DNA of 54,619 bases, taken from Verrucomicrobiota bacterium (GTDB lineage: Bacteria > Verrucomicrobiota > Verrucomicrobiia > Verrucomicrobiales > DEV007). The translations under genes and the position numbers were made by a program. The stretch lies in contig JAHDID010000016.1 in the NCBI GenBank assembly GCA_020630975.1, forward strand, positions 1-54,619. Reading direction: 5' to 3'. Numbering within the stretch: position 1 is the first letter of the stretch; each line of letters starts with the position of its first letter. The notes beneath the pieces were generated by a model, which worked only from the letters and a program-made list of their open reading frames with translations, made no database searches and had not been told where the DNA came from. Below, one piece after another: positions 1-54,619 of this stretch.

Positions 1-100
1 GCTGAATGAGGCTTTTGAAGCGAAACAATAGCAGCTTAGTCATGGGAAAATTCAGTAATCGCGTACTACCCGCGTTCGGGCTCTTCTTTAACTTGGAGCT

Positions 101-601
101 CTATTTGTAGGTTGTTCCATATACGATTCCCCCGTGCTGGTTTCTCCCCTCAATCCTACCATTAGAAACATTTAACTTAAGCGTATCTACAAATTTATCT
201 TTACCCCAATGTATCTTGTAAATTAACTCCTTTTTATCTGCTAGAGACCACGAAGCATTCTTGATTTTCTTTTGCTTTACGTTTGTAAAATTGTACAGAC
301 TGCCATTTTCATCGAGATAGATCCTCCCGCCGTTAAACCAAGACCATGCACCTATTACAGGGTCAGACTGTCTATCGAATGTTTGAAAAATATATACTCG
401 CAGTTCCAGAATCAATCGATTCAGAGGTTCTGCCGAGGAGATTTTTTTATTTCGATGAAGATCGTCCCGTTGTTTTATGAGATCTTCCAAAACCCTTTCG
501 CAACTCCATAGAGTAGATTTATCAATCGATTCGAAATCAGGAATATCGGCTGAGAAGCCAATAGCTGAGGTCAGGAGCAAAATAAGTGCTAAAATCTTCA
601 T
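101..601 (-). CDS. Secreted protein of unknown function
   Basis: The 166-residue product starts with a typical Sec signal peptide (K at position 2, a Leu/Ile-rich core, then GFSA before the mature chain). The mature part has a charged helical stretch (about residues 25-75), then a beta-rich part with the motifs GAWSWFNGGRIYLDENG and SLADKKELIYKIHWG. This resembles the small secreted verrucomicrobial proteins that read like a lipocalin or a DUF-type 'G-x-W-x-W' sheet. I do not recognise the family. The ATG at 601 is the only start that includes the signal peptide. It stands alone: the next gene on the same strand ends 212 bp upstream and no terminator is obvious. It loosely resembles the orphan at 18074-18493 (both have an aromatic region followed by a DxDG/DENG turn), which may reflect a shared fold. 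Confidence 0.6.
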   Translation of the reverse strand: MKILALILLLTSAIGFSADIPDFESIDKSTLWSCERVLEDLIKQRDDLHRNKKISSAEPLNRLILELRVYIFQTFDRQSDPVIGAWSWFNGGRIYLDENGSLYNFTNVKQKKIKNASWSLADKKELIYKIHWGKDKFVDTLKLNVSNGRIEGRNQHGGIVYGTTYK

Positions 602-813
602 AAACTGTCCTTTGTTTTAAGCCTAACGAAAAGGCTTGGTGAAGTGGACACCATACCTTGATTACATCAAAATAGTGACTCTTTTACTAGCACTGTCAAC
701 TCAGCGAGGTTCCAAGCGCCAGCTTGGCATTTGAAGATCATCTCAGAAATCCAACCGGTAATCGATATAAATTGGTTAGCTAACTATTGCTAGAGGCTTT
801 CATAAAAAAAACA
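602..813. other. Intergenic region, nothing recognised
   Basis: This AT-rich stretch separates two leftward genes. It must hold the promoter of the secreted protein at 101-601, but I see no clear -35/-10 pair, hairpin or repeat. Confidence 0.5.
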
Positions 814-1692
814 TCAATCCAGCCGCTTCACCACCACCTCGACATCGAGCGATCGCTTCTTCCCACCCCCCAGTAGATTGCCGCGGATCGGTGCGACGTC
901 GCCGTAGTCTTTGCCTTTGGCCAGTGTCACGTAGTGCTCGTCTACCCAGCAGGCATTGGTAGGATCGATGCCGACCCAGCCTACCTCCGGCGTGTAAAAC
1001 TCGACCCACGCGTGCGATACCTCAGAGCCTATAAAGCTGGCCTCGGCCTCGTCCATTTGCTCACGCCCTGGGTCGTATAGGTAGCCGCTCACATAGCGCC
1101 CAGGAATGCCTAAGGCACGGCAGTAACCCAACAAGAGGTGAGTGAAATCCTGACAGGTGCCCTTACGACTATCACACACCTCTGCCGCCGTCGTCGCTCG
1201 ATGGATCATCTGAGCGGTCCACTGGCAACTGGCAAAAATATGATCGCTCAGCCCTTTCATCACCGCTCCCCAGGTCTGCTCTTGGTTCAGCGATACATCC
1301 ACCGCCTCGCGCCAGATCTCGGGCGATTTCTGCACGTAGCGACTGTCGGTCAAATATTCAAACAGACTGTCATCCGACTTGGCCTGATCCACATCGAGCG
1401 TCCGCTCCATCGCCATGACGTTCTGCTCGTTTGTGGCTTTCGTTTCGACCTGTGAACTGGCCACTACCTCCAGCTGGGCATGCTTTCTCTCGATTTCAAA
1501 GGCATGAACTAGATTACCAAACAGATCACGAGAGACCATCAGCGCAGCCTCTGGCTCTGGGTCTATCGACAGCTCACACACACCGGGCAGCTGGCGAGCC
1601 GTCTCATCGGGAGAAAGCCGCAACTCGTTGATATTCGATCGTGCAGGCAAGCTATACGAGAAAGTGGAGCGATGCGAAATGGACAAAAGCAT
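814..1692 (-). CDS. Transglutaminase-like cysteine protease family protein
   Basis: The 292-residue protein has the two-part layout of bacterial transglutaminase-like proteins. An N-terminal beta domain (about 1-100, with the SHRSTFSYS opening typical of this family) is followed by the papain-like core. The catalytic triad is visible: Cys in SRKGTCQDFTHLLLGYCR, His in SEVSHAWVEFYTPEVGWVG, and Asp in GIDPTNACW. There is no signal peptide, so it is probably cytoplasmic. Members of this group are usually uncharacterised and often sit beside alpha-E and circularly permuted ATP-grasp genes. Those partners are not seen here. The ATG at 1692 gives a family-typical N terminus. The function (peptidase or amidase) is inferred from the triad only. 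Confidence 0.88.
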   Translation of the reverse strand: MLLSISHRSTFSYSLPARSNINELRLSPDETARQLPGVCELSIDPEPEAALMVSRDLFGNLVHAFEIERKHAQLEVVASSQVETKATNEQNVMAMERTLDVDQAKSDDSLFEYLTDSRYVQKSPEIWREAVDVSLNQEQTWGAVMKGLSDHIFASCQWTAQMIHRATTAAEVCDSRKGTCQDFTHLLLGYCRALGIPGRYVSGYLYDPGREQMDEAEASFIGSEVSHAWVEFYTPEVGWVGIDPTNACWVDEHYVTLAKGKDYGDVAPIRGNLLGGGKKRSLDVEVVVKRLD

Positions 1693-1833
1693 ATCAGAGA
1701 TAAAGAGCCGGTAAATTATTTACCAGCCAGCGGGAAAGGATTGATCAAAAATATCGCCCTAGAGGCACCTTTGGGAAATTCGAAAAACCTGCTAATCATT
1801 CAAAATAAGGCAGTTACGTAAATACAAACCGAC

Positions 1834-1850
1834 TTGGCACGGCACTTGCG
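1834..1850 (+). promoter_or_regulatory. Sigma-54 (RpoN) -24/-12 promoter
   Basis: The sequence TTGGCACG, four bases (GCAC), then TTGCG matches the RpoN consensus TGGCACGrNNNTTGCW at all fixed positions except the last weak one. The invariant GG (1836-1837) and GC (1848-1849) are separated by exactly 10 bases, as required. Transcription would start near 1861, giving a leader of about 45 nt before the ATG at 1906. An activator-binding site must lie upstream, but I could not identify one. Confidence 0.8.
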
Positions 1851-1905
1851 ATAATGGAATGCAAAGAAACGAACAAGAACGATAAACCTAAACACCTAAA
1901 TAACT

Positions 1906-2112
1906 ATGAAAGATCCTATTATCACTTACCGCGGAGTCAGCTGCCCAATGTCAGAACTCGATGCAGAGCGCGTCGACCAGCTCGAGCAGCAGCAAGGCAC
2001 TCGTAGTGTGCAATACCGTGGCTGCCAGATGGAAGCCGACCTGCACGCACCTCACGAGACTCACCAGGTCGAAGTGCAGTATCGCGGAGCGAAAGCAGTC
2101 GTGGAGCTGTAA
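1906..2112 (+). CDS. Small DUF4278-type protein with three YRG motifs
   Basis: The 68-residue acidic protein contains three copies of a short Y-R-G unit: TYRGVSC (residues 7-13), QYRGCQM (about 37-43) and QYRGAKA (about 58-64). This matches the pattern of DUF4278, a family of very small proteins best known from cyanobacteria with repeated 'YRG' strands. The function is unknown. The ATG at 1906 follows an A-rich leader without a Shine-Dalgarno. The gene is monocistronic: a sigma-54-type promoter lies 56 bp upstream and a strong intrinsic terminator starts 45 bp downstream. That implies a conditional response (nitrogen, envelope stress or similar), but the signal cannot be read from the sequence. 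The family assignment is by motif, not by search. Confidence 0.75.
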   Translation: MKDPIITYRGVSCPMSELDAERVDQLEQQQGTRSVQYRGCQMEADLHAPHETHQVEVQYRGAKAVVEL

Positions 2113-2156
2113 GCCAAGCCTTTTTCAAAAAATCCCTAACTAATAACTCCCAAGAA

Positions 2157-2183
2157 AAGCGGTCTCACGAGACCGCTTTTTTT
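2157..2183 (+). terminator. Rho-independent terminator of the DUF4278 gene
   Basis: A perfect 8-bp stem, GCGGTCTC paired with GAGACCGC around a 2-nt apex (in practice a slightly larger loop), is followed by seven Ts. It lies 45 bp after the stop codon at 2112. Confidence 0.92.
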
Positions 2184-2252
2184 CTGTACCGAGCAGAGCC
2201 GACCTCAATGACTCCCGCCTAAAGACCTCCAAGACAGCCAGCCCCCACCTTT

Positions 2253-2972
2253 TTACTGCGAACAGTGCTGAATCGCATTCTGCAGTAACTCAGGAGCCGT
2301 TTTCAGCCCAAGCTTCGCGCGGATGTTCGCTTTGTGCACATCCACAGTCGAGGCAGAGATCTTTAGCTTGCTAGCGATCTGCTTGCTCACCAGACCTGCA
2401 CCGACATACTCATAGATCTCCCGCTCGCGTGCGGTCAGCTTATCCAGCGGCCCACTACTACAGCTCCCTCCTGCCTCAGACACATCAGCACCACACATCT
2501 CAGTGATCACTGTGCGCTGCAGTCGTTTATTGATAAACATCTCACCATCGAGGACCGAGCGAATGCCCTTCAGGATGCTCTTCGTCTCCTCGTGCTTCAT
2601 CACGATGCCATTTGCCCCACTGCGGATAGCCTTAGATACCCGATCGCTTTCCTCTTGGGTCGAAACCACCATCACTGGTATCTCATTCCCCATCTGGCGT
2701 AGCTGCGTGAGCACCTCTAGCCCACAGCCATCGCGAAAGCTGGTGTCCAATATCACCAAATCGGGCTTCGAATTCTCGATGGCCTGCGGCAACCCCTCTG
2801 CACGATCATACTCACCGCACACCTTCAGGTCGCGCTGGTGCTCGATGAGACTACGCATGCCGAGACGCAACACAGGGTGATCATCCGCTATAAATATGCG
2901 GTGAGTCTCTGCGTTCTGGAGTCCCTCTTCGTGCGGTAGTGGGGTTGTAAGAGCTAGTGTGTCTGCACTCAC
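2253..2972 (-). CDS. NarL/LuxR-type response regulator
   Basis: The 239-residue protein has a receiver domain (about residues 24-150) and a LuxR-type helix-turn-helix (about 172-235). The receiver has the acidic pair D30-D31, the phosphoacceptor D76 in DLVILD, the Ser/Thr switch at 105-106 and the conserved Lys at 126. The DNA-binding domain shows LTAREREIYEYVGAGLVSKQIA and STVDVHKANIRAKL, both typical. No Met codon precedes the receiver domain, so the start is the GTG at 2972. No histidine kinase gene is adjacent, so it is an orphan regulator in this window and its partner lies elsewhere. It is transcribed toward the terminator of the DUF4278 gene. Confidence 0.93.
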   Translation of the reverse strand: MSADTLALTTPLPHEEGLQNAETHRIFIADDHPVLRLGMRSLIEHQRDLKVCGEYDRAEGLPQAIENSKPDLVILDTSFRDGCGLEVLTQLRQMGNEIPVMVVSTQEESDRVSKAIRSGANGIVMKHEETKSILKGIRSVLDGEMFINKRLQRTVITEMCGADVSEAGGSCSSGPLDKLTAREREIYEYVGAGLVSKQIASKLKISASTVDVHKANIRAKLGLKTAPELLQNAIQHCSQ

Positions 2973-3039
2973 GTTACTTTTTCAACAAAACTGGCAATAT
3001 TTGACAAGAAAAAAAATGACGTAAAAACGCCTTTGCTCA

Positions 3040-4056
3040 TTATTCCAGCTCTCCGAGGACACACGCGAGCAGTCCCTCGCTATACTGATGGATCTTCCAA
3101 TGGTCTGGGCACCAGCCTTTCAAAAAGCGAGTGAAGTCGCTCCACGCATAAGGATAAAGCTGGCGCCACTCCCTCTCCAACGCATCCAGATCGGTATCTG
3201 GCCACCACCTAGGGACCTCCGCACGCAGCGCTTCAAAATAGCCCGCCAGCAGTGCCTCCTCCTGAGCGGAGCACTGTGTCTCATCTAGGCAACTACCGAT
3301 GAAATACGCCACATCGCGAATACCACAGCCTCGGCCAACATACTGAAAATCGACCGCTGCCACCTGCACCTCCTCTGCACCTCGCGGGGTAAAACAAAAG
3401 TTAGCCAGCTTCGCATCGCCATGGACTAGGGTTTGATACCGCGCCATGCGCAATCGCTCATCGATGGCTTTAGCCTTGGCCTTGATCGGGTCGCCATCTG
3501 CCAGTACGCGCCACTCATCTGGACGGGTATCGAGATGCCAATAAGTACCCTGTGGCCACAGCCCATCTGGCTCTGCACCCAGGAACCGAGCGTGAAAACT
3601 CGCCAACCATCGCAGGCAAGCCAACAGCTCTCCCCCATCGACTCGAGAGCGAGTCTCGCTATAGCCTGCAGCACACAGGTCCTCGATCACCAGAAACAAA
3701 CAATCATCGCTAACCCGATCTCCCAGATACCTAGGAACCCGGCACTCGTCCGGGCACTTCTCAGTCCAGTCGCGATACCACGCCGTCTCGACATGATAGG
3801 ACTGTACCTTGCGCTGATGTGAGAGATCTGTATTCCACCCTCGCGGATGCTGAGCGGCCAGTTCACCGAGCTGTACATGTTTAGCTATCACAGTCGGCTC
3901 TGCTGCGGCCTGGCGGCCCGACAACGCCACTCTGACGATTTCGCCATAGCCACTCCATAGTGTCTGGATCCGCTCAGACCCAGCGATCGACGTGGCTCCT
4001 GTCACTGATAATAAATAATCATCCAGCTCCGCACCGAAGAATTTTGTCTCAGACAT
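3040..4056 (-). CDS. Kinase-like phosphotransferase (APH/CHK-type fold)
   Basis: The protein of about 338 residues has the signatures of the aminoglycoside phosphotransferase / ecdysteroid-choline kinase-like superfamily. There is a hinge [11 protein letters not shown], the catalytic loop [13 protein letters not shown] (Brenner-like HGDxxxxN), and the metal-binding Asp in [21 protein letters not shown]. The VDFQ and G-x-x-D-x-A-Y-F pair is most like the CHK-kinase-like branch. The substrate is unknown and resistance should not be assumed. I prefer the ATG at 4056 (MSETKFFG) over the TTG at 4065. It follows the carboxypeptidase gene by 11 bp and is probably co-transcribed with it and the TPR gene. 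Confidence 0.85.
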
Positions 4057-4067
4057 AACTGGCAAAC

Positions 4068-5021
4068 CTATCGCTGTAGACCATAGCGCAGCAGCGCATC
4101 TGATTCCTGCCAGACTGTGGGAGTCTTGCTCCCGAGGATCACTGCCATCACACTACGGCGGCCATCGGAAGCCGAGGATACCAGACAACGCCCGGCCGCA
4201 TTGGTGAAGCCGGTTTTACAGCCATTACAGTAGGGATTCGTCTTCAGCACTTGATTGGTATTGTAGATAGTCTTGGAGGTGCCGTTGCTGAAGTAAAAGA
4301 CCATAGCCTTTGTCCCGACCGCATCACGGATCGCAGGGCGCTGCATCGCCGCGCGCCCTAGGATGGCCAGATCTCTAGCGGTCGAGTATTGGCCACCAGG
4401 TGTCGGCAGACCACTCGCATTAGTGAAGTAGGAATTATACATCCCGAGCTGGCGAGCCTTATAGTTCATCGCTGTCGCAAAGGCAGGTACCGAGCCTGAG
4501 TGATGCCGTGCCAGACAGCGAGCTATGTCATTACTACTGCGCACCAGCACGGCCTTCAGCAGGTCTCCTTTTCGGTACATCTGCCCGGCCTGGATACCCA
4601 TCTTGGTCGGTTCACACTGAGTATCCGAGTGAGTCACGGTTATGTATTGATTAAGATTCCCTGAGTCTGCGATCAAAATACCAAGGAGCAGCTTCTGAGT
4701 ACTCGCACTGGGCAACCGAGCGTCGGCATTTTTCTCAAACAACACACGCCCTCGGTGATCCACCAAAATAGCCGCCTTCGCCGTTATAGTCGGAGCCCCG
4801 ACACTTGATGGAGGTGGTGTGACCGGCTGCTGGCGCTCAGCCTGCTGCTGGGGGGTCGCAGCCCCTTGGCTCCGTGCCGTTTGACCAGCCGTAGCAGGGT
4901 TGGGCCCAGCCGACTGGCAGCCCACCACGACTAGCGCTACCACAGTACTAACCACAGCCCAGCCTACCCTCTGCAGAGAGCTTGCGATAGATGCTGAATG
5001 TCGGGCAGCCAGGGTGCACAT
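4068..5021 (-). CDS. D-alanyl-D-alanine carboxypeptidase (PBP5/6 family, S11), putative lipoprotein
   Basis: The 317-residue product has the three penicillin-binding motifs: SxxK (S107-T-Q-K110), SxN (S162-S-N164) and KTG (K269-T-G271). These define the S11 DD-carboxypeptidase fold, which trims the terminal D-Ala from peptidoglycan stem peptides. The N terminus has a hydrophobic segment ending in VVGC (Cys at about 35), a plausible lipobox, followed by a Pro/Gln-rich linker (about 45-80). The usual C-terminal beta domain and amphipathic anchor of PBP5 are absent, so the lipid anchor probably replaces them. Four cysteines near the KTG motif (NPYCNGCKT and others) are unusual and could form disulfides. 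It lies between the TPR gene (66 bp upstream) and the phosphotransferase gene. Confidence 0.93.
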
Positions 5022-5087
5022 GGTGGATAACTTGGACGGATAGAGGACTTGGAAATTGTCCCCTAGCCCTGAAAAAAGACAAGCCCC

Positions 5088-5876
5088 TTATCGAGCTGGA
5101 TTTCGCAGCACACTCTCGATCTCTGCATCTGGCCCCATCCCCAGATCCAGCGCGCGATAATAGTGTCTGCGGCCCAGTTCCACTTTTGCAGGCTTTAGGC
5201 TCAGATAAGTTTTAGCCAGATTATAGTGAGCATCCTCATGATCTGGCTCCAGCTCGATCACTCTTTTTAACTCACCGATCGCGGCATCGACCCAGCCATA
5301 CTCATAAGTCACCGCGCCTAGCAGCATGTGCGCCTGGGCTAGCTGCGGGTCCTCATGTATGGCCCTAGTCAGGCTAGATATCGCTAACAGCAGCCGACGT
5401 CCCTGATACTGGATCAGCCCCAGCGTCATCCAGTTGGCAGCTATCCTTGGCTCCAGATCTAGCGACTTTCTCAGATAATTCTCCGCTTCACCCAGATTCC
5501 CAAGCTGATACTCCGCCACACCCAGATTCGCATAGGCTAGAGGATTACTCGGAGCCTGCAAGATCATCTCATTATAGGCACTGCGTGCTGTCTGCCAGTC
5601 GCCACTCGATATCGCCTTGGCTCCCCGCTCGGCAATAGGCTTCAGTTCCGATGGAATCTTTACCGACCCCACCGCCAACTCTGATCTACCGCGCACCGGT
5701 TTCGAGACTGAGGACTTCGGCTCCCCCCCTTTTTTTGACGAAAATCGCAACCCCGCGAAAGGAGCACCGGCCTCCTGGGCCAGCCCCTCAATAGAACCTC
5801 CAAAACAGACTGTCACCGCGCAGATCACTCCCAAAATCGCACGCGCCCTATGTGTGTATCGCATAGAGAGGACCAT
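5088..5876 (-). CDS. Secreted TPR-repeat protein
   Basis: The 262-residue protein starts with a Sec signal peptide (about residues 1-34, ending near GLAQEA) and then a low-complexity Ser/Lys/Gly linker. From about residue 78 it carries at least four tetratricopeptide repeats. The clearest are NPLAYANLGVAEYQLGNLGEAE, RIAANWMTLGLIQYQGRRLLL and DHEDAHYNLAKTYLSLKP. TPR arrays act as protein-binding scaffolds, and the partner cannot be named. It is the first gene of an apparent operon with the carboxypeptidase and the phosphotransferase, which hints at an envelope role. It is divergent from lexA with only 74 bp between the starts, so a LexA operator in the gap could affect both genes. A start at Met5 (5864) is possible. 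Confidence 0.85.
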   Translation of the reverse strand: MVLSMRYTHRARAILGVICAVTVCFGGSIEGLAQEAGAPFAGLRFSSKKGGEPKSSVSKPVRGRSELAVGSVKIPSELKPIAERGAKAISSGDWQTARSAYNEMILQAPSNPLAYANLGVAEYQLGNLGEAENYLRKSLDLEPRIAANWMTLGLIQYQGRRLLLAISSLTRAIHEDPQLAQAHMLLGAVTYEYGWVDAAIGELKRVIELEPDHEDAHYNLAKTYLSLKPAKVELGRRHYYRALDLGMGPDAEIESVLRNPAR

Positions 5877-5917
5877 CTAATCAAAAAAACACTTGCGCAA
5901 GGTGCACTTATTGGCTT

Positions 5918-5931
5918 TGTTTTTGGGAACA
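5918..5931 (+). promoter_or_regulatory. Putative LexA operator (SOS box)
   Basis: TGTTT-TTGG-GAACA is an inverted repeat with one mismatch to the TGTTC-N4-GAACA form described for Verrucomicrobia. It ends 19 bp before the lexA ATG, the right place for autorepression. A separate perfect 10-bp palindrome, CTTGCGCAAG (5892-5901), lies closer to the TPR gene and may be another operator. Confidence 0.68.
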
Positions 5932-5950
5932 CTGTCATTTTTATCAGGAT

Positions 5951-6568
5951 ATGAAGATCACTGCACGCCAACAGGAAATTATCGACTTTTTGCAGTCGGA
6001 ACATCGCCAGACAGGCATCATGCCATCCACCCGCGAGATCCAGGAGCATTTTGGATTCGCCAGTCAGACCGCAGCCGTCAGCCACCTCAAAGCTCTCGAG
6101 AAAAAAGGGATTATCACCCGTCTAGAGGGAAAAGCTAGAGGACTGCGCTTCACCGATACTCTAGCCCGCGAGCCAATCATCGATATCCCAATCTACGGAG
6201 CCATCCCAGCTGGCTATGGCGATGATACCACGCCAGAGTCCGAGGGCTGCCTATCTGTCGATGTGAATTCTATGGGCGTATCTGCTTCAGCAAAGACCTA
6301 CGCGCTACGCGTGCGTGGCGATTCCATGATCAATGCCCACATCATGGATGGTGACCACGTCGTTATCGAACAAAAAGAGCCTCGCAACCACGATGTAGTA
6401 GCCGCCCTCATCGACGGCGAGACTACCCTGAAGCGCTATGTCAAAGACTCAAAAAAATGCTTTCTACGTGCTGAGAACCCGAACTACCCCGACCTCATCC
6501 CTGCTCAGGAGCTAATGATCCAAGGTGTCATGGTAGGCCTAGTGCGTGGTTCGAACGGCGGCTGGTAA
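5951..6568 (+). CDS. lexA: LexA, SOS repressor and self-cleaving protease
   Basis: The 205-residue protein has an N-terminal winged helix (about 1-68, with STREIQEHFGFASQTAAVSHLKALEKKGII) and a C-terminal S24 peptidase domain. The self-cleavage site is Ala87-Gly88 in IPAG. The catalytic Ser125 is in RGDSM and the Lys161 is in ETTLKRY. All expected residues are present, and the length is close to E. coli LexA (202). After RecA-activated cleavage it releases SOS genes. A putative operator at 5918-5931 suggests autoregulation. The ATG at 5951 has only a weak, very close AGGA before it. No recA, imuA or dnaE2 lies in the window. Confidence 0.97.
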   Translation: MKITARQQEIIDFLQSEHRQTGIMPSTREIQEHFGFASQTAAVSHLKALEKKGIITRLEGKARGLRFTDTLAREPIIDIPIYGAIPAGYGDDTTPESEGCLSVDVNSMGVSASAKTYALRVRGDSMINAHIMDGDHVVIEQKEPRNHDVVAALIDGETTLKRYVKDSKKCFLRAENPNYPDLIPAQELMIQGVMVGLVRGSNGGW

Positions 6569-6656
6569 TCCAACACTAGGTCCCCAAACCTGGCCTTCCC
6601 CCGTTCAAAACACACATTTTCACAAGAGGCGCACTCCCTCTCAAAGGGGCTAGATG

Positions 6657-6699
6657 GTTTGGCTATACGCAAAGTTTGCTCTTTAAAGTATAGTCAAAC
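6657..6699. other. Stem-loop in the lexA downstream region
   Basis: GTTTGGCTATA (6657-6667) pairs with TATAGTCAAAC (6689-6699), giving 11 bp with one G-U pair around a 21-nt loop. Only a weak pyrimidine run (CTCTTCTT) follows. It could be an inefficient lexA terminator or a remnant of a repeat element. Confidence 0.4.
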
Positions 6700-6950
6700 T
6701 CTTCTTATCCTGCATCACCGATTCGATCCTTAGTCTGTATTTCGCACCCGAATTAAAGCCAACAACTTTAAGCGAATGGCTCCTCATCACCGGGTAGGTT
6801 AATTTCAGCATAGAACTTTCCTCAGTATCGTCGTTGCGTAGAATCAACAGAGCTCTCAGTAAACTCAGCTTAGGACTAAAACCTGATACTTACTACCTAA
6901 CCATAGGTCTATTAACGATAGCTACCCTACTGCACCCAACGCCTACCCCA

Positions 6951-6970
6951 GAAAAGCAGCCAACGGCTGC
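6951..6970 (-). terminator. Rho-independent terminator (minus strand)
   Basis: Read on the minus strand, GCAGCC-GTT-GGCTGC is followed directly by TTTTC. The 6-bp stem is perfect and GC-rich, but the T run is short. It lies about 80 bp after the stop of the leftward gene at 7053. Confidence 0.6.
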
Positions 6971-7052
6971 CCCAGAAAAATTTTTACTTTTCTAGCAGGT
7001 TTATTCCGAGCGGCGATATCTAGCATGCAAAAAGCACCCTCACTATCACAGG

Positions 7053-7451
7053 CTAGCCAAGGGCCTCAAGCTTCACATCGAACTCAAAATCTCCCCCTAG
7101 TCCGAAATAATTCTGTATAATAGAATCGACCAGACCCTCCGCCTCTAAAGAGGAAACTTCTTGCAGATCATAAGTGCAAAACAAGTCCTTTTCCCAACCG
7201 ACCAGCTTCGCACCGCTTGGCACCTCCACACCATCCTCAGGCAAGATAACGCCTGGCTCCTCTGCATCCAAATATCTAAAGTTAATCTGCCCCGCATGAA
7301 GCTGAATCCAAAATGGAGCACCTGTATCTCCAGCCACGCTCAATTCTAAAGAGATGCACCACTTGCTCCCTTTAAGAGCTATCGACTCCCCACCGACAGA
7401 CTCGGCTATTTTGCGAGCCTCCCCCCTTAATCTTGCGATCATGCCCTCCAT
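7053..7451 (-). CDS. Orphan protein of unknown function
   Basis: The 132-residue acidic, probably cytoplasmic protein has no signal peptide or membrane segment. It begins with an amphipathic helix (MIARLRGEARKIAESVG), followed by alternating strands such as KWCISLELSVAG and APFWIQLHAGQINFRYLD, and ends in a short helix plus strand. I do not recognise the family. The alpha-beta pattern would suit a small adaptor or immunity-like protein, but nothing supports that directly. The ATG at 7451 and the Met at position 4 (7442) are both possible starts. It is followed by a terminator-like hairpin and is probably transcribed alone. Confidence 0.6.
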   Translation of the reverse strand: MEGMIARLRGEARKIAESVGGESIALKGSKWCISLELSVAGDTGAPFWIQLHAGQINFRYLDAEEPGVILPEDGVEVPSGAKLVGWEKDLFCTYDLQEVSSLEAEGLVDSIIQNYFGLGGDFEFDVKLEALG

Positions 7452-7515
7452 AAAAACAAAATAATAAACCTATTAACAATTTCATTCAACTGCGCAACAA
7501 GACTGAAAAACCAGA

Positions 7516-7992
7516 TCATTTAGGGATCAGAGCCTCAAGAAAAAATGACATCTCATCGGAATAATCTGGCAAATCAAGAAACTCTATAAAAAACCTCTTC
7601 CCTTTTGCCTCCCTCAAAAAAGCAAATCTCAAATCACCTTCAGCAGACAGATTTGCTTCTTCTATAAAATTACGTCGATCAAAGTCAGACGCAGGCAGAC
7701 TGTCAGTTTTATACACTATTTCAATCTTACTACCGATTGAAATCCCCCCCTTCAAACACCTCACAACTGTCACATTGTGAACGACTGTCGCGAAAGGCGG
7801 CTCAACATCTTCAAGATCAGTGGCATAAATGCAAACAGAAACAACTGCCGCTGCATCATTGTAGGTTGCTATCAGCCCATCATCATCCCCCAAAAACAAC
7901 CACCTCGGATGATCACCCGAACCAGCCCCATTGGAAAAATAAACCGAGGAAAGCAAAGAGAAAAGTGATATTAGCAACACCTGTCTTTTCAT
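7516..7992 (-). CDS. Secreted protein of unknown function
   Basis: The 158-residue product starts at the ATG at 7992 (MKRQ), giving a clean signal peptide with a Leu/Ser-rich core ending at SNGAG. A GTG at 8016 would add eight residues and is less likely. The mature part has a beta-rich core containing VVSVCIYATDLEDVEPPFATVVHNVTVVRC and a pattern typical of OB-like or beta-sandwich proteins. A charged C-terminal half includes LRFAFLREAKGKRFFIEFLD. The family is not recognised. The gene ends 64 bp before the next leftward gene begins. Confidence 0.6.
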   Translation of the reverse strand: MKRQVLLISLFSLLSSVYFSNGAGSGDHPRWLFLGDDDGLIATYNDAAAVVSVCIYATDLEDVEPPFATVVHNVTVVRCLKGGISIGSKIEIVYKTDSLPASDFDRRNFIEEANLSAEGDLRFAFLREAKGKRFFIEFLDLPDYSDEMSFFLEALIPK

Positions 7993-8125
7993 AAACTTCA
8001 AAAATACATCTTCCACGAAACGACACTTACCAAGACTAACATGAACGTTAGCTCGAAACCAGCTTCAAAGACACTAGATGACCACATCACCCATAAATGA
8101 TGTGCTTCCTAAGGCATAAGAAAAG

Positions 8126-11100
8126 CTAATCCTTGATTGCCTTCAACACTGCAGAGGCTATCTGCTTAGCTGCATCAGGCGTGTATCCACTGTGCGCCCA
8201 AGCGACTTTACCGTCGCGACCTATGACTACCGTGTGTGGGATGCCCTCTACACCAAATAAGCGCCCGACCTTCTGCGTTTGATCCAAGGCGACCGGCATC
8301 TCCCATCCACGCGCCTCTAGGAACTGCTGAACTTCATCAGCACTTTGCCCCTGGTTAACACCCAAGAAAATGACGTCATCACTCGAAAAAGCTGCCATCT
8401 CGGCAATCAATTCGGCAAGCGACCGGATACAAGGACCACACCACGTCGCCCAGAAGTCCAGAACAACCACTTTCCCTAAGTTTTGCCCCAACTCAAACTC
8501 TCCACTATCACCAAGCATAGGCAATTTAAAGTCAGCAGCTTTCTTACCTAGCAAGCTCCCAGCCGCGGCGCCGCCATCGCCACTAGGTAGATCAGGAGCA
8601 GGAGCATATAGCATCTGCCAATCTCTTCCACTAGTCGCGAAGGAATCAGTTGGCCGCATTGCCATAGTGCGAATCGAATACACATCATCCCATGGTATTT
8701 GGCACTTACCGAGACGAGGGTGCGTTCCTGTGATGGCTTTCGACCCGAATTTATCAACATCTAAGAATAACCGACCACCATTTACCAGCTGAAACCAATA
8801 GTTCGGCGTGCCTAGTACCCCGCCAAACTCCGTCTGTAGCGTCTTTGCGATCAGGGCCTGATTATCATCAGTATTTCTGCTATAGAGTATCATGGCGCTG
8901 GCATCGTAAACCACATTGGCACCGCCCTGAAAAAACACTCCGTGACTCGACAGCTCGGACTTGGCCTGCGCACTATTAGAAAAGACTCGACTGGCCAAAC
9001 AATAGGCTACCGTCTCCATCGCATAGCCCAAATCAGACGTGGTTTGCATTGTAGCTAGCCCCTTATCACCTCCAGGTTTCGCTAATTCGACCTCAGAGTC
9101 TTTGGTATCGGGATCCGGCTTTTCTAGCCATACTACGGCCTTCACTCTCTCTTTAGGCAACACGACATCCTCCATACCATACCGAAAGCGATAATGCTCT
9201 GTGGTCGACGCCTCTATCTCCCCCCGTAAAACATCGCCATTTTGAGCAATCAATAAATGACTGGGTAGATCATCACGAAGAAAACGTGGAATGCTCAATA
9301 CCTGCGAACGAACCTCAGCACTCACGGTAGGCAACCCGGGGCTCCCTGGTGGCGAATAGGCCGAAAAGTCTGTAAGCGAAAAATCGCTGACACTATTCCC
9401 CCATAAACTCGCCGGTTCGAAGTAGACTCCCGCTCCGGTTTTCTTTCGTGGGTCTATGGGGAACTGGCAAACCGTCATTCCATCAATCAGGAATACGATT
9501 TTCTTATCCTGAATCAAAAACTTCATCTTAACCGCCCTACCATTCTCGACCTTTATATTGTGATTTCGTTCCATCTGACCTTCCGAAGACTCAACCCCAG
9601 AGTAAACCTGACTTCCCCAATGTCCGATCAAGTAATTGGTCGACTTTTCGGGAGCTCCACCATCGGAGTTAAAACGCACTCGGAGTGTCCCCCTATTCAT
9701 CGAAAAAGCTATCTCACGCGCACGCATCATAGATCCATGCCCAAACACACTACCGGGCTTCAAATCAAGCTTACCTTCAGATGGCGTAGCCCGGCCTTTC
9801 ACCAATTCCCAATCAGAACCTCTAAAGCCACTAAGGTTCAGCTGGGAATCTACACCAAACTGCACAGCTCGGATATCGCCGGCATCGAAATAATCCAACT
9901 CGGTTATACCAGATTTCACACTCACACCAGACTTATCAATAGTACTGATGCGTGCTGGCAATATATCACCATACTGGGTGTAAAGCAGGGCTTCCGCTGG
10001 TTCTGACGGATCATGATCCTTAGAAAAAGCTCGATTGAATGTTGCACCGACTTTCGAACCGATCGTAACTGACCGCTCACTACCGACAAACCTCCACCGT
10101 GGCAGACCTGTAGATGATGGTTCCAGCCTACCTCGCATCGTATGTCCTGAAAATTGAAGCGTATCCATCTTGTCGATTGTCAGCTCCGGCTCCGGCGTTC
10201 CATCATTCAAAATCTGCCTAATCGACGCAAGACTAGCAGTGATAGGCGCCGCAGCAGCACGAGTCTTCAGTGTCATCCGGTCAGCCTGTATCTCGATAAT
10301 CTCTCCTTTCACCAGCGTTCCATCGCTCCAGATTACCTGCATCTCCGCTGGCTGAGGATCGGATTGCTCACCAGAGAAGATTAGCGACTCTATCTGGTCT
10401 AGCCCGACAGTCTCGTTACCTATTGAGATGCCTTCGGCTGAGTTACCGATAGCGGTCGTCGCCAATACCCGTCCATCCAGCAGCTCAATATAAGATTCTT
10501 CAGCATCGACTTCGCGAGACATAGGTATCTGCCCATCCCACTCACTTACACACAGGTGCTTCAGAGTCAGGTCTCGACCTCTATTTTTCAGCAAAATACC
10601 AGCTACGTTATCAGTTTCCCCGGTATCTTCGGGCATGTCCCAGACTGTCAATACTTCTCCGTTTGAGGATACCACAGATACCTGCCTTGCCACTAGATCC
10701 CAGTACAGTTGTAAAGACAACTCTCGATCTTCGCGCCCCAGTTTCAAGACCGACTGAAACTGGTTACCCTTTTTTAGCACTACTTCGTCATCCCAAGTCT
10801 CTATACTGAGCCGCCTACGATTGCCTGGAAGCAATGCCAATTGAAATTCCGGAACATCCTGAGAGGTGATACAAAAATCGACCACCACACGATCAGGAAT
10901 TTCCAAATCCAAGTTTGCCTGACTGTTCCAATACGGTAGCTTCATCCCCCCGTTAGCCACGGTCACGATGGGCAAAGGCGCAGGTGAACCCACTGAGTTT
11001 TTTGGCGACTTCTTCTGACTTTTTTTCACCGCCCAATCCGCCTCGCCATTCGGACCATGATAGCGCAGATTTCCACCGCTTAGCCTGCGGGCATACAATA

Positions 11101-12337
11101 ACTCAGACCGTTTCAAATCCACTCTACCATGCCGACTACTCTTGATTGCCACACTTGTCTCGCTAATTAACTCGATGTCGCCATACAAATGACTACCGTC
11201 GCGCATAACAAAACGAAATGAATCAGGCGCTCGGACCTGATCCACCGGAAAATCAATCCTACGCAAAACATCCCACTTCACAGTGATAGGATCAGATATA
11301 TCAGGTGTCCGCCATGTCACATGGTCTGCTGTCGCTGCCTCTACGGCACCCAACAGGCTCTCCCCATTATTCCAACGGATGGTACTAACAGGCGAGCCAT
11401 CGAATGCCTGGACAGCTCCCTGGTATTGAAGCCATTTTTCCTTAAAGTCACCGCTTAACAATAAAACCGCCTTAGTTTGCCAAAACCTTACCAACTCATC
11501 GTTAGCTGGCCTAGCAAATTTCGTCCTAGCACCTATCCGCCCCTGCTTGACTTTTCTTCTGAGCTGAGCATCCGTCAGGGAGTTTATCAACTCCGCTCCA
11601 ATTTCCGTCTCTGCGACCACATGCTGATCAACCAACGCCTTCGCCAGAGCGTCTAGTTGCTTAGTTATCTCTTCTGGCAGCCTAAGCACTTGTGACATGT
11701 CATAGACCGCGGCTGTTAAAGCAGCATCCATCGGTTTCCGACCTTCTGCCACCCAAGTCTTTAGAAGGTTGTCCGTCTTCTTGCGCAGCTCCACACTATC
11801 CGCTTCCAGTGCCTTCTGCCATTGCGCATCGCGTTCCTCACCTAGAACATTCTTGACGGCGTCCTTCCACTGCGAACGCTTATCGGGCGGCATCCAACCC
11901 TGTACGGTAAACCGCCCCACTAATTCACTAGCTTCAATCTCGTTCACCACAGAAACTCGTGCCTTGTCGCTTCTGTGCATTTTGGCGACCAGTGGCCTGA
12001 CGCTAGCCACGATGCATGGCTGCCAGTCCTTTGCAGCAGCACCTATTACTTTCTCAGCGGCCCGTTTTAATTCCTCAGACTCACTAGGCTCCAGTGCAAC
12101 AGAACTCCCAATCCCCTTGACCACTGTATCCATATACCTAGTCAAGAATTTCACTTGCTGGCGCTCAGCTCTACTTGCCATTTTCTTCAGCGCGACCTCC
12201 ACACTTGGACCGAGAGGCTCTTTCAGATCGGACCGAACCGAAAACGGGCTTTGGCTATAGCCGATACCTACTATACATAAGAGTAACAACGATACTACGA
12301 GAGTCCCACTCGTAAGTTTAGTTCTCGCCGGCATCAT
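8126..12337 (-). CDS. Giant secreted protein with seven short beta modules and a C-terminal thioredoxin domain
   Basis: The 1403-residue protein has a signal peptide (about 1-29) and a helical N-terminal region (about 35-300) related to that of the gene just upstream. It then has at least seven copies of a ~40-residue beta unit with the pattern [N/D]G-x-x-L-x-G-x-[I/V], near residues 322, 379, 620, 671, 789, 1033 and 1186. Two jelly-roll-like stretches (about 470-600 and 835-990) resemble concanavalin-type folds. The C terminus (about 1255-1403) is a TlpA-like thioredoxin with FWATWC-GPC (C1300, C1303) and cis-Pro 1367. It is therefore probably a periplasmic or surface disulfide/thiol protein. 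Its ATG overlaps the upstream stop by 4 bp (ATGA), so translation is likely coupled. Confidence 0.85.
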   Translation of the reverse strand: MMPARTKLTSGTLVVSLLLLCIVGIGYSQSPFSVRSDLKEPLGPSVEVALKKMASRAERQQVKFLTRYMDTVVKGIGSSVALEPSESEELKRAAEKVIGAAAKDWQPCIVASVRPLVAKMHRSDKARVSVVNEIEASELVGRFTVQGWMPPDKRSQWKDAVKNVLGEERDAQWQKALEADSVELRKKTDNLLKTWVAEGRKPMDAALTAAVYDMSQVLRLPEEITKQLDALAKALVDQHVVAETEIGAELINSLTDAQLRRKVKQGRIGARTKFARPANDELVRFWQTKAVLLLSGDFKEKWLQYQGAVQAFDGSPVSTIRWNNGESLLGAVEAATADHVTWRTPDISDPITVKWDVLRRIDFPVDQVRAPDSFRFVMRDGSHLYGDIELISETSVAIKSSRHGRVDLKRSELLYARRLSGGNLRYHGPNGEADWAVKKSQKKSPKNSVGSPAPLPIVTVANGGMKLPYWNSQANLDLEIPDRVVVDFCITSQDVPEFQLALLPGNRRRLSIETWDDEVVLKKGNQFQSVLKLGREDRELSLQLYWDLVARQVSVVSSNGEVLTVWDMPEDTGETDNVAGILLKNRGRDLTLKHLCVSEWDGQIPMSREVDAEESYIELLDGRVLATTAIGNSAEGISIGNETVGLDQIESLIFSGEQSDPQPAEMQVIWSDGTLVKGEIIEIQADRMTLKTRAAAAPITASLASIRQILNDGTPEPELTIDKMDTLQFSGHTMRGRLEPSSTGLPRWRFVGSERSVTIGSKVGATFNRAFSKDHDPSEPAEALLYTQYGDILPARISTIDKSGVSVKSGITELDYFDAGDIRAVQFGVDSQLNLSGFRGSDWELVKGRATPSEGKLDLKPGSVFGHGSMMRAREIAFSMNRGTLRVRFNSDGGAPEKSTNYLIGHWGSQVYSGVESSEGQMERNHNIKVENGRAVKMKFLIQDKKIVFLIDGMTVCQFPIDPRKKTGAGVYFEPASLWGNSVSDFSLTDFSAYSPPGSPGLPTVSAEVRSQVLSIPRFLRDDLPSHLLIAQNGDVLRGEIEASTTEHYRFRYGMEDVVLPKERVKAVVWLEKPDPDTKDSEVELAKPGGDKGLATMQTTSDLGYAMETVAYCLASRVFSNSAQAKSELSSHGVFFQGGANVVYDASAMILYSRNTDDNQALIAKTLQTEFGGVLGTPNYWFQLVNGGRLFLDVDKFGSKAITGTHPRLGKCQIPWDDVYSIRTMAMRPTDSFATSGRDWQMLYAPAPDLPSGDGGAAAGSLLGKKAADFKLPMLGDSGEFELGQNLGKVVVLDFWATWCGPCIRSLAELIAEMAAFSSDDVIFLGVNQGQSADEVQQFLEARGWEMPVALDQTQKVGRLFGVEGIPHTVVIGRDGKVAWAHSGYTPDAAKQIASAVLKAIKD

Positions 12338-14709
12338 TTCGCCACCCTCCTATCGTGATTATCCTTCACCCCACTCCAGTAGTGCCAGGCACTGTCTCCT
12401 TTCCAAAGCTTCCACTGCTTCTCTGATAGGATGGCTTTAGCCTCTGCCTCGGGCACACCTGCCACAGGGATAGTCACCGCATAGTTTCGATAATACCAAG
12501 AGTCTGAAAAATAGTTTCGAATATCCACCCGATAGTCTTGTACGATCTCCGCCACATAGGGCTCTAGCTGCTCCCATTGACCACTATTGATGGAGTATCG
12601 CCTATCAAACTCAGCCATCACAAATACTGCCAACGCCTCGTCCGAGAATGCAGCACGCGCATCGGTCTCCACTTTCCAGGCAGCCTGTTGCGCCTCTGTC
12701 ATCTCCGTTTGTACAGCAGCTTTCCAGACACCTTGCTTAAGAGCGCCATCATTGAGGATGCGCCTTCTATTCGTGTTATTAAAACTTAGCTTATCCAAAC
12801 GTCTCGGCAGCTGCTGCACATCTATTTCGCCGATATGGGAGCGAACATCCTTAGCCCACTGATTCTTGCGCTCTTCTATCACTCTCTCAGAGGCTCCACG
12901 AGCGGCTGTTTCTAGTCTAGAGATGACATCATCAGAGAGCTCTGCGACGCGACCTGCATCATCGACCAATAACAGCATATTCTTTAATACCATGGCTCGC
13001 TCAGCCTTTGTCTTTTGATAAAGATAGTCAGATACTATATGTTCCACAGCCTCTGGCTCAGGATACCTTAGCGATGTAGCACCCTGAATTTCCTGAGGGA
13101 TAAACTTGAGTTTAGCAGCGGTCATTTCCTGAGCCTGCCGCCAGTTCTCCAGCTGCTTTTTATCTAGATATTTTTCTAGATCAGCCTGCTTCACATCCTT
13201 AGCCGCTGCGAAAAACAACCGCACCTGACAGTCCCAATATTGATGGCGTTCTGTTGGAAACAACTGCGTTTGCTCCTTCACGACCTGCTTTGCTAGGGGT
13301 AATAAATTTTCCCGCTGACTATCAGTGAAGGCGACGTGCCTGTCTAGTTCTGCCAGCATCATCATCCCCACAGCCAACTCTCGACGTGCCTTGCGGTCCG
13401 CGTGAGATGACTTGTAGATCTGAAGTTCCTCCGGAGTAAAAATATTCACCCAACTCTTTTTCCAGACAGGATCATTGTTTAGCAGGTTGCTTTCATCGAA
13501 TCTAAAGTAGTAAGTGCGTTTCGACTTTTTATACTCTTCTATCCGCTCACGGATCGCCCCAACCCTCTCATTTTTGATCTGCTGTAGGGCGGTTTCTCGC
13601 CAGACCGCTTCGGCACGCTCGATTGTCTCCTTCACTTCTTGATCTAGCGCTTTAGCTCGCTCAGATGGCAGAGAATTCACAGCCAAGAGATCGGTGACTT
13701 CTTGTTCCATCTGTTTTTTCGAGATTGCCTGAAACTGAATGAAAGACGGTTGCAGAAATTTGAGCCAGTCTTTCTCTAGGAGCTCCCTAGTAGCCTCTCT
13801 CTCTTGTTTAAATTTAGCCATTTCATCGGGCTGTAAGACCTTTCGAAGAGTGCTCAACCACTGCTGAGCGGACAGCGGATCCGTATCAAGTTTTGTTGTA
13901 TTGTAGATCTTATTCCTCTTTATATAGTCAGCACGGCGTTCATCGGTCAAAAAGGTCAATACCTCTTCTGCACGTCTCCGCTCATCTAGGCAAATGCGTT
14001 CGATAGTAGCGCTCGAACTGGCTGAAAGTTGCTCAATTTCCTCCATATCCAGATCGAGTATTTGGCTCATTTCCTCGATCTCGCTTTTCATGAGATCGCT
14101 GGCCCATTTGCGGTAGGTGGTCTCCCAAGGATCGAGTAAAAGCTTTATCTCTTTTGTCTTCGTCTCGCGAAGAGTTCCGACATACTCACCCCAAATGGCA
14201 TACTGGACAGCTGAGAGATGCGTCTCGAGTGCTGCCTGCCATAGTGGCTGGTCTTCCGGTAGGGTACAGCCCAATACCTGCCGATTAAGAGCAATAGACT
14301 GCACTGACCACCCGTCGATAAAAGAAACCAACTGGTCGACCTCAGCCGCTGATAGTTTTTTTTGAGGTTCTTTCACCAGTCGTACGCGATTGGTCTCAGT
14401 CACCGATTGAGCGAATGGTTTCATAGCCTCGTCGACAGCCTGGTCAGCCGCTTTCTTTAGATCGGCCTTTTTCTCAGGGTCAGTCAGATCCGTCTTCTCC
14501 ACCAGCATATCGAGGCGAGCCGTCATATGGGACGACAAATTTGCCCGCCGCAGCGGCACTATCTTTTTGGTAAACTCAGCCAACGCAGCCTCCACTGTCG
14601 GATGCAGAGGCTGTTTAGCACGCACCCACCAAGGCTCGCGAGCAGACTGCTGCTCAGCGATAGCCGAACTGAGCCAGACAATCGATAGAATCCAAGCGAC
14701 AAACTTCAT
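12334..14709 (-). CDS. Large secreted helical repeat protein
   Basis: The 791-residue protein has a clear signal peptide (MKFVAWILSIVWLSSAIAEQ) and is then almost wholly charged alpha-helix. It is built from several diverged modules of roughly 150-180 residues. A recurring block reads LAELDRHVAFTDSQRENLLPL and, again near residue 700, VMAEFDRRYSINSGQWEQLEP. Modules end in a short 'L-x-x-x-Q-x-x-x-W' turn (LDKKQLENWRQ, LSEKQWKLWKG). The LT-x-x-Q-like core resembles periplasmic sensor/adaptor helices, but I do not assign a family. Its first ~170 residues align with those of the downstream 1403-residue protein (shared LxPxVExAL and LKxAA). It sits 9 bp after the DUF4175-like gene. Confidence 0.8.
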   Translation of the reverse strand: MKFVAWILSIVWLSSAIAEQQSAREPWWVRAKQPLHPTVEAALAEFTKKIVPLRRANLSSHMTARLDMLVEKTDLTDPEKKADLKKAADQAVDEAMKPFAQSVTETNRVRLVKEPQKKLSAAEVDQLVSFIDGWSVQSIALNRQVLGCTLPEDQPLWQAALETHLSAVQYAIWGEYVGTLRETKTKEIKLLLDPWETTYRKWASDLMKSEIEEMSQILDLDMEEIEQLSASSSATIERICLDERRRAEEVLTFLTDERRADYIKRNKIYNTTKLDTDPLSAQQWLSTLRKVLQPDEMAKFKQEREATRELLEKDWLKFLQPSFIQFQAISKKQMEQEVTDLLAVNSLPSERAKALDQEVKETIERAEAVWRETALQQIKNERVGAIRERIEEYKKSKRTYYFRFDESNLLNNDPVWKKSWVNIFTPEELQIYKSSHADRKARRELAVGMMMLAELDRHVAFTDSQRENLLPLAKQVVKEQTQLFPTERHQYWDCQVRLFFAAAKDVKQADLEKYLDKKQLENWRQAQEMTAAKLKFIPQEIQGATSLRYPEPEAVEHIVSDYLYQKTKAERAMVLKNMLLLVDDAGRVAELSDDVISRLETAARGASERVIEERKNQWAKDVRSHIGEIDVQQLPRRLDKLSFNNTNRRRILNDGALKQGVWKAAVQTEMTEAQQAAWKVETDARAAFSDEALAVFVMAEFDRRYSINSGQWEQLEPYVAEIVQDYRVDIRNYFSDSWYYRNYAVTIPVAGVPEAEAKAILSEKQWKLWKGDSAWHYWSGVKDNHDRRVAK

Positions 14710-14718
14710 ACCAAACGT

Positions 14719-17700
14719 CTAGGGGGCATCACGGGTTGCCTCCAAGTTATTAAAATAGGCATCCAGACCACGGCTAAACTCGGCTGGAAACTCGCTCCCT
14801 GCACGCCCCGTCCCTCCATCCACTGATCGCAGAGGCATAGGGGATAGCGTATCCGATCCTGGTCCGATATCGGCCAATGCCGCGAGAGATGCCGTCTCTG
14901 CTGTGCCGCCGCCGCCAGGCGATCCACCACCACCACCTCCGCCGCCGCCACGCTTGGCCTGCAGCAATAGCTCGATCGCCTCCGTCTCAGCCGCGATGGC
15001 AGGATCGCCAGTGTCAGGAGACTCTAGGATAGCCTGCGCCTCTATCATCACAGATGACACCGTAGCAAGTAGGCTCAACTCCTTAGCAAATTTCTGCTTC
15101 CCCAGTGGTATAGCCTGGATGTCCGATATAGCAGACTCGATATGCTCGATGATATCGCCTTGCTTAGTACTCAGCGCCCCCGCACGAGCGGTATACTTTT
15201 CCCCCTTCAGTGCGGGCTTTGTATTCTCCAGCTCTCTAGTCTCATCGCGGAGTTGCATCTCATCATGCAAAGCTTGTACTACCTTTAATACGATCTCCGG
15301 AGGCAGACTGTCGCCACTGCAGCTAGAGCAGGACTTACAATTACTAGCGGCTACCAATTCTTCCGCCCAGCGATCTAGGGTATCTGCCCAATACTCACAT
15401 CCGATCATGCCCTGCCCAGTCAGATTAGCAGGCACCTTTTCACTACCACGTGCCAGGGCCGCGACGATCTGCATATCCTGCATCTCATCGAGTATATTTT
15501 TGTAGCGAGCGTCCTGTTTCCGGTGGAAATACGCCCGCAGATCCCCCTGGATCACCCGCACGATTTCGCTTTGAGCTTTACCCTTTTGCTCGATCTCATC
15601 TGCAGCAGGGACCTCGGCACTTTTTATCCCAAAAGAGGTCAGAGTATTTCGACCGATATCCTTAGCAAGGCCCATCTGCTCACGCGACGCCAGTTTCAGG
15701 CGTTTCACAAAGGTGCTAGTCTCCAGACTCGCTAGTATCTCGCTGAGCTGGTCGGCGACTGCAGCGAACTCAGCTAACAAATCGTGCTGATCTGCTAGCG
15801 CTTGGTCCATCGTCTCCTGGGCTGGAGACTCTGCTGGTCGAGGAGCCTCCTCGCTATCACTCTCCTGCCCCGGCGCAGCCGCCATCTGAGTAGTCGGCAG
15901 TTTCAGTTTACCTCCCCCCGGGGGCTTAGGACCGCTAGGCTTCGCTTCCGGAGTCTCCATATAGCCGGACTCACGATCCGAGATACTAGGTGCTGCAGGC
16001 TTGGCCCCTGCGGCAAGCTCCTTGTTGGTAGCAGCCTCACCAGCCACAGTTTGACTAGGGCTAGATTTCTGCCCCGTCGCTAGCTGTGGCGACTCCACTC
16101 CGGGAGCTGCAGCAGCTCGCTTTAGTTGATCTGCCACACTAGGCATCCGGTTGGCAGCGATGTCCTGCAGGGTCTGCAGCATAGTCGCCCATGACTCCAG
16201 TCGCTCTGCGTCGAATTCATCATTCTTGGTCGCTTGCTCGACTAGATTTCTGCCCGATCGAGTCAACCCATTCATCCGAGCTGCCTGAGCGACCTCTGCG
16301 GCAGCCTGCTGAGACACACGTCGGCGGTTTTCCGGGCGATCTAGGTCGAGAGCCGACAAAACTCGTAGCTCCTTATTTGTCTGATACAGGAGTTGCTCGC
16401 GCTCATAGCTCTCCTTAGCGCTACTCAGCCACTTGCTGAACTGATCAGTCAGCCACAGCGCGTGCTCGGTCTTATCGACGATCTGCAGGACAAAAGTCGA
16501 CGACCGAGAGCGCTCGCGCGCTGGTAGATAGTCCTCAGCCCACAAGCGCACCTCCAGCGTCTGCGGGCTGATGCCTTCCCGACTGGCACAAAAGGTCGCT
16601 CGCGTATCGATCTGTTTCATCTTCGGTGCGCCGCTAGCGGCCAGCCTCTCACCACGTATCGGCGTATCGCTATCCGCCTGTATCAGCTCACCCTCCCACT
16701 CCACGCCTATGTTCTTGATGCCGAAGTCATCTTCGGCGTCTATGTCAAAAGTGATCACCTCCGATTCTAGCACTACCAGCTCTTGCGACTCCCGCCGTGC
16801 AGAAATCGTCGGCGCTTCGTCAGCCACAGCGAGTAGCCGTACACTCAAAGGTTCACGCGGGGACAAACCATAGTGATCGGTCCAGGCAAAGCTTTTATCC
16901 ACATCTTCTGTGACCAGCTCATACGGCGTGATGATAGCGTCTCCAGACACCTGCTGCGGCACGCCATCGAGCTCCGCTGCGGATAACTCTCTATCTGTCT
17001 TTGCCTCGAAAGAAACTGCCGCCCCCTCCACCACGCTCACGGTCGTCCCCCGCACCTGCAGCTGAAGCTCCTCCGAGTACTCAAGATAAGCTGGCAGCCG
17101 GAGGCGAACAGCGATATCGGTCAACTCAGGCCGTGTACGAGGCTGCACCAAGATGGATTTCCTCACATCTCCCAGTGCCATACGCATCGCTACGTCGGTC
17201 TTTTGCGGGGGAAAACGAAAGTGATACCCCCCATCCTCAAGCTGAGTGTAGATCCTAGCCTGCTTTGCGATTCGCCCGCTACCTGCTACAGGCGACCATT
17301 GGGTAGAGTCGGCTAGTCTCACCTGCTGCCCAAATGGCTCCGCATACGGCACCACCCTAGCCTCGGGCAAAGACTCCACCCTAGCGAAGGTGAAACGATC
17401 AACCTGCTGCCAGGGAGCAATCCACCGCGCCATCGTATTCCACGCGGCTTCACTGACAAAAATAAAACCAATCACAGCGATACCTAGTACTAAGCCAGCT
17501 GCCCACGACCACTGCAGGTGCCTCGGATCTGGCACCGCCTCGGCCAAGTCTCGATCCTGCACCGCATCCGCAGCCTGCTCGATCGCCGCATCGACTAGTG
17601 TGCTACTCTGGCCCGCCACATCAGATCCCATCCTAGCCAACTCTACGATTCCTAGCAGCTGATCACCCAGCCGAGGTAATTTTCGACGTATCAGACGAGC

Positions 17701-17967
17701 CGCATCCTCGAGCTGTCGCTGTTTCCACACCCAGCGATACCACTTCAGCGGCAGGCCCAATCCCAGCGCCAACGCACCGCAGCCCAAAACCAGCAGCCGG
17801 AGCCAGGCAGGCGTCTCCATTACCCGATCCAGCGCGAAGATAATCAAATAAGATAGAGCTAAACAAAAAATGGCTGCAAGAACTGCCTCGGTCAGCTTGA
17901 TCACACGCACTCGCTTGCGATAATTCGCTAGAGTGGATTCGAGCTGTCGTGGCAACTGAGATTTCAT
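14719..17967 (-). CDS. DUF4175-like large membrane protein
   Basis: The 1082-residue protein has two adjacent transmembrane segments near the N terminus (about 27-47 and 55-72) and a third near 155-172. A large periplasmic beta-rich region follows (about 190-490), with Ig-like units such as DIDAEDDFGIKNIGVEWEG. After this comes a long helical, Gln/Glu-rich part (about 500-960) containing a low-complexity Pro/Ala linker. The C-terminal part has a nine-glycine run. This layout is that of the DUF4175-type proteins found in PVC and alpha-proteobacterial genomes, often next to MoxR/BatA genes. No MoxR, DUF58 or Bat gene is in this window. It is the first gene of a three-gene operon with 9-bp and -4-bp junctions. 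Confidence 0.78.
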   Translation of the reverse strand: MKSQLPRQLESTLANYRKRVRVIKLTEAVLAAIFCLALSYLIIFALDRVMETPAWLRLLVLGCGALALGLGLPLKWYRWVWKQRQLEDAARLIRRKLPRLGDQLLGIVELARMGSDVAGQSSTLVDAAIEQAADAVQDRDLAEAVPDPRHLQWSWAAGLVLGIAVIGFIFVSEAAWNTMARWIAPWQQVDRFTFARVESLPEARVVPYAEPFGQQVRLADSTQWSPVAGSGRIAKQARIYTQLEDGGYHFRFPPQKTDVAMRMALGDVRKSILVQPRTRPELTDIAVRLRLPAYLEYSEELQLQVRGTTVSVVEGAAVSFEAKTDRELSAAELDGVPQQVSGDAIITPYELVTEDVDKSFAWTDHYGLSPREPLSVRLLAVADEAPTISARRESQELVVLESEVITFDIDAEDDFGIKNIGVEWEGELIQADSDTPIRGERLAASGAPKMKQIDTRATFCASREGISPQTLEVRLWAEDYLPARERSRSSTFVLQIVDKTEHALWLTDQFSKWLSSAKESYEREQLLYQTNKELRVLSALDLDRPENRRRVSQQAAAEVAQAARMNGLTRSGRNLVEQATKNDEFDAERLESWATMLQTLQDIAANRMPSVADQLKRAAAAPGVESPQLATGQKSSPSQTVAGEAATNKELAAGAKPAAPSISDRESGYMETPEAKPSGPKPPGGGKLKLPTTQMAAAPGQESDSEEAPRPAESPAQETMDQALADQHDLLAEFAAVADQLSEILASLETSTFVKRLKLASREQMGLAKDIGRNTLTSFGIKSAEVPAADEIEQKGKAQSEIVRVIQGDLRAYFHRKQDARYKNILDEMQDMQIVAALARGSEKVPANLTGQGMIGCEYWADTLDRWAEELVAASNCKSCSSCSGDSLPPEIVLKVVQALHDEMQLRDETRELENTKPALKGEKYTARAGALSTKQGDIIEHIESAISDIQAIPLGKQKFAKELSLLATVSSVMIEAQAILESPDTGDPAIAAETEAIELLLQAKRGGGGGGGGGSPGGGGTAETASLAALADIGPGSDTLSPMPLRSVDGGTGRAGSEFPAEFSRGLDAYFNNLEATRDAP

Positions 17968-18073
17968 ATGGAGAGGACTAGAGACTTCCTGTTATTCAAT
18001 CCGACACCCAGCAGATTAGCCATCTGATCACCACAAAGCACTATTTTTCTGAAGAAATTACGCCCCTACCTAT

Positions 18074-18493
18074 CTACATCTTGGAACTGAGTTTCTCTCT
18101 CACATACTCCGGGATTTCCCCCGGAAAATTATCAACTTCCCAAGCCTTGCCACCGCTAGACGTCCTCTCGTAGATGAATGTTCGATCTAACCCATTGTGT
18201 GCCCAGCACCTTCCATCATCGTCGATATAGACAAAAAAGCCTGAATGATTGACCCAACTAGAAGGGCGAACAGTCACCCATGTCCCCCTTTTGAAAAAAC
18301 CTAGATCAAATCCTGACGTCATACTCTCTACCGCCAACCCCGGCTCCTCCCTTGTGAGAGTCACAGTCAGTCTCATTTTCTTGGATTTTATGGTTCCATA
18401 GGTTTCTAAAGAAGAATACCGCTCAACACCCCTGAACACAAAAAACATCACCGCTACCAAAAGGAAGCAGAGAAACAGAATCATCTTTTTCAT
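18074..18493 (-). CDS. Membrane-anchored small protein of unknown function
   Basis: The 139-residue product begins with a signal anchor or uncleaved signal peptide (KKMILFLCFLLVAVMFFVFRGV) and has a soluble beta-rich domain of about 110 residues. Notable features are WVTVRPSSWVNHSGFFVYIDDDGRCWAHNG (an aromatic and Asp-rich turn) and a short charged C-terminal helix. No family is recognised. It lies 106 bp upstream of the DUF4175-like gene in the same direction, so it may share the promoter region, but the gap is long enough for a separate unit. Confidence 0.55.
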   Translation of the reverse strand: MKKMILFLCFLLVAVMFFVFRGVERYSSLETYGTIKSKKMRLTVTLTREEPGLAVESMTSGFDLGFFKRGTWVTVRPSSWVNHSGFFVYIDDDGRCWAHNGLDRTFIYERTSSGGKAWEVDNFPGEIPEYVREKLSSKM

Positions 18494-19054
18494 AGCTGAG
18501 TGAAGGAGAAACCTCCCCCTCCGAGTATATTCTAAGCATACGATAGAACGCCTACCAGGGTAGTTTAGACCTGAGCAAGAACACTAATATCTCGAGCAAA
18601 AATTATCTGAACGATGATTTTTTTTTGACCCCTTGGCAGACCAATGAAATAGATTTTCTGGAGAATGCTGCGCAATCGCAACTGAGTTATCACGGAACTT
18701 TGTATTACTCCCCCCTTTATGCGCAGGCATGTCTTGTAAAGAATCTAATAGCACTAACAGGAAGACCACTGGTCCAATAACGCCCCACAATCTTTAAGTA
18801 AAAGCACATAATTATCACGTGCAAACTGCGATAGCCGATCTCTTCTTTATTTACCACTAGGCACTTACAGACGCTCTAAAAACCTAACAAGCGTAATACA
18901 TTCTAATACTCAACATAGCAAACTAGATAAGCCCCCCCCAACCAAAGATGAGACCATCTACTGAGACTCTAGGATGCTTTGGACGCTGCAATTGGCTCAC
19001 GACTTGGATGATTTGATGGTCTGCTTGACTTCGACCAAGCAGCCGATCCGAGGA
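18494..19054. other. Intergenic region of 561 bp with a doubtful small reading frame
   Basis: No convincing gene is present. A leftward open frame at 18584-18790 would encode 68 residues with a hydrophobic start, but it needs a TTG start, has no RBS and matches nothing I know. It could be a remnant or chance. The rest is AT-rich and shows no repeat or strong hairpin. Confidence 0.45.
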
Positions 19055-19786
19055 TCACATATTTCGCCACTTCGATAGGGCACTGCTGGGAGATTGGCGA
19101 ATGGTTGGTTCAGCTTGAGTGGCAATGACTCGCCCGTCTGGAGAGATGATGACTAGCTGCGGCATGGCATGGGAGCCGTAGCGAGCGGCTAGCGAAGCAC
19201 TATCGCTGGAACGCGCCCCGGATGTGGTGAGCCACGGCATGGAGTAACGCCTAGCGTAGTGCGCCTTTTCGCCCTGCGAATTATCAAGGCTAACCCAGAC
19301 AACTTCAAAATCGTCGCTGTGTTGATTGCGAAAATCAACCAACTGTGGTGTGAACGATGCGCACGGAGCACACCAATGAGCTGCAAAGTAGATGCCTACA
19401 TATTTGCCCTGTAGTCGGCTAGGTGGCACGCTGCGGCCCGCTAAATCGGTGAGGCCCTGCGGAAAAAGGCTGGATGTCGACGCCACACTGCCGGAGCCCG
19501 AAGGAACTGGAGCTGATCGACCAGAGTTGGCAACTTCCTGAGTGCTACCAGGTACGGGCGCTGGAAATCTCGGGACGGCATCGCCACCACCGCCACTATT
19601 GCTAGAGCTCTCGCTGCTCGTATGGCTTTGAGGAGCCTGAGTACCACTCTCCCGAGGCGCAGGGGTGTCGGCCCTAGCATCGTTTTCCCAAGGTGGCGAA
19701 ACATCTTCGCCTCCGCCACACCCACTGAGCACCAGAGAGATCGCGATGAGAAACAGAAATGGATAGTAGTGGGAGTCTTCTTTCAT
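19055..19786 (-). CDS. Thioredoxin-like lipoprotein (tryparedoxin/nucleoredoxin type)
   Basis: The 243-residue product has a lipoprotein signal ending in LSGC (Cys23) followed by a Gly/Ser/Pro-rich tether (about 24-105). The thioredoxin domain (about 110-243) has the active site W138-C-A-P-C142, and KYVGIYFAAHWCAPC is typical of the thioredoxin_8 / tryparedoxin group rather than classic thioredoxin. It probably works on disulfides at the outer face of the inner membrane or in the outer membrane. The cis-Pro lies in the AMPQLV motif. The gene follows the cyclo-ligase gene by 68 bp in the same direction. Confidence 0.9.
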   Translation of the reverse strand: MKEDSHYYPFLFLIAISLVLSGCGGGEDVSPPWENDARADTPAPRESGTQAPQSHTSSESSSNSGGGGDAVPRFPAPVPGSTQEVANSGRSAPVPSGSGSVASTSSLFPQGLTDLAGRSVPPSRLQGKYVGIYFAAHWCAPCASFTPQLVDFRNQHSDDFEVVWVSLDNSQGEKAHYARRYSMPWLTTSGARSSDSASLAARYGSHAMPQLVIISPDGRVIATQAEPTIRQSPSSALSKWRNM

Positions 19787-19854
19787 ACCGTTAGCGTACC
19801 TACTATCTGATACTAGACTGCCCCATTTTGCAATGCCTCAACGGCTATATCCAA

Positions 19855-20430
19855 TCAGGCGTGCAGCACATCATCGAGCGGAATGTCGTGGACCTCGGTG
19901 GGAACAGCGCACAACTGGACTGAGAAACACACCCCTATCAGAAAAGGGCGCGGTGCCGCACCGTCCCCGCTCTCACTACCCCTGCGTAGCGGTGACAAGT
20001 ATCGATCGTAGTGCCCCTTGCCGCGACCTAGACGATTGCCGGCCTGGTCATCAAAACCAACACCTGGAACTAGAAACAGATCTGCCGCCGCCGGAGCGAT
20101 CAGAGAGCTGCGCATGGGATTAGGCTCACGTATCTTAAAAGCTCCCTCGATGGAATCAGCACGCCAGTCGGACATCTGGCGAAACTCCATACACTCATCG
20201 GAGAGGGTACGAGCAAAGGCCCACGTCTTTTGGGGAAAATGATCGAATAGAGCTGTAAGATCTGGCTCGGATGGGAGCGGCAAGTAGGCGAATATGGTGC
20301 CGGCAGCCTGGACTCTAGCGTCTACAGCTAGCTGGTCACAGAGGGATGCCGAGGCCGCTACTTTGTCCTCGGTAGAGAGGGATTTGACTGCAGCGAAACA
20401 CTGGCGCCGAAGCTGTTGTTTTGAGATCAA
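19855..20430 (-). CDS. 5-formyltetrahydrofolate cyclo-ligase
   Basis: This enzyme converts 5-formyl-THF to 5,10-methenyl-THF with ATP. Diagnostic motifs are FAYLPLPSEPDLTALF, the substrate-binding region with EFRQM, and the nucleotide-binding loop DLFLVPGVGFDDQAGNRLGRGKGHYDRYL. The start is the TTG at 20430 (MISKQQLRRQC), giving 191 residues, the family's usual length. A longer frame to 20610 would overlap the M48 gene and add about 60 non-homologous residues, so I reject it. The TTG lies 4 bp after the M48 stop, suggesting translational coupling. With thyA and folA at the other end of the window it belongs to one-carbon metabolism. It is commonly called ygfA or mthfs. Confidence 0.93.
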   Translation of the reverse strand: MISKQQLRRQCFAAVKSLSTEDKVAASASLCDQLAVDARVQAAGTIFAYLPLPSEPDLTALFDHFPQKTWAFARTLSDECMEFRQMSDWRADSIEGAFKIREPNPMRSSLIAPAAADLFLVPGVGFDDQAGNRLGRGKGHYDRYLSPLRRGSESGDGAAPRPFLIGVCFSVQLCAVPTEVHDIPLDDVLHA

Positions 20431-20434
20431 TCTA

Positions 20435-21220
20435 CTAGGGGCGGTACTCTTGTTTGGCACGGGGCATATATTTCTGCAGCTCAGCGATGCGCTTGCTATC
20501 GACTGGATGGGTGCTGAGAAAGCTGAAGCCTTGGGTCTGTCCCATGCGCTGGCGGTAGGCAGAGAAGCGCTGCCAGAGACGGATAGACTCTTCTGGATTG
20601 TAACCTGCACGGGCCATGTAGAGGGAGCCTAGCTTGTCGGCTTCTAGCTCTTGCTCGCGCGAGTGAGCTTTGTAACCGAGAGCAGCAGCACCACCCAAGA
20701 CTCCGGCCGCGACTCGGGGATCAACATCTGCCTTTTTATTCAAAATGTAAGTGCCGACTGCCACAGCTCCTGTGGAGAGTATACCTCGGGTCATGCGCTC
20801 GCCAGAGTGGCGCGCTACCACGTGAGCTACCTCGTGACCGATGACGGCTGCCAGGCCAGCCTCATTCTGTGAGATCTGAAAGAGACCGGTGTGAACCCCC
20901 ACTTTGCCGCCGGGTAGAGCAAAGGCATTGGGCGACGGATCCTCAAAGACAACGAACTCCCACTGCGCGTGCGGCACAGGCATGACAGCCGCTAAACGGC
21001 GGCCGACCTGCTGCACCATGGCATTGTAGCTGGGGTTGCGCGAGACCCGCAGTTGTTGCTTCATTTTTGCAAACTCCGAGATGCCCATACGCGCCTCGTC
21101 GGCCTGGCTCATGATGTTGATCTGCTTGCGCTCAGTATCAGGGACATCGCCGCAGGCTACGACGAAAACCACTAAAGCCAAGATCGATACGGGGAGAAGA
21201 TGTGAGAGATAGTGCTTCAT
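20435..21220 (-). CDS. M48-family metallopeptidase lipoprotein (LoiP/BepA-like)
   Basis: The 261-residue product has a lipoprotein signal ending in VVAC (Cys at about 23). The catalytic zinc site is HEVAHVVARH (HExxH) with the third ligand Glu in EQELEADKLG. The run PNAFALPGGKVGVHTGLF just before it is typical of YcaL/LoiP-type periplasmic M48 proteases that degrade misfolded outer-membrane proteins. There is no TPR extension as in BepA, so it is more like LoiP/YcaL. It ends in VDSKRIAELQKYMP, another family mark. The gene is followed within 4 bp by the cyclo-ligase gene. Confidence 0.93.
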   Translation of the reverse strand: MKHYLSHLLPVSILALVVFVVACGDVPDTERKQINIMSQADEARMGISEFAKMKQQLRVSRNPSYNAMVQQVGRRLAAVMPVPHAQWEFVVFEDPSPNAFALPGGKVGVHTGLFQISQNEAGLAAVIGHEVAHVVARHSGERMTRGILSTGAVAVGTYILNKKADVDPRVAAGVLGGAAALGYKAHSREQELEADKLGSLYMARAGYNPEESIRLWQRFSAYRQRMGQTQGFSFLSTHPVDSKRIAELQKYMPRAKQEYRP

Positions 21221-21271
21221 GCTGAGAGAGTAGCACAGAATCTCGAGGGAGCTACTGGGTAGACTAGGTGG

Positions 21272-21685
21272 CTAGAACAGTAGCTGTAGTAGAGCCTCGT
21301 CGCTGAGGGTACCGGGATCGGAGACGGCCATGAGCTGGCCGAGCATCTCGATGCTTTCGTATTCTTCGGCCGGATCGTATGCCTCCATAGACTGCTCTGA
21401 GATAGCGTCGGGCGAAACTTCGACTACAGAGGTATCTGGTGAAGGGCGCGTACTGAGCAAGGCCAATCCTATGGCGACGCAAGCGATAGCAGCAAAGCCA
21501 GTGAGCACGGTCGGCCGAAGCAACCAGCCGAGCCAAGCCGCCGCTAGCCCCTGCTCGGCTCTAGCAGCCTCTGCCAGACGCACTTCGCGCACGACGTTGC
21601 GAGAAAACATGGGGCCAGGCTCGACTTTGCGAGCTTTGCCCATCAGATCCCAGAGTTCTTTATCGCCAGAGTCTTGTTCTTTCAT
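21272..21685 (-). CDS. Small single-pass membrane protein, anti-sigma-like
   Basis: The 137-residue protein has a cytoplasmic N terminus (about 1-48, with ELWDLMGKARKVEPGPMFSRNVVREVR), one transmembrane segment (about 50-75, VLTGFAAIACVAIGLALL) and an acidic C-terminal part. The N-terminal pattern is common in short verrucomicrobial proteins encoded next to ECF sigma genes, which suggests an anti-sigma or regulatory role. No ECF sigma gene is adjacent here; rpoD lies upstream, separated by a hairpin. The function is therefore inference only. It lies 51 bp before the M48 gene in the same direction. Confidence 0.65.
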   Translation of the reverse strand: MKEQDSGDKELWDLMGKARKVEPGPMFSRNVVREVRLAEAARAEQGLAAAWLGWLLRPTVLTGFAAIACVAIGLALLSTRPSPDTSVVEVSPDAISEQSMEAYDPAEEYESIEMLGQLMAVSDPGTLSDEALLQLLF

Positions 21686-21696
21686 CTCAGGCTATA

Positions 21697-21731
21697 AAAC
21701 ACCGTAGCCTCCGAAGAGTTGCGGTGTTTTT
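21697..21731 (-). terminator. Putative rpoD terminator (possibly bidirectional)
   Basis: AAACACCG (21697-21704) pairs with CGGTGTTT (21722-21729), an 8-bp stem with a 17-nt loop. On the plus strand it runs into five Ts; on the minus strand it runs into TTTTAT. It starts 15 bp after the rpoD stop. Confidence 0.62.
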
Positions 21732-21743
21732 CCCAAAGTTTTT

Positions 21744-23465
<1,722 letters not shown>

Positions 23466-23525
23466 CCTGTCTGATAAAAGATAAAGGTTGGCTCCGGAGA
23501 AATGGTGCCGTGGGTGGGCTAAAGC

Positions 23526-25358
23526 CTAGCAAGTATCCGATCTGCGTGCTTGTAGGTCAAGGAGTTCTTTTGTTAGGCGATTGATCTCGTCTGTGGGGAG
23601 GTCTGGGACGCCCATTCTGGCTTTGATCATGGCGATTTTATTCTGGATCGCTAGGCGCTCTAGATTGAGTAGACACTCGTCTGCCCACTCCCCAGATGCA
23701 CCTGGAAAGCTCTCGGTCATGATACCTTTGATAGCGCCCTGCTCGTTAGGCTGAAGAGTCGTGGTAAAGGCATGCACGCTGGCAGGATGAGTCGGGTCGA
23801 AGGCTCCATGCCAGACACGGCTGAGTAGCTCAGTATCTGGTAGGTCTCGAAAGTACTCAGGGATAGGCTGGCTGTGAAATTTCGATTTGGTATTAGGATC
23901 AGTCAGCAACAGGCGGCACAGTAGGCGCACACTGCGATTATCTATGACGAGTGGCGCTGCGGCCGCACCACTACTCCCGCCCCCTCCATCGCCCTGGTTA
24001 CGAGAGTCGCGGCTGCGCTTGTAGCGCTCCGTACGAGCCTGGACCTTGGCTGCTCCGGCGATTTGTTTGCGCAGCTCTTCCTCACCGACACCTAGCTTGG
24101 CAGCGATACGGTTGATCAGCGAGTCTTGCAGCATCTTATTGTCGACCAAAGCGATATCTGCAGCCAGATCGCGAGCGAAGTTGAGACGATCGCGCAGCGG
24201 ACCGGACGACAGACGGCTACCCTTTCGGTCGATGTGAAAGTCGAAATACTCGGGAGCTGTAGCGATGACTTCCTGAAAAGCTTCTAGCCCATATTGGCGG
24301 ATGTAGGAGTCAGGATCCTCCCCCTCTGGTAAAAACGCCAGCCTCACGAGCATGCCCTTGGGAGCGAGTGTACGAAAGGCTTTACCTGCAGCTTTCAGCC
24401 CGGCATTGTCAGAGTCAAAACATAACGTCGCCTCCTCGGCCTGCCGGCGCAAAGCTTTGGCGTGGTCCTCGGTAAGCGCGGTCCCAAGTGGAGCCACCAT
24501 ATTGGCCACACCAGCATCGACTGCTGCGATGAGATCGATCTGCCCCTCGCAGATGATGGCGTGGCCCGCCTTGGTGATGGGCCGACGAGTTTTGTGAAAA
24601 CCGAACAGCGTACGGCTTTTATTGAAAATAATCGTCTCGGGCGAGTTCACATACTTACCACCTTTTTGCTCTTTCGACAGGACACGACCGGAGAAAGCTA
24701 TGACGTTTGAGTTTTCATCCATGACGGGGAACATCAGACGATGGCGAAAGCGCGCGTAAGCTCCCCTGCTCCGGTAATTTTCATCGCGCCAAGCGGCCAG
24801 CCCACCCTCTACGAGGATATCGGTAGTGAAACGCTGCTCCGATGCCCAGTGAAAGAAATGCCGCTGATCCTCGGGCGCATAGCCCAGCTGCCACTCCTTG
24901 GCGATGTCGATACCGAGCTGGCGACCTTTTAGGTAATCGCGTGCCGCCTGAGCCTGTGGACTGCGGTCTTTTAGCAGCAGACTGTGAAAGTAATCGGCAG
25001 CGGCTTTCTGCAGACGTAAGATATTGCTGCGATGTTTGCGCTTGGCCTCCTGCTGTGGATCGAGCTGCTCCTCGACGATGTGGATACCAGCATGATCTGC
25101 CAGCCGCCGTGCTGCCTCGGGGAAATTGAGATTCTCATACAGCATGACAAAGCTGATGACTGTACCCCCCTCCTGACAGCCAAAACAGTAGAAAGACTGC
25201 TTCGACGGGGTGACGCCGAAGCTTGGCGTCTTCTCAGTGTGAAACGGGCATAGGCCTTTCCATTCTGTACCCGAGCGCTTGAGCGGGACGTACTGCTCGA
25301 TCCAATCGACGATATCGACCTTTTCGATGATCTCTTGGATGACCTCTTGCGGTATCAT
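23526..25358 (-). CDS. dnaG: DnaG primase
   Basis: The 610-residue protein synthesises RNA primers for replication. It starts with the zinc-binding domain (CPFHTEKTPSFGVTP and YCFGCQEGG, a CHCC site). The catalytic core has PVMDENSNVIAFSGRVL and GKYVNSPETIIFNKS, and the Toprim region has IICEGQIDLIAAVDAG and LCFDSDNAG. The C-terminal helical region should bind the replicative helicase. Length is close to the E. coli enzyme (581), with a Gly/Ser-rich linker at about 445-470. The ATG at 25358 is well supported. A three-unit 21-bp element (25395-25457) lies in its immediate upstream region, about 37 bp before the start. Confidence 0.98.
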   Translation of the reverse strand: MIPQEVIQEIIEKVDIVDWIEQYVPLKRSGTEWKGLCPFHTEKTPSFGVTPSKQSFYCFGCQEGGTVISFVMLYENLNFPEAARRLADHAGIHIVEEQLDPQQEAKRKHRSNILRLQKAAADYFHSLLLKDRSPQAQAARDYLKGRQLGIDIAKEWQLGYAPEDQRHFFHWASEQRFTTDILVEGGLAAWRDENYRSRGAYARFRHRLMFPVMDENSNVIAFSGRVLSKEQKGGKYVNSPETIIFNKSRTLFGFHKTRRPITKAGHAIICEGQIDLIAAVDAGVANMVAPLGTALTEDHAKALRRQAEEATLCFDSDNAGLKAAGKAFRTLAPKGMLVRLAFLPEGEDPDSYIRQYGLEAFQEVIATAPEYFDFHIDRKGSRLSSGPLRDRLNFARDLAADIALVDNKMLQDSLINRIAAKLGVGEEELRKQIAGAAKVQARTERYKRSRDSRNQGDGGGGSSGAAAAPLVIDNRSVRLLCRLLLTDPNTKSKFHSQPIPEYFRDLPDTELLSRVWHGAFDPTHPASVHAFTTTLQPNEQGAIKGIMTESFPGASGEWADECLLNLERLAIQNKIAMIKARMGVPDLPTDEINRLTKELLDLQARRSDTC

Positions 25359-25394
25359 AGTAGGCGAGCAAGAGCAGACTGAGCTGCTCTGGAC

Positions 25395-25457
25395 TTTTCA
25401 ATAGGGTACAGTCCAGACTAAATAGGGTACAGTCAGGATTCAATCGGGTTCAGTGTT
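25395..25457. repeat. 21-bp tandem element, three units
   Basis: Three consecutive 21-bp units share the core TTCAATAGGGTACAGT. The GGG sits at 25404, 25425 and 25446, exactly 21 bp apart. The third unit is degenerate (TCAATCGGGTTCAGT). Related two-unit copies occur at 38781 and 49270. It lies just upstream of dnaG and downstream of the ExbD-like gene. Confidence 0.85.
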
Positions 25458-25513
25458 TTTCGTACATCTCTGGTTAAGCAGGCAGCTGAAAGAAAGTCCG
25501 CTTTTTGCTCAGC

Positions 25514-26164
25514 TCATTCGAGTGGCTCAAAAGAGACATTCCAAAGCCCCGCATCCTTGATTTGATCGAGCACAGCAACGACGCTTTTGAAATCAGCAGA
25601 GGCATGCCCTTTGAGAATCACCGCCTGATCTGGGGATAGAGCGATCTCTTCGAGCTTTTTCCGCAAAGCCCCCAAAGTTAATTGCTGCTCTTCCATCATA
25701 ATGGAGCCGTCGGCAGCCACTTCGATTACCACGGCATTATCAGAAAGGAAGCCCGAGGTGGAATCTATAGAGCTAGGCACCTCCACCACGAGATCAACCT
25801 CCACCTGGTTTACGATCTGCCGTATCGGTAGCCATAACCCTACAACAAGCGCACCGAGCGAGCCTAAACCCACTACCAAAGCTAACCACGCCGGGCACGT
25901 TGGGCGAAAACTATGGCGAATACGCGACGCTATTAGAACTACTAGCACAATGATCGCACCGGCTACCAGCAGATACCAATAAGCGAAAACCCATCTCGAG
26001 ATACCGATAATGACCCGGCTGATCCACGGCAGAGGATGCCCGTCGAGCATGTCCACAAAGATCTGCTCAAATCGAGGGACTACCCCGACCATGAGTACAA
26101 AAAAAGAGGCAAGATAGGTGGAAAGAACCACCCAAAAGCTTGCCCCTCTCAATCTAACACCCAT
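25514..26164 (-). CDS. Membrane protein with an ExbD/TolR-like C-terminal domain
   Basis: The 216-residue protein has three predicted transmembrane segments (about 9-28, 58-80 and 92-112). A C-terminal periplasmic domain (about 125-216) contains VVIEVAADGSIMMEEQQLTLGALRKKLEE and VILKGHASADFKSVVAVLDQIKDAGLWNVSFE. That domain matches the ExbD/TolR fold, which normally couples proton flow to envelope energy transfer with an ExbB/TolQ partner. The N-terminal part is unlike normal ExbD, which has one TM; the stretch VPRFEQIFVDMLDGHPLPWISRVIIG resembles type II secretion GspF-type C-terminal membrane segments. No ExbB gene is adjacent. The fusion is listed under findings. Confidence 0.75.
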   Translation of the reverse strand: MGVRLRGASFWVVLSTYLASFFVLMVGVVPRFEQIFVDMLDGHPLPWISRVIIGISRWVFAYWYLLVAGAIIVLVVLIASRIRHSFRPTCPAWLALVVGLGSLGALVVGLWLPIRQIVNQVEVDLVVEVPSSIDSTSGFLSDNAVVIEVAADGSIMMEEQQLTLGALRKKLEEIALSPDQAVILKGHASADFKSVVAVLDQIKDAGLWNVSFEPLE

Positions 26165-26195
26165 GTGAAGGTGCTGTGGTGTCGGAAAATCTCAA

Positions 26196-27560
26196 TCAGT
26201 CCTTAAACTGAGCCACCAGATTGGTTAGTGTCTCTTTGGCATCGCCATAGATCATGCGAGTGTTCTCACGGAAAAAGAGTGTGTTCACCAAACCGGAGAA
26301 ACCAGCGCCCTGACCACGCTTTAGAGCGAAGACAGTACGCGCTTGGTGGACATTGATGATCGGCATGCCGTAGATGGCACAACCCTCATCCTCTAGTGCG
26401 GCAGGGTTCACCACATCATTCGCACCGACGACGATGGCGACATCCACTGTCTCCATCGTCGGATTGACATCGTCCATCTCGCAGAGCTGCTCGTATGGCA
26501 CATCGGCCTCTGCTAGTAGCACGTTCATATGGCCCGGCATACGACCTGCCACTGGGTGGATCGCGTAGCGGACTTCACAGCCATTCTCCTCGAGCACCTC
26601 ACCCAGCTCACGGGTGACATGCTGCGCCTGAGCGACAGCCATACCATAACCTGGCACCACCACCACAGACTGAGCTGCCTCGAGCACGTAGTAGGCATCG
26701 TCTACAGAAATAGCTTTCATCTCGCCCTCGATCTCCTGCTTCGTACCGGCAGCACCAAAACCACCGAAGAAGACATTACCAAGGGTACGGTTCATCGCCT
26801 TACACATGATGACGGTCAGGATGAGACCAGAAGCACCGACCAGACAGCCGGCCACGATGAGCACGTTGTTGAAAATAACGAAACCAGCAGCTGAAGCGGC
26901 GAGACCAGAACAACTGTTGAGGAAAGAGATAACCACTGGCATATCACCACCACCGATAGGGATGACGCCGAGCACACCTAGCAAGCAAGACAGACCGATG
27001 AGCGTGTAGAGCAGAGTGGCCGATGGATTCATCGCAAACAACACACCGACCACGACGATACCGAGCAACACTAGGGCATTCACGAACTTCTGACCAGGGA
27101 AGACGGTAGGCGCACCACCGACTTTACCGGAAAGCTTCAAATAAGCCACAATACTACCAGTGAAGGTGATACCACCGATCAGGATGGCGAGCACGACAGC
27201 GATCGATTTGATCAAAGCATTCTCACCGAAAGTGGGATCCTTGGCGAACTCTGCCCAGCCTACGAGGACTGAAGCCAGACCACCGAAACCATTGAAGAGA
27301 GCCACTAGCTCAGGCATACCTGTCATCTGCACTTTCTTCGCGCAGATCACACCGATGAGACCACCCACGGCGATACCCACGATAACGAAAGTCCAAGAGA
27401 AACCACCCGCGATCAGTGTAGCGACCACAGCCAGCCCCATACCGAGAGAGGACATGAGGTTACCTTTACGAGCAGTAGCTGCAGAACCCAGCATCTTGAT
27501 GCCGAAGATGAATAGCACGGCTGCGATGATGTATGCGAAATCGACTATTTGATTGTCCAT
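26196..27560 (-). CDS. pntB: NAD(P) transhydrogenase subunit beta
   Basis: The 454-residue protein has about eight or nine transmembrane helices (residues 1-270) with the proton-translocating domain II. The C-terminal NADP(H)-binding domain III shows VVVPGYGMAVAQAQHVTRELGEVLEENGCEVRYAIHPVAGRMPGHMNVLLAEADVPYE. The NADPH-site motif VAIVVGANDVVNPAA and the GMPIINVHQARTVFALKRGQGAG are diagnostic. The enzyme moves hydride from NADH to NADP+ using the proton gradient. It is the last gene of the pnt operon, after pntA1 and pntA2, with a 37-bp gap. Confidence 0.98.
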   Translation of the reverse strand: MDNQIVDFAYIIAAVLFIFGIKMLGSAATARKGNLMSSLGMGLAVVATLIAGGFSWTFVIVGIAVGGLIGVICAKKVQMTGMPELVALFNGFGGLASVLVGWAEFAKDPTFGENALIKSIAVVLAILIGGITFTGSIVAYLKLSGKVGGAPTVFPGQKFVNALVLLGIVVVGVLFAMNPSATLLYTLIGLSCLLGVLGVIPIGGGDMPVVISFLNSCSGLAASAAGFVIFNNVLIVAGCLVGASGLILTVIMCKAMNRTLGNVFFGGFGAAGTKQEIEGEMKAISVDDAYYVLEAAQSVVVVPGYGMAVAQAQHVTRELGEVLEENGCEVRYAIHPVAGRMPGHMNVLLAEADVPYEQLCEMDDVNPTMETVDVAIVVGANDVVNPAALEDEGCAIYGMPIINVHQARTVFALKRGQGAGFSGLVNTLFFRENTRMIYGDAKETLTNLVAQFKD

Positions 27561-27597
27561 GACGAGAAAAAATTAGTTAGCTTAGATCCAGTCGAGA

Positions 27598-27885
27598 TTA
27601 CTTCTTCTTAGCGTCCTTGCCTTTGAACATGCCGAGCATGCGATCGGTCACCATGTAGCCGCCTACTACGTTGATGGTAGCCAACACGAGAGCGGCGAAG
27701 CCGATCCACATACCGAGGCCGCTCTCTGAACGAACCGCGAGAATCGCACCGACGATGGTGATACCGGAGATAGCATTCGAGCCCGACATGAGCGGCGTGT
27801 GCAACTGGCTCGGGACTTTCTGGATCAGTTCGAAGCCTAAGAAGGCCGCGAGAACGAACACAAACAGGAGTAGTAGGATATCCAT
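27598..27885 (-). CDS. pntAB: NAD(P) transhydrogenase subunit alpha-2 (membrane part)
   Basis: The 95-residue protein has three transmembrane helices and is the detached membrane part of the alpha subunit, as in Rhodospirillum rubrum (PntAB). Diagnostic stretches are FLGFELIQKVPSQLHTPLMSGSNAISGI and VVGAILAVRSESGLG. The C terminus is short and lysine-rich (GKDAKKK). It sits 47 bp after the NAD-binding subunit gene and 37 bp before pntB, so the three genes form a clear operon. Confidence 0.97.
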   Translation of the reverse strand: MDILLLLFVFVLAAFLGFELIQKVPSQLHTPLMSGSNAISGITIVGAILAVRSESGLGMWIGFAALVLATINVVGGYMVTDRMLGMFKGKDAKKK

Positions 27886-27932
27886 GGTGGTATTTCTAAA
27901 AGTAGTAAAAAATAAATAAAAGGTGAGCGAGA

Positions 27933-29063
27933 TTAGCCTTTAAACTTCTCGTGAACGATAGCGCCGCCGTGTGTGATCACGCAGCCTCCTTGGATTTCGT
28001 CTTCCAGATTGATAGGCACACCCTTGGCCTCTTCATCCCAAAAGTGGTCTAGCATGTTGGCAAAGTTAGAGCCTAGCATCTGAGTGGCGTGCTTGGCGAC
28101 TTGGCCTTCGAAATTGCCGGTCCCGATGATAACCACACCGTTGTCGGTGGTGATGGTCTCGCCGAAGACGGTGCCTTCGACATTGCCGCCAGCCTCAGCT
28201 GCAGCCAGATCTACGATGACGCTGCCGGGGCGCATCTGCTCGACGACTTTTGCCGGGACGAGCAGCGGGGCCTTTCTACCAAACAGCTTGGCGGTGGTGA
28301 TGACGATATCGCTATCGGCACAGACTTTCCCCTGCTCCTCACGCTGCTTTTCGATCTGCTCAGGAGTCAGCTCCTTGGCGTAGCCTTGGTCGGTAGACCC
28401 AGTCTCACCCAGATCGATGCGGAGCGCTTTTGCACCGAGAGACTCAGCCTGCTCCAGCCCTTCTGGACGGGTATCGAATGCCGTCACTCTAGCACCGAGA
28501 CGCTTAGCTGTGGCGATGGCCTGTAGACCAGCCACACCAGCACCGATGACAAAGACTTTGGCCGGAGAAAGCGTGCCCGCAGGGGTCATCATCATCGGTA
28601 GGATGTTGTTGCTCTGATTCGCTGCGGCCATTACCGCCACATAGCCGGCGAGGTTGGCCTGAGAGCTGATAGCATCCATCTTTTGAGCCAGAGTCGACCG
28701 TGGGACCATCTCCAGACTGATGGCGGTCACCTTTTTCTCAGACAGCTTGGCGATGAGGTCGGACTCGTTGAAAGGATCTAGGAAAGAGATATGTATCGCA
28801 CCTTCTTTGAGCAGACCGATGTCTGACTCCGATGGCTTGCTGACGCGGCATACCACATCGGCACTGCCCATGTCTCCACTGCGATCTGTGGATATGGTAG
28901 CACCAGCAGCACTGTAGTCGGCGTCAGGGTTATCACTGAGCGACCCGATGCCTGACTCAACAAAAACCTCAGCACCGAGACTTGTTAGTTTTTTGACTGC
29001 AGCAGGATCCAGCGCCGCGCGCGTCTCGTTTCCTGCACTCTCCTTGGGAGCGAAAATCTTCAT
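27933..29063 (-). CDS. pntAA: NAD(P) transhydrogenase subunit alpha-1 (NAD-binding part)
   Basis: The 376-residue protein is the soluble NAD(H)-binding domain I. It starts with MKIFAPKESAGNETRAALDPAAVKKL, the usual opening of this family and of alanine dehydrogenase. The Rossmann motif is VFVIGAGVAGLQAIATAKRLGARVTAFDTRPE. The mobile loop and second domain are present, with VIVDLAAAEAGGNVEGT. It has no membrane part; the following gene supplies it. Upstream, 92 bp away, ends the AIPR gene; I see no terminator between them, but the functions differ, so a promoter in this gap is likely. Confidence 0.97.
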   Translation of the reverse strand: MKIFAPKESAGNETRAALDPAAVKKLTSLGAEVFVESGIGSLSDNPDADYSAAGATISTDRSGDMGSADVVCRVSKPSESDIGLLKEGAIHISFLDPFNESDLIAKLSEKKVTAISLEMVPRSTLAQKMDAISSQANLAGYVAVMAAANQSNNILPMMMTPAGTLSPAKVFVIGAGVAGLQAIATAKRLGARVTAFDTRPEGLEQAESLGAKALRIDLGETGSTDQGYAKELTPEQIEKQREEQGKVCADSDIVITTAKLFGRKAPLLVPAKVVEQMRPGSVIVDLAAAEAGGNVEGTVFGETITTDNGVVIIGTGNFEGQVAKHATQMLGSNFANMLDHFWDEEAKGVPINLEDEIQGGCVITHGGAIVHEKFKG

Positions 29064-29155
29064 GCCTACAACAACAGAGGGGACCTAAATATCCCCAAAG
29101 GTCGATAGAATACTGATTCCCTTCCCTTTGTCGATCGCCTTTTGGCGTTTTTAAT

Positions 29156-31090
29156 TTACGCAACTCTCACCGATTTTCTGAGCTTTTCGGTGAAAGTCTT
29201 GCGACGGACCTGTGCTGAAAGAGATTCGCCATCGGCCGCACAGGCCGCGATAGCCTGCCCTGCCTGTGTGGCCAGTACCTGCGCTCTATCGCGATCGGAG
29301 AGCACCGTGCAAATACTTTCAAACCGCTCATTCACCGCATCTAGCTTGTGGGAAAGGTGCCCCTGCTGGCGATCGACACCATCAGGATCAGCATCGACCA
29401 ACTGCCATAGCGCAAAGACAAACTGATGCCTGGCCGCGTAGCTGGGTGCGACTGATCGACGTGACTTCGAGCCGCCATTCTGAGCCGGATCGGCGACATC
29501 GTCGGCCCAATTGTACCCCTGCGAATCGGCCCAAAACCGCCCCGTCACGATAAGCCACCCCAAGGCCCTATAGATACTAGGGTGGTGATCGCGGCAGAAA
29601 ACAGAGATGGAAACACGCTCGAGGAGTTTCGACGAATTCGAATGAACAGCGTGAGGCAGACCATCGATGGTCGCTACAAAGGTCTCGAGCAACTGTCGCG
29701 GTGTGACGATGCGGTAGCGATGCTCGACCCGGCTGGAAAAACGCTCCCCTCGCCTGCGGCGAAACCACAGCTTGTCCGCCCGGCGCCAGTCGGTGGCATC
29801 GAAGCCCTGCTGCACCGCGCGCACCTCTGGGCTACGGGCTAGCATATCGTAGGCGGTCACTTCGGATTGGGTATTGGCTCCGAGGACCACCCCATCTTTC
29901 ACATCGCGACTATCCGTGACCACGATCTTTACTGGTACGTAGGCCCCATCGAGCTGATCTACCTGCTGCTGGAGGATGAAAGAACTCTGCGCTCCATTGA
30001 CGATCTGGAAAGCCTGCAAATCGACATCGACCTCGCCTGCTGCCAGATCGCCGCTCAGCTGGGCCTCTCTGGTGACAAAGGTGATACCATTGTGCCTGAG
30101 GATCACCTGGTGCCCCTGGCCAGTCTCCAGACTGCGGTGCAGCCCCATTGCGCCCAAGTTATTCTTTCGCCCAGTGAATGAGCGCACATTATCAGAAAAG
30201 ACTCGCTCATCTGGTCGAGTCTGCTTTTCCCCTGCAATCTCGATCTTGGGTATCATCGCAGCGATCGAGCTACACGGAGCATAGCCGATATAGCCCAGTC
30301 CACTGCCCTCGGGTAGGGGCAGTAGTCGCGCCCCCACCAACGTGCCATCCACAGCCTGATCGGCCATAGCGATCGCATCGATGATCTCATCGCCTCGCCA
30401 AACGGTGAAATTCACCCGATCGTGACCGAGATGATCGCGGAGAAAACTGAGACTCGTCTGACAGGCAGCTGTGTTCAGCGCATTCTCCTCCTGACGAAAT
30501 CCCTGGTAAATGAAACACAGATCCAACTCGGGCTCGAAAGGTAAACCGTATGCCTCAAAGGTCTGACGGAAAGCCTGATAGATATGCCACCAACGCGCCA
30601 CGTAGGCATTAGGCTTTAGATCCCTGAGGTAGTGCTCATAAGATAGAAATCGCAGCGTATTACTACCGAGATGATCGATATCTGTCATCTCAGCGCGGCT
30701 CGACATCTTCACCTGTACCATCAGGATGCGGACTAGGGGCAATTGACTAGCCTGGCCTTCCTCTAGGGCATTCAGATGCTCCTCGATCAATGCCTTGGCG
30801 GTCTGCTCTGCCGCCTCTGGACTGGCCACTGATTGGTCGCCGATCGTTATCGCAATACCATCGAAGCCACGCTCCGAGTAGCCCTCGGTGACCGCCTCGC
30901 CGTAGACATCGATCGGGATATTAAAGCTATTGATCGCGAGATAGACGCAAAATGTCGAAAACTGGTAGGACAAATCGGCCTCAAGCTTTGCCGCCAACTC
31001 ATCCTCGACCACGGACTTTCGCGGGTCGCCGAAGACCTCAATCTGTCCGCTCACAAAGCGTTCTAAGCCATTTGCGATCCTGTTATCCAT
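29156..31090 (-). CDS. AIPR-family abortive infection (phage defence) protein
   Basis: The 644-residue protein matches the AIPR family (abortive infection phage resistance). The AIPR core contains RSFTGRKNNLGAMGLHRSLE, a short strand VILRHNGITFVTREA, and QIVNGAQSSFILQQQV, the family's most conserved stretch. Near the N terminus, DGIAITIGD and, about 45 residues later, VQVKMSS resemble the D...QxK pattern of a PD-(D/E)xK nuclease core (D77, Q126 and K128 counting from this start). The start could also be the TTG at 31147, but the ATG at 31090 is preferred. It stands alone between pnt genes and a divergent exopolysaccharide gene, with no partner gene or mobile element. Defence is established for only some family members; here it is inferred. 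Confidence 0.85.
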   Translation of the reverse strand: MDNRIANGLERFVSGQIEVFGDPRKSVVEDELAAKLEADLSYQFSTFCVYLAINSFNIPIDVYGEAVTEGYSERGFDGIAITIGDQSVASPEAAEQTAKALIEEHLNALEEGQASQLPLVRILMVQVKMSSRAEMTDIDHLGSNTLRFLSYEHYLRDLKPNAYVARWWHIYQAFRQTFEAYGLPFEPELDLCFIYQGFRQEENALNTAACQTSLSFLRDHLGHDRVNFTVWRGDEIIDAIAMADQAVDGTLVGARLLPLPEGSGLGYIGYAPCSSIAAMIPKIEIAGEKQTRPDERVFSDNVRSFTGRKNNLGAMGLHRSLETGQGHQVILRHNGITFVTREAQLSGDLAAGEVDVDLQAFQIVNGAQSSFILQQQVDQLDGAYVPVKIVVTDSRDVKDGVVLGANTQSEVTAYDMLARSPEVRAVQQGFDATDWRRADKLWFRRRRGERFSSRVEHRYRIVTPRQLLETFVATIDGLPHAVHSNSSKLLERVSISVFCRDHHPSIYRALGWLIVTGRFWADSQGYNWADDVADPAQNGGSKSRRSVAPSYAARHQFVFALWQLVDADPDGVDRQQGHLSHKLDAVNERFESICTVLSDRDRAQVLATQAGQAIAACAADGESLSAQVRRKTFTEKLRKSVRVA

Positions 31091-31189
31091 AGGGTTTTTC
31101 CGGGCCAATCCGATAGTCGGTAATGTGACAGTTTGGTCAATAACCAAATAAAAAAAAAGACAGCCTCTACAGCTACATTAGTTAAGAAG

Positions 31190-31234
31190 TTTTAAAATTT
31201 TAGGTTGCCATATTATTAACAGACCTTTAATTTT
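31190..31234 (+). promoter_or_regulatory. AT-rich putative promoter region of the Wza-like gene
   Basis: The 153-bp gap between the AIPR gene and this gene ends in an AT-rich stretch, including GTTTTAAAATTTT and a weak TTGCCA (31205) with an imperfect -10-like element about 17 bp on. No strong match is visible. Confidence 0.3.
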
Positions 31235-31243
31235 AAAACAAAC

Positions 31244-32782
31244 ATGATTCGAACATTAACTTTTAAAATTTTCGCAGGTCTGGCATGGCTGGCTTGGCTA
31301 GTCCCCGTCTACAGCCAACAGTCGCCAGACGGGATCATTACAGAGGAGAGCCGTGCGACTAGTGTGCTAGGAGAGTGGCCACCTACAGGCAACACAGGTA
31401 GCCTTACCAAAAACCGACCCCTCCAAGATGGGCTGAAAGCAGACCCTAATACCGGCAGCGCCAGCATCACAATCTCGGACAATGGGCAATCTCCTGAAGC
31501 GGCACCAGCGATGCGTATTGGCGATCTCACTGGTAGTGAGTCCACTCCACCACCATTCCGCTCAAACCTAGCCAACGTCACTTCCAGTCCAACAAACTCG
31601 ACCTCTGATACGATCACGCCTGCGGTGAATTTTCCGGAGCTACTACCAGTCGACTCTATCGATACATCTCGGACTCGCCCTGCACGCGAGCCTGCAGCTA
31701 GACCAGCGGCTCAGACCCCGCCCCCTGCACCGATGATAGAGCCAGTCCCAGCGCCTACACCGACGCCTCCTCCAGCGCCAGCTCCGACTCCTAGCCCAGC
31801 TCCGCAGCCTGTGCAAACTATGCAGCAGCTACCACCGCTACCCGAGCCTCAAGATGACCTGAGCGCAGCGCCCACTGTGACTCGGCGCACCACATCTGCA
31901 CCTCGGCCGACTCGCAAGCGTGTGCGTTCGATGTTCACTCTGGGACCTGGAGATTCCGTATCATTCGCCTCATTCGACCGCAGCGACCTCAATCGCACTG
32001 TGCGCATCGCTCCTGACGGTACAGTGAGCTACCTGCAAGCCATCGCGGTGAATGCCAATGGCCTGACAATCGATCAATTACGCGATAAAATGGAGCTCGA
32101 ACTGCAGAAGTATCGTAGAGACTTCAAGCTCATCGTGACACCAGATGGCATCGAGAGTAAGTCCTACTCCGTGCTCGGCAGAGTCACCCAGCCAGGCACT
32201 TTTGTCCTGACTCGTCCGACTACCGTGCTAGAGGGTATCGCCAGCGCACGCGGTGTAGAAGTGGGCACCATCCGCGGAACGACTCATGGCTTGGCCGATT
32301 TTGAGCGCTCCTTTGTGTCTCGCAATGGTCGCAAACTGCCTATCGACTTTTCGCAGCTCTACTACCAGGGCAATCTGAGCCAGAACATGTATCTGCAGCC
32401 AAACGACTACATCTACATCGCTTCTGTGCTGACCAATGAGTTCTACATCCTCGGTGCGGTCAACACCCCAGGCCGAATCAAAATGCCCAACAAGCTGACT
32501 CTCGCCAAGGCGATCTCCGAGGCTGGTGGTATGCGGGCCGACGGCAATGCGAAAAATATCCTGATCATCCGCGGCGATATCAACAAACCTGATGTGCACA
32601 TGATGAACCTGCGAGACATCCTGAGCGGTGCCTCTCTGGATATGAATATCAATAATCGCGACATCATCTATGTGCCTAGACGCCCTTTCCAAACTGTCGA
32701 GCGAGCTCTCGACCGGGCGATCACCACCTATGTGCAGTCGGTGACCAATGAAGCAATCAACCAGATCTACGACGGACAGTAG
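31244..32782 (+). CDS. Polysaccharide export protein (Wza-like, SLBB domains)
   Basis: The 512-residue protein has a signal peptide (about 1-24) and a long Pro/Ala-rich low-complexity linker (about 100-225). The conserved Poly_export domain follows (about 230-300, LGPGDSVSFASFDRSDLNRTVRIAPDG). Two SLBB-like soluble ligand-binding beta-grasp domains follow (YSVLGRVTQPGTFVLTRPTTVLEGIA and FYILGAVNTPGRIKMPNKLTLAKAISEAGG). A C-terminal helix (TVERALDRAITTYVQ) is like the Wza pore helix. It probably forms the outer-membrane channel for an exopolysaccharide. No wzc, wzx or glycosyltransferase gene is adjacent. It is monocistronic, with a terminator 54 bp downstream. The last five codons and the stop are duplicated. 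Confidence 0.92.
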   Translation: MIRTLTFKIFAGLAWLAWLVPVYSQQSPDGIITEESRATSVLGEWPPTGNTGSLTKNRPLQDGLKADPNTGSASITISDNGQSPEAAPAMRIGDLTGSESTPPPFRSNLANVTSSPTNSTSDTITPAVNFPELLPVDSIDTSRTRPAREPAARPAAQTPPPAPMIEPVPAPTPTPPPAPAPTPSPAPQPVQTMQQLPPLPEPQDDLSAAPTVTRRTTSAPRPTRKRVRSMFTLGPGDSVSFASFDRSDLNRTVRIAPDGTVSYLQAIAVNANGLTIDQLRDKMELELQKYRRDFKLIVTPDGIESKSYSVLGRVTQPGTFVLTRPTTVLEGIASARGVEVGTIRGTTHGLADFERSFVSRNGRKLPIDFSQLYYQGNLSQNMYLQPNDYIYIASVLTNEFYILGAVNTPGRIKMPNKLTLAKAISEAGGMRADGNAKNILIIRGDINKPDVHMMNLRDILSGASLDMNINNRDIIYVPRRPFQTVERALDRAITTYVQSVTNEAINQIYDGQ

Positions 32783-32796
32783 ATCTACGACGGACA
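32763..32796 (+). repeat. 18-bp direct duplication across the stop codon
   Basis: AGATCTACGACGGACA occurs at 32763-32778 and again at 32781-32796, an 18-bp tandem duplication. It duplicates the last five codons and the TAG stop of the Wza-like gene, so the second copy lies just outside the reading frame. Confidence 0.85.
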
Positions 32797-32835
32797 CTGC
32801 GTCTTGATAGCTCCCGAAAGGGATCGACTTTCCAA

Positions 32836-32868
32836 AGGCCGCTGGCATTCGCGTCAGCGGTCTTTTTT
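32836..32868 (+). terminator. Rho-independent terminator of the Wza-like gene
   Basis: CCGCTG pairs with CAGCGG (a stem extended to about 10 bp with two G-U pairs) around ATTCGC, followed by TCTTTTTT. It lies 54 bp after the stop at 32782. Confidence 0.9.
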
Positions 32869-32981
32869 ATGCCTGACAGCTCCTATTTACCCTGTCTTGG
32901 GGCACTTGACTAGCCCTCTCATCAGCCTCCTGAACCGTAGTCTCCCTTTCCCCTGGATGGGGAGCGGAACTCCGCCCTATT

Positions 32982-33449
32982 TCAGCCCTGAAAACCGCTA
33001 TCGTCGATCTTGCCTTCGCCATCGGCAGCTTCGGTAGCTAGCTGGTCGCAGATCTCGTTGTATTCATTGCCAGCGTGGCCTTTCACCCATGTCCAGGTGA
33101 TATCGTGGCCTTCGATGGCGGTATCGATCGCCTGCCAGAGGTCGACATTCTTGAGCTCTTCACTTTTTTTCTTTTTGGCCCAGCCATTCTTTTTCCAGCC
33201 AGCCATCCAGCCCTTGGTCATGGCATTGACGAGGTATTGCGAGTCAGAGTAAATCGTCACATCGCAGGGCTCCTTCAGTGAATTGAGCCCTGCCAGAGCA
33301 GCCATGATCTCCATGCGATTATTCGTCGTGCAGACATAGCCCTGGCTCAGGCGCTTTTCGTGCTTCCCAAAGATCAGCACAGTGCCATAGCCTCCCGGCC
33401 CGGGGTTTCCTCGAGACGAGCCGTCAGTGTAGATCGATACCTTCTTCAT
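32982..33449 (-). CDS. rnhA: Ribonuclease HI
   Basis: The 155-residue enzyme cleaves RNA in RNA-DNA hybrids. The catalytic DEDD residues are in YTDGSSRGNPGPGGYG (Asp), NRMEIMAALAGL (Glu), TIYSDSQYLVNAMTKGW (Asp) and NEYNEICDQLATEA (Asp). The basic handle (about residues 80-95, KKNGWAKKKKSEE) is present. The length is family-typical (E. coli 155). The ATG at 33449 is the start. An in-frame upstream extension reads through a minisatellite (GGVAEWRSGGVAEW) and is not coding. It is convergent with the Wza-like gene. Confidence 0.97.
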   Translation of the reverse strand: MKKVSIYTDGSSRGNPGPGGYGTVLIFGKHEKRLSQGYVCTTNNRMEIMAALAGLNSLKEPCDVTIYSDSQYLVNAMTKGWMAGWKKNGWAKKKKSEELKNVDLWQAIDTAIEGHDITWTWVKGHAGNEYNEICDQLATEAADGEGKIDDSGFQG

Positions 33450-33506
33450 CCCTCCGCCGGGAATGGAACCCAAGACCTGCCATAGCTCAAGTCGGATATG
33501 CCCGAA

Positions 33507-33554
33507 CCACTCCGCCACTCCGCCACTCCGCCACTCCGCCACTCCGCCACTCCG
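33507..33554. repeat. 8-bp minisatellite, six units
   Basis: Six perfect copies of CCACTCCG stand head to tail, upstream of rnhA. The 8-bp unit changes frame with each copy, so it is not a protein repeat. Confidence 0.95.
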
Positions 33555-33575
33555 AACAAAGAACAAAGAACAAAG
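33555..33575. repeat. 7-bp repeat AACAAAG, three units
   Basis: Three perfect copies of AACAAAG directly follow the 8-bp array and run into the T-rich side of the TolC terminator on the minus strand. Confidence 0.9.
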
Positions 33576-33613
33576 AAAAGGCCTGTCCCGATGGGAAAAT
33601 CAGGACAGGCCTT
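33570..33613 (-). terminator. Rho-independent terminator of the TolC-like gene
   Basis: AAGGCCTGTCC (33578-33588) pairs with GGACAGGCCTT (33603-33613), 11 bp with a 14-nt loop. On the minus strand it runs into TTCTTTGTTCTTTG, a T-rich tail, in the correct position for the gene that ends at 33766. Confidence 0.8.
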
Positions 33614-33765
33614 AGGCCAAATTTTCAAAGATTGGTGGTTCTCTGCTAAGTTGGCGGTTTTTTAGTAGTAGTAGGGGGACTCTTGTTTTCTTTTGTTGTT
33701 GTTTGGGGGAATAGCAGATTTGGGGGATACAGAAAAGTTGTCTCTTATTTCCAATACCGATCTGC

Positions 33766-35400
33766 TCATCGACGCGGCTTGCTCGCCACGTATGGAGTTA
33801 CCTTCTGCGGTTTGTTCTGGAATAGCTTCAGCCCTTGGAATGGCTTCGGCTTGTTTGTCTGTTTAAATCCTAGCTCTTTGTTCAGCTTACAGGCTGTCAC
33901 CTCTGGGTCGCACTTAGCAGCCTCTGCCATGGGATTGGTCTGGTAGGCCTCGGTGACGGATGGCTCGATGACTGCGATCGGGCCATTACCATCGAAACGC
34001 TCCGCCATCAGGATATCCTGAGTATTTGGCTTCCGTGTGTCGGGCAGATACTTATCGGTGCCCACTGGTGTCTTGCCACCACAGTGCTTAGCCAGAGCAG
34101 CATCGCCGATGATGGTTTTGGTCAGTCGGCCCTGCACTCCGAGAATGCGGAAGCTAGACTGGTCTCTCTCGAACTGAGAATCCACTAGGCGAGATGTCGC
34201 AGAGTAATACTCATTCTGGATATCGAGGATGTTTAGCAAGTCCTGGTGACCGATCTGAAACTGCTCTTCGTAGTCGCTGTTCACCTGCGATAGCTCTTCG
34301 GCATACTCTTCGAGAGAGGCCACGGAGTTCGCTGCGCCGAGACGCTCCTGCCAGAGGTTTTCCAAATTGTAGCGAGTCTGGACCTTGGCCGAGCGGACTA
34401 GCTCCTCATACTTGCCGACTTGAAATAGCTCGCGGCACTCAGAGGCTTTTTTCCGACCTCCATTGAAGAGATCCCAACTACCTACGATCATCGCACTAGC
34501 GGAATTATCGGGCCCCTCGATGCCCTGGCTATTCTGAGCCCGAGTGTAAGAGGTATCGAAATAAACACGAGGCTTGTGTGCTGACTTGGTCTGCAGGTAG
34601 CGATGCTCAGCCGCCTCAAGCGCTTCTACAGAGGAGAGGATGTTGTAATTCTTCGAGTAATCGATACTCTCCAAAGATGCTGGAATATAAGGCAAGCTAG
34701 GAAAACTGAGCTCGCCAGGCGCGCAATTGGTCAGCAGGCGAAATCTTGCTTCCGCCTTGGCCAAAGCCAAGCGCTGATTGGTTAGGGTGTTCACAGCCAG
34801 CTGCAGACGACCCTGGACTAGGCCCACATCCGAGCGGCTACCACCTACGAGCGCACGCTCATTCAGCATGTCGCGCATGGTCTGGTGGTTATCCACATTT
34901 CGCTGAGCGAGAGCGATCTGTCGACGCACACGGATCACCTCCATGTAGGTCTCCACGAGGTCAGTCGTGCGGCTCTCGATCATACTTTTCTCATTCAGCT
35001 GTTGAGCTAGATGCGCATTGCGAGCGGCATTCACACCATTCCTAGTGGCTCCACCATCGTAGAGCAGCTGCTGCAGAGAGATACCGATCTGGCGCTGAAG
35101 ATAAATTTCGCCATCGGTGAAAAGACCTGTGCGAGTACGATCCCGGTCTGAAAGGCCAGCCGATGCATTTAGGGCAACTTGGGGGCCTCTTTCTGCTCGG
35201 GCGATACGATAGTCCGCCATCGTACTGAGTGTGTCATACTCAGTCGAATTGAGCTCAGGCTCGAACTCTAGCATCACTAGAGTTGCTTGTTTCAGTGTCA
35301 GGTTCCGTGTTTTGGGTTTAGACACTCCTCCCAAATCGCCTGCATGAAGAACCATGCCGGGGATAATTGTTAAAACGAGGGTGAGAAGAGAAACTTTCAT
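33766..35400 (-). CDS. TolC-family outer-membrane channel protein
   Basis: The 544-residue protein has a signal peptide (about 1-20) and the two repeated OEP (outer membrane efflux protein) halves, rich in helices. Recognisable stretches are LTLKQATLVMLEFEPELNSTEYD (start of OEP 1), RAERGPQVALNASAGLS and GATRNGVNAARNAHLAQQL. The second half has YFDTSYTRAQNSQGIEGPDNSASAMIVGSWDLFNGGRKK and YEEQFQIGHQDLLNILDIQNEYYSA, which matches the conserved TolC G-x-x-D-L-L turn. The C-terminal tail (about 450-544) is Pro/Lys-rich. It may serve exopolysaccharide or type I secretion; no transporter or adaptor gene is adjacent. It is monocistronic with its own terminator. Confidence 0.92.
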   Translation of the reverse strand: MKVSLLTLVLTIIPGMVLHAGDLGGVSKPKTRNLTLKQATLVMLEFEPELNSTEYDTLSTMADYRIARAERGPQVALNASAGLSDRDRTRTGLFTDGEIYLQRQIGISLQQLLYDGGATRNGVNAARNAHLAQQLNEKSMIESRTTDLVETYMEVIRVRRQIALAQRNVDNHQTMRDMLNERALVGGSRSDVGLVQGRLQLAVNTLTNQRLALAKAEARFRLLTNCAPGELSFPSLPYIPASLESIDYSKNYNILSSVEALEAAEHRYLQTKSAHKPRVYFDTSYTRAQNSQGIEGPDNSASAMIVGSWDLFNGGRKKASECRELFQVGKYEELVRSAKVQTRYNLENLWQERLGAANSVASLEEYAEELSQVNSDYEEQFQIGHQDLLNILDIQNEYYSATSRLVDSQFERDQSSFRILGVQGRLTKTIIGDAALAKHCGGKTPVGTDKYLPDTRKPNTQDILMAERFDGNGPIAVIEPSVTEAYQTNPMAEAAKCDPEVTACKLNKELGFKQTNKPKPFQGLKLFQNKPQKVTPYVASKPRR

Positions 35401-35450
35401 TATTTTAGAAGTTAACTATCCTTAAATATAAAATTTTTAAGACAATCCGC

Positions 35451-35470
35451 AAAAGTTTTTTAAAACTTTT
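35451..35470. promoter_or_regulatory. AT palindrome upstream of the TolC-like gene
   Basis: AAAAGTTTT (35451-35459), TT, AAAACTTTT (35462-35470) is a perfect inverted repeat 51 bp before the ATG at 35400. It could be an operator or part of an UP element. Confidence 0.35.
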
Positions 35471-35598
35471 TCTCCACACATCATTTCTCGGGATCGAATC
35501 ACCTCCCCTAAATGGCTGGATACGGGCCTCCCATCGAGCTGGAGAATCCAGCCAGCTAGATCCGTAAAAAGACGCAAATGTGAGGCTAAACTACCTGC

Positions 35599-35835
35599 TC
35601 ACTCACCCGTCTCAATCCAAGCTAACGCCTTGTCGTAGCTACAGTTACCCACATAGTGAGCTAACTGGCGATCGGCCCCACGCCGCATCTGCCGCCAATG
35701 GGTATCGATAGCCTCTGAGGCCGCCTGCAACTGTTTGAGCTGCTCATCAGGATCAGTATCGCGCAGCTCGTGATCAGCGATGACGCTGAGCCGATGGCGA
35801 AGCCGCTTGGCTAATTCTGCCGTATTTTGATCCAT
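35599..35835 (-). CDS. Small helical protein of unknown function
   Basis: The 78-residue protein has two predicted helices and a short tail: AELAKRLRHRLSVIADHELRD and DEQLKQLQAASEAIDTHWRQM, then YVGNCSYDKALAWIE. It has no signal peptide. A TTG at 35856 is an alternative start that I consider less likely than the ATG at 35835. It is the last gene of a five-gene leftward set (35599-38717) with 26-40-bp gaps. Family unknown. The distance of 26 bp from the lipoprotein gene suggests co-transcription. Confidence 0.6.
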   Translation of the reverse strand: MDQNTAELAKRLRHRLSVIADHELRDTDPDEQLKQLQAASEAIDTHWRQMRRGADRQLAHYVGNCSYDKALAWIETGE

Positions 35836-35861
35836 AAATTTTAAAATATTCAGCAAATACT

Positions 35862-36260
35862 CTACTCGATGACCTGCATCAATGTCAGAGGACTGCTCTG
35901 GTATTGGCTCGAGTCATACGGCTCTGCTAGGGCATAGACCGTATCCCCCGGCTTTAGTCGATAGTCGCTAGGGAGTTCTGTCTCAAAACCCTGAAAACCT
36001 TTCACAAAAACGACTATACCCGAGCTATCGTGAGCATTGGGATTGAATAACTCCGAGCGGACCTCAGCTATGTCTGTGCCCACCGACCATCCCGACGAGC
36101 TCGTCCCGATACGTGGCGCTATCAGCTGTGGGAGAGATGATTCCAAGAACTGGCTGGACTGCTGTTTAGTCTCAGTGGTGTTGGGGGTCTCCGTGCAGCC
36201 GTAGAAAAATAGGCTAAAGGCAGCCATGGCTAGAGTGAGTGTGGTGCAGCGCTGAATCAT
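35862..36260 (-). CDS. Small lipoprotein of unknown function
   Basis: The 132-residue product has a lipobox FYGC (Cys at about 22), then a Thr-rich tether and a beta-rich domain (about 35-132) with SSGWSVGTDIAEVRSELFNP and FVKGFQGFETELPSDYRLKPGDTVYALAEPYDS. The last part looks like an SH3-like or OB-like small domain, but I do not recognise a family. It lies 40 bp after the YbjN-like gene and 26 bp before the 78-residue gene. Confidence 0.65.
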   Translation of the reverse strand: MIQRCTTLTLAMAAFSLFFYGCTETPNTTETKQQSSQFLESSLPQLIAPRIGTSSSGWSVGTDIAEVRSELFNPNAHDSSGIVVFVKGFQGFETELPSDYRLKPGDTVYALAEPYDSSQYQSSPLTLMQVIE

Positions 36261-36300
36261 GAGAGGAGTATGGAAAATCTAACGAACCTCTGAATCAGCG

Positions 36301-36816
36301 TCAAGCCTGATGCTGTGGTAGCTCCGGGACATCTGGCAAAAGATCGGTACGCTGCATCAGTTCTGCGATATCGATGCCTGCCAGCTCTGGACCTGTCGCC
36401 TGATGGATAAGCGACTCCATCGGACTGATGCGATCCATCTCGCCGACAGTATTGTGCACGAGACCAGCGATGATATCGGCATCGCCCTCTGGAGTGGCGA
36501 ATAGGTTCGTCGTGCGAAACATGACTCTACCACTATCCCACTCCAGCTCGAATGCCCCCACGGTGAGCGTATGATTGACCCGCAGCACCAGCTCAGCCAG
36601 ACGATCGCGCTGCATCGGCTCGCTAGTGGTCTGTGACGACTCAGAGACTACCGAGACTGCGCCCATCTGGGCAAATACCTGCACATGCAGAGTGACACGT
36701 GTGTGATGTGCCTCAAATCCACAGGTGACGACCTCTCGCCCATCGATCTCGGAAAACGCCCACCCCTCGCGCTCGAAGGTACTTTTGACAGTAGAAAACA
36801 GTGCTGATGCAGCCAT
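36301..36816 (-). CDS. YbjN-domain protein
   Basis: The 171-residue protein matches the YbjN fold (bacterial sensory-type regulator). The pattern is an N-terminal helix and strand (VKSTFEREGWAFSEIDGREVVTCGFEAHHTRVTLHVQVF), then AVSVVSESSQTTSEPMQRDRLAELVLRVNHTLTVGAFELEWDSGRVMFRTTN, which is the typical YbjN run. YbjN-like proteins are linked to stress or motility responses, but the mechanism is uncertain. It is cytoplasmic. It belongs to the five-gene operon and lies 37 bp after the permease-like gene. Confidence 0.85.
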   Translation of the reverse strand: MAASALFSTVKSTFEREGWAFSEIDGREVVTCGFEAHHTRVTLHVQVFAQMGAVSVVSESSQTTSEPMQRDRLAELVLRVNHTLTVGAFELEWDSGRVMFRTTNLFATPEGDADIIAGLVHNTVGEMDRISPMESLIHQATGPELAGIDIAELMQRTDLLPDVPELPQHQA

Positions 36817-36853
36817 GAGAGAAAAGGAAAGTGTGGGAAGTGAAGTCTGATCG

Positions 36854-37810
36854 CTACGCCTGAGCCCACCTGCGGTTCTTCTTACCTGGGCCCGGATCGA
36901 TCAATAAGGCCAAAACCAGCAACAGCAAGGTCATGATGACCCCAGACTGCCCCAAAGATATGCCTGGCACAGCTGAGATGGCCGATACGATACCCAGCGT
37001 GATCCCCACCATGATCGGTGTGCACACGATCAGCACGATGATCAATGCCGAGGAAGGTGGATCCAGAGGATTCTCAAAAAGCCGCAGCTTGGCCCTACCT
37101 AGCTGCAGATTCAGCGCCACTACCAGAGCCACGGCTATGAGGACACTGATGACCAAAAGCCCGGTCTGCCACACTGGTGTGGTACTATCCAGACGAAAGA
37201 TACCAGGCGCAGTCGCCATCACCGTGAGGAAGCCGAACAAGCCAGACAGAGCGATGAAGAAAGCTCTGCCCACGTAGTTCTTGAAGCCTGAGGCACCGAT
37301 CACTACGGCATTCATCGCTGCATTCGCCAAGATGAGCGAACCTATCACGCCGAACTCGACACTAAAATTGCCGATATTGCCGATCAGATAGCGGACTAGC
37401 CAATAAGGTACCAGCGAGACCAGCATCAGATTGCTCAACACACTGGCCACACCCCATTTGCCTAGGACGATCTGCCAACGAGACAAATTGGAGAGCAACA
37501 GTAGCTCCACATTGCGCCCACCTGCCAGCTCTGGCCGTAGAGCGCCAAATAAAGTGAGCGGCAGTAAACCGGCAAAAACGACCCACACGATCACCATGAA
37601 TGGCGCCTCCCAACCACCTAATTTGAAAGCCTCCATCAGCAGAGCTATGATCGCCGCTACCTGCACCACGATAAATGGCCAGACGAAGAGATTCGTCCGG
37701 AGCCCCTGGCGCAGTTCTTTGACGAAAATCGGCGGCAAAGCGTCGCCAAACTCAGACAGATTCTGCCCGGCCACTACTGCGCTTTTACGATCCGCAATCC
37801 CACTAGCCAT
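36854..37810 (-). CDS. ABC-2-type permease-like membrane protein
   Basis: The 318-residue protein has about eight hydrophobic segments. Near the N terminus is PIFVKELRQGLRTNLFVWPFIVVQVAAI, the ABC-2 permease opening in which a cytoplasmic helix with KELR leads into the first TM. RNVELLLLSNLSRWQIVLGKWG is the usual coupling region for such permeases. No ATPase gene is beside it, so a partner would have to come from elsewhere. Its ATG overlaps the end of the upstream gene by 8 bp (ATGGCTAG), which implies translational coupling. It ends with a short basic tail. Confidence 0.8.
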   Translation of the reverse strand: MASGIADRKSAVVAGQNLSEFGDALPPIFVKELRQGLRTNLFVWPFIVVQVAAIIALLMEAFKLGGWEAPFMVIVWVVFAGLLPLTLFGALRPELAGGRNVELLLLSNLSRWQIVLGKWGVASVLSNLMLVSLVPYWLVRYLIGNIGNFSVEFGVIGSLILANAAMNAVVIGASGFKNYVGRAFFIALSGLFGFLTVMATAPGIFRLDSTTPVWQTGLLVISVLIAVALVVALNLQLGRAKLRLFENPLDPPSSALIIVLIVCTPIMVGITLGIVSAISAVPGISLGQSGVIMTLLLLVLALLIDPGPGKKNRRWAQA

Positions 37811-38717
37811 CGATCGGTGTCAGTAAAATACGCTGGATATCCATCACGGCTTTGCCCGCTTTGTTTCGAGGCACCACGGCCACCTTATGAGTGCCAGGCT
37901 CGGCCAATACCACCTCGCCCAGTGGTAGCTCCTTCCAGTTTTGGAAGCCACCCGTGTCTTCCACCGCGAAGCTGAGCGCCTGATCATTGACGAATATGGC
38001 CACTTCGCTCCCGCCATTGCCGCCACCGCAGCCCTGTATCACCGAAACAGCAAATTTGCCGGGTGTGGTGACGTCGAAATTCCACTCGGCCCAATCTTTC
38101 TCATCCAGCCAAAACCCTAGACAATTTTTCTTCTCCTGCGGCTCATAGCGCATCTTCTCCGAGTAAGTCGTAGCTGTCGCGGCCGACAGATCGATCGTAC
38201 CATCGATCGACTGGCCCAGCTGATCGCCCTCTGGTGCGGGGATGAACTCGATGCCCGTCACGCTGAAATCGGGCACATTCGACTGATCACCCGTCAGCAG
38301 CATCACCCGATACTCTTTGGGCTCAGGGATGTAGACAGTCCCTAGGATCATGGTCGCCTCGCGGTCGCGCCCCGTCCGTGGTGCGTAGCTTTTCACCGGA
38401 GCGAGGTCCCCCACCTTGATCTGCACACCGAGCTTGGTGCGATTCGACCGGTAGCGTAGGCCGACATAGTAGTTGCCCCAGCGTGTGGGATTGGCTGTCC
38501 AATGCCAATTCGCGAAGTGATCCCCGGGCACATAGGTGCCGTCTGCTGCATCCAGGATAAAGCGCCCCCGCTCTCGGTCAACCGGCTCAGGATAATCCGC
38601 CGGAGCTACGAGGCCGCCTACTTCACCAAACGGATCATCCGGTATTGTAGAGTCCTCCGCTTTAGCGCTGAAAACACTCAGACCACCGAAGAGTAGAATC
38701 GAAAATAGCAAACGCAT
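37803..38717 (-). CDS. Secreted protein with a PVC sulfatase-associated carbohydrate-binding-like module
   Basis: The 304-residue protein has a signal peptide (about 1-20) and two beta-sandwich halves. The second half (about 190-304) reads NCLGFWLDEKDWAEWNFDVTTPGKFAVSVIQGCGGGNGGSEVAIFV and ends in GKAVMDIQRILLTP. This is the galactose-binding-like module often attached to the C terminus of sulfatases in PVC bacteria. The same pattern occurs in the sulfatase of this window (W-x-x-x-V, G-K-x-x-V, G-K-T-V-M-D-F-R). Binding of sugar or a cell-surface ligand is inferred. It is the first gene of the 35599-38717 operon; a two-unit 21-bp element lies 64 bp upstream. Confidence 0.8.
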   Translation of the reverse strand: MRLLFSILLFGGLSVFSAKAEDSTIPDDPFGEVGGLVAPADYPEPVDRERGRFILDAADGTYVPGDHFANWHWTANPTRWGNYYVGLRYRSNRTKLGVQIKVGDLAPVKSYAPRTGRDREATMILGTVYIPEPKEYRVMLLTGDQSNVPDFSVTGIEFIPAPEGDQLGQSIDGTIDLSAATATTYSEKMRYEPQEKKNCLGFWLDEKDWAEWNFDVTTPGKFAVSVIQGCGGGNGGSEVAIFVNDQALSFAVEDTGGFQNWKELPLGEVVLAEPGTHKVAVVPRNKAGKAVMDIQRILLTPIDG

Positions 38718-38780
38718 GGCATTAGACTATAGGAGCGCTCCAGCTGACGCAAGACCATTACTCCGCCTTCTTTCGGCCTA

Positions 38781-38822
38781 ATTTCAATAGGGTACAGTCT
38801 GGACTCAATAGGGTACAATGTG
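38781..38822. repeat. 21-bp tandem element, two units
   Basis: Two 21-bp units share the core TTCAATAGGGTACA (TCAATAGGGTACA in the second); the GGG sits at 38790 and 38811. It lies between the divergent genes at 38717 and 38868, next to an apparent but false ATG at 38820. Confidence 0.85.
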
Positions 38823-38867
38823 ACTGAAGGATTGCCACAGCTCGCGAAAATCGCTATTCTACCCAAC

Positions 38868-39227
38868 ATGAGCGACTCGAAATGCACACTCCACTCCGAT
38901 CATGACCATCAGCACGGCGCAGGCTGTGGACATACCGCGATCCGCCACGGCGATCATATCGACTACCTGCACGATGGGCATCTGCATCACCAGTGCGAAG
39001 ATGGATCGGTCGAAGAGCACAACCTAGCAGTGTCTGAAACCAATCCTGAAGGCTGCCACCCCACCGAGCATGTAGGCCACGACGATGGCCACGTACATGG
39101 GCCTGACTGTGGCCACGAGGCAGTGCCCCATGGCGACCATATCTGCTACATCGTAGATGGCCGCCTACACCACCCACATGGTGATCACTGCGATGATCAC
39201 GGCCCAGTCGAGCTGGTGGCGAGCTAG
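38868..39227 (+). CDS. Histidine-rich metal-binding-like small protein
   Basis: The 119-residue protein consists mostly of His, Asp, Gly and Cys. It has two related ~40-residue halves: HDHQHGAGCGHTAIRHGDHI-DYLHDGHLHH and DGHVHGPDCGHEAVPHGDHI-CYIVDGRLHHPHGDH. Repeated HxHGxxCGH and HGDH motifs strongly suggest transition-metal binding, probably zinc or nickel, as storage or chaperone. There is no signal peptide. The ATG at 38868 (MSDSKC) is preferred; an upstream ATG at 38820 lies inside the 21-bp element. The gene ends 9 bp from the stop of the convergent dehydrogenase gene. No metal-transport gene or Zur site is recognised. Confidence 0.88.
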   Translation: MSDSKCTLHSDHDHQHGAGCGHTAIRHGDHIDYLHDGHLHHQCEDGSVEEHNLAVSETNPEGCHPTEHVGHDDGHVHGPDCGHEAVPHGDHICYIVDGRLHHPHGDHCDDHGPVELVAS

Positions 39228-39236
39228 ACTCGCACC

Positions 39237-42200
39237 CTACTTCGAGTCTGCCACGCTCCCTAAAGCCTTCAGCTCCTCATCAGTCCACGGCGTCTTGCGA
39301 TCAGCGTGTTTCTGCTTGAGCGCCTTTACTTCGTCGTGCGATACCGAGCTAGCACGATCGCCATGCACATAGCGGAGGTAGGTGATCAGCTCCGATAGAC
39401 GATCCTCGCGAGTGATCCCCAGAGCATGCGCTGGAGCCATGTAGCCTGCGGCATAGGCCTGACCATCGATAGGCCCGCTGAGACCGTGGAGAAATACCGC
39501 CACTAGCTGCTCGGCATCGCCACGTACCCGCTGCGAGTCGAGCAGCGATGGAGCGAGCATCATCTCAGTACCAGGCACCTGCATACCACTGCCGTCTGCT
39601 CCATGACAGGAGGTACAGTTGGCAAAATACTGGGTCTCACCACTGGTGATCCGACGGCGCTCAGCGTCGGGCATATCGTCGGGGTATTTGATACCGCGGT
39701 CCCAATTTCCTAGGAAGTTTTTCCAAACGGCATTAGTGCCTGCATCGAACGCCTTGCCGGCGTTCACCTCTTTCACCAGCGGCAGATCTTTCATCCCCCA
39801 CAGCGAGAGTGTGGTCGCCAGCTGTACACCGGGCGACTGCGGGTGCTTACGCGCCAGCTGTTGGATGACCTCGGCCGCATCGGGGTGATCGCGCACTATG
39901 CCTAGAGATAGGATGAGTTGTTTGGCCACTTTGTCATCGCGATCCTGGGCTAGCGGACGAGCGACTGCGTCGAAGGCCTCGGCCTCGCCCAGCAGTGGCT
40001 CGGCGATCTGCACGGCGGCGCGACGGATGTGAGCCTCGCGGTCTAGAGCCATGTGCCCGAGTAGGGCGACATCGGCCCGGCCCATGCCCTCCAATGTCCA
40101 CAGCGCGTGGAATCGCGTGCGAGCACTATCGGAGAAACGAGCCAATGCCCGCAGGTGCGGCTCCACCGAGTCGCGATCGTCGCGCAGGATGATCTCGCGC
40201 TGCGCCGTGTCGCGCCACCAGCCACTGGCGTGCCCGAGGTGTCTCAGCAGAGCCACCGTCGACTCGCTACTCATCTGCGGGAGCGCCGCCCCTGAGCGTG
40301 GCTGAAACCCAGTGTGGCGGATGCGCCAGATACGACCATGCTGGATGTTTTTGTCCAATCCCGCCTGCACGATATTCTTCCGCGCATCAGGATTCAGCCA
40401 CGGCGCATCCTGGATGATGCCGCGATACATATCATTCACATACAGGCAGCCATCGGGCCCCTCAGCGGTGTTGATGAAGCGGCAATTGATATCGGAGCTG
40501 CGCAGAAACTCCTGCCCCGTCTCCTCCATACGCGTGAGCTTGACCATGCCACCGTCTCGTGAGAGGCGAGCCCGGCGTACCACGTGGATCGTCGGATCGC
40601 AAATGTAGTAGGTGCCACGGTGATCGGAGGGAAATTTGTCCGCTCGGTAGATGCTCTGGCCACAGGCCGAGGTGAAGCCTCGCACCTCGCTGGCACTGCC
40701 GCCACGGTCATTTAGCAGACAGCTGCTGTAGGCCGACATGAAGGTCGGGTCGTAGGATTTGGGCAAGACTACCGGGATACTCGGCACGTCTTTAGCGAAG
40801 CGGCGCGGGATATCCCAGTAGCGCGGGTGGATATCGGACTGCAGCACCGGGTCGCTATTGGTGCTCCAGTAGAGATTGCCATAGTCGTCGTGAGTCAGCC
40901 CCCATTGGGTCCAGTGACTGGGCTGTTTTTCCACCTGCCAGTCGCCATCGGTGTAGCGGTAGCGCTCCATGTTGTAGGTCACGTAGAGGTGGTTATCGAT
41001 ATTCCACTGCAGGCCAGAGTCCTGGTGCTCCACGGATTTCTCCGGACCATTGCGACCTACGGGGCCACGGTCGTAGAGCATCTTGGTCTCGTCGGCCACG
41101 CCGTCGCCATCGGTGTCGCGGTAGGCGACCACGGTCATCGTGTCGGACTCGCGGATGGCGATCCAGCCATCGGCCAGCGGCTGGATGGCACGCGGGTTAT
41201 TCATATTATCGACGAAAGTGGTCACCTGATCGGCGCGACCATCGCCATCGGTATCGACTAGGCGCTTCACTCGGCCATTGTGTAGTGTCTTGGTAGCAGT
41301 GCCCTCCACATCCTGCATGTAGCCACGCATCTCGGCCACGTACATCGCGCCATCGCTATCCCACACCATCAGCACCGGCTCCTGCACCTGAGGCTCGGCA
41401 GCGAATAACTCGGCGACATAGCCCGGAGCGATCTCGAATGTGGTCAACTGCTCCTCGGGCGTGAGCAAGCAGTAAGGATTTTCCGCCTTCTTTTTCTCCA
41501 TCGAGAGCTGGGCAGCGGATTTTTCCTCGCTCGCGGCAATCCAGCTCAGCTCATGGGCAGCGATGGTGCTCACCTCGTCGGCACTGGGGAATCCCTCGGG
41601 CACTGGTAGTCTCACCGCACCGGTAGCAGCATACTCGCAGGAGCGGGCAAAGATGGTCTGAAAGCCGACACACTTTAGCGATGCGACGCGCCCAGCCTCG
41701 ATATCGCCCGCCCACATGTGGCCCATGCTGGTCACGATGGCGCGCCCCTGCCCGTAGGCCACCTCCCAGGTGATCGGCTCGTGCAGGCCGGAGCCACGCT
41801 GGGCGGGATCGGCGTAGGCGCTACTCAGCACCGTCAGATTTTTCGCCGGGCCGCGCATGTTGTGATACAGCTCGTCGCTGCCATGCATCCACAGCTCGGG
41901 CACACCAGCCATGATAGGGTGGTCTTTTGCCCTTACGGCTACTTGGAAGGCATGCTTCGAGCCATGACCGGAGTTGCCTTTGCCCGGCAGCTCGGCATCC
42001 ACCCCTGTATAGATCTCGCCAGTATCGGGATTCACCTTCAGCGCGCGCCCGATCGGCGCCGGACGCCAGCCCAGACCGATCAGCTCATTGAAGTCGGGCC
42101 AATTGCGAAAGGCATTATTCGAGCCATGCACCAGCACAGTCCCTCCGCCCTGCCGGACGAAATCGATGTAGCCCTGCGCCATCTCTGCAGGCCACGAGTC

Positions 42201-42566
42201 GCCATTGTAGTTGAGCACCACCACATCGGCTTGGGAGAAATCCGGCGCCCACTGCTGCCAGCGCTCGGCCAACTCAGCGCTAGCCGCTTTTTCCGATTCT
42301 TTGAAGAGCGCCTTTGCCTCCGCTAGAGCCGCCTCATCCTCAGGCCGCTGGACACGGCGCGGAGCGGCGGGAAAGTGCAGCTGCGGCGCGGTCGATACCG
42401 ATACCTCGAAGCGCCCTGTGGCCTCCAGCGTCGCACGTAGAAAGTCGGAGGTAGACCGCCAGTCGTGATTGTTCCGCCCATCGATGATCAGTGCGCGTAG
42501 CGGAGCATCGGCAGCGTGAAGCGCTGTAGTGAGGGAAATTAAGAGAAAGGCAAACAGTCGTCTCAT
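39237..42566 (-). CDS. ThuA / PVC-type membrane-bound dehydrogenase / HEAT / cytochrome c fusion
   Basis: The 1109-residue protein has a signal peptide (MRRLFAFLLISLTTALHA). It then carries: a ThuA-like trehalose-utilisation domain (ALIIDGRNNHDW, residues about 25-250); a PVC-type dehydrogenase beta-propeller (GYVAELFAAEPQVQEPVLMVWDSDGAMYVAEMRGYMQD and LVDTDGDGRADQVTTFVDNMNNP); a HEAT-like helical stretch (ALWTLEGMGRADVALLGHMALDREAHIRRAA); and a C-terminal cytochrome c domain with heme site CTSCH and distal-ligand candidate Met in GYMAP. It probably oxidises sugars or alcohols in the periplasm. A start at 42644 is rejected because it lies in a REP hairpin. Confidence 0.93.
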   Translation of the reverse strand: MRRLFAFLLISLTTALHAADAPLRALIIDGRNNHDWRSTSDFLRATLEATGRFEVSVSTAPQLHFPAAPRRVQRPEDEAALAEAKALFKESEKAASAELAERWQQWAPDFSQADVVVLNYNGDSWPAEMAQGYIDFVRQGGGTVLVHGSNNAFRNWPDFNELIGLGWRPAPIGRALKVNPDTGEIYTGVDAELPGKGNSGHGSKHAFQVAVRAKDHPIMAGVPELWMHGSDELYHNMRGPAKNLTVLSSAYADPAQRGSGLHEPITWEVAYGQGRAIVTSMGHMWAGDIEAGRVASLKCVGFQTIFARSCEYAATGAVRLPVPEGFPSADEVSTIAAHELSWIAASEEKSAAQLSMEKKKAENPYCLLTPEEQLTTFEIAPGYVAELFAAEPQVQEPVLMVWDSDGAMYVAEMRGYMQDVEGTATKTLHNGRVKRLVDTDGDGRADQVTTFVDNMNNPRAIQPLADGWIAIRESDTMTVVAYRDTDGDGVADETKMLYDRGPVGRNGPEKSVEHQDSGLQWNIDNHLYVTYNMERYRYTDGDWQVEKQPSHWTQWGLTHDDYGNLYWSTNSDPVLQSDIHPRYWDIPRRFAKDVPSIPVVLPKSYDPTFMSAYSSCLLNDRGGSASEVRGFTSACGQSIYRADKFPSDHRGTYYICDPTIHVVRRARLSRDGGMVKLTRMEETGQEFLRSSDINCRFINTAEGPDGCLYVNDMYRGIIQDAPWLNPDARKNIVQAGLDKNIQHGRIWRIRHTGFQPRSGAALPQMSSESTVALLRHLGHASGWWRDTAQREIILRDDRDSVEPHLRALARFSDSARTRFHALWTLEGMGRADVALLGHMALDREAHIRRAAVQIAEPLLGEAEAFDAVARPLAQDRDDKVAKQLILSLGIVRDHPDAAEVIQQLARKHPQSPGVQLATTLSLWGMKDLPLVKEVNAGKAFDAGTNAVWKNFLGNWDRGIKYPDDMPDAERRRITSGETQYFANCTSCHGADGSGMQVPGTEMMLAPSLLDSQRVRGDAEQLVAVFLHGLSGPIDGQAYAAGYMAPAHALGITREDRLSELITYLRYVHGDRASSVSHDEVKALKQKHADRKTPWTDEELKALGSVADSK

Positions 42567-42638
42567 ACTTTTAGCAAGGTATGAAACAAGCTGGCGTTTG
42601 CTTAGGTACCGATGTGCGGGAGTATTCGAGGTAGAGCT

Positions 42639-42662
42639 CGGCATTTTTAGAAATGCCGCTAC
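42639..42662 (-). repeat. Single REP-type hairpin with GTAG tetranucleotide
   Basis: Read on the minus strand: GTAG, stem CGGCATTT, loop CTAA, stem AAATGCCG. The 8-bp stem is perfect. The GTAG (42659-42662) provides the TAG stop of the 86-residue gene. It has the same layout as the hairpins in the terminal array at 54445. Confidence 0.8.
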
Positions 42663-42919
42663 TCCTCTTCCTGTGCTACCCGCTTGCCGTGATTGTACCG
42701 GCAGTCGGCGATAGCATCTAGCATCACTTTAGCTTCGGCACGGAGATCCGCATCGAGACTGGTGATGGCTTTATTGTAGCGCTTGTACAACTTTGCCAAA
42801 CGCTCTGAGATCTCGGTATCGCTCATCGCGCTGGGGACGATCCCGCAGATTTCTTCAGGGCTTCTTTCGACCGACTCCGGCTGCTTTGTTTTGAAAAGGG
42901 CTCGAAACAGTTTCTTCAT
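42659..42919 (-). CDS. Small protein of unknown function downstream of Hsp70
   Basis: The 86-residue charged helical protein contains PEEICGIVPSAMSDTEISERLAKLYKRYNKAITSLDADLRAEAKVMLDAIADCRYNHGK. It has no signal peptide and no family that I recognise. It starts 27 bp after the Hsp70 gene, so a co-chaperone or cofactor role can be proposed but not shown. Its TAG stop lies in the GTAG of a REP hairpin; the C-terminal residues (AQEEE) just precede the element. Confidence 0.65.
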   Translation of the reverse strand: MKKLFRALFKTKQPESVERSPEEICGIVPSAMSDTEISERLAKLYKRYNKAITSLDADLRAEAKVMLDAIADCRYNHGKRVAQEEE

Positions 42920-42946
42920 GGTGGGTGGATGTAATGAAAGGGATTA

Positions 42947-44455
42947 CTAGGCCACTCGGACTTTTTTCAGGTAGGCAGATTTTCTCTCGACATCGGCATC
43001 CGTCAAAACACCTCGACCTTGGTATTCGATATCGATCTTATAACTCAAACCAGACTCCGCATCGTAGATCTCTGCCTGCACCCGTTGGTTTTCATCGTAA
43101 CTATAGGTCACTGTGACTTCACAGCCAGCGGCTCGACCTTCGGGCACCTCCAAGACGATCGTGCCCACGATATCGACATACCGCGGGTCTTTATCCTCGC
43201 CCTGAGTGATCTCTACCTCGATGTATTTTTCATTCTCCTCAGATGTCACGTAGGTCTGCGACATCGAGCACGGGATAGGTGTATTCTTCGGAATGACGAT
43301 CGAGTTTTGTACCTTCACCTCGCCGGTCACGGCATCTTCGATCAGAGCCAATGTACCGTAGCTATGGTTACATACCTCAGAGACTTGTAGAGACTGATGC
43401 GCATACAGGGCAGCCCCAAGTGCAACACACTCATCCACATTACCACAGGACACCGGCTTTTTGCCAAACTGCTCTGTGAGCGTCTCGACTACCATCGGTA
43501 TCCTAGTGCTACCACCGACCAGTAGTACATCATCGATATCGTCCACCGTCGCACCGATAGCCTTCAGTGCCTGCTCGACTAGCATGATCGTCCGAGTGAT
43601 CAGGCGACGTGTCGCAGCTTCGAAATCTTCGCGTGTGATCTCGATATCGGCTATACCATTCTTCTTGGTTCCGACCGACTCCGTCACGCGGTTTAGCTTC
43701 GACAAGACTTTCTTGGTCTCCTCAGATAGCACCAGCATATTTCGCTCGTGGTACTCGCTAAATTGTAAATTCCTACCCTTTTGCTCACGGTAGGCTTTCA
43801 TCAAAAGATCAGTGATCGTAGCATCGAAGTCGAAACCACCGAGATGGGTCGCACCCTCTGATAACAGGATATCGATCCGATCATCGACGATCTCCATGAC
43901 GGTGATATCCAGCGTACCACCACCCAGATCATATACCATGACTCTGCCCTGGATACCTTGGGTATGAGCATAATACAGAGCAGCAGCAGTCGGCTCGTTG
44001 ACTAGGCGTACTGCATTCAGCCCAGCCATCTTGGCAGCTGCCTCGGTCGCACTTCTTGCTAGTTCGTTGAAGTTCGCCGGCACAGCGATCACCACATCCT
44101 CGATATCACCTATCAGTCGCGAGCAATCTTTCTTGAGTTTGGCTAGGATGAGGGCCGAGATCTCGGCCGGGGTCCACTCCTCGCCAGCGATCTCGACGGT
44201 GTAGTCGGGATCGTCCATGTGCCGCTTGATGTAGTGCACCGTATTCGCCGGATCACCCGCCGTCTTGGCCGCAGATCCGACCAACTTCACATCTTCGTGT
44301 TCATCAAAGAAAACGATAGATGGCGTCAGGCGCTCCCCATCGGCATTGGGAACGATCTCTGGCAAACCATTCTCACGAACGATCGCCAATGCCGAGGAAC
44401 TTGTGCCCAGATCGATGCCGACATAATCGGCGGTGATCTTTGTTCTTTTATCCAT
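42947..44455 (-). CDS. Hsp70-family chaperone, short form without lid
   Basis: The 502-residue protein has the full nucleotide-binding domain: DYVGIDLGTSSSALAIV (phosphate 1), VYDLGGGTLDITV (phosphate 2), VNEPTAAALYYA and LLVGGSTRIPMV (adenosine). A beta-type substrate-binding domain follows (about 375-490; VKVQNSIVIPKNTPIPCSMSQTYVTS). The C-terminal helical lid is missing: DnaK is about 638 residues. This is like the short HscC/YegD-like or 'Hsp70 family' proteins of PVC genomes. It follows the Amt gene by 59 bp and precedes the 86-residue gene by 27 bp. No DnaJ or GrpE gene is present. Confidence 0.93.
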   Translation of the reverse strand: MDKRTKITADYVGIDLGTSSSALAIVRENGLPEIVPNADGERLTPSIVFFDEHEDVKLVGSAAKTAGDPANTVHYIKRHMDDPDYTVEIAGEEWTPAEISALILAKLKKDCSRLIGDIEDVVIAVPANFNELARSATEAAAKMAGLNAVRLVNEPTAAALYYAHTQGIQGRVMVYDLGGGTLDITVMEIVDDRIDILLSEGATHLGGFDFDATITDLLMKAYREQKGRNLQFSEYHERNMLVLSEETKKVLSKLNRVTESVGTKKNGIADIEITREDFEAATRRLITRTIMLVEQALKAIGATVDDIDDVLLVGGSTRIPMVVETLTEQFGKKPVSCGNVDECVALGAALYAHQSLQVSEVCNHSYGTLALIEDAVTGEVKVQNSIVIPKNTPIPCSMSQTYVTSEENEKYIEVEITQGEDKDPRYVDIVGTIVLEVPEGRAAGCEVTVTYSYDENQRVQAEIYDAESGLSYKIDIEYQGRGVLTDADVERKSAYLKKVRVA

Positions 44456-44514
44456 CTATTATACGAAGCGGCTAGGAAGAAGAAGGAAGAGTGAAGAATT
44501 GAGAGGATACCACC

Positions 44515-45984
44515 TTAGTGCTCGGTAGTCTCGAAGTCGGGATAGGCGTTAGCCGAGTGCTCGACAAAGTCGAGACCATCTTCCTGATCGAGGTCGTCCG
44601 CTCGCAGTCCGACAAAGGTGTCGATCAGCTTGAACATGACGAAAGCGATGCCGAAAGCAAAGAGACAAATCAAGATCGAACCAAAAGCCTGGATGCCTAG
44701 AGAATTGAGTTCAAAGCCCTTTTCATTAAAAATCGCCACGGCAATTGTCCCCCAGATACCGTTAAAGAGGTGGACCGGCACAGCACCCGCGACATCGTCG
44801 AGTCGCATTCTCTCCAACAAAATAGCACCAGCTGTAGCAATAACACCAGCCACGGCTCCGATAATCAATGCGCTCAATGGGTTAATCACATGACAACATG
44901 CTGTGACTGACACTAGACCGCCGAGCACACCATTCATCGCCACCAGCACATTTGGAATACCACGGAGCGCCCAAAACAAGCCCATCCCCGCGATACATGC
45001 AGCGGCACCACCGACAGCTGTGTTCACACAGATGCGACCGATGGTAACCGATCCTTCCAAACTAGAACCGGCGTTGAATCCAAACCAACCAGCCCACAGA
45101 ATAAGCGTTCCAAACGCAACCAACGGCAAACTGTGGCCAGGGATGTAGCGAGCCTCGCCATCTTCAGAGAAACGGCCCACTCGTGCTCCGAGCACGATGA
45201 TACCTGCCAACGCAGTCGCCCCACCGACTCCGTGCACCACAGTAGCACCCGCGAAGTCAACGAAACCAAGAGCTTCGAGCCAGCCTTTGTCACCGCCAAA
45301 GCCATAAGCACCACCGTAACTTCCCCACACCCATTTACCAAAAACTGGGTAGAGCAAGCCACTGAGGAAAACGGTATAGATCAAGTAACCGAGAAACTTG
45401 GTACGCTCTGCCATGGCACCCGATGCGATGGTACAACAGGTCGCAGCAAACACCACCTGGAAGAACCAGAACGCCCAGATCGGGCTATCACCGGGCTCTT
45501 TCCATAGAGTGAACGTATCGGACCCGATAAAGGCGCCTGAACCATACATGAACGTAAATCCGAAGAGTAGGTACGTGATCGAAACCGCCGAGAAATCGAG
45601 CACGTTTTTCATCGCCACATTGATACAGTTTTTCGACCGCACCAGCCCCATCTCCAGCATACAAAATCCCACCTGCATGAAAAACACCAGAACGGCACAG
45701 ATCATGATGAAAGAGGTATCGATATTCTTTTGAACCTTAGGCTTCTTCCCAGCTGTCGGATTCTCGAGACTCTCGATATACTCATCGTGCTCGACGATTT
45801 TACCTTTGATGTAGGCCGGATTATTGAGATCCCTCTCTTGTTTCTTCTTATCCTCGACCTGGGTCGATACCTTTTCTAGCTGAGCCTGGATGGCCTTCAG
45901 CAGTTCTGTATTGTCTTGCGCTTTGCCTACTTGAGCTACGGAACAAAAGCCGCATAGCAGTAGTGTGTATAGCAGTACTCTCAT
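44515..45984 (-). CDS. amt: Ammonium transporter (Amt) with N-terminal extension
   Basis: The 489-residue protein is an 11-TM ammonium channel. Motifs: SFIMICAVLVFFMQVGFCMLEMGLVRSKNCINVAMKN, DFAGATVVHGVGGATALAGIIVLGARVG (with one of the twin His residues) and DDVAGAVPVHLFNGIWGTIAVA (second His region). A signal peptide (about 1-22) and a charged, probably coiled-coil extracytoplasmic extension (about 23-85, with LLKAIQAQLEKVSTQVEDKKKQE) precede the first TM, which is unusual. The C-terminal tail carries VGLRADDLDQEDGLDFVEH, near the normal GlnK-binding region. No glnK/glnB gene is adjacent, so its PII regulator must be encoded elsewhere. Confidence 0.96.
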   Translation of the reverse strand: MRVLLYTLLLCGFCSVAQVGKAQDNTELLKAIQAQLEKVSTQVEDKKKQERDLNNPAYIKGKIVEHDEYIESLENPTAGKKPKVQKNIDTSFIMICAVLVFFMQVGFCMLEMGLVRSKNCINVAMKNVLDFSAVSITYLLFGFTFMYGSGAFIGSDTFTLWKEPGDSPIWAFWFFQVVFAATCCTIASGAMAERTKFLGYLIYTVFLSGLLYPVFGKWVWGSYGGAYGFGGDKGWLEALGFVDFAGATVVHGVGGATALAGIIVLGARVGRFSEDGEARYIPGHSLPLVAFGTLILWAGWFGFNAGSSLEGSVTIGRICVNTAVGGAAACIAGMGLFWALRGIPNVLVAMNGVLGGLVSVTACCHVINPLSALIIGAVAGVIATAGAILLERMRLDDVAGAVPVHLFNGIWGTIAVAIFNEKGFELNSLGIQAFGSILICLFAFGIAFVMFKLIDTFVGLRADDLDQEDGLDFVEHSANAYPDFETTEH

Positions 45985-46048
45985 GGTTTGTCTTTGTGGT
46001 GTGGTGATCTAATTAAATTGTTGGTGTGAACGGAGGTAGAGGGGGCAT

Positions 46049-46885
46049 TTAGTCAGTGAATTCTACGACGATACTGACCAGCTCATCATCGATCTGACGC
46101 CGGACACGACGATCACGAATTCGCTTGGTGAGCTTTTGCCCAAAGGGGCGGTATTGGTTGTGTTTGAGATACCCAGCCTGCCCTATGCCCATGCGATCGA
46201 GCTCTCTCGTGATGATTCGCTTCGCTTGAGCACTACCCAACACTTTGCTGAATAGCACCTCGACGCGGCGGCGAAATTCCAGCCAGCTTTCGTATTCACT
46301 GACGAGCATCAACTCTGCTTTGGGCGCAGGCTCCTCGATAGTCTCCTCGATCACTTCTGCCTCTTGTACCGAGACAGTATCGACCTCTGGCTGAGGTGCC
46401 GATTGGGCATTGACATCTGGTGCATCGGCAGAAAAGTCCGGATAGACTGACACCGGGTGACTCCCGCTAATACCCAGGGCCTGCGAAAACTGATTCATGA
46501 ACTGCTCAGCACCATTCTCGACAGACTCGAGGTGGCCATCGCGCTCGAAGAACAGACAGAGGATGACCGGTGAGCGATGGACAAACAACATCTGCCCACC
46601 ATCGTAGGCGAAATGTATATTCTCAGGGTGCTGATCCGCCCCAGCAAAGTCCTCATACATCTGCACGGCAGATTGAGAAAAAGTGCGCGCATCGGTGCCC
46701 GGAGGGTAGTCTTCGTGCAGAGTGACTCCCCCACTGATGAGTGCCACACCATCTAGGCGGCGGACTCGTTTCAGCATAGATAGCGCTTTTTCGACAGCGC
46801 TGTTGTTATTGGCATTTGGGCTAGCCGTTGGTTTGCTGGCTTTCGGGCGCGATCGAAAGCGGTTCTTTCTTTTAGATGATGCCAT
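46049..46885 (-). CDS. Orphan two-part cytoplasmic protein
   Basis: The 278-residue protein begins with a basic stretch (SSKRKNRFRSRPKASKP). It then has a Roadblock/LC7-like looking segment (about 35-140, SMLKRVRRLDGVALISGGVTLHED and GGQMLFVHRSPVILCLFFERDG). An acidic linker and a basic C-terminal helical domain follow (about 200-278, FSKVLGSAQAKRIITRELDRMGIGQAGYLKHNQYRPFGQKLTKRIRDRRVRRQIDDELVSIVVEF). The roadblock resemblance is weak. The start is ATG 46885: a GGAGGG lies 10 nt upstream. A TTG at 46903 is less likely. It is 64 bp upstream of the Amt gene on the same strand. Confidence 0.65.
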   Translation of the reverse strand: MASSKRKNRFRSRPKASKPTASPNANNNSAVEKALSMLKRVRRLDGVALISGGVTLHEDYPPGTDARTFSQSAVQMYEDFAGADQHPENIHFAYDGGQMLFVHRSPVILCLFFERDGHLESVENGAEQFMNQFSQALGISGSHPVSVYPDFSADAPDVNAQSAPQPEVDTVSVQEAEVIEETIEEPAPKAELMLVSEYESWLEFRRRVEVLFSKVLGSAQAKRIITRELDRMGIGQAGYLKHNQYRPFGQKLTKRIRDRRVRRQIDDELVSIVVEFTD

Positions 46886-46931
46886 AGGTAAGGTTCCCTC
46901 CAAGGTGTTGAAAATTGTGTGGTGGCTTCCA

Positions 46932-47207
46932 CTAAGCGAGCTTCTCGACGACCTCGCTGGCCTGACTGACTCCCTTTAGCTCGATGCCCTTTGCCTCGTA
47001 GCTCTCAGTAGAAAGTGTCGCAAAGCGGAAACCGTATCCCACGTCTCCCAGGGTAACGGCAGCGCTCTCGACGGAGGACATCCCCACCGATTTGCCGATA
47101 TTCCTCGCATGCTCCTCCAGCGCGTTTACCTGCTTGAGGAAACTATTGTTGTGAGCGGGGCTGTTGCCACCATTTATGCTGTCTCCAGTGATCTCAAACT
47201 CGGTCAT
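46932..47207 (-). CDS. Small orphan protein
   Basis: The 91-residue protein (from ATG at 47207, MTEFEITGD) contains NSFLKQVNALEEHARNIGKSVGMSSVESAAVTLGDVGYGFRFATLSTESYEAKGIELKGV. It has no signal peptide and no family that I recognise. A longer frame to 47258 is rejected because it would extend into the regulatory gap. It lies 46 bp upstream of the 278-residue gene and probably heads the leftward set to the Amt and Hsp70 genes. Confidence 0.6.
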   Translation of the reverse strand: MTEFEITGDSINGGNSPAHNNSFLKQVNALEEHARNIGKSVGMSSVESAAVTLGDVGYGFRFATLSTESYEAKGIELKGVSQASEVVEKLA

Positions 47208-47300
47208 ATCGTCAGTCGCAAAAAAACTTGAATCGCAGTAAATTACCAAAACCTGCAAAAAGGTGCAATTTTAAAATCCATAATTAAGAAAAATTTTCCT

Positions 47301-47338
47301 AAAACACATTTTTTCTGGTGTTTTGACTCAATAAGTCA
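47301..47338. promoter_or_regulatory. Two nested inverted repeats in a divergent promoter region
   Basis: AAAACAC (47301-47307) pairs with GTGTTTT (47318-47324), and TGACT (47324-47328) pairs with AGTCA (47334-47338). They lie between the divergent starts at 47207 and 47386, so they may be operators for one or both genes. No match to a known regulator is claimed. Confidence 0.4.
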
Positions 47339-47385
47339 TAGAATTGCGAATTGAAGTCGATTTTTGGAGCTAAAAATTGAGAATT

Positions 47386-48774
47386 ATGAGTAAAAAAACA
47401 ATCTCACGCATCTTCCTGCCCATACTTCTATTCGGACTGATCGCTGGTGCTACCATCTTGCCCAAGTATGCTATGAAGGGTCTAGACCTCGCAGATCAGG
47501 ACGCTGACACAGGCCTAGAGAGCGTGACAGAGACGGACGAGATCGAGGATAGCATCGCAGCAGACAGCGATACAGTAGGAGGCACTGAAACCTCAGTCGC
47601 CAAAATCGGAGAAGGCGACGGTCTGACTGCAGATGAGTGGCTGACAGGCGGTAAGAAATCTACCGAAGCAGCCAATGAACCATCCGATGCTTCTGCTGCG
47701 GCCGAGACAACCGATAGCCCACCTGCAGAAGTCGCAGCGACCACTGCAGCCACGGCCCCGCCTAGTGCAGAGAGCGAGGCACTCGTCTCTAGGATCATCG
47801 CTAGCCAGACAAAAGCTATCGAGCGAGCCAACGCTGAGGCTGAGAAGCTACAGCAAGCTCGTATGGAAGCTGAAAAACGCCAGCTAGAGGCCATCCAGCT
47901 AGCAAACGCCGAGACAGCTCGCCTCGAGCAAGCCCGTATCGATGCAGAAAAGAAGCAGGCCGAAGTGATCCGCCTAGCCAATGAAGAGGCCGAAAAGCTC
48001 AAGCAAGCCCGACTAAAAGCCGAAAAGCGTCAGCTAGAAGCCATCAAGCTCGCCAATGCTGAGACAGCCCGTCTAGAAGCAGCCCGCGTCGAAGCTGAGA
48101 AAAAGCAGGCAGAAGCCATAGAGCGAGCCAATGCCGAGACCAAGCGTCTGCAGCAGGTCCGTCTCGACGCAGAAAAGAAAATCGCCGAACTACAGGACCA
48201 GAGCGCCACTCGCCTAAAAGACTCTATCGCCGAGCTCAACAAAGCGACTACCGCCGCGATGGAAGCTGCCGAGCAGGCCAAAAAATCTGCCAGTGAGACG
48301 ACTCGTATCCGCACCATGATCGAGACCGAACAGTCCGAAAAGAAAGCCGCCGCGAGTGTCCCAAAACCTGTGCTCATCGCCTCTGTGCCTGGTAAGAAAA
48401 CCGATGCCAAGCCTGCAGAGCAAAAGCCCACCGCAAAGCCATTAAAGCTGCCCAAGGCTGGTCAGATATGGTTCGGCAGCAACTCATCTAAGATCACAGG
48501 CGACGGCACTACCACTGTGCGTCTAGCAGCCGAGCGTCTGAAGTCAGAGCCGCGCCTAGCCCTAGAGCTACGCGCCTATGCAGACTCTGTCGGCAAGCCT
48601 GAGTACAATGCTATCCTCTCTCGCGCTCGCGCTCAGCAGGTGCTCGACCAGATCGTAGCACAGGGTGTCGATGGCGGCCGTATCGAGCTAATCCCATTCG
48701 GCGCTACCGTATCGCCCGAGGGCAGAGATGGCTCCTTCCGCCGAGTAGACATCGTCTACAAAGAGAAAAGGTAA
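47386..48774 (+). CDS. OmpA-family peptidoglycan-binding protein with a coiled-coil repeat array
   Basis: The 462-residue protein has an N-terminal signal anchor (about 3-26, ISRIFLPILLFGLIAGATILP) and an acidic linker. Five tandem 25-residue coiled-coil repeats follow (residues about 145-269). A second helical stretch and the C-terminal OmpA-like domain (about 365-462) end it. The OmpA domain shows FGSNSSKITGDG, LELRAYADSVG and YNAILSRARAQQVLDQIV, with the conserved Asp and Arg that bind diaminopimelate. It therefore tethers a membrane-anchored rod to peptidoglycan. A TTG at 47377 has a well-placed GGAG (7-nt spacing) and could be the true start, adding three residues. It is divergent from the 91-residue gene. 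Confidence 0.88.
   Translation: MSKKTISRIFLPILLFGLIAGATILPKYAMKGLDLADQDADTGLESVTETDEIEDSIAADSDTVGGTETSVAKIGEGDGLTADEWLTGGKKSTEAANEPSDASAAAETTDSPPAEVAATTAATAPPSAESEALVSRIIASQTKAIERANAEAEKLQQARMEAEKRQLEAIQLANAETARLEQARIDAEKKQAEVIRLANEEAEKLKQARLKAEKRQLEAIKLANAETARLEAARVEAEKKQAEAIERANAETKRLQQVRLDAEKKIAELQDQSATRLKDSIAELNKATTAAMEAAEQAKKSASETTRIRTMIETEQSEKKAAASVPKPVLIASVPGKKTDAKPAEQKPTAKPLKLPKAGQIWFGSNSSKITGDGTTTVRLAAERLKSEPRLALELRAYADSVGKPEYNAILSRARAQQVLDQIVAQGVDGGRIELIPFGATVSPEGRDGSFRRVDIVYKEKR
47818..48192 (+). repeat. Five 75-bp (25-residue) coding repeats
   Basis: Five in-frame units follow I-x-x-A-N-x-E-x-x-x-L-x-x-x-R. Units 1/3 (AEKRQLEA endings) and 2/4 (AEKKQAE endings) alternate, which implies amplification of a 150-bp pair. 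Unit 5 has diverged. Confidence 0.9.
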
Positions 48775-48798
48775 GCCGCGGCCACACACCGGTTTACC
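48770..48798. terminator. Bidirectional terminator between convergent genes
   Basis: GGTAAGCCG (48770-48778) pairs with CGGTTTACC (48790-48798) with one G-U pair, overlapping the OmpA stop codon. The minus-strand side runs into TTTTCTCTTT, and the plus-strand side is weaker. Confidence 0.6.
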
Positions 48799-48800
48799 CG

Positions 48801-49250
48801 TTACTTTCTTTCCGCAAAAGCTCGGATCCTGTCGAACAGGTTCCGGGCTTTTTGGTACGCAGGATCGTCGTTTGCGATCACTTCCTCTCGGTCGCGATCG
48901 CCTAGAGCACTGACTCCTGTAGAGGTAACGACAAGATTCTCTTTACCCTCATACACTGGGTGCCAGGAGTGCATGCTATAGCGCTCCCCCGCTTTGGAGA
49001 TATGCACCGATACAAAGCTGGCACCTGGCCCAAAGCTATTGAGATATGTCTTCGTAAAGTCGCGTTTGGCCTCGAGCCACAACGCGTGAGCGGCGGCATC
49101 TTCTGATTCCACCGATGCGAGTTTTTCCTTCCCCCCAGTAAAGGAGTGACTTCGCTCGATATCGATTCGCACCACTTCACTCGCCTCCTCCACAGTGGCA
49201 CATCCCACCAGCAGCAAAATCGGAGTGATCAGAACAAAAATACGGCCCAT
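48801..49250 (-). CDS. Small lipoprotein of unknown function
   Basis: The 149-residue product has a lipobox LVGC (Cys at about 16). The mature part contains ESEDAAAHALWLEAKRDFTKTYLNSFGPGASFVSVHISKAGERYSMHSWHPVYEGKENLVVTSTG, with a long helix and short strands. The family is unknown. The ATG at 49250 is the start. A longer frame to 49286 would begin inside the 21-bp element and is rejected. It is convergent with the OmpA gene, sharing the terminator at 48770. Confidence 0.65.
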   Translation of the reverse strand: MGRIFVLITPILLLVGCATVEEASEVVRIDIERSHSFTGGKEKLASVESEDAAAHALWLEAKRDFTKTYLNSFGPGASFVSVHISKAGERYSMHSWHPVYEGKENLVVTSTGVSALGDRDREEVIANDDPAYQKARNLFDRIRAFAERK

Positions 49251-49269
49251 ACCCTTCGATATACCCTGA

Positions 49270-49311
49270 AATTCAATAGGGTACAATTTTTATTCAATAG
49301 GGTACAATCAC
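49270..49311. repeat. 21-bp tandem element, two units
   Basis: Two 21-bp units share the core TTCAATAGGGTACAAT; the GGG sits at 49279 and 49300. It lies about 20 bp upstream of the lipoprotein start at 49250 and just after the sulfatase gene. Confidence 0.85.
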
Positions 49312-49331
49312 CGGAAGCGGGCCTTTAGCTC

Positions 49332-51098
49332 CTACTCCTCGACTCGAGTCAGCATCATCAGGCGGAAATCCATCACGGTTTTACCAGGCTTGTCTAGGGC
49401 GCTAAGCGTCAAGGTGCCGTCGCCTGCAGACAGGTCGATCACACCTAGAGTCATCGAGGTGAAGTCTTTGGTCGGGCTCTCCATCCGAGGCGAGCGATCG
49501 AGCGCGGGGTCGTGGAGCGGTGGATTGTGAGCCTTCTCGATTTTGCCCTTTAGCTTGGTATCGCCAAAGGCTAGCTGGATAGTCGAGCCCTCATCGCCCT
49601 CTGGGCAAGTGTACCAGATCTTTACCTCATATTTGCCAGCAGCTGCCACCTCAGCATGCCAGGTGATGGTGTCCTCGATATTGGTCCAACTGTGGAAATA
49701 CGAATCGTTGGGGAACTTATTCGAGCGAGTGATCGCCCCCGAAGGGATACCATCGCGCGCAGGGATCTGCGAGTAGCGAAAATCAGGGTGCCCGATCACA
49801 AATGGACGATCATCTGTCTCAGCTGTCATCCCTGGATAGGAGACATCGGCTTTCCACTCATCCACAGCCTGTGTCAGCTGTTTATGGATTTTGGGAAATT
49901 TCTTTTTCACATTTTGGCGCTGACCAGGGTCAGCCTCCATATCAAAGAGCTGGCCTTTATTATCCAGACGAAAGCGCTCGGTACGGGCACTGACTTTGGT
50001 CTTCCAGCCACTGATCACCGTGCGGGGCTCGATAGCAGCGTCGTCGCCGAGGAGAGCGGCCTTTAGGCTGATACCGTCGATCGGCTTGGTGCCCTCCACT
50101 GCGATACCAGCCATATCGGCGAGAGTGGGTAGTAGGTCGATGCTCGCGCCATGTGTCTTCACCACCGTGCCTGCAGCGATCGCAGCGGGCCACTTGACCA
50201 GTAGCGGGCTGCGCACGCCGCCCTCATCGGTGGAGCCTTTCCGGCCAGCCATATCAGCATTCCAGCGATTGCCATTGGGACCGTTGTCGTGGAAAAACAT
50301 GATGATCGTATTTTCGGCGATGCCTAGCTCTTCGAGTTTCGCGATGAGGCGGCCGACATTGTCATCGATATTCTCACACATCGCTAGAGCAGCACGCAGA
50401 TGCAGATCGTCCTCTTTTTTCGGCTCGCGGTGAAACATCTCGCGCGGCTTGTCCTTGTGGCGATCCCAGTATTTGTCCGGCACCTGCATGGGTGAGTGCG
50501 GCGTGTTGTAGGGCAGGTAGACAAAGAATGGCTCGTCTTTGTGCTGCTCGATAAACTTCATCGACTGATTGGTGAAATCATCCACGATGAAGCCCTCGCC
50601 CTGCACGATCTGACCATTTCTCTCCAAGATCGGGCTGTCGAAGTAGTTACCCCAGTGACCGGAGCAAAAGCCGTAGTACTCATCAAAACCCCGACCATTC
50701 GGGTGGTAAGGATACTGCATACCATTGTGCCATTTGCCGAAGGCTCCAGTAGCGTAGCCTGCGTCTTTGAAGACCTCGGCGATGGTTTTCTCGTCTAGGT
50801 TCAGGCGCTCGCCACCGGCAGATGTGCTGTAGATACCACTGCGCATCGCGTAGCGCCCAGTGAGAAACTCGGCCCGTGTCGGTGAGCATACGGGGCACAC
50901 ATAAAAGCGGTCGAACATCGCTCCATCGTGAGCCAGCGAGTCGATGTGCGGTGTGGCAAGGTTGGTATTGCCATTCAGGCTCAGATCGCCCCAGCCCTGG
51001 TCATCGGTGAGGATGACGATCACATTGGGCTTCTCCGCAGCCACCACTAGCGCTGAAAAGAAACCCGACGCGAGTGCCAACAGTATAAATCGAATCAT
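49332..51098 (-). CDS. Sulfatase (formylglycine-type arylsulfatase)
   Basis: The 588-residue secreted enzyme hydrolyses sulfate esters, likely on polysaccharides. The signal peptide (about 1-21) ends near VVAAE. The active-site signature is [11 protein letters not shown] (CxPxR), where the Cys is converted to formylglycine; no SUMF1-type activator gene lies in this window. Metal-binding residues are in [13 protein letters not shown] (Asp-Asp) and FHDNGPNG (Asp-Asn). A C-terminal module (about 470-588) shows [32 protein letters not shown] and ends [17 protein letters not shown]. The start is ATG 51098; the TTG at 51125 is less likely. It belongs to the sulfated-polysaccharide use typical of marine Verrucomicrobia. 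Confidence 0.95.
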
Positions 51099-51269
51099 GC
51101 CGACAAACTGGCGATGCTTGATCAAAATTTCAAAAGCAATGAGAGTCAGAATGACGTGACCTCTGAGGCCTATTTTTTTCGGCAGAGTCGATCAGCCCAG
51201 TTGGCATCCTTCCCGCCAAAACCATTGACGGTCCGGCCAATTTACCAAATGATCGTGAGCTAACAACCT

Positions 51270-52538
51270 TTGAAGAAACTATCCATCATCGTCCTCAGCG
51301 CATTGCTACTCGCGATGGCGTGGGGCATCTACCTCGACATCCGCAATGTCCAAAATGGCGGCTCCATCGATCTGCGCAACCGTGTGACCGGCTCTCGCAT
51401 CGCCCTCACCAAGGAGAATCCCTACACCTACAAGTGGCAACGATGGGACCCGCCTCGACATCTAGATATCTACAATCCGACTCTGGGCGGGCTGAGCAAG
51501 ACGACCAATAGCCCCTGGGCACTGGCGATGCACACCCCGCTCAATCGGCTAAACTATCGCACGAGCCAGTGGCTATGGCTGCTGGTCCAGTATGGCGCTC
51601 TGCTAGCAGGCATCACTGCCTGGCTACGGACCCAAGTATCCACGTCTGGGAAGATCTGGGGTATCGGGCTAGTGCTCTGTTTTTGCCTCTCCCCAGCCTG
51701 GCGCCACCACATCGATCGGGGACAGATTTATGTGATCTTCAGTGCTTTGCTGTTCCTTCTCTACTGGCTGAGCACCAAACGCTCAACGCCATCACTCGCT
51801 ATCACCGAAGGAATGATGAGCGCTTTTACTTTTGGCTGTAGACCTACTTTTTTAGGCCCATTTTTCGCACCGCTAAACGAACGCCGCTGGCTGAGCCTAG
51901 CTGGTGTCGCGGCTGGGGGCCTGATTGTCTTTCTGCTACCGGTGCTTTTCTTCGGCTCATCGACCTGGGAACAATACCGACAAGCGATGGAGATCCACAG
52001 CGACAACTATCTCCACAACAAGTGGGCCGGGGGAGGATCGATCCTGTATCCGCACTCGATCGAGGGCATCCCGACAGAAATCATCGCTGGCTACAACCGC
52101 GCCATCCCCTATGCCGATACCTCTTTCTACAAAACGCTGTCTCTGCCACCTACGCCTATGCTAGCCCTAGGCATCTGGGCACTACTGATGACCTTATCGC
52201 TGGTCTATATGATCTGGCGAAAAGCACCGACCAGCCTGCTCTGGTGGGCTATCTCAGCCTGGATCGTGCTGGGAGACTTTCTGCTCCCAGCCCTACGCCA
52301 CACTTACAATGACGTCCTCTGCCTACCGATGGTCTTATTTGGCATCAGCGCTATCAGTCACCAGTTAGTGGCCAGAATCTGGCTCTCTGGAGTGTCTATC
52401 GTTTTGCTCATGATGATCTGCTGCTGGTGGCAGCAATTGCAAGCCGAATGGATTTTGACCATACCCAGCCTAGCTTGGGCAGGATTGGCAATACTCGCCA
52501 TACCCACCGCACTTTACATGACAAATAGAACCGACTAA
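51270..52538 (+). CDS. GT87-like integral membrane glycosyltransferase (DUF2029)
   Basis: The 422-residue protein has about ten hydrophobic segments. It carries the motif pattern of the GT87 / DUF2029 family, polyprenyl-linked mannosyltransferases: an extracytoplasmic loop with IALTKENPYTYKWQRWDPPRHLDIYNP, then NSPWALAMHTPLNRLNYRTSQWLW, and HHIDRGQIYVIFSALLFLLYWL. The HxDRGQ-like part resembles the catalytic loop region of that family. The frame opens at the TTG 51270; the preceding in-frame codon set has a TAA at 51261, so TTG is the only start that keeps the first membrane segment. It probably builds a cell-wall polysaccharide. It is monocistronic. Confidence 0.82.
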   Translation: MKKLSIIVLSALLLAMAWGIYLDIRNVQNGGSIDLRNRVTGSRIALTKENPYTYKWQRWDPPRHLDIYNPTLGGLSKTTNSPWALAMHTPLNRLNYRTSQWLWLLVQYGALLAGITAWLRTQVSTSGKIWGIGLVLCFCLSPAWRHHIDRGQIYVIFSALLFLLYWLSTKRSTPSLAITEGMMSAFTFGCRPTFLGPFFAPLNERRWLSLAGVAAGGLIVFLLPVLFFGSSTWEQYRQAMEIHSDNYLHNKWAGGGSILYPHSIEGIPTEIIAGYNRAIPYADTSFYKTLSLPPTPMLALGIWALLMTLSLVYMIWRKAPTSLLWWAISAWIVLGDFLLPALRHTYNDVLCLPMVLFGISAISHQLVARIWLSGVSIVLLMMICCWWQQLQAEWILTIPSLAWAGLAILAIPTALYMTNRTD

Positions 52539-52612
52539 AGAGAGATTACGTTGTTCAGACTCAAGCGGTTTCACTTGACGACACTTCACTTAACCTTCTA
52601 GAATCGCGACCT

Positions 52613-52945
52613 ATGGAAGAACAAGAAGTTAACATGGAAGGTTTAGCGGGAATAATGGGTGGCGGCATCCTATACATGGCTGCAGGTCTCGCTTTTCTGG
52701 TGATACACATCATATCTATTGTGAAAGCATTCCAAAAAGGCTCCACCCTCTGGGGCGTTTTAGGTCTGCTCGTTTTTCCGTGCTCGACTATATTCCTGTT
52801 TATCAACAAGAATAAAGGTCTAGCGATCGGGCACATCATTTGCATCATCCTTTTCTTTGTCGGTATCGCTCTAGTATTCGGAGGTGCCATAACAGCTGGA
52901 GGCGGCCTAGAAGCCATTATGGAAGAAGCCGCAGGCGCTCAATAA
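52613..52945 (+). CDS. Small membrane protein of unknown function
   Basis: The 110-residue protein has three hydrophobic segments: about 12-35 ([22 protein letters not shown]), 46-64 ([19 protein letters not shown]) and 70-97 ([24 protein letters not shown]). Gly-rich turns connect them. No family is recognised; small membrane proteins of this type are common. The ATG at 52613 is preferred. It ends just before a strong terminator, so it is a separate unit from thyA downstream. Confidence 0.7.
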
Positions 52946-52977
52946 GTGACCAGCGAGTCTCAAGTTTCAAACTAACG

Positions 52978-53008
52978 AAGGCACCTCTGACTCAGAGGTG
53001 CCTTTTTT
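52978..53008 (+). terminator. Rho-independent terminator
   Basis: AAGGCACCTCTGA is followed by its near-perfect complement TCAGAGGTGCCTT, a 12-13-bp stem, with TTTTTT as its tail. It follows the small membrane protein gene by 33 bp. Confidence 0.93.
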
Positions 53009-53073
53009 GTGACCAGTTTTCCTACGCAGTTCCTAAATATTCAGCATTGCAAAACTCTGCAGGCTCTCCAAAT

Positions 53074-53898
53074 ATGCTCGTCGACACACAACAGATGCAG
53101 ACTTATCACGATCTACTCGACTTGGTACTGACCCAGGGCAAGATGCGCGGCGACCGCACCGGCGTGGGCACGCTAGGTGTCTTCGGCGCTCAGGCCCGCT
53201 TCGATCTGCGCGAGAGCTTTCCCTGTCTCACCACCAAAAAGCTACACCTGCGCTCGATCATCCACGAGCTGCTGTGGTTTCTCAATGGCGACACCAATAT
53301 CGGCTACCTGCGCGACAATGGCGTGACCATCTGGGATGAGTGGGCCGACGAGAATGGCGATCTCGGCCCCGTCTACGGCAAGCAATGGCGCTCCTGGCAG
53401 GGCGCAGAGGGAGCCGACACGATCGATCAGATCGCTCAGGTCGTAGACTCGATAAAGAACAATCCCACTAGCCGCCGCCACATCGTGAGCGCGTGGAATG
53501 TGGTCGACGTCAGCGATATGGCCCTGCCCCCCTGCCACACGATGTTTCAGTTTTATGTGGATACCACTGCCGGCGAGCTGAGCTGCCAGCTCTACCAGCG
53601 GAGTGCCGATCTATTTCTAGGCGTGCCTTTCAATATCGCCTCATATTCTCTCCTCGTGCTGATGATGGCTCAGGTCTGCGATCTGAAGCCCGGTGATTTC
53701 GTGCACACCTTTGGCGATCTGCACCTCTACCAGAATCATCTCGACCAAGCGCGCGAGCAGCTCACCCGTGAGCCTCGGGCCCTGCCGCAGATGCAGCTAA
53801 ACCCTGCCGTGAAGGAGATCGATGGCTTTTGCTACGACGACTTCGAACTGGTCGGCTACGATCCTCATCCCGCCATCAAAGCCCCTATCGCCGTTTAA
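53074..53898 (+). CDS. thyA: Thymidylate synthase
   Basis: The 274-residue enzyme makes dTMP from dUMP with 5,10-methylene-THF. It aligns along its length with E. coli Thy[59 protein letters not shown], catalytic Cys in [38 protein letters not shown] and [14 protein letters not shown] at the C terminus. Starts at 53074 ([12 protein letters not shown]) and 53095 (MQTYH) are both possible; the second matches the E. coli start. folA follows 31 bp later, forming the classic thyA-folA pair. Confidence 0.98.
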
Positions 53899-53929
53899 AT
53901 CTAACGCACTCGCAGACTGGACTGACATT

Positions 53930-54415
53930 ATGGCAAAACCAATCGTCAAAGCTGTCGTAGCCATGGCTTCCAATCGAGTGATTGGCAAAGATGGCGACCT
54001 ACCTTGGCGCCTGCCAGAGGACCTCAAGTGGTTCAAAAAACTGACGCTAGGTCAGCCTATCGTGATGGGTCGAAAGACCATGGAATCGATCGGGCGGCCC
54101 CTCCCCAAGCGAAGAAATATTGTGCTATCGCGCTCGCTCACCGAAGTGCCAGAGGGCTTTGAGCTGCTAGACTCCCCAGACGCGATCTGGGAGCATCTAG
54201 CGGATGAAGAGGCGATCTGCATCATCGGCGGGGCCGAGATCTATCGATTGCTGCTGCCAGCATGCAACGAACTCTACCTCAGCTATGTCTATCACCCCTA
54301 CGATGGCGATACCGAGCTGCCTCTTTTTGAGGAGCAGTTTGAACTAGCGGAGACCCTTTACCAGGACGACGACTTCGAGCTACGTCGCTACATCAAAAAG
54401 GAGGAAGCGCGATGA
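53930..54415 (+). CDS. folA: Dihydrofolate reductase
   Basis: The 161-residue enzyme regenerates THF after thymidylate synthesis. It shows VAMASNRVIGKDGDLPWRLPEDLKWFKKLT, in which the catalytic Asp (E. coli Asp27) is the D of PEDLKW. It also shows IVMGRKTMESIGRPLPKRRNIVLSR and IIGGAEIYRLLLPACNELYLSYV, with the NADPH-binding GGAEIY. The ATG at 53930 (MAKPIV) is the family-like start; an in-frame extension to 53822 overlaps thyA and is rejected. It is followed by the REP array. Confidence 0.98.
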   Translation: MAKPIVKAVVAMASNRVIGKDGDLPWRLPEDLKWFKKLTLGQPIVMGRKTMESIGRPLPKRRNIVLSRSLTEVPEGFELLDSPDAIWEHLADEEAICIIGGAEIYRLLLPACNELYLSYVYHPYDGDTELPLFEEQFELAETLYQDDDFELRRYIKKEEAR

Positions 54416-54444
54416 GAGAATGCTGGCACCACGTATCAACGCGC

Positions 54445-54619
54445 GTAGCGGAAGACCCCAGTCTTCCGCCCACTCAGCACAATGCATGCGGAACTTTGGG
54501 AAGTTCCGCTACCGCCCGCTCGCTATCACCCCACGTAGCGGAAGACCCCAGTCTTCCGCACACCCAGCACAATGCATGCGGAACTTTGGGAAGTTCCGCT
54601 ACCGCCCGCTCGCTATCAC
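54445..54619. repeat. REP/BIME-type hairpin array, two 90-bp units (incomplete)
   Basis: Each 90-bp unit contains two opposed hairpins. The first is GTAG, stem CGGAAGAC, loop CCCA, stem GTCTTCCG (54445-54468). The second, read on the minus strand, is GTAG, CGGAACTT, loop CCCA, AAGTTCCG (54489-54512). Unit 2 starts at 54535 and is cut by the window end; two differences separate the copies. The GTAG plus 8-bp stem fits REP sequences mobilised by RAYT-type transposases; no transposase gene is in the window. Confidence 0.9.

Follow-up and report, generated by a model that had tools for sequence, protein, structure and literature searches.

A g1-g2-g3 gene set of a Verrucomicrobiota bacterium as a derived copy of a conserved operon with MoxR- and Bat-type genes

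The three large envelope genes described here (g1, g2 and g3) are, judged by sequence comparison, a derived copy of a conserved Verrucomicrobiota operon. The full form of this operon comprises MoxR, DUF58, BatA and VWA-like genes together with g1, g2, a further gene X and g3. The window is the full 54,619-nt stretch of DNA analysed and the window copy is formed by its g1, g2 and g3 genes:

14719..17967, minus strand: g1, 1082-aa inner-membrane protein, distant relative of DUF4175 (ORF, hydropathy, HHalign)
12334..14709, minus strand: g2, 791-aa all-helical protein, three mutually related modules each about 250 residues long (ORF, AlphaFold2)
8126..12337, minus strand: g3, 1403 aa, with a hydrophobic segment at the N-terminus, then a g2-like module, beta modules and a C-terminal thioredoxin domain

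The ORF analysis places 9 bp between g1 and g2 (14710-14718) and a 4-bp overlap between g2 and g3 (12334-12337), the same junctions as given in the original prediction. A promoter and terminator scan of the window returned counts at the shuffled level. The sigma-70 and DnaG genes near the window copy look ordinary.

The conservation of the operon was assessed by six-frame HMM searches, as ORF tables at times showed an antisense ORF at the position of X or MoxR. The joint conservation of the three genes, for which a genome search had been proposed, was identified in 46 of the 50 named loci where the DNA downstream of g1 spans at least 7.5 kb, these 46 carrying all of g2, X and g3; the family HMMs were built from these same loci, which match by construction. 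The order g2-X-g3 is shared by 54 loci (80 named loci compared), and X is present in each of the 56 named loci that have g3. Exceptions are L156 and L158, with g1 but without g2, X or g3 nearby. Among the 46 named loci whose upstream DNA reaches at least 7.5 kb, 23 have a complete MoxR side with all four genes (a few of them in divergent orientation), and the other 23 show none of these genes close by. X is missing from the window copy, and a search of the window with the family HMMs (E<=1e-5) identified none of MoxR, DUF58 and BatA. The earlier statement that MoxR and Bat genes are missing is true beside the window copy but misleading for the family. The proposal that the three proteins form one complex is supported in that they are conserved together and are likely one system; a self-contained set of three genes is however not supported, given the X gene of the g3 loci, the MoxR-side genes near half of the loci and the co-occurrence of g1 with the VWA-like gene and X.

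The DUF58 protein scores above the cut-off for VWA_2, and the matches of the VWA-like partner to VWA (E 0.0019) and GATase1_like (E 0.0014) do not reach the Pfam cut-off. X is probably an alpha/alpha-toroid protein, an assignment that rests on weak matches and on a relative at C31. The X of L099 matched SQHop_cyclase_C below cut-off (E 0.0048), the X of L093 had no Pfam match at E<=0.1, and the X-like protein of C31 was above the Pfam cut-off for PF13249 (35.7 bits). The C31 locus is a paralogous MoxR-Bat-toroid operon with a protein above the DUF4175 cut-off at the g1 position. No description of the operon studied here was recognised in paper searches of an open-access library.

Across 112 genomes the VWA-like gene was identified in 73 of 74 genomes with g1 versus 2 of 38 without it, and X in 74 of 74 versus 1 of 38; these are related genomes, and the tiers were chosen after the tables were seen. 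The co-occurrence of g1 with both genes holds even when they are unlinked. In genus g14 both were present in all genomes with g1 (13/13) and neither in the genomes without g1 (0/9 with either). In the genome of the window copy, C121 carries BatA and the VWA-like gene, and a g1-g2-X-g3 set lies separately at C149.

The g1 protein presents three hydrophobic segments by hydropathy (residues 20-51, 52-76 and 151-178) and a Gly-rich stretch close to its C-terminus. Its similarity to DUF4175 proteins, noted in the original prediction, is borne out at the profile-profile level (HHalign 99.4 %, E 5e-22, 403 columns in the membrane-proximal region), the comparison set being 9 of 14 fetched loci, those giving frames longer than 300 residues; the reversed controls (n=2) gave 0.4 %. 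HMM searches did not recover it: DUF4175 was not seen in the window g1 by Pfam or NCBIfam HMMs, and PF13779 had no match at E<=1 in 22 g1 proteins. Since no score reached the gathering cut-off, g1 is named DUF4175-like and is not filed as a member of PF13779.

The g2 protein is a series of related helical modules (HHalign: A-B, E 2e-13, 115 columns; B-C, E 5.5e-23, 208 columns; A-C, E 1.3e-10, 174 columns). Its AlphaFold2 model is helical throughout, with a mean pLDDT of 85.3. No significant Pfam family was identified in the window protein, the best E among 23 members was 0.0064, and Pfam was uninformative on short or single-module g2 proteins. Spy/CpxP (LTXXQ) had no match at E<=10 among eight sequences, either g2 modules or short g2 proteins; with so loose a limit, weak matches are dropped by the HMMER filters. 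Fold searches gave nothing significant, with a best Foldseek E of 1.4 and a best VIA-align Z of 7.1, which among helical proteins may reflect merely a common arrangement. A new fold is not claimed for g2 because the fold search was uninformative.

The first g2 module has a counterpart at the N-terminus of g3:

13885..14652, minus strand: g2 module A (residues 20-275), closest to the g3 N-terminus (HHalign with g3 1-320)
11507..12247, minus strand: g2-like module on the g3 N-terminus (residues 31-277; g2-module HMM, E 3.4e-56)

With g2 as query, a genome search already finds g3 (E 6.9e-10, g2 residues 23-275). In the proposed profile comparison the similarity persists, and the common module is larger than the approximately 170 residues first estimated: g2 20-275 and g3 1-320 align over 243 columns (probability 99.9 %, E 6.7e-31). 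The g3 N-terminus matched the second g2 module at 93.6 % and had no match to the third (7.8 %), and column-reversed profiles gave at most 3.3 % in 16 comparisons. Among 107 g3 ORFs, some of them records entered under two locus ids, the g2-module HMM matched that of the window alone. An original g2/g3 pair with a common module is rejected, the other g3 ORFs being without it; the module is, on this sequence evidence, a fusion seen in the window copy only (1/107). It is in frame, with the whole module joined to the g3 body near the start of other g3 proteins. Its nearest relatives are the g2 proteins of another operon subtype (L145, L152, L183, L186 and L196; support 99), and an AU test rejects its grouping with the window g2 (p 9e-67), in a tree where the g3 N-terminus sits on a long branch that joins another long one.

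The rest of g3 is formed by beta modules and a thioredoxin domain, preceded at the N-terminus of the protein by a hydrophobic segment that is likely a signal peptide:

10541..10921, minus strand: first laminin-G-like beta sandwich (about residues 473-599; model strand pattern, Foldseek)
9341..9772, minus strand: second laminin-G-like beta sandwich (about residues 856-999; model strand pattern, Foldseek)
8165..8548, minus strand: ResA/TlpA-type thioredoxin domain with WCGPC (residues 1264-1391; Pfam, VIA-align)

The first sandwich matched laminin LG chains in Foldseek (e.g. 5mc9, E 1.4e-9), with low whole-chain TM-scores (0.09/0.16), and the second gave laminin and neurexin LNS matches spanning several modules. 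Both are flanked by small five-stranded modules. The thioredoxin end of g3 had been correctly recognised (AhpC-TSA, E 2.5e-21; Redoxin, E 7.6e-20) and superposes on ResA 2h1b with a VIA-align Z of 21.3 (rmsd 1.7, 137 residues). A secretin-like piece ahead of it gave one weak match (E 0.042), on which no claim is made.

The window copy was probably acquired horizontally from a Verrucomicrobiaceae/Chthoniobacteraceae-type donor, because g1, g2 and the g3 body group with copies of these families and not with the complete set of their own genome. In trees of the quick type, the window g1 is sister to L133 (99) within a 5-row set (100) and apart from L093 of its own genome; the g3 body keeps the same company (support 98). 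GC content is unremarkable and without a jump in the window copy, and the GC profile carried no usable signal for horizontal transfer. The g1 branch is long (0.61 vs 0.071 for its sister), which could also be compatible with decay or misplacement.

The reading to which we lean, with moderate confidence, is that g1-g2-g3 are the envelope half of a conserved, putatively MoxR-driven system, of which the window has a probably horizontally gained copy without X and with an extra g3 module. By analogy, a cytoplasmic MoxR ATPase with VWA-type partners would remodel or load an inner-membrane/periplasmic complex, anchored in the membrane by g1, with g2 as a helical scaffold of variable module number and X as a toroid-shaped partner. 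The periplasmic g3 would bind the client, and its thioredoxin may maintain cysteines of the client or of a partner in the reduced state, as an accessory step in operons of the long type. In the window copy, X would have been lost and a helical module gained on g3; this copy may use the unlinked MoxR-side genes and X of the genome or may have taken a new client. A bolder version is tentative and rather doubtful: an undescribed and widespread MoxR-powered periplasmic machine of Verrucomicrobiota, rewired in the acquired window copy, with the toroid dropped, a scaffold module of another subtype fused, no linkage to MoxR and a new client.

The absence of X and of the MoxR side, the long g1 branch and the complete g1-g2-X-g3 set on another contig would also fit a redundant second copy in the course of elimination. 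This is unlikely, as the three large frames are all intact and retain most invariant columns: 183/187 in g1 (across 21 relatives), 10/11 in g2 and 36/39 in the g3 body. Constraint was also identified as pN < pS in all three (g1, 0.23 vs 0.75).

The original prediction took the layout to suggest a periplasm-spanning disulfide or sensing machine. In a stand-alone periplasmic form of it, the g3 thioredoxin would exchange electrons with a cysteine motif of g1, with no need of an ATPase:

15319..15339, minus strand: CxxCxxC motif of g1 (C877, C880 and C883; g1 alignment, n=39)

This motif occurs in the window g1 and in the g1 proteins closest to it, WCxxC is present in 85 of 87 g3 ORFs longer than 900 residues, and the window copy has no MoxR-side genes beside it. 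However, just 22 of 39 aligned g1 proteins have C877, the same number have C880 and 17 have C883 (two gapped at the site and six of the shorter type), and nine long-type g1 proteins lack the motif although their operon holds g3; a g1/g3 redox coupling as a rule is rejected. The g3-like genes of the five shorter-type operons examined lack the WCxxC thioredoxin, which weakens the disulfide machine and leads us to reject the thioredoxin as the core of the system; one of these loci, L115, does encode a protein with WCVTC upstream of g1, but this one does not resemble g3. In addition, g1 follows the VWA-like gene and X across genomes. Redox chemistry seems not to be the core, and we consider the stand-alone machine improbable.

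A low probability is also given to a fused, X-free version re-purposed for a new client and running without MoxR. The absence of X, a fused module that comes from another g2 subtype, and a fast yet constrained evolution would suit it, and L119 is another set without X (g2-g2-g3, with no g1); nothing, however, points to a new client, and BatA, the VWA-like gene and an X persist at other sites of the genome, from where they could act in trans. Finally, an assembly or binning artefact combining pieces of different organisms in the contig or the fusion would agree with an assembly of 158 contigs, a window g1 closer to copies from other families than from its own genus and a fusion observed once, but is very unlikely given the in-frame junction of a whole module near the usual g3 start, the ordinary neighbouring genes and the even GC.

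MoxR/Bat operons are common and their targets poorly known. As the envelope half of a MoxR-driven system, the operon family would link MoxR/Bat to a definite group of large proteins of the periplasm, of which g1 and g2 had no significant Pfam hit among 22 and 23 scanned relatives, respectively. In one genus the genes are also absent together, which offers a ready genetic test of the ATPase target. The window copy, a machine of this kind minus the toroid protein, is an experiment made by nature.

Among known systems, PADLOC anti-phage defence models matched 0 of 5 proteins at E<=0.01. The MoxR-vWA ternary conflict systems (Kaur et al. 2020) share MoxR and VWA-type proteins with the full operon, but BatA, DUF58, thioredoxin, prenyltransferase and squalene do not appear in the main text of PMC7159879 as consulted. 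The full operon of the relatives begins, as Bat operons do, with MoxR (AAA_3), DUF58 and BatA-domain genes, which do not adjoin the window copy. To our knowledge g2, X and g3 are not among the Bat components. A bat deletion in Leptospira is reported with no growth or oxidative-stress defect (PMC3557215). NorQD is a case of client remodelling by a MoxR ATPase and its VWA partner (PMC13036017; general mechanism also in PMC3893208), and the same principle likely applies here, although the abstract of PMC13036017 names no counterpart of the large periplasmic g1-g3 proteins and the window system has no known client enzyme. DUF4175 (PF13779) resembles g1 over the 403 profile columns and by its protein at the g1 position of C31, the 22 scanned g1 proteins differing in their lack of a DUF4175 match; a studied DUF4175 protein, AdvA of Acinetobacter, is described as a cell-division protein (PMC7481262). 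The ResA/TlpA/CcmG thioredoxins resemble the C-terminal domain of g3, which in g3 is however one domain ending a 1094-residue beta-module protein, with a helical module added in front in the window copy.

The three large envelope-protein genes of the window are open reading frames on a single strand:

14719-17967, minus strand: g1, ORF of 1082 aa
12334-14709, minus strand: g2, ORF of 791 aa
8126-12337, minus strand: g3, ORF of 1403 aa

The g1/g2 junction is a 9-bp gap and the g2/g3 junction a 4-bp overlap; the original prediction was confirmed in these observations, as in the reading frames and in an N-terminal module shared by g2 and g3. By hydropathy, the first 180 residues of g1 contain three hydrophobic segments and g3 presents one, N-terminal; g2 starts with a signal-like stretch below the threshold. 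The thioredoxin of g3 is the sole Pfam match among the three proteins. No NCBIfam match was identified for window g1 or g2, and among family members (22 of g1, best E 0.016; 23 of g2, best E 0.0064) Pfam gave nothing significant. Profile-profile comparison identifies g1 as a distant relative of DUF4175 (99.4 % over 403 columns, against 0.4 % for two reversed controls). A second thioredoxin-family protein (19055-19786; TlpA/ResA-like, 243 aa) is encoded on this strand about 1.1 kb upstream of g1. Genes for a sigma-70 factor (regions 1.1 to 4) and DnaG primase are found near the operon (21744-25358), therefore its surroundings look like core chromosome. The window also contains an AIPR-domain protein (29156-31147; Pfam PF10592, E 1.8e-23), a name associated with phage abortive infection, and a 1135-aa protein with ThuA, DUF7133, HEAT and cytochrome c matches (39237-42644).

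The set conserved in relatives is g1-g2-X-g3, where X is a probable alpha/alpha-toroid protein gene. The sample comprised the best 80 of 133 g1 relatives in named genomes, 50 of them with at least 7.5 kb downstream: g2 and X were each identified in 48, g3 in 46 and all three in 46. The loci that depart from this pattern are L152 and L183, with g2 and X and without g3 in range, and L156 and L158, lacking g2, X and g3. Among named loci with g3, of any length, X is present in 56 of 56, g2 in 54 and the order g2-X-g3 in 54. Considering these 80 loci, the window and L093 (the C149 set of its own genome), g3 without X occurs in the window alone. Outside them, L119 (G025:C46, 7013-12611) comprises g2-g2-g3 and lacks X and g1; the same genome contains g1 on its own at L117 and g2-g2-X-g3 at L118. 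In L094 (398-7657) the g1 closest to that of the window adjoins two g3 genes in tandem (1278 and 1134 aa).

The MoxR-side genes are MoxR, DUF58, BatA and a VWA-like gene. In the same sample, 46 loci had at least 7.5 kb upstream; all four genes were identified in 23 and none in the other 23, on either strand of the fetched stretch. Pfam confirmed MoxR, DUF58 and BatA in representatives; the name of the fourth rests on matches below cut-off (VWA, E 0.0019; GATase1_like, E 0.0014). Record titles are mainly Verrucomicrobiota, with a Planctomycetota label on L176, L188 and L191; they were not relied on because in the g1 tree the copies of some MAGs bearing the title 'Akkermansia muciniphila' (L142, L171) cluster with those of Prosthecobacter.

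Across 112 genomes of the order, using match tiers by identity and E-value set after seeing the tables, long- or middle-type g1 was identified in 74. The VWA-like gene was present in 73 of these versus 2 of the 38 without g1, and X in 74 of 74 versus 1 of 38 (Fisher p 9e-26 and 7e-29, overstated because the genomes are related). In these counts G061, G095 and G098 (weak matches) are scored as lacking g1 and fragmentary partner matches in G062, G078 and G086 are scored as present; weaker paralogous matches, below the tiers, occur in many remaining genomes. Genus g14 (22 genomes) contains both partners in 13 of 13 genomes with g1 and neither in 9 of 9 without it. Counterexamples are G090 (g1 without a close VWA-like gene), G065 (VWA-like gene without g1) and G098 (both partners without g1). 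In the window's own genome the halves are on separate contigs, BatA and the VWA-like gene on C121 and g1-g2-X-g3 on C149.

The g2 protein is formed by three related modules (A, B and C) of about 250 residues each, modelled by AlphaFold2 as helix throughout (mean pLDDT 85.3). In profile comparison, residues 1-320 of g3 matched module A (E 6.7e-31 over 243 columns) and module B (93.6 %) and gave no match to module C (7.8 %), with 16 reversed-profile controls all at or below 3.3 %. Among 107 g3 ORFs, including some single records counted under two locus ids, window g3 was the sole match of a g2-module HMM (E 3.4e-56), and the alignment of most other g3 proteins to it begins around residue 295-320, near their own start; from both observations, the module common to g2 and g3 is a fusion specific to the window copy. 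In the module A tree the g3 N-terminus groups with g2 of L145, L152, L183, L186 and L196 (support 99), and window g2 with L133, L138, L169, L179 and L096 (99). The AU test rejected trees that join the g3 N-terminus to window g2 (p 9e-67) or to the group of window g2 (p 0.0013), for groups defined after tree inspection and with the g3 N-terminus a long branch meeting another (tool warning). L145, L152, L186 and L196 belong to the loci lacking MoxR-side genes in 7.5 kb or more of upstream DNA.

The C149 g1 is about 44-45 % identical to window g1 and groups with same-genus copies. Window g1 is sister to L133 (99; 65 % identity, window branch long, 0.61) within a set including L138, L139 and L163 (100), and the g3 body keeps similar company (98). 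In 74 family genomes, same-genus full-length matches to window g1 reach at most 48 % identity, and C-terminal segments up to 52 %. The simplest reading is horizontal gain of the window copy as a block; ancient duplication with loss elsewhere and a binning error are the alternative origins. The copy looks maintained, since all three frames are intact, 183 of 187 g1 columns are kept and pN/pS against L094 is 0.23/0.75 for g1, 0.43/0.78 for g2 and 0.42/0.77 for g3 (uncorrected, pS near saturation). No second close X was found in the own genome (assembly 95.8 % complete), other X-like proteins being at most 34 % identical to C149 X.

The model of the g3 body (mean pLDDT 82.2) comprises repeated small five-stranded modules, which may be SH3-like on our reading of the strand pattern, two beta sandwiches and, at the C-terminus, a thioredoxin of ResA/TlpA type (Foldseek, VIA-align; Z 21.3, rmsd 1.7, 137 residues). 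Foldseek matches of the body include LG/LNS chains of laminin and neurexin, at low whole-chain TM-scores. The WCxxC motif occurs in 85 of 87 g3 ORFs longer than 900 residues. Five shorter-type operons (L113, L114, L115, L131 and L132) present X followed by two or three separate g3-like genes, in which no [WFY]CxxC motif was found and the g3 HMM falls short of its thioredoxin end; no g2 match was found in these operons, and L115 has a WCVTC protein upstream of g1. Because of them, the core seems to be the MoxR-side genes, g1, X and a beta-module protein, g2 and the thioredoxin being long-type additions.

A paralogous operon of the own genome lies in L229 (G000:C31:122000-141999) at 2168-17661:

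C31 operon: LacI regulator, glycosyl hydrolase, MoxR, DUF58, 325-aa protein, BatA, VWA-like, DUF4175, 805-aa protein without Pfam match, squalene-cyclase-like toroid protein

Its VWA-like gene is a match to that family, its DUF4175 protein is above the Pfam cut-off and its X-like protein above that of squalene-hopene cyclase domains. This operon fits the theme of the core described above.

No description of the g1-g2-X-g3 operon was found in the open-access literature searched. In place of the self-contained disulfide machine originally proposed, the corrected interpretation is a conserved envelope operon linked to MoxR, of which the window contains a rewired copy. The window triad would rely on unlinked MoxR-side genes, or would have become independent; as it has an extra helical module in g3 and lacks X, our guess is that this module may replace contacts normally made by X. 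MoxR/VWA pairs such as NorQD are reported to remodel clients and insert metals (PMC13036017); by analogy with such pairs, the cytoplasmic ATPase would act via its partners on a periplasmic complex anchored by g1.
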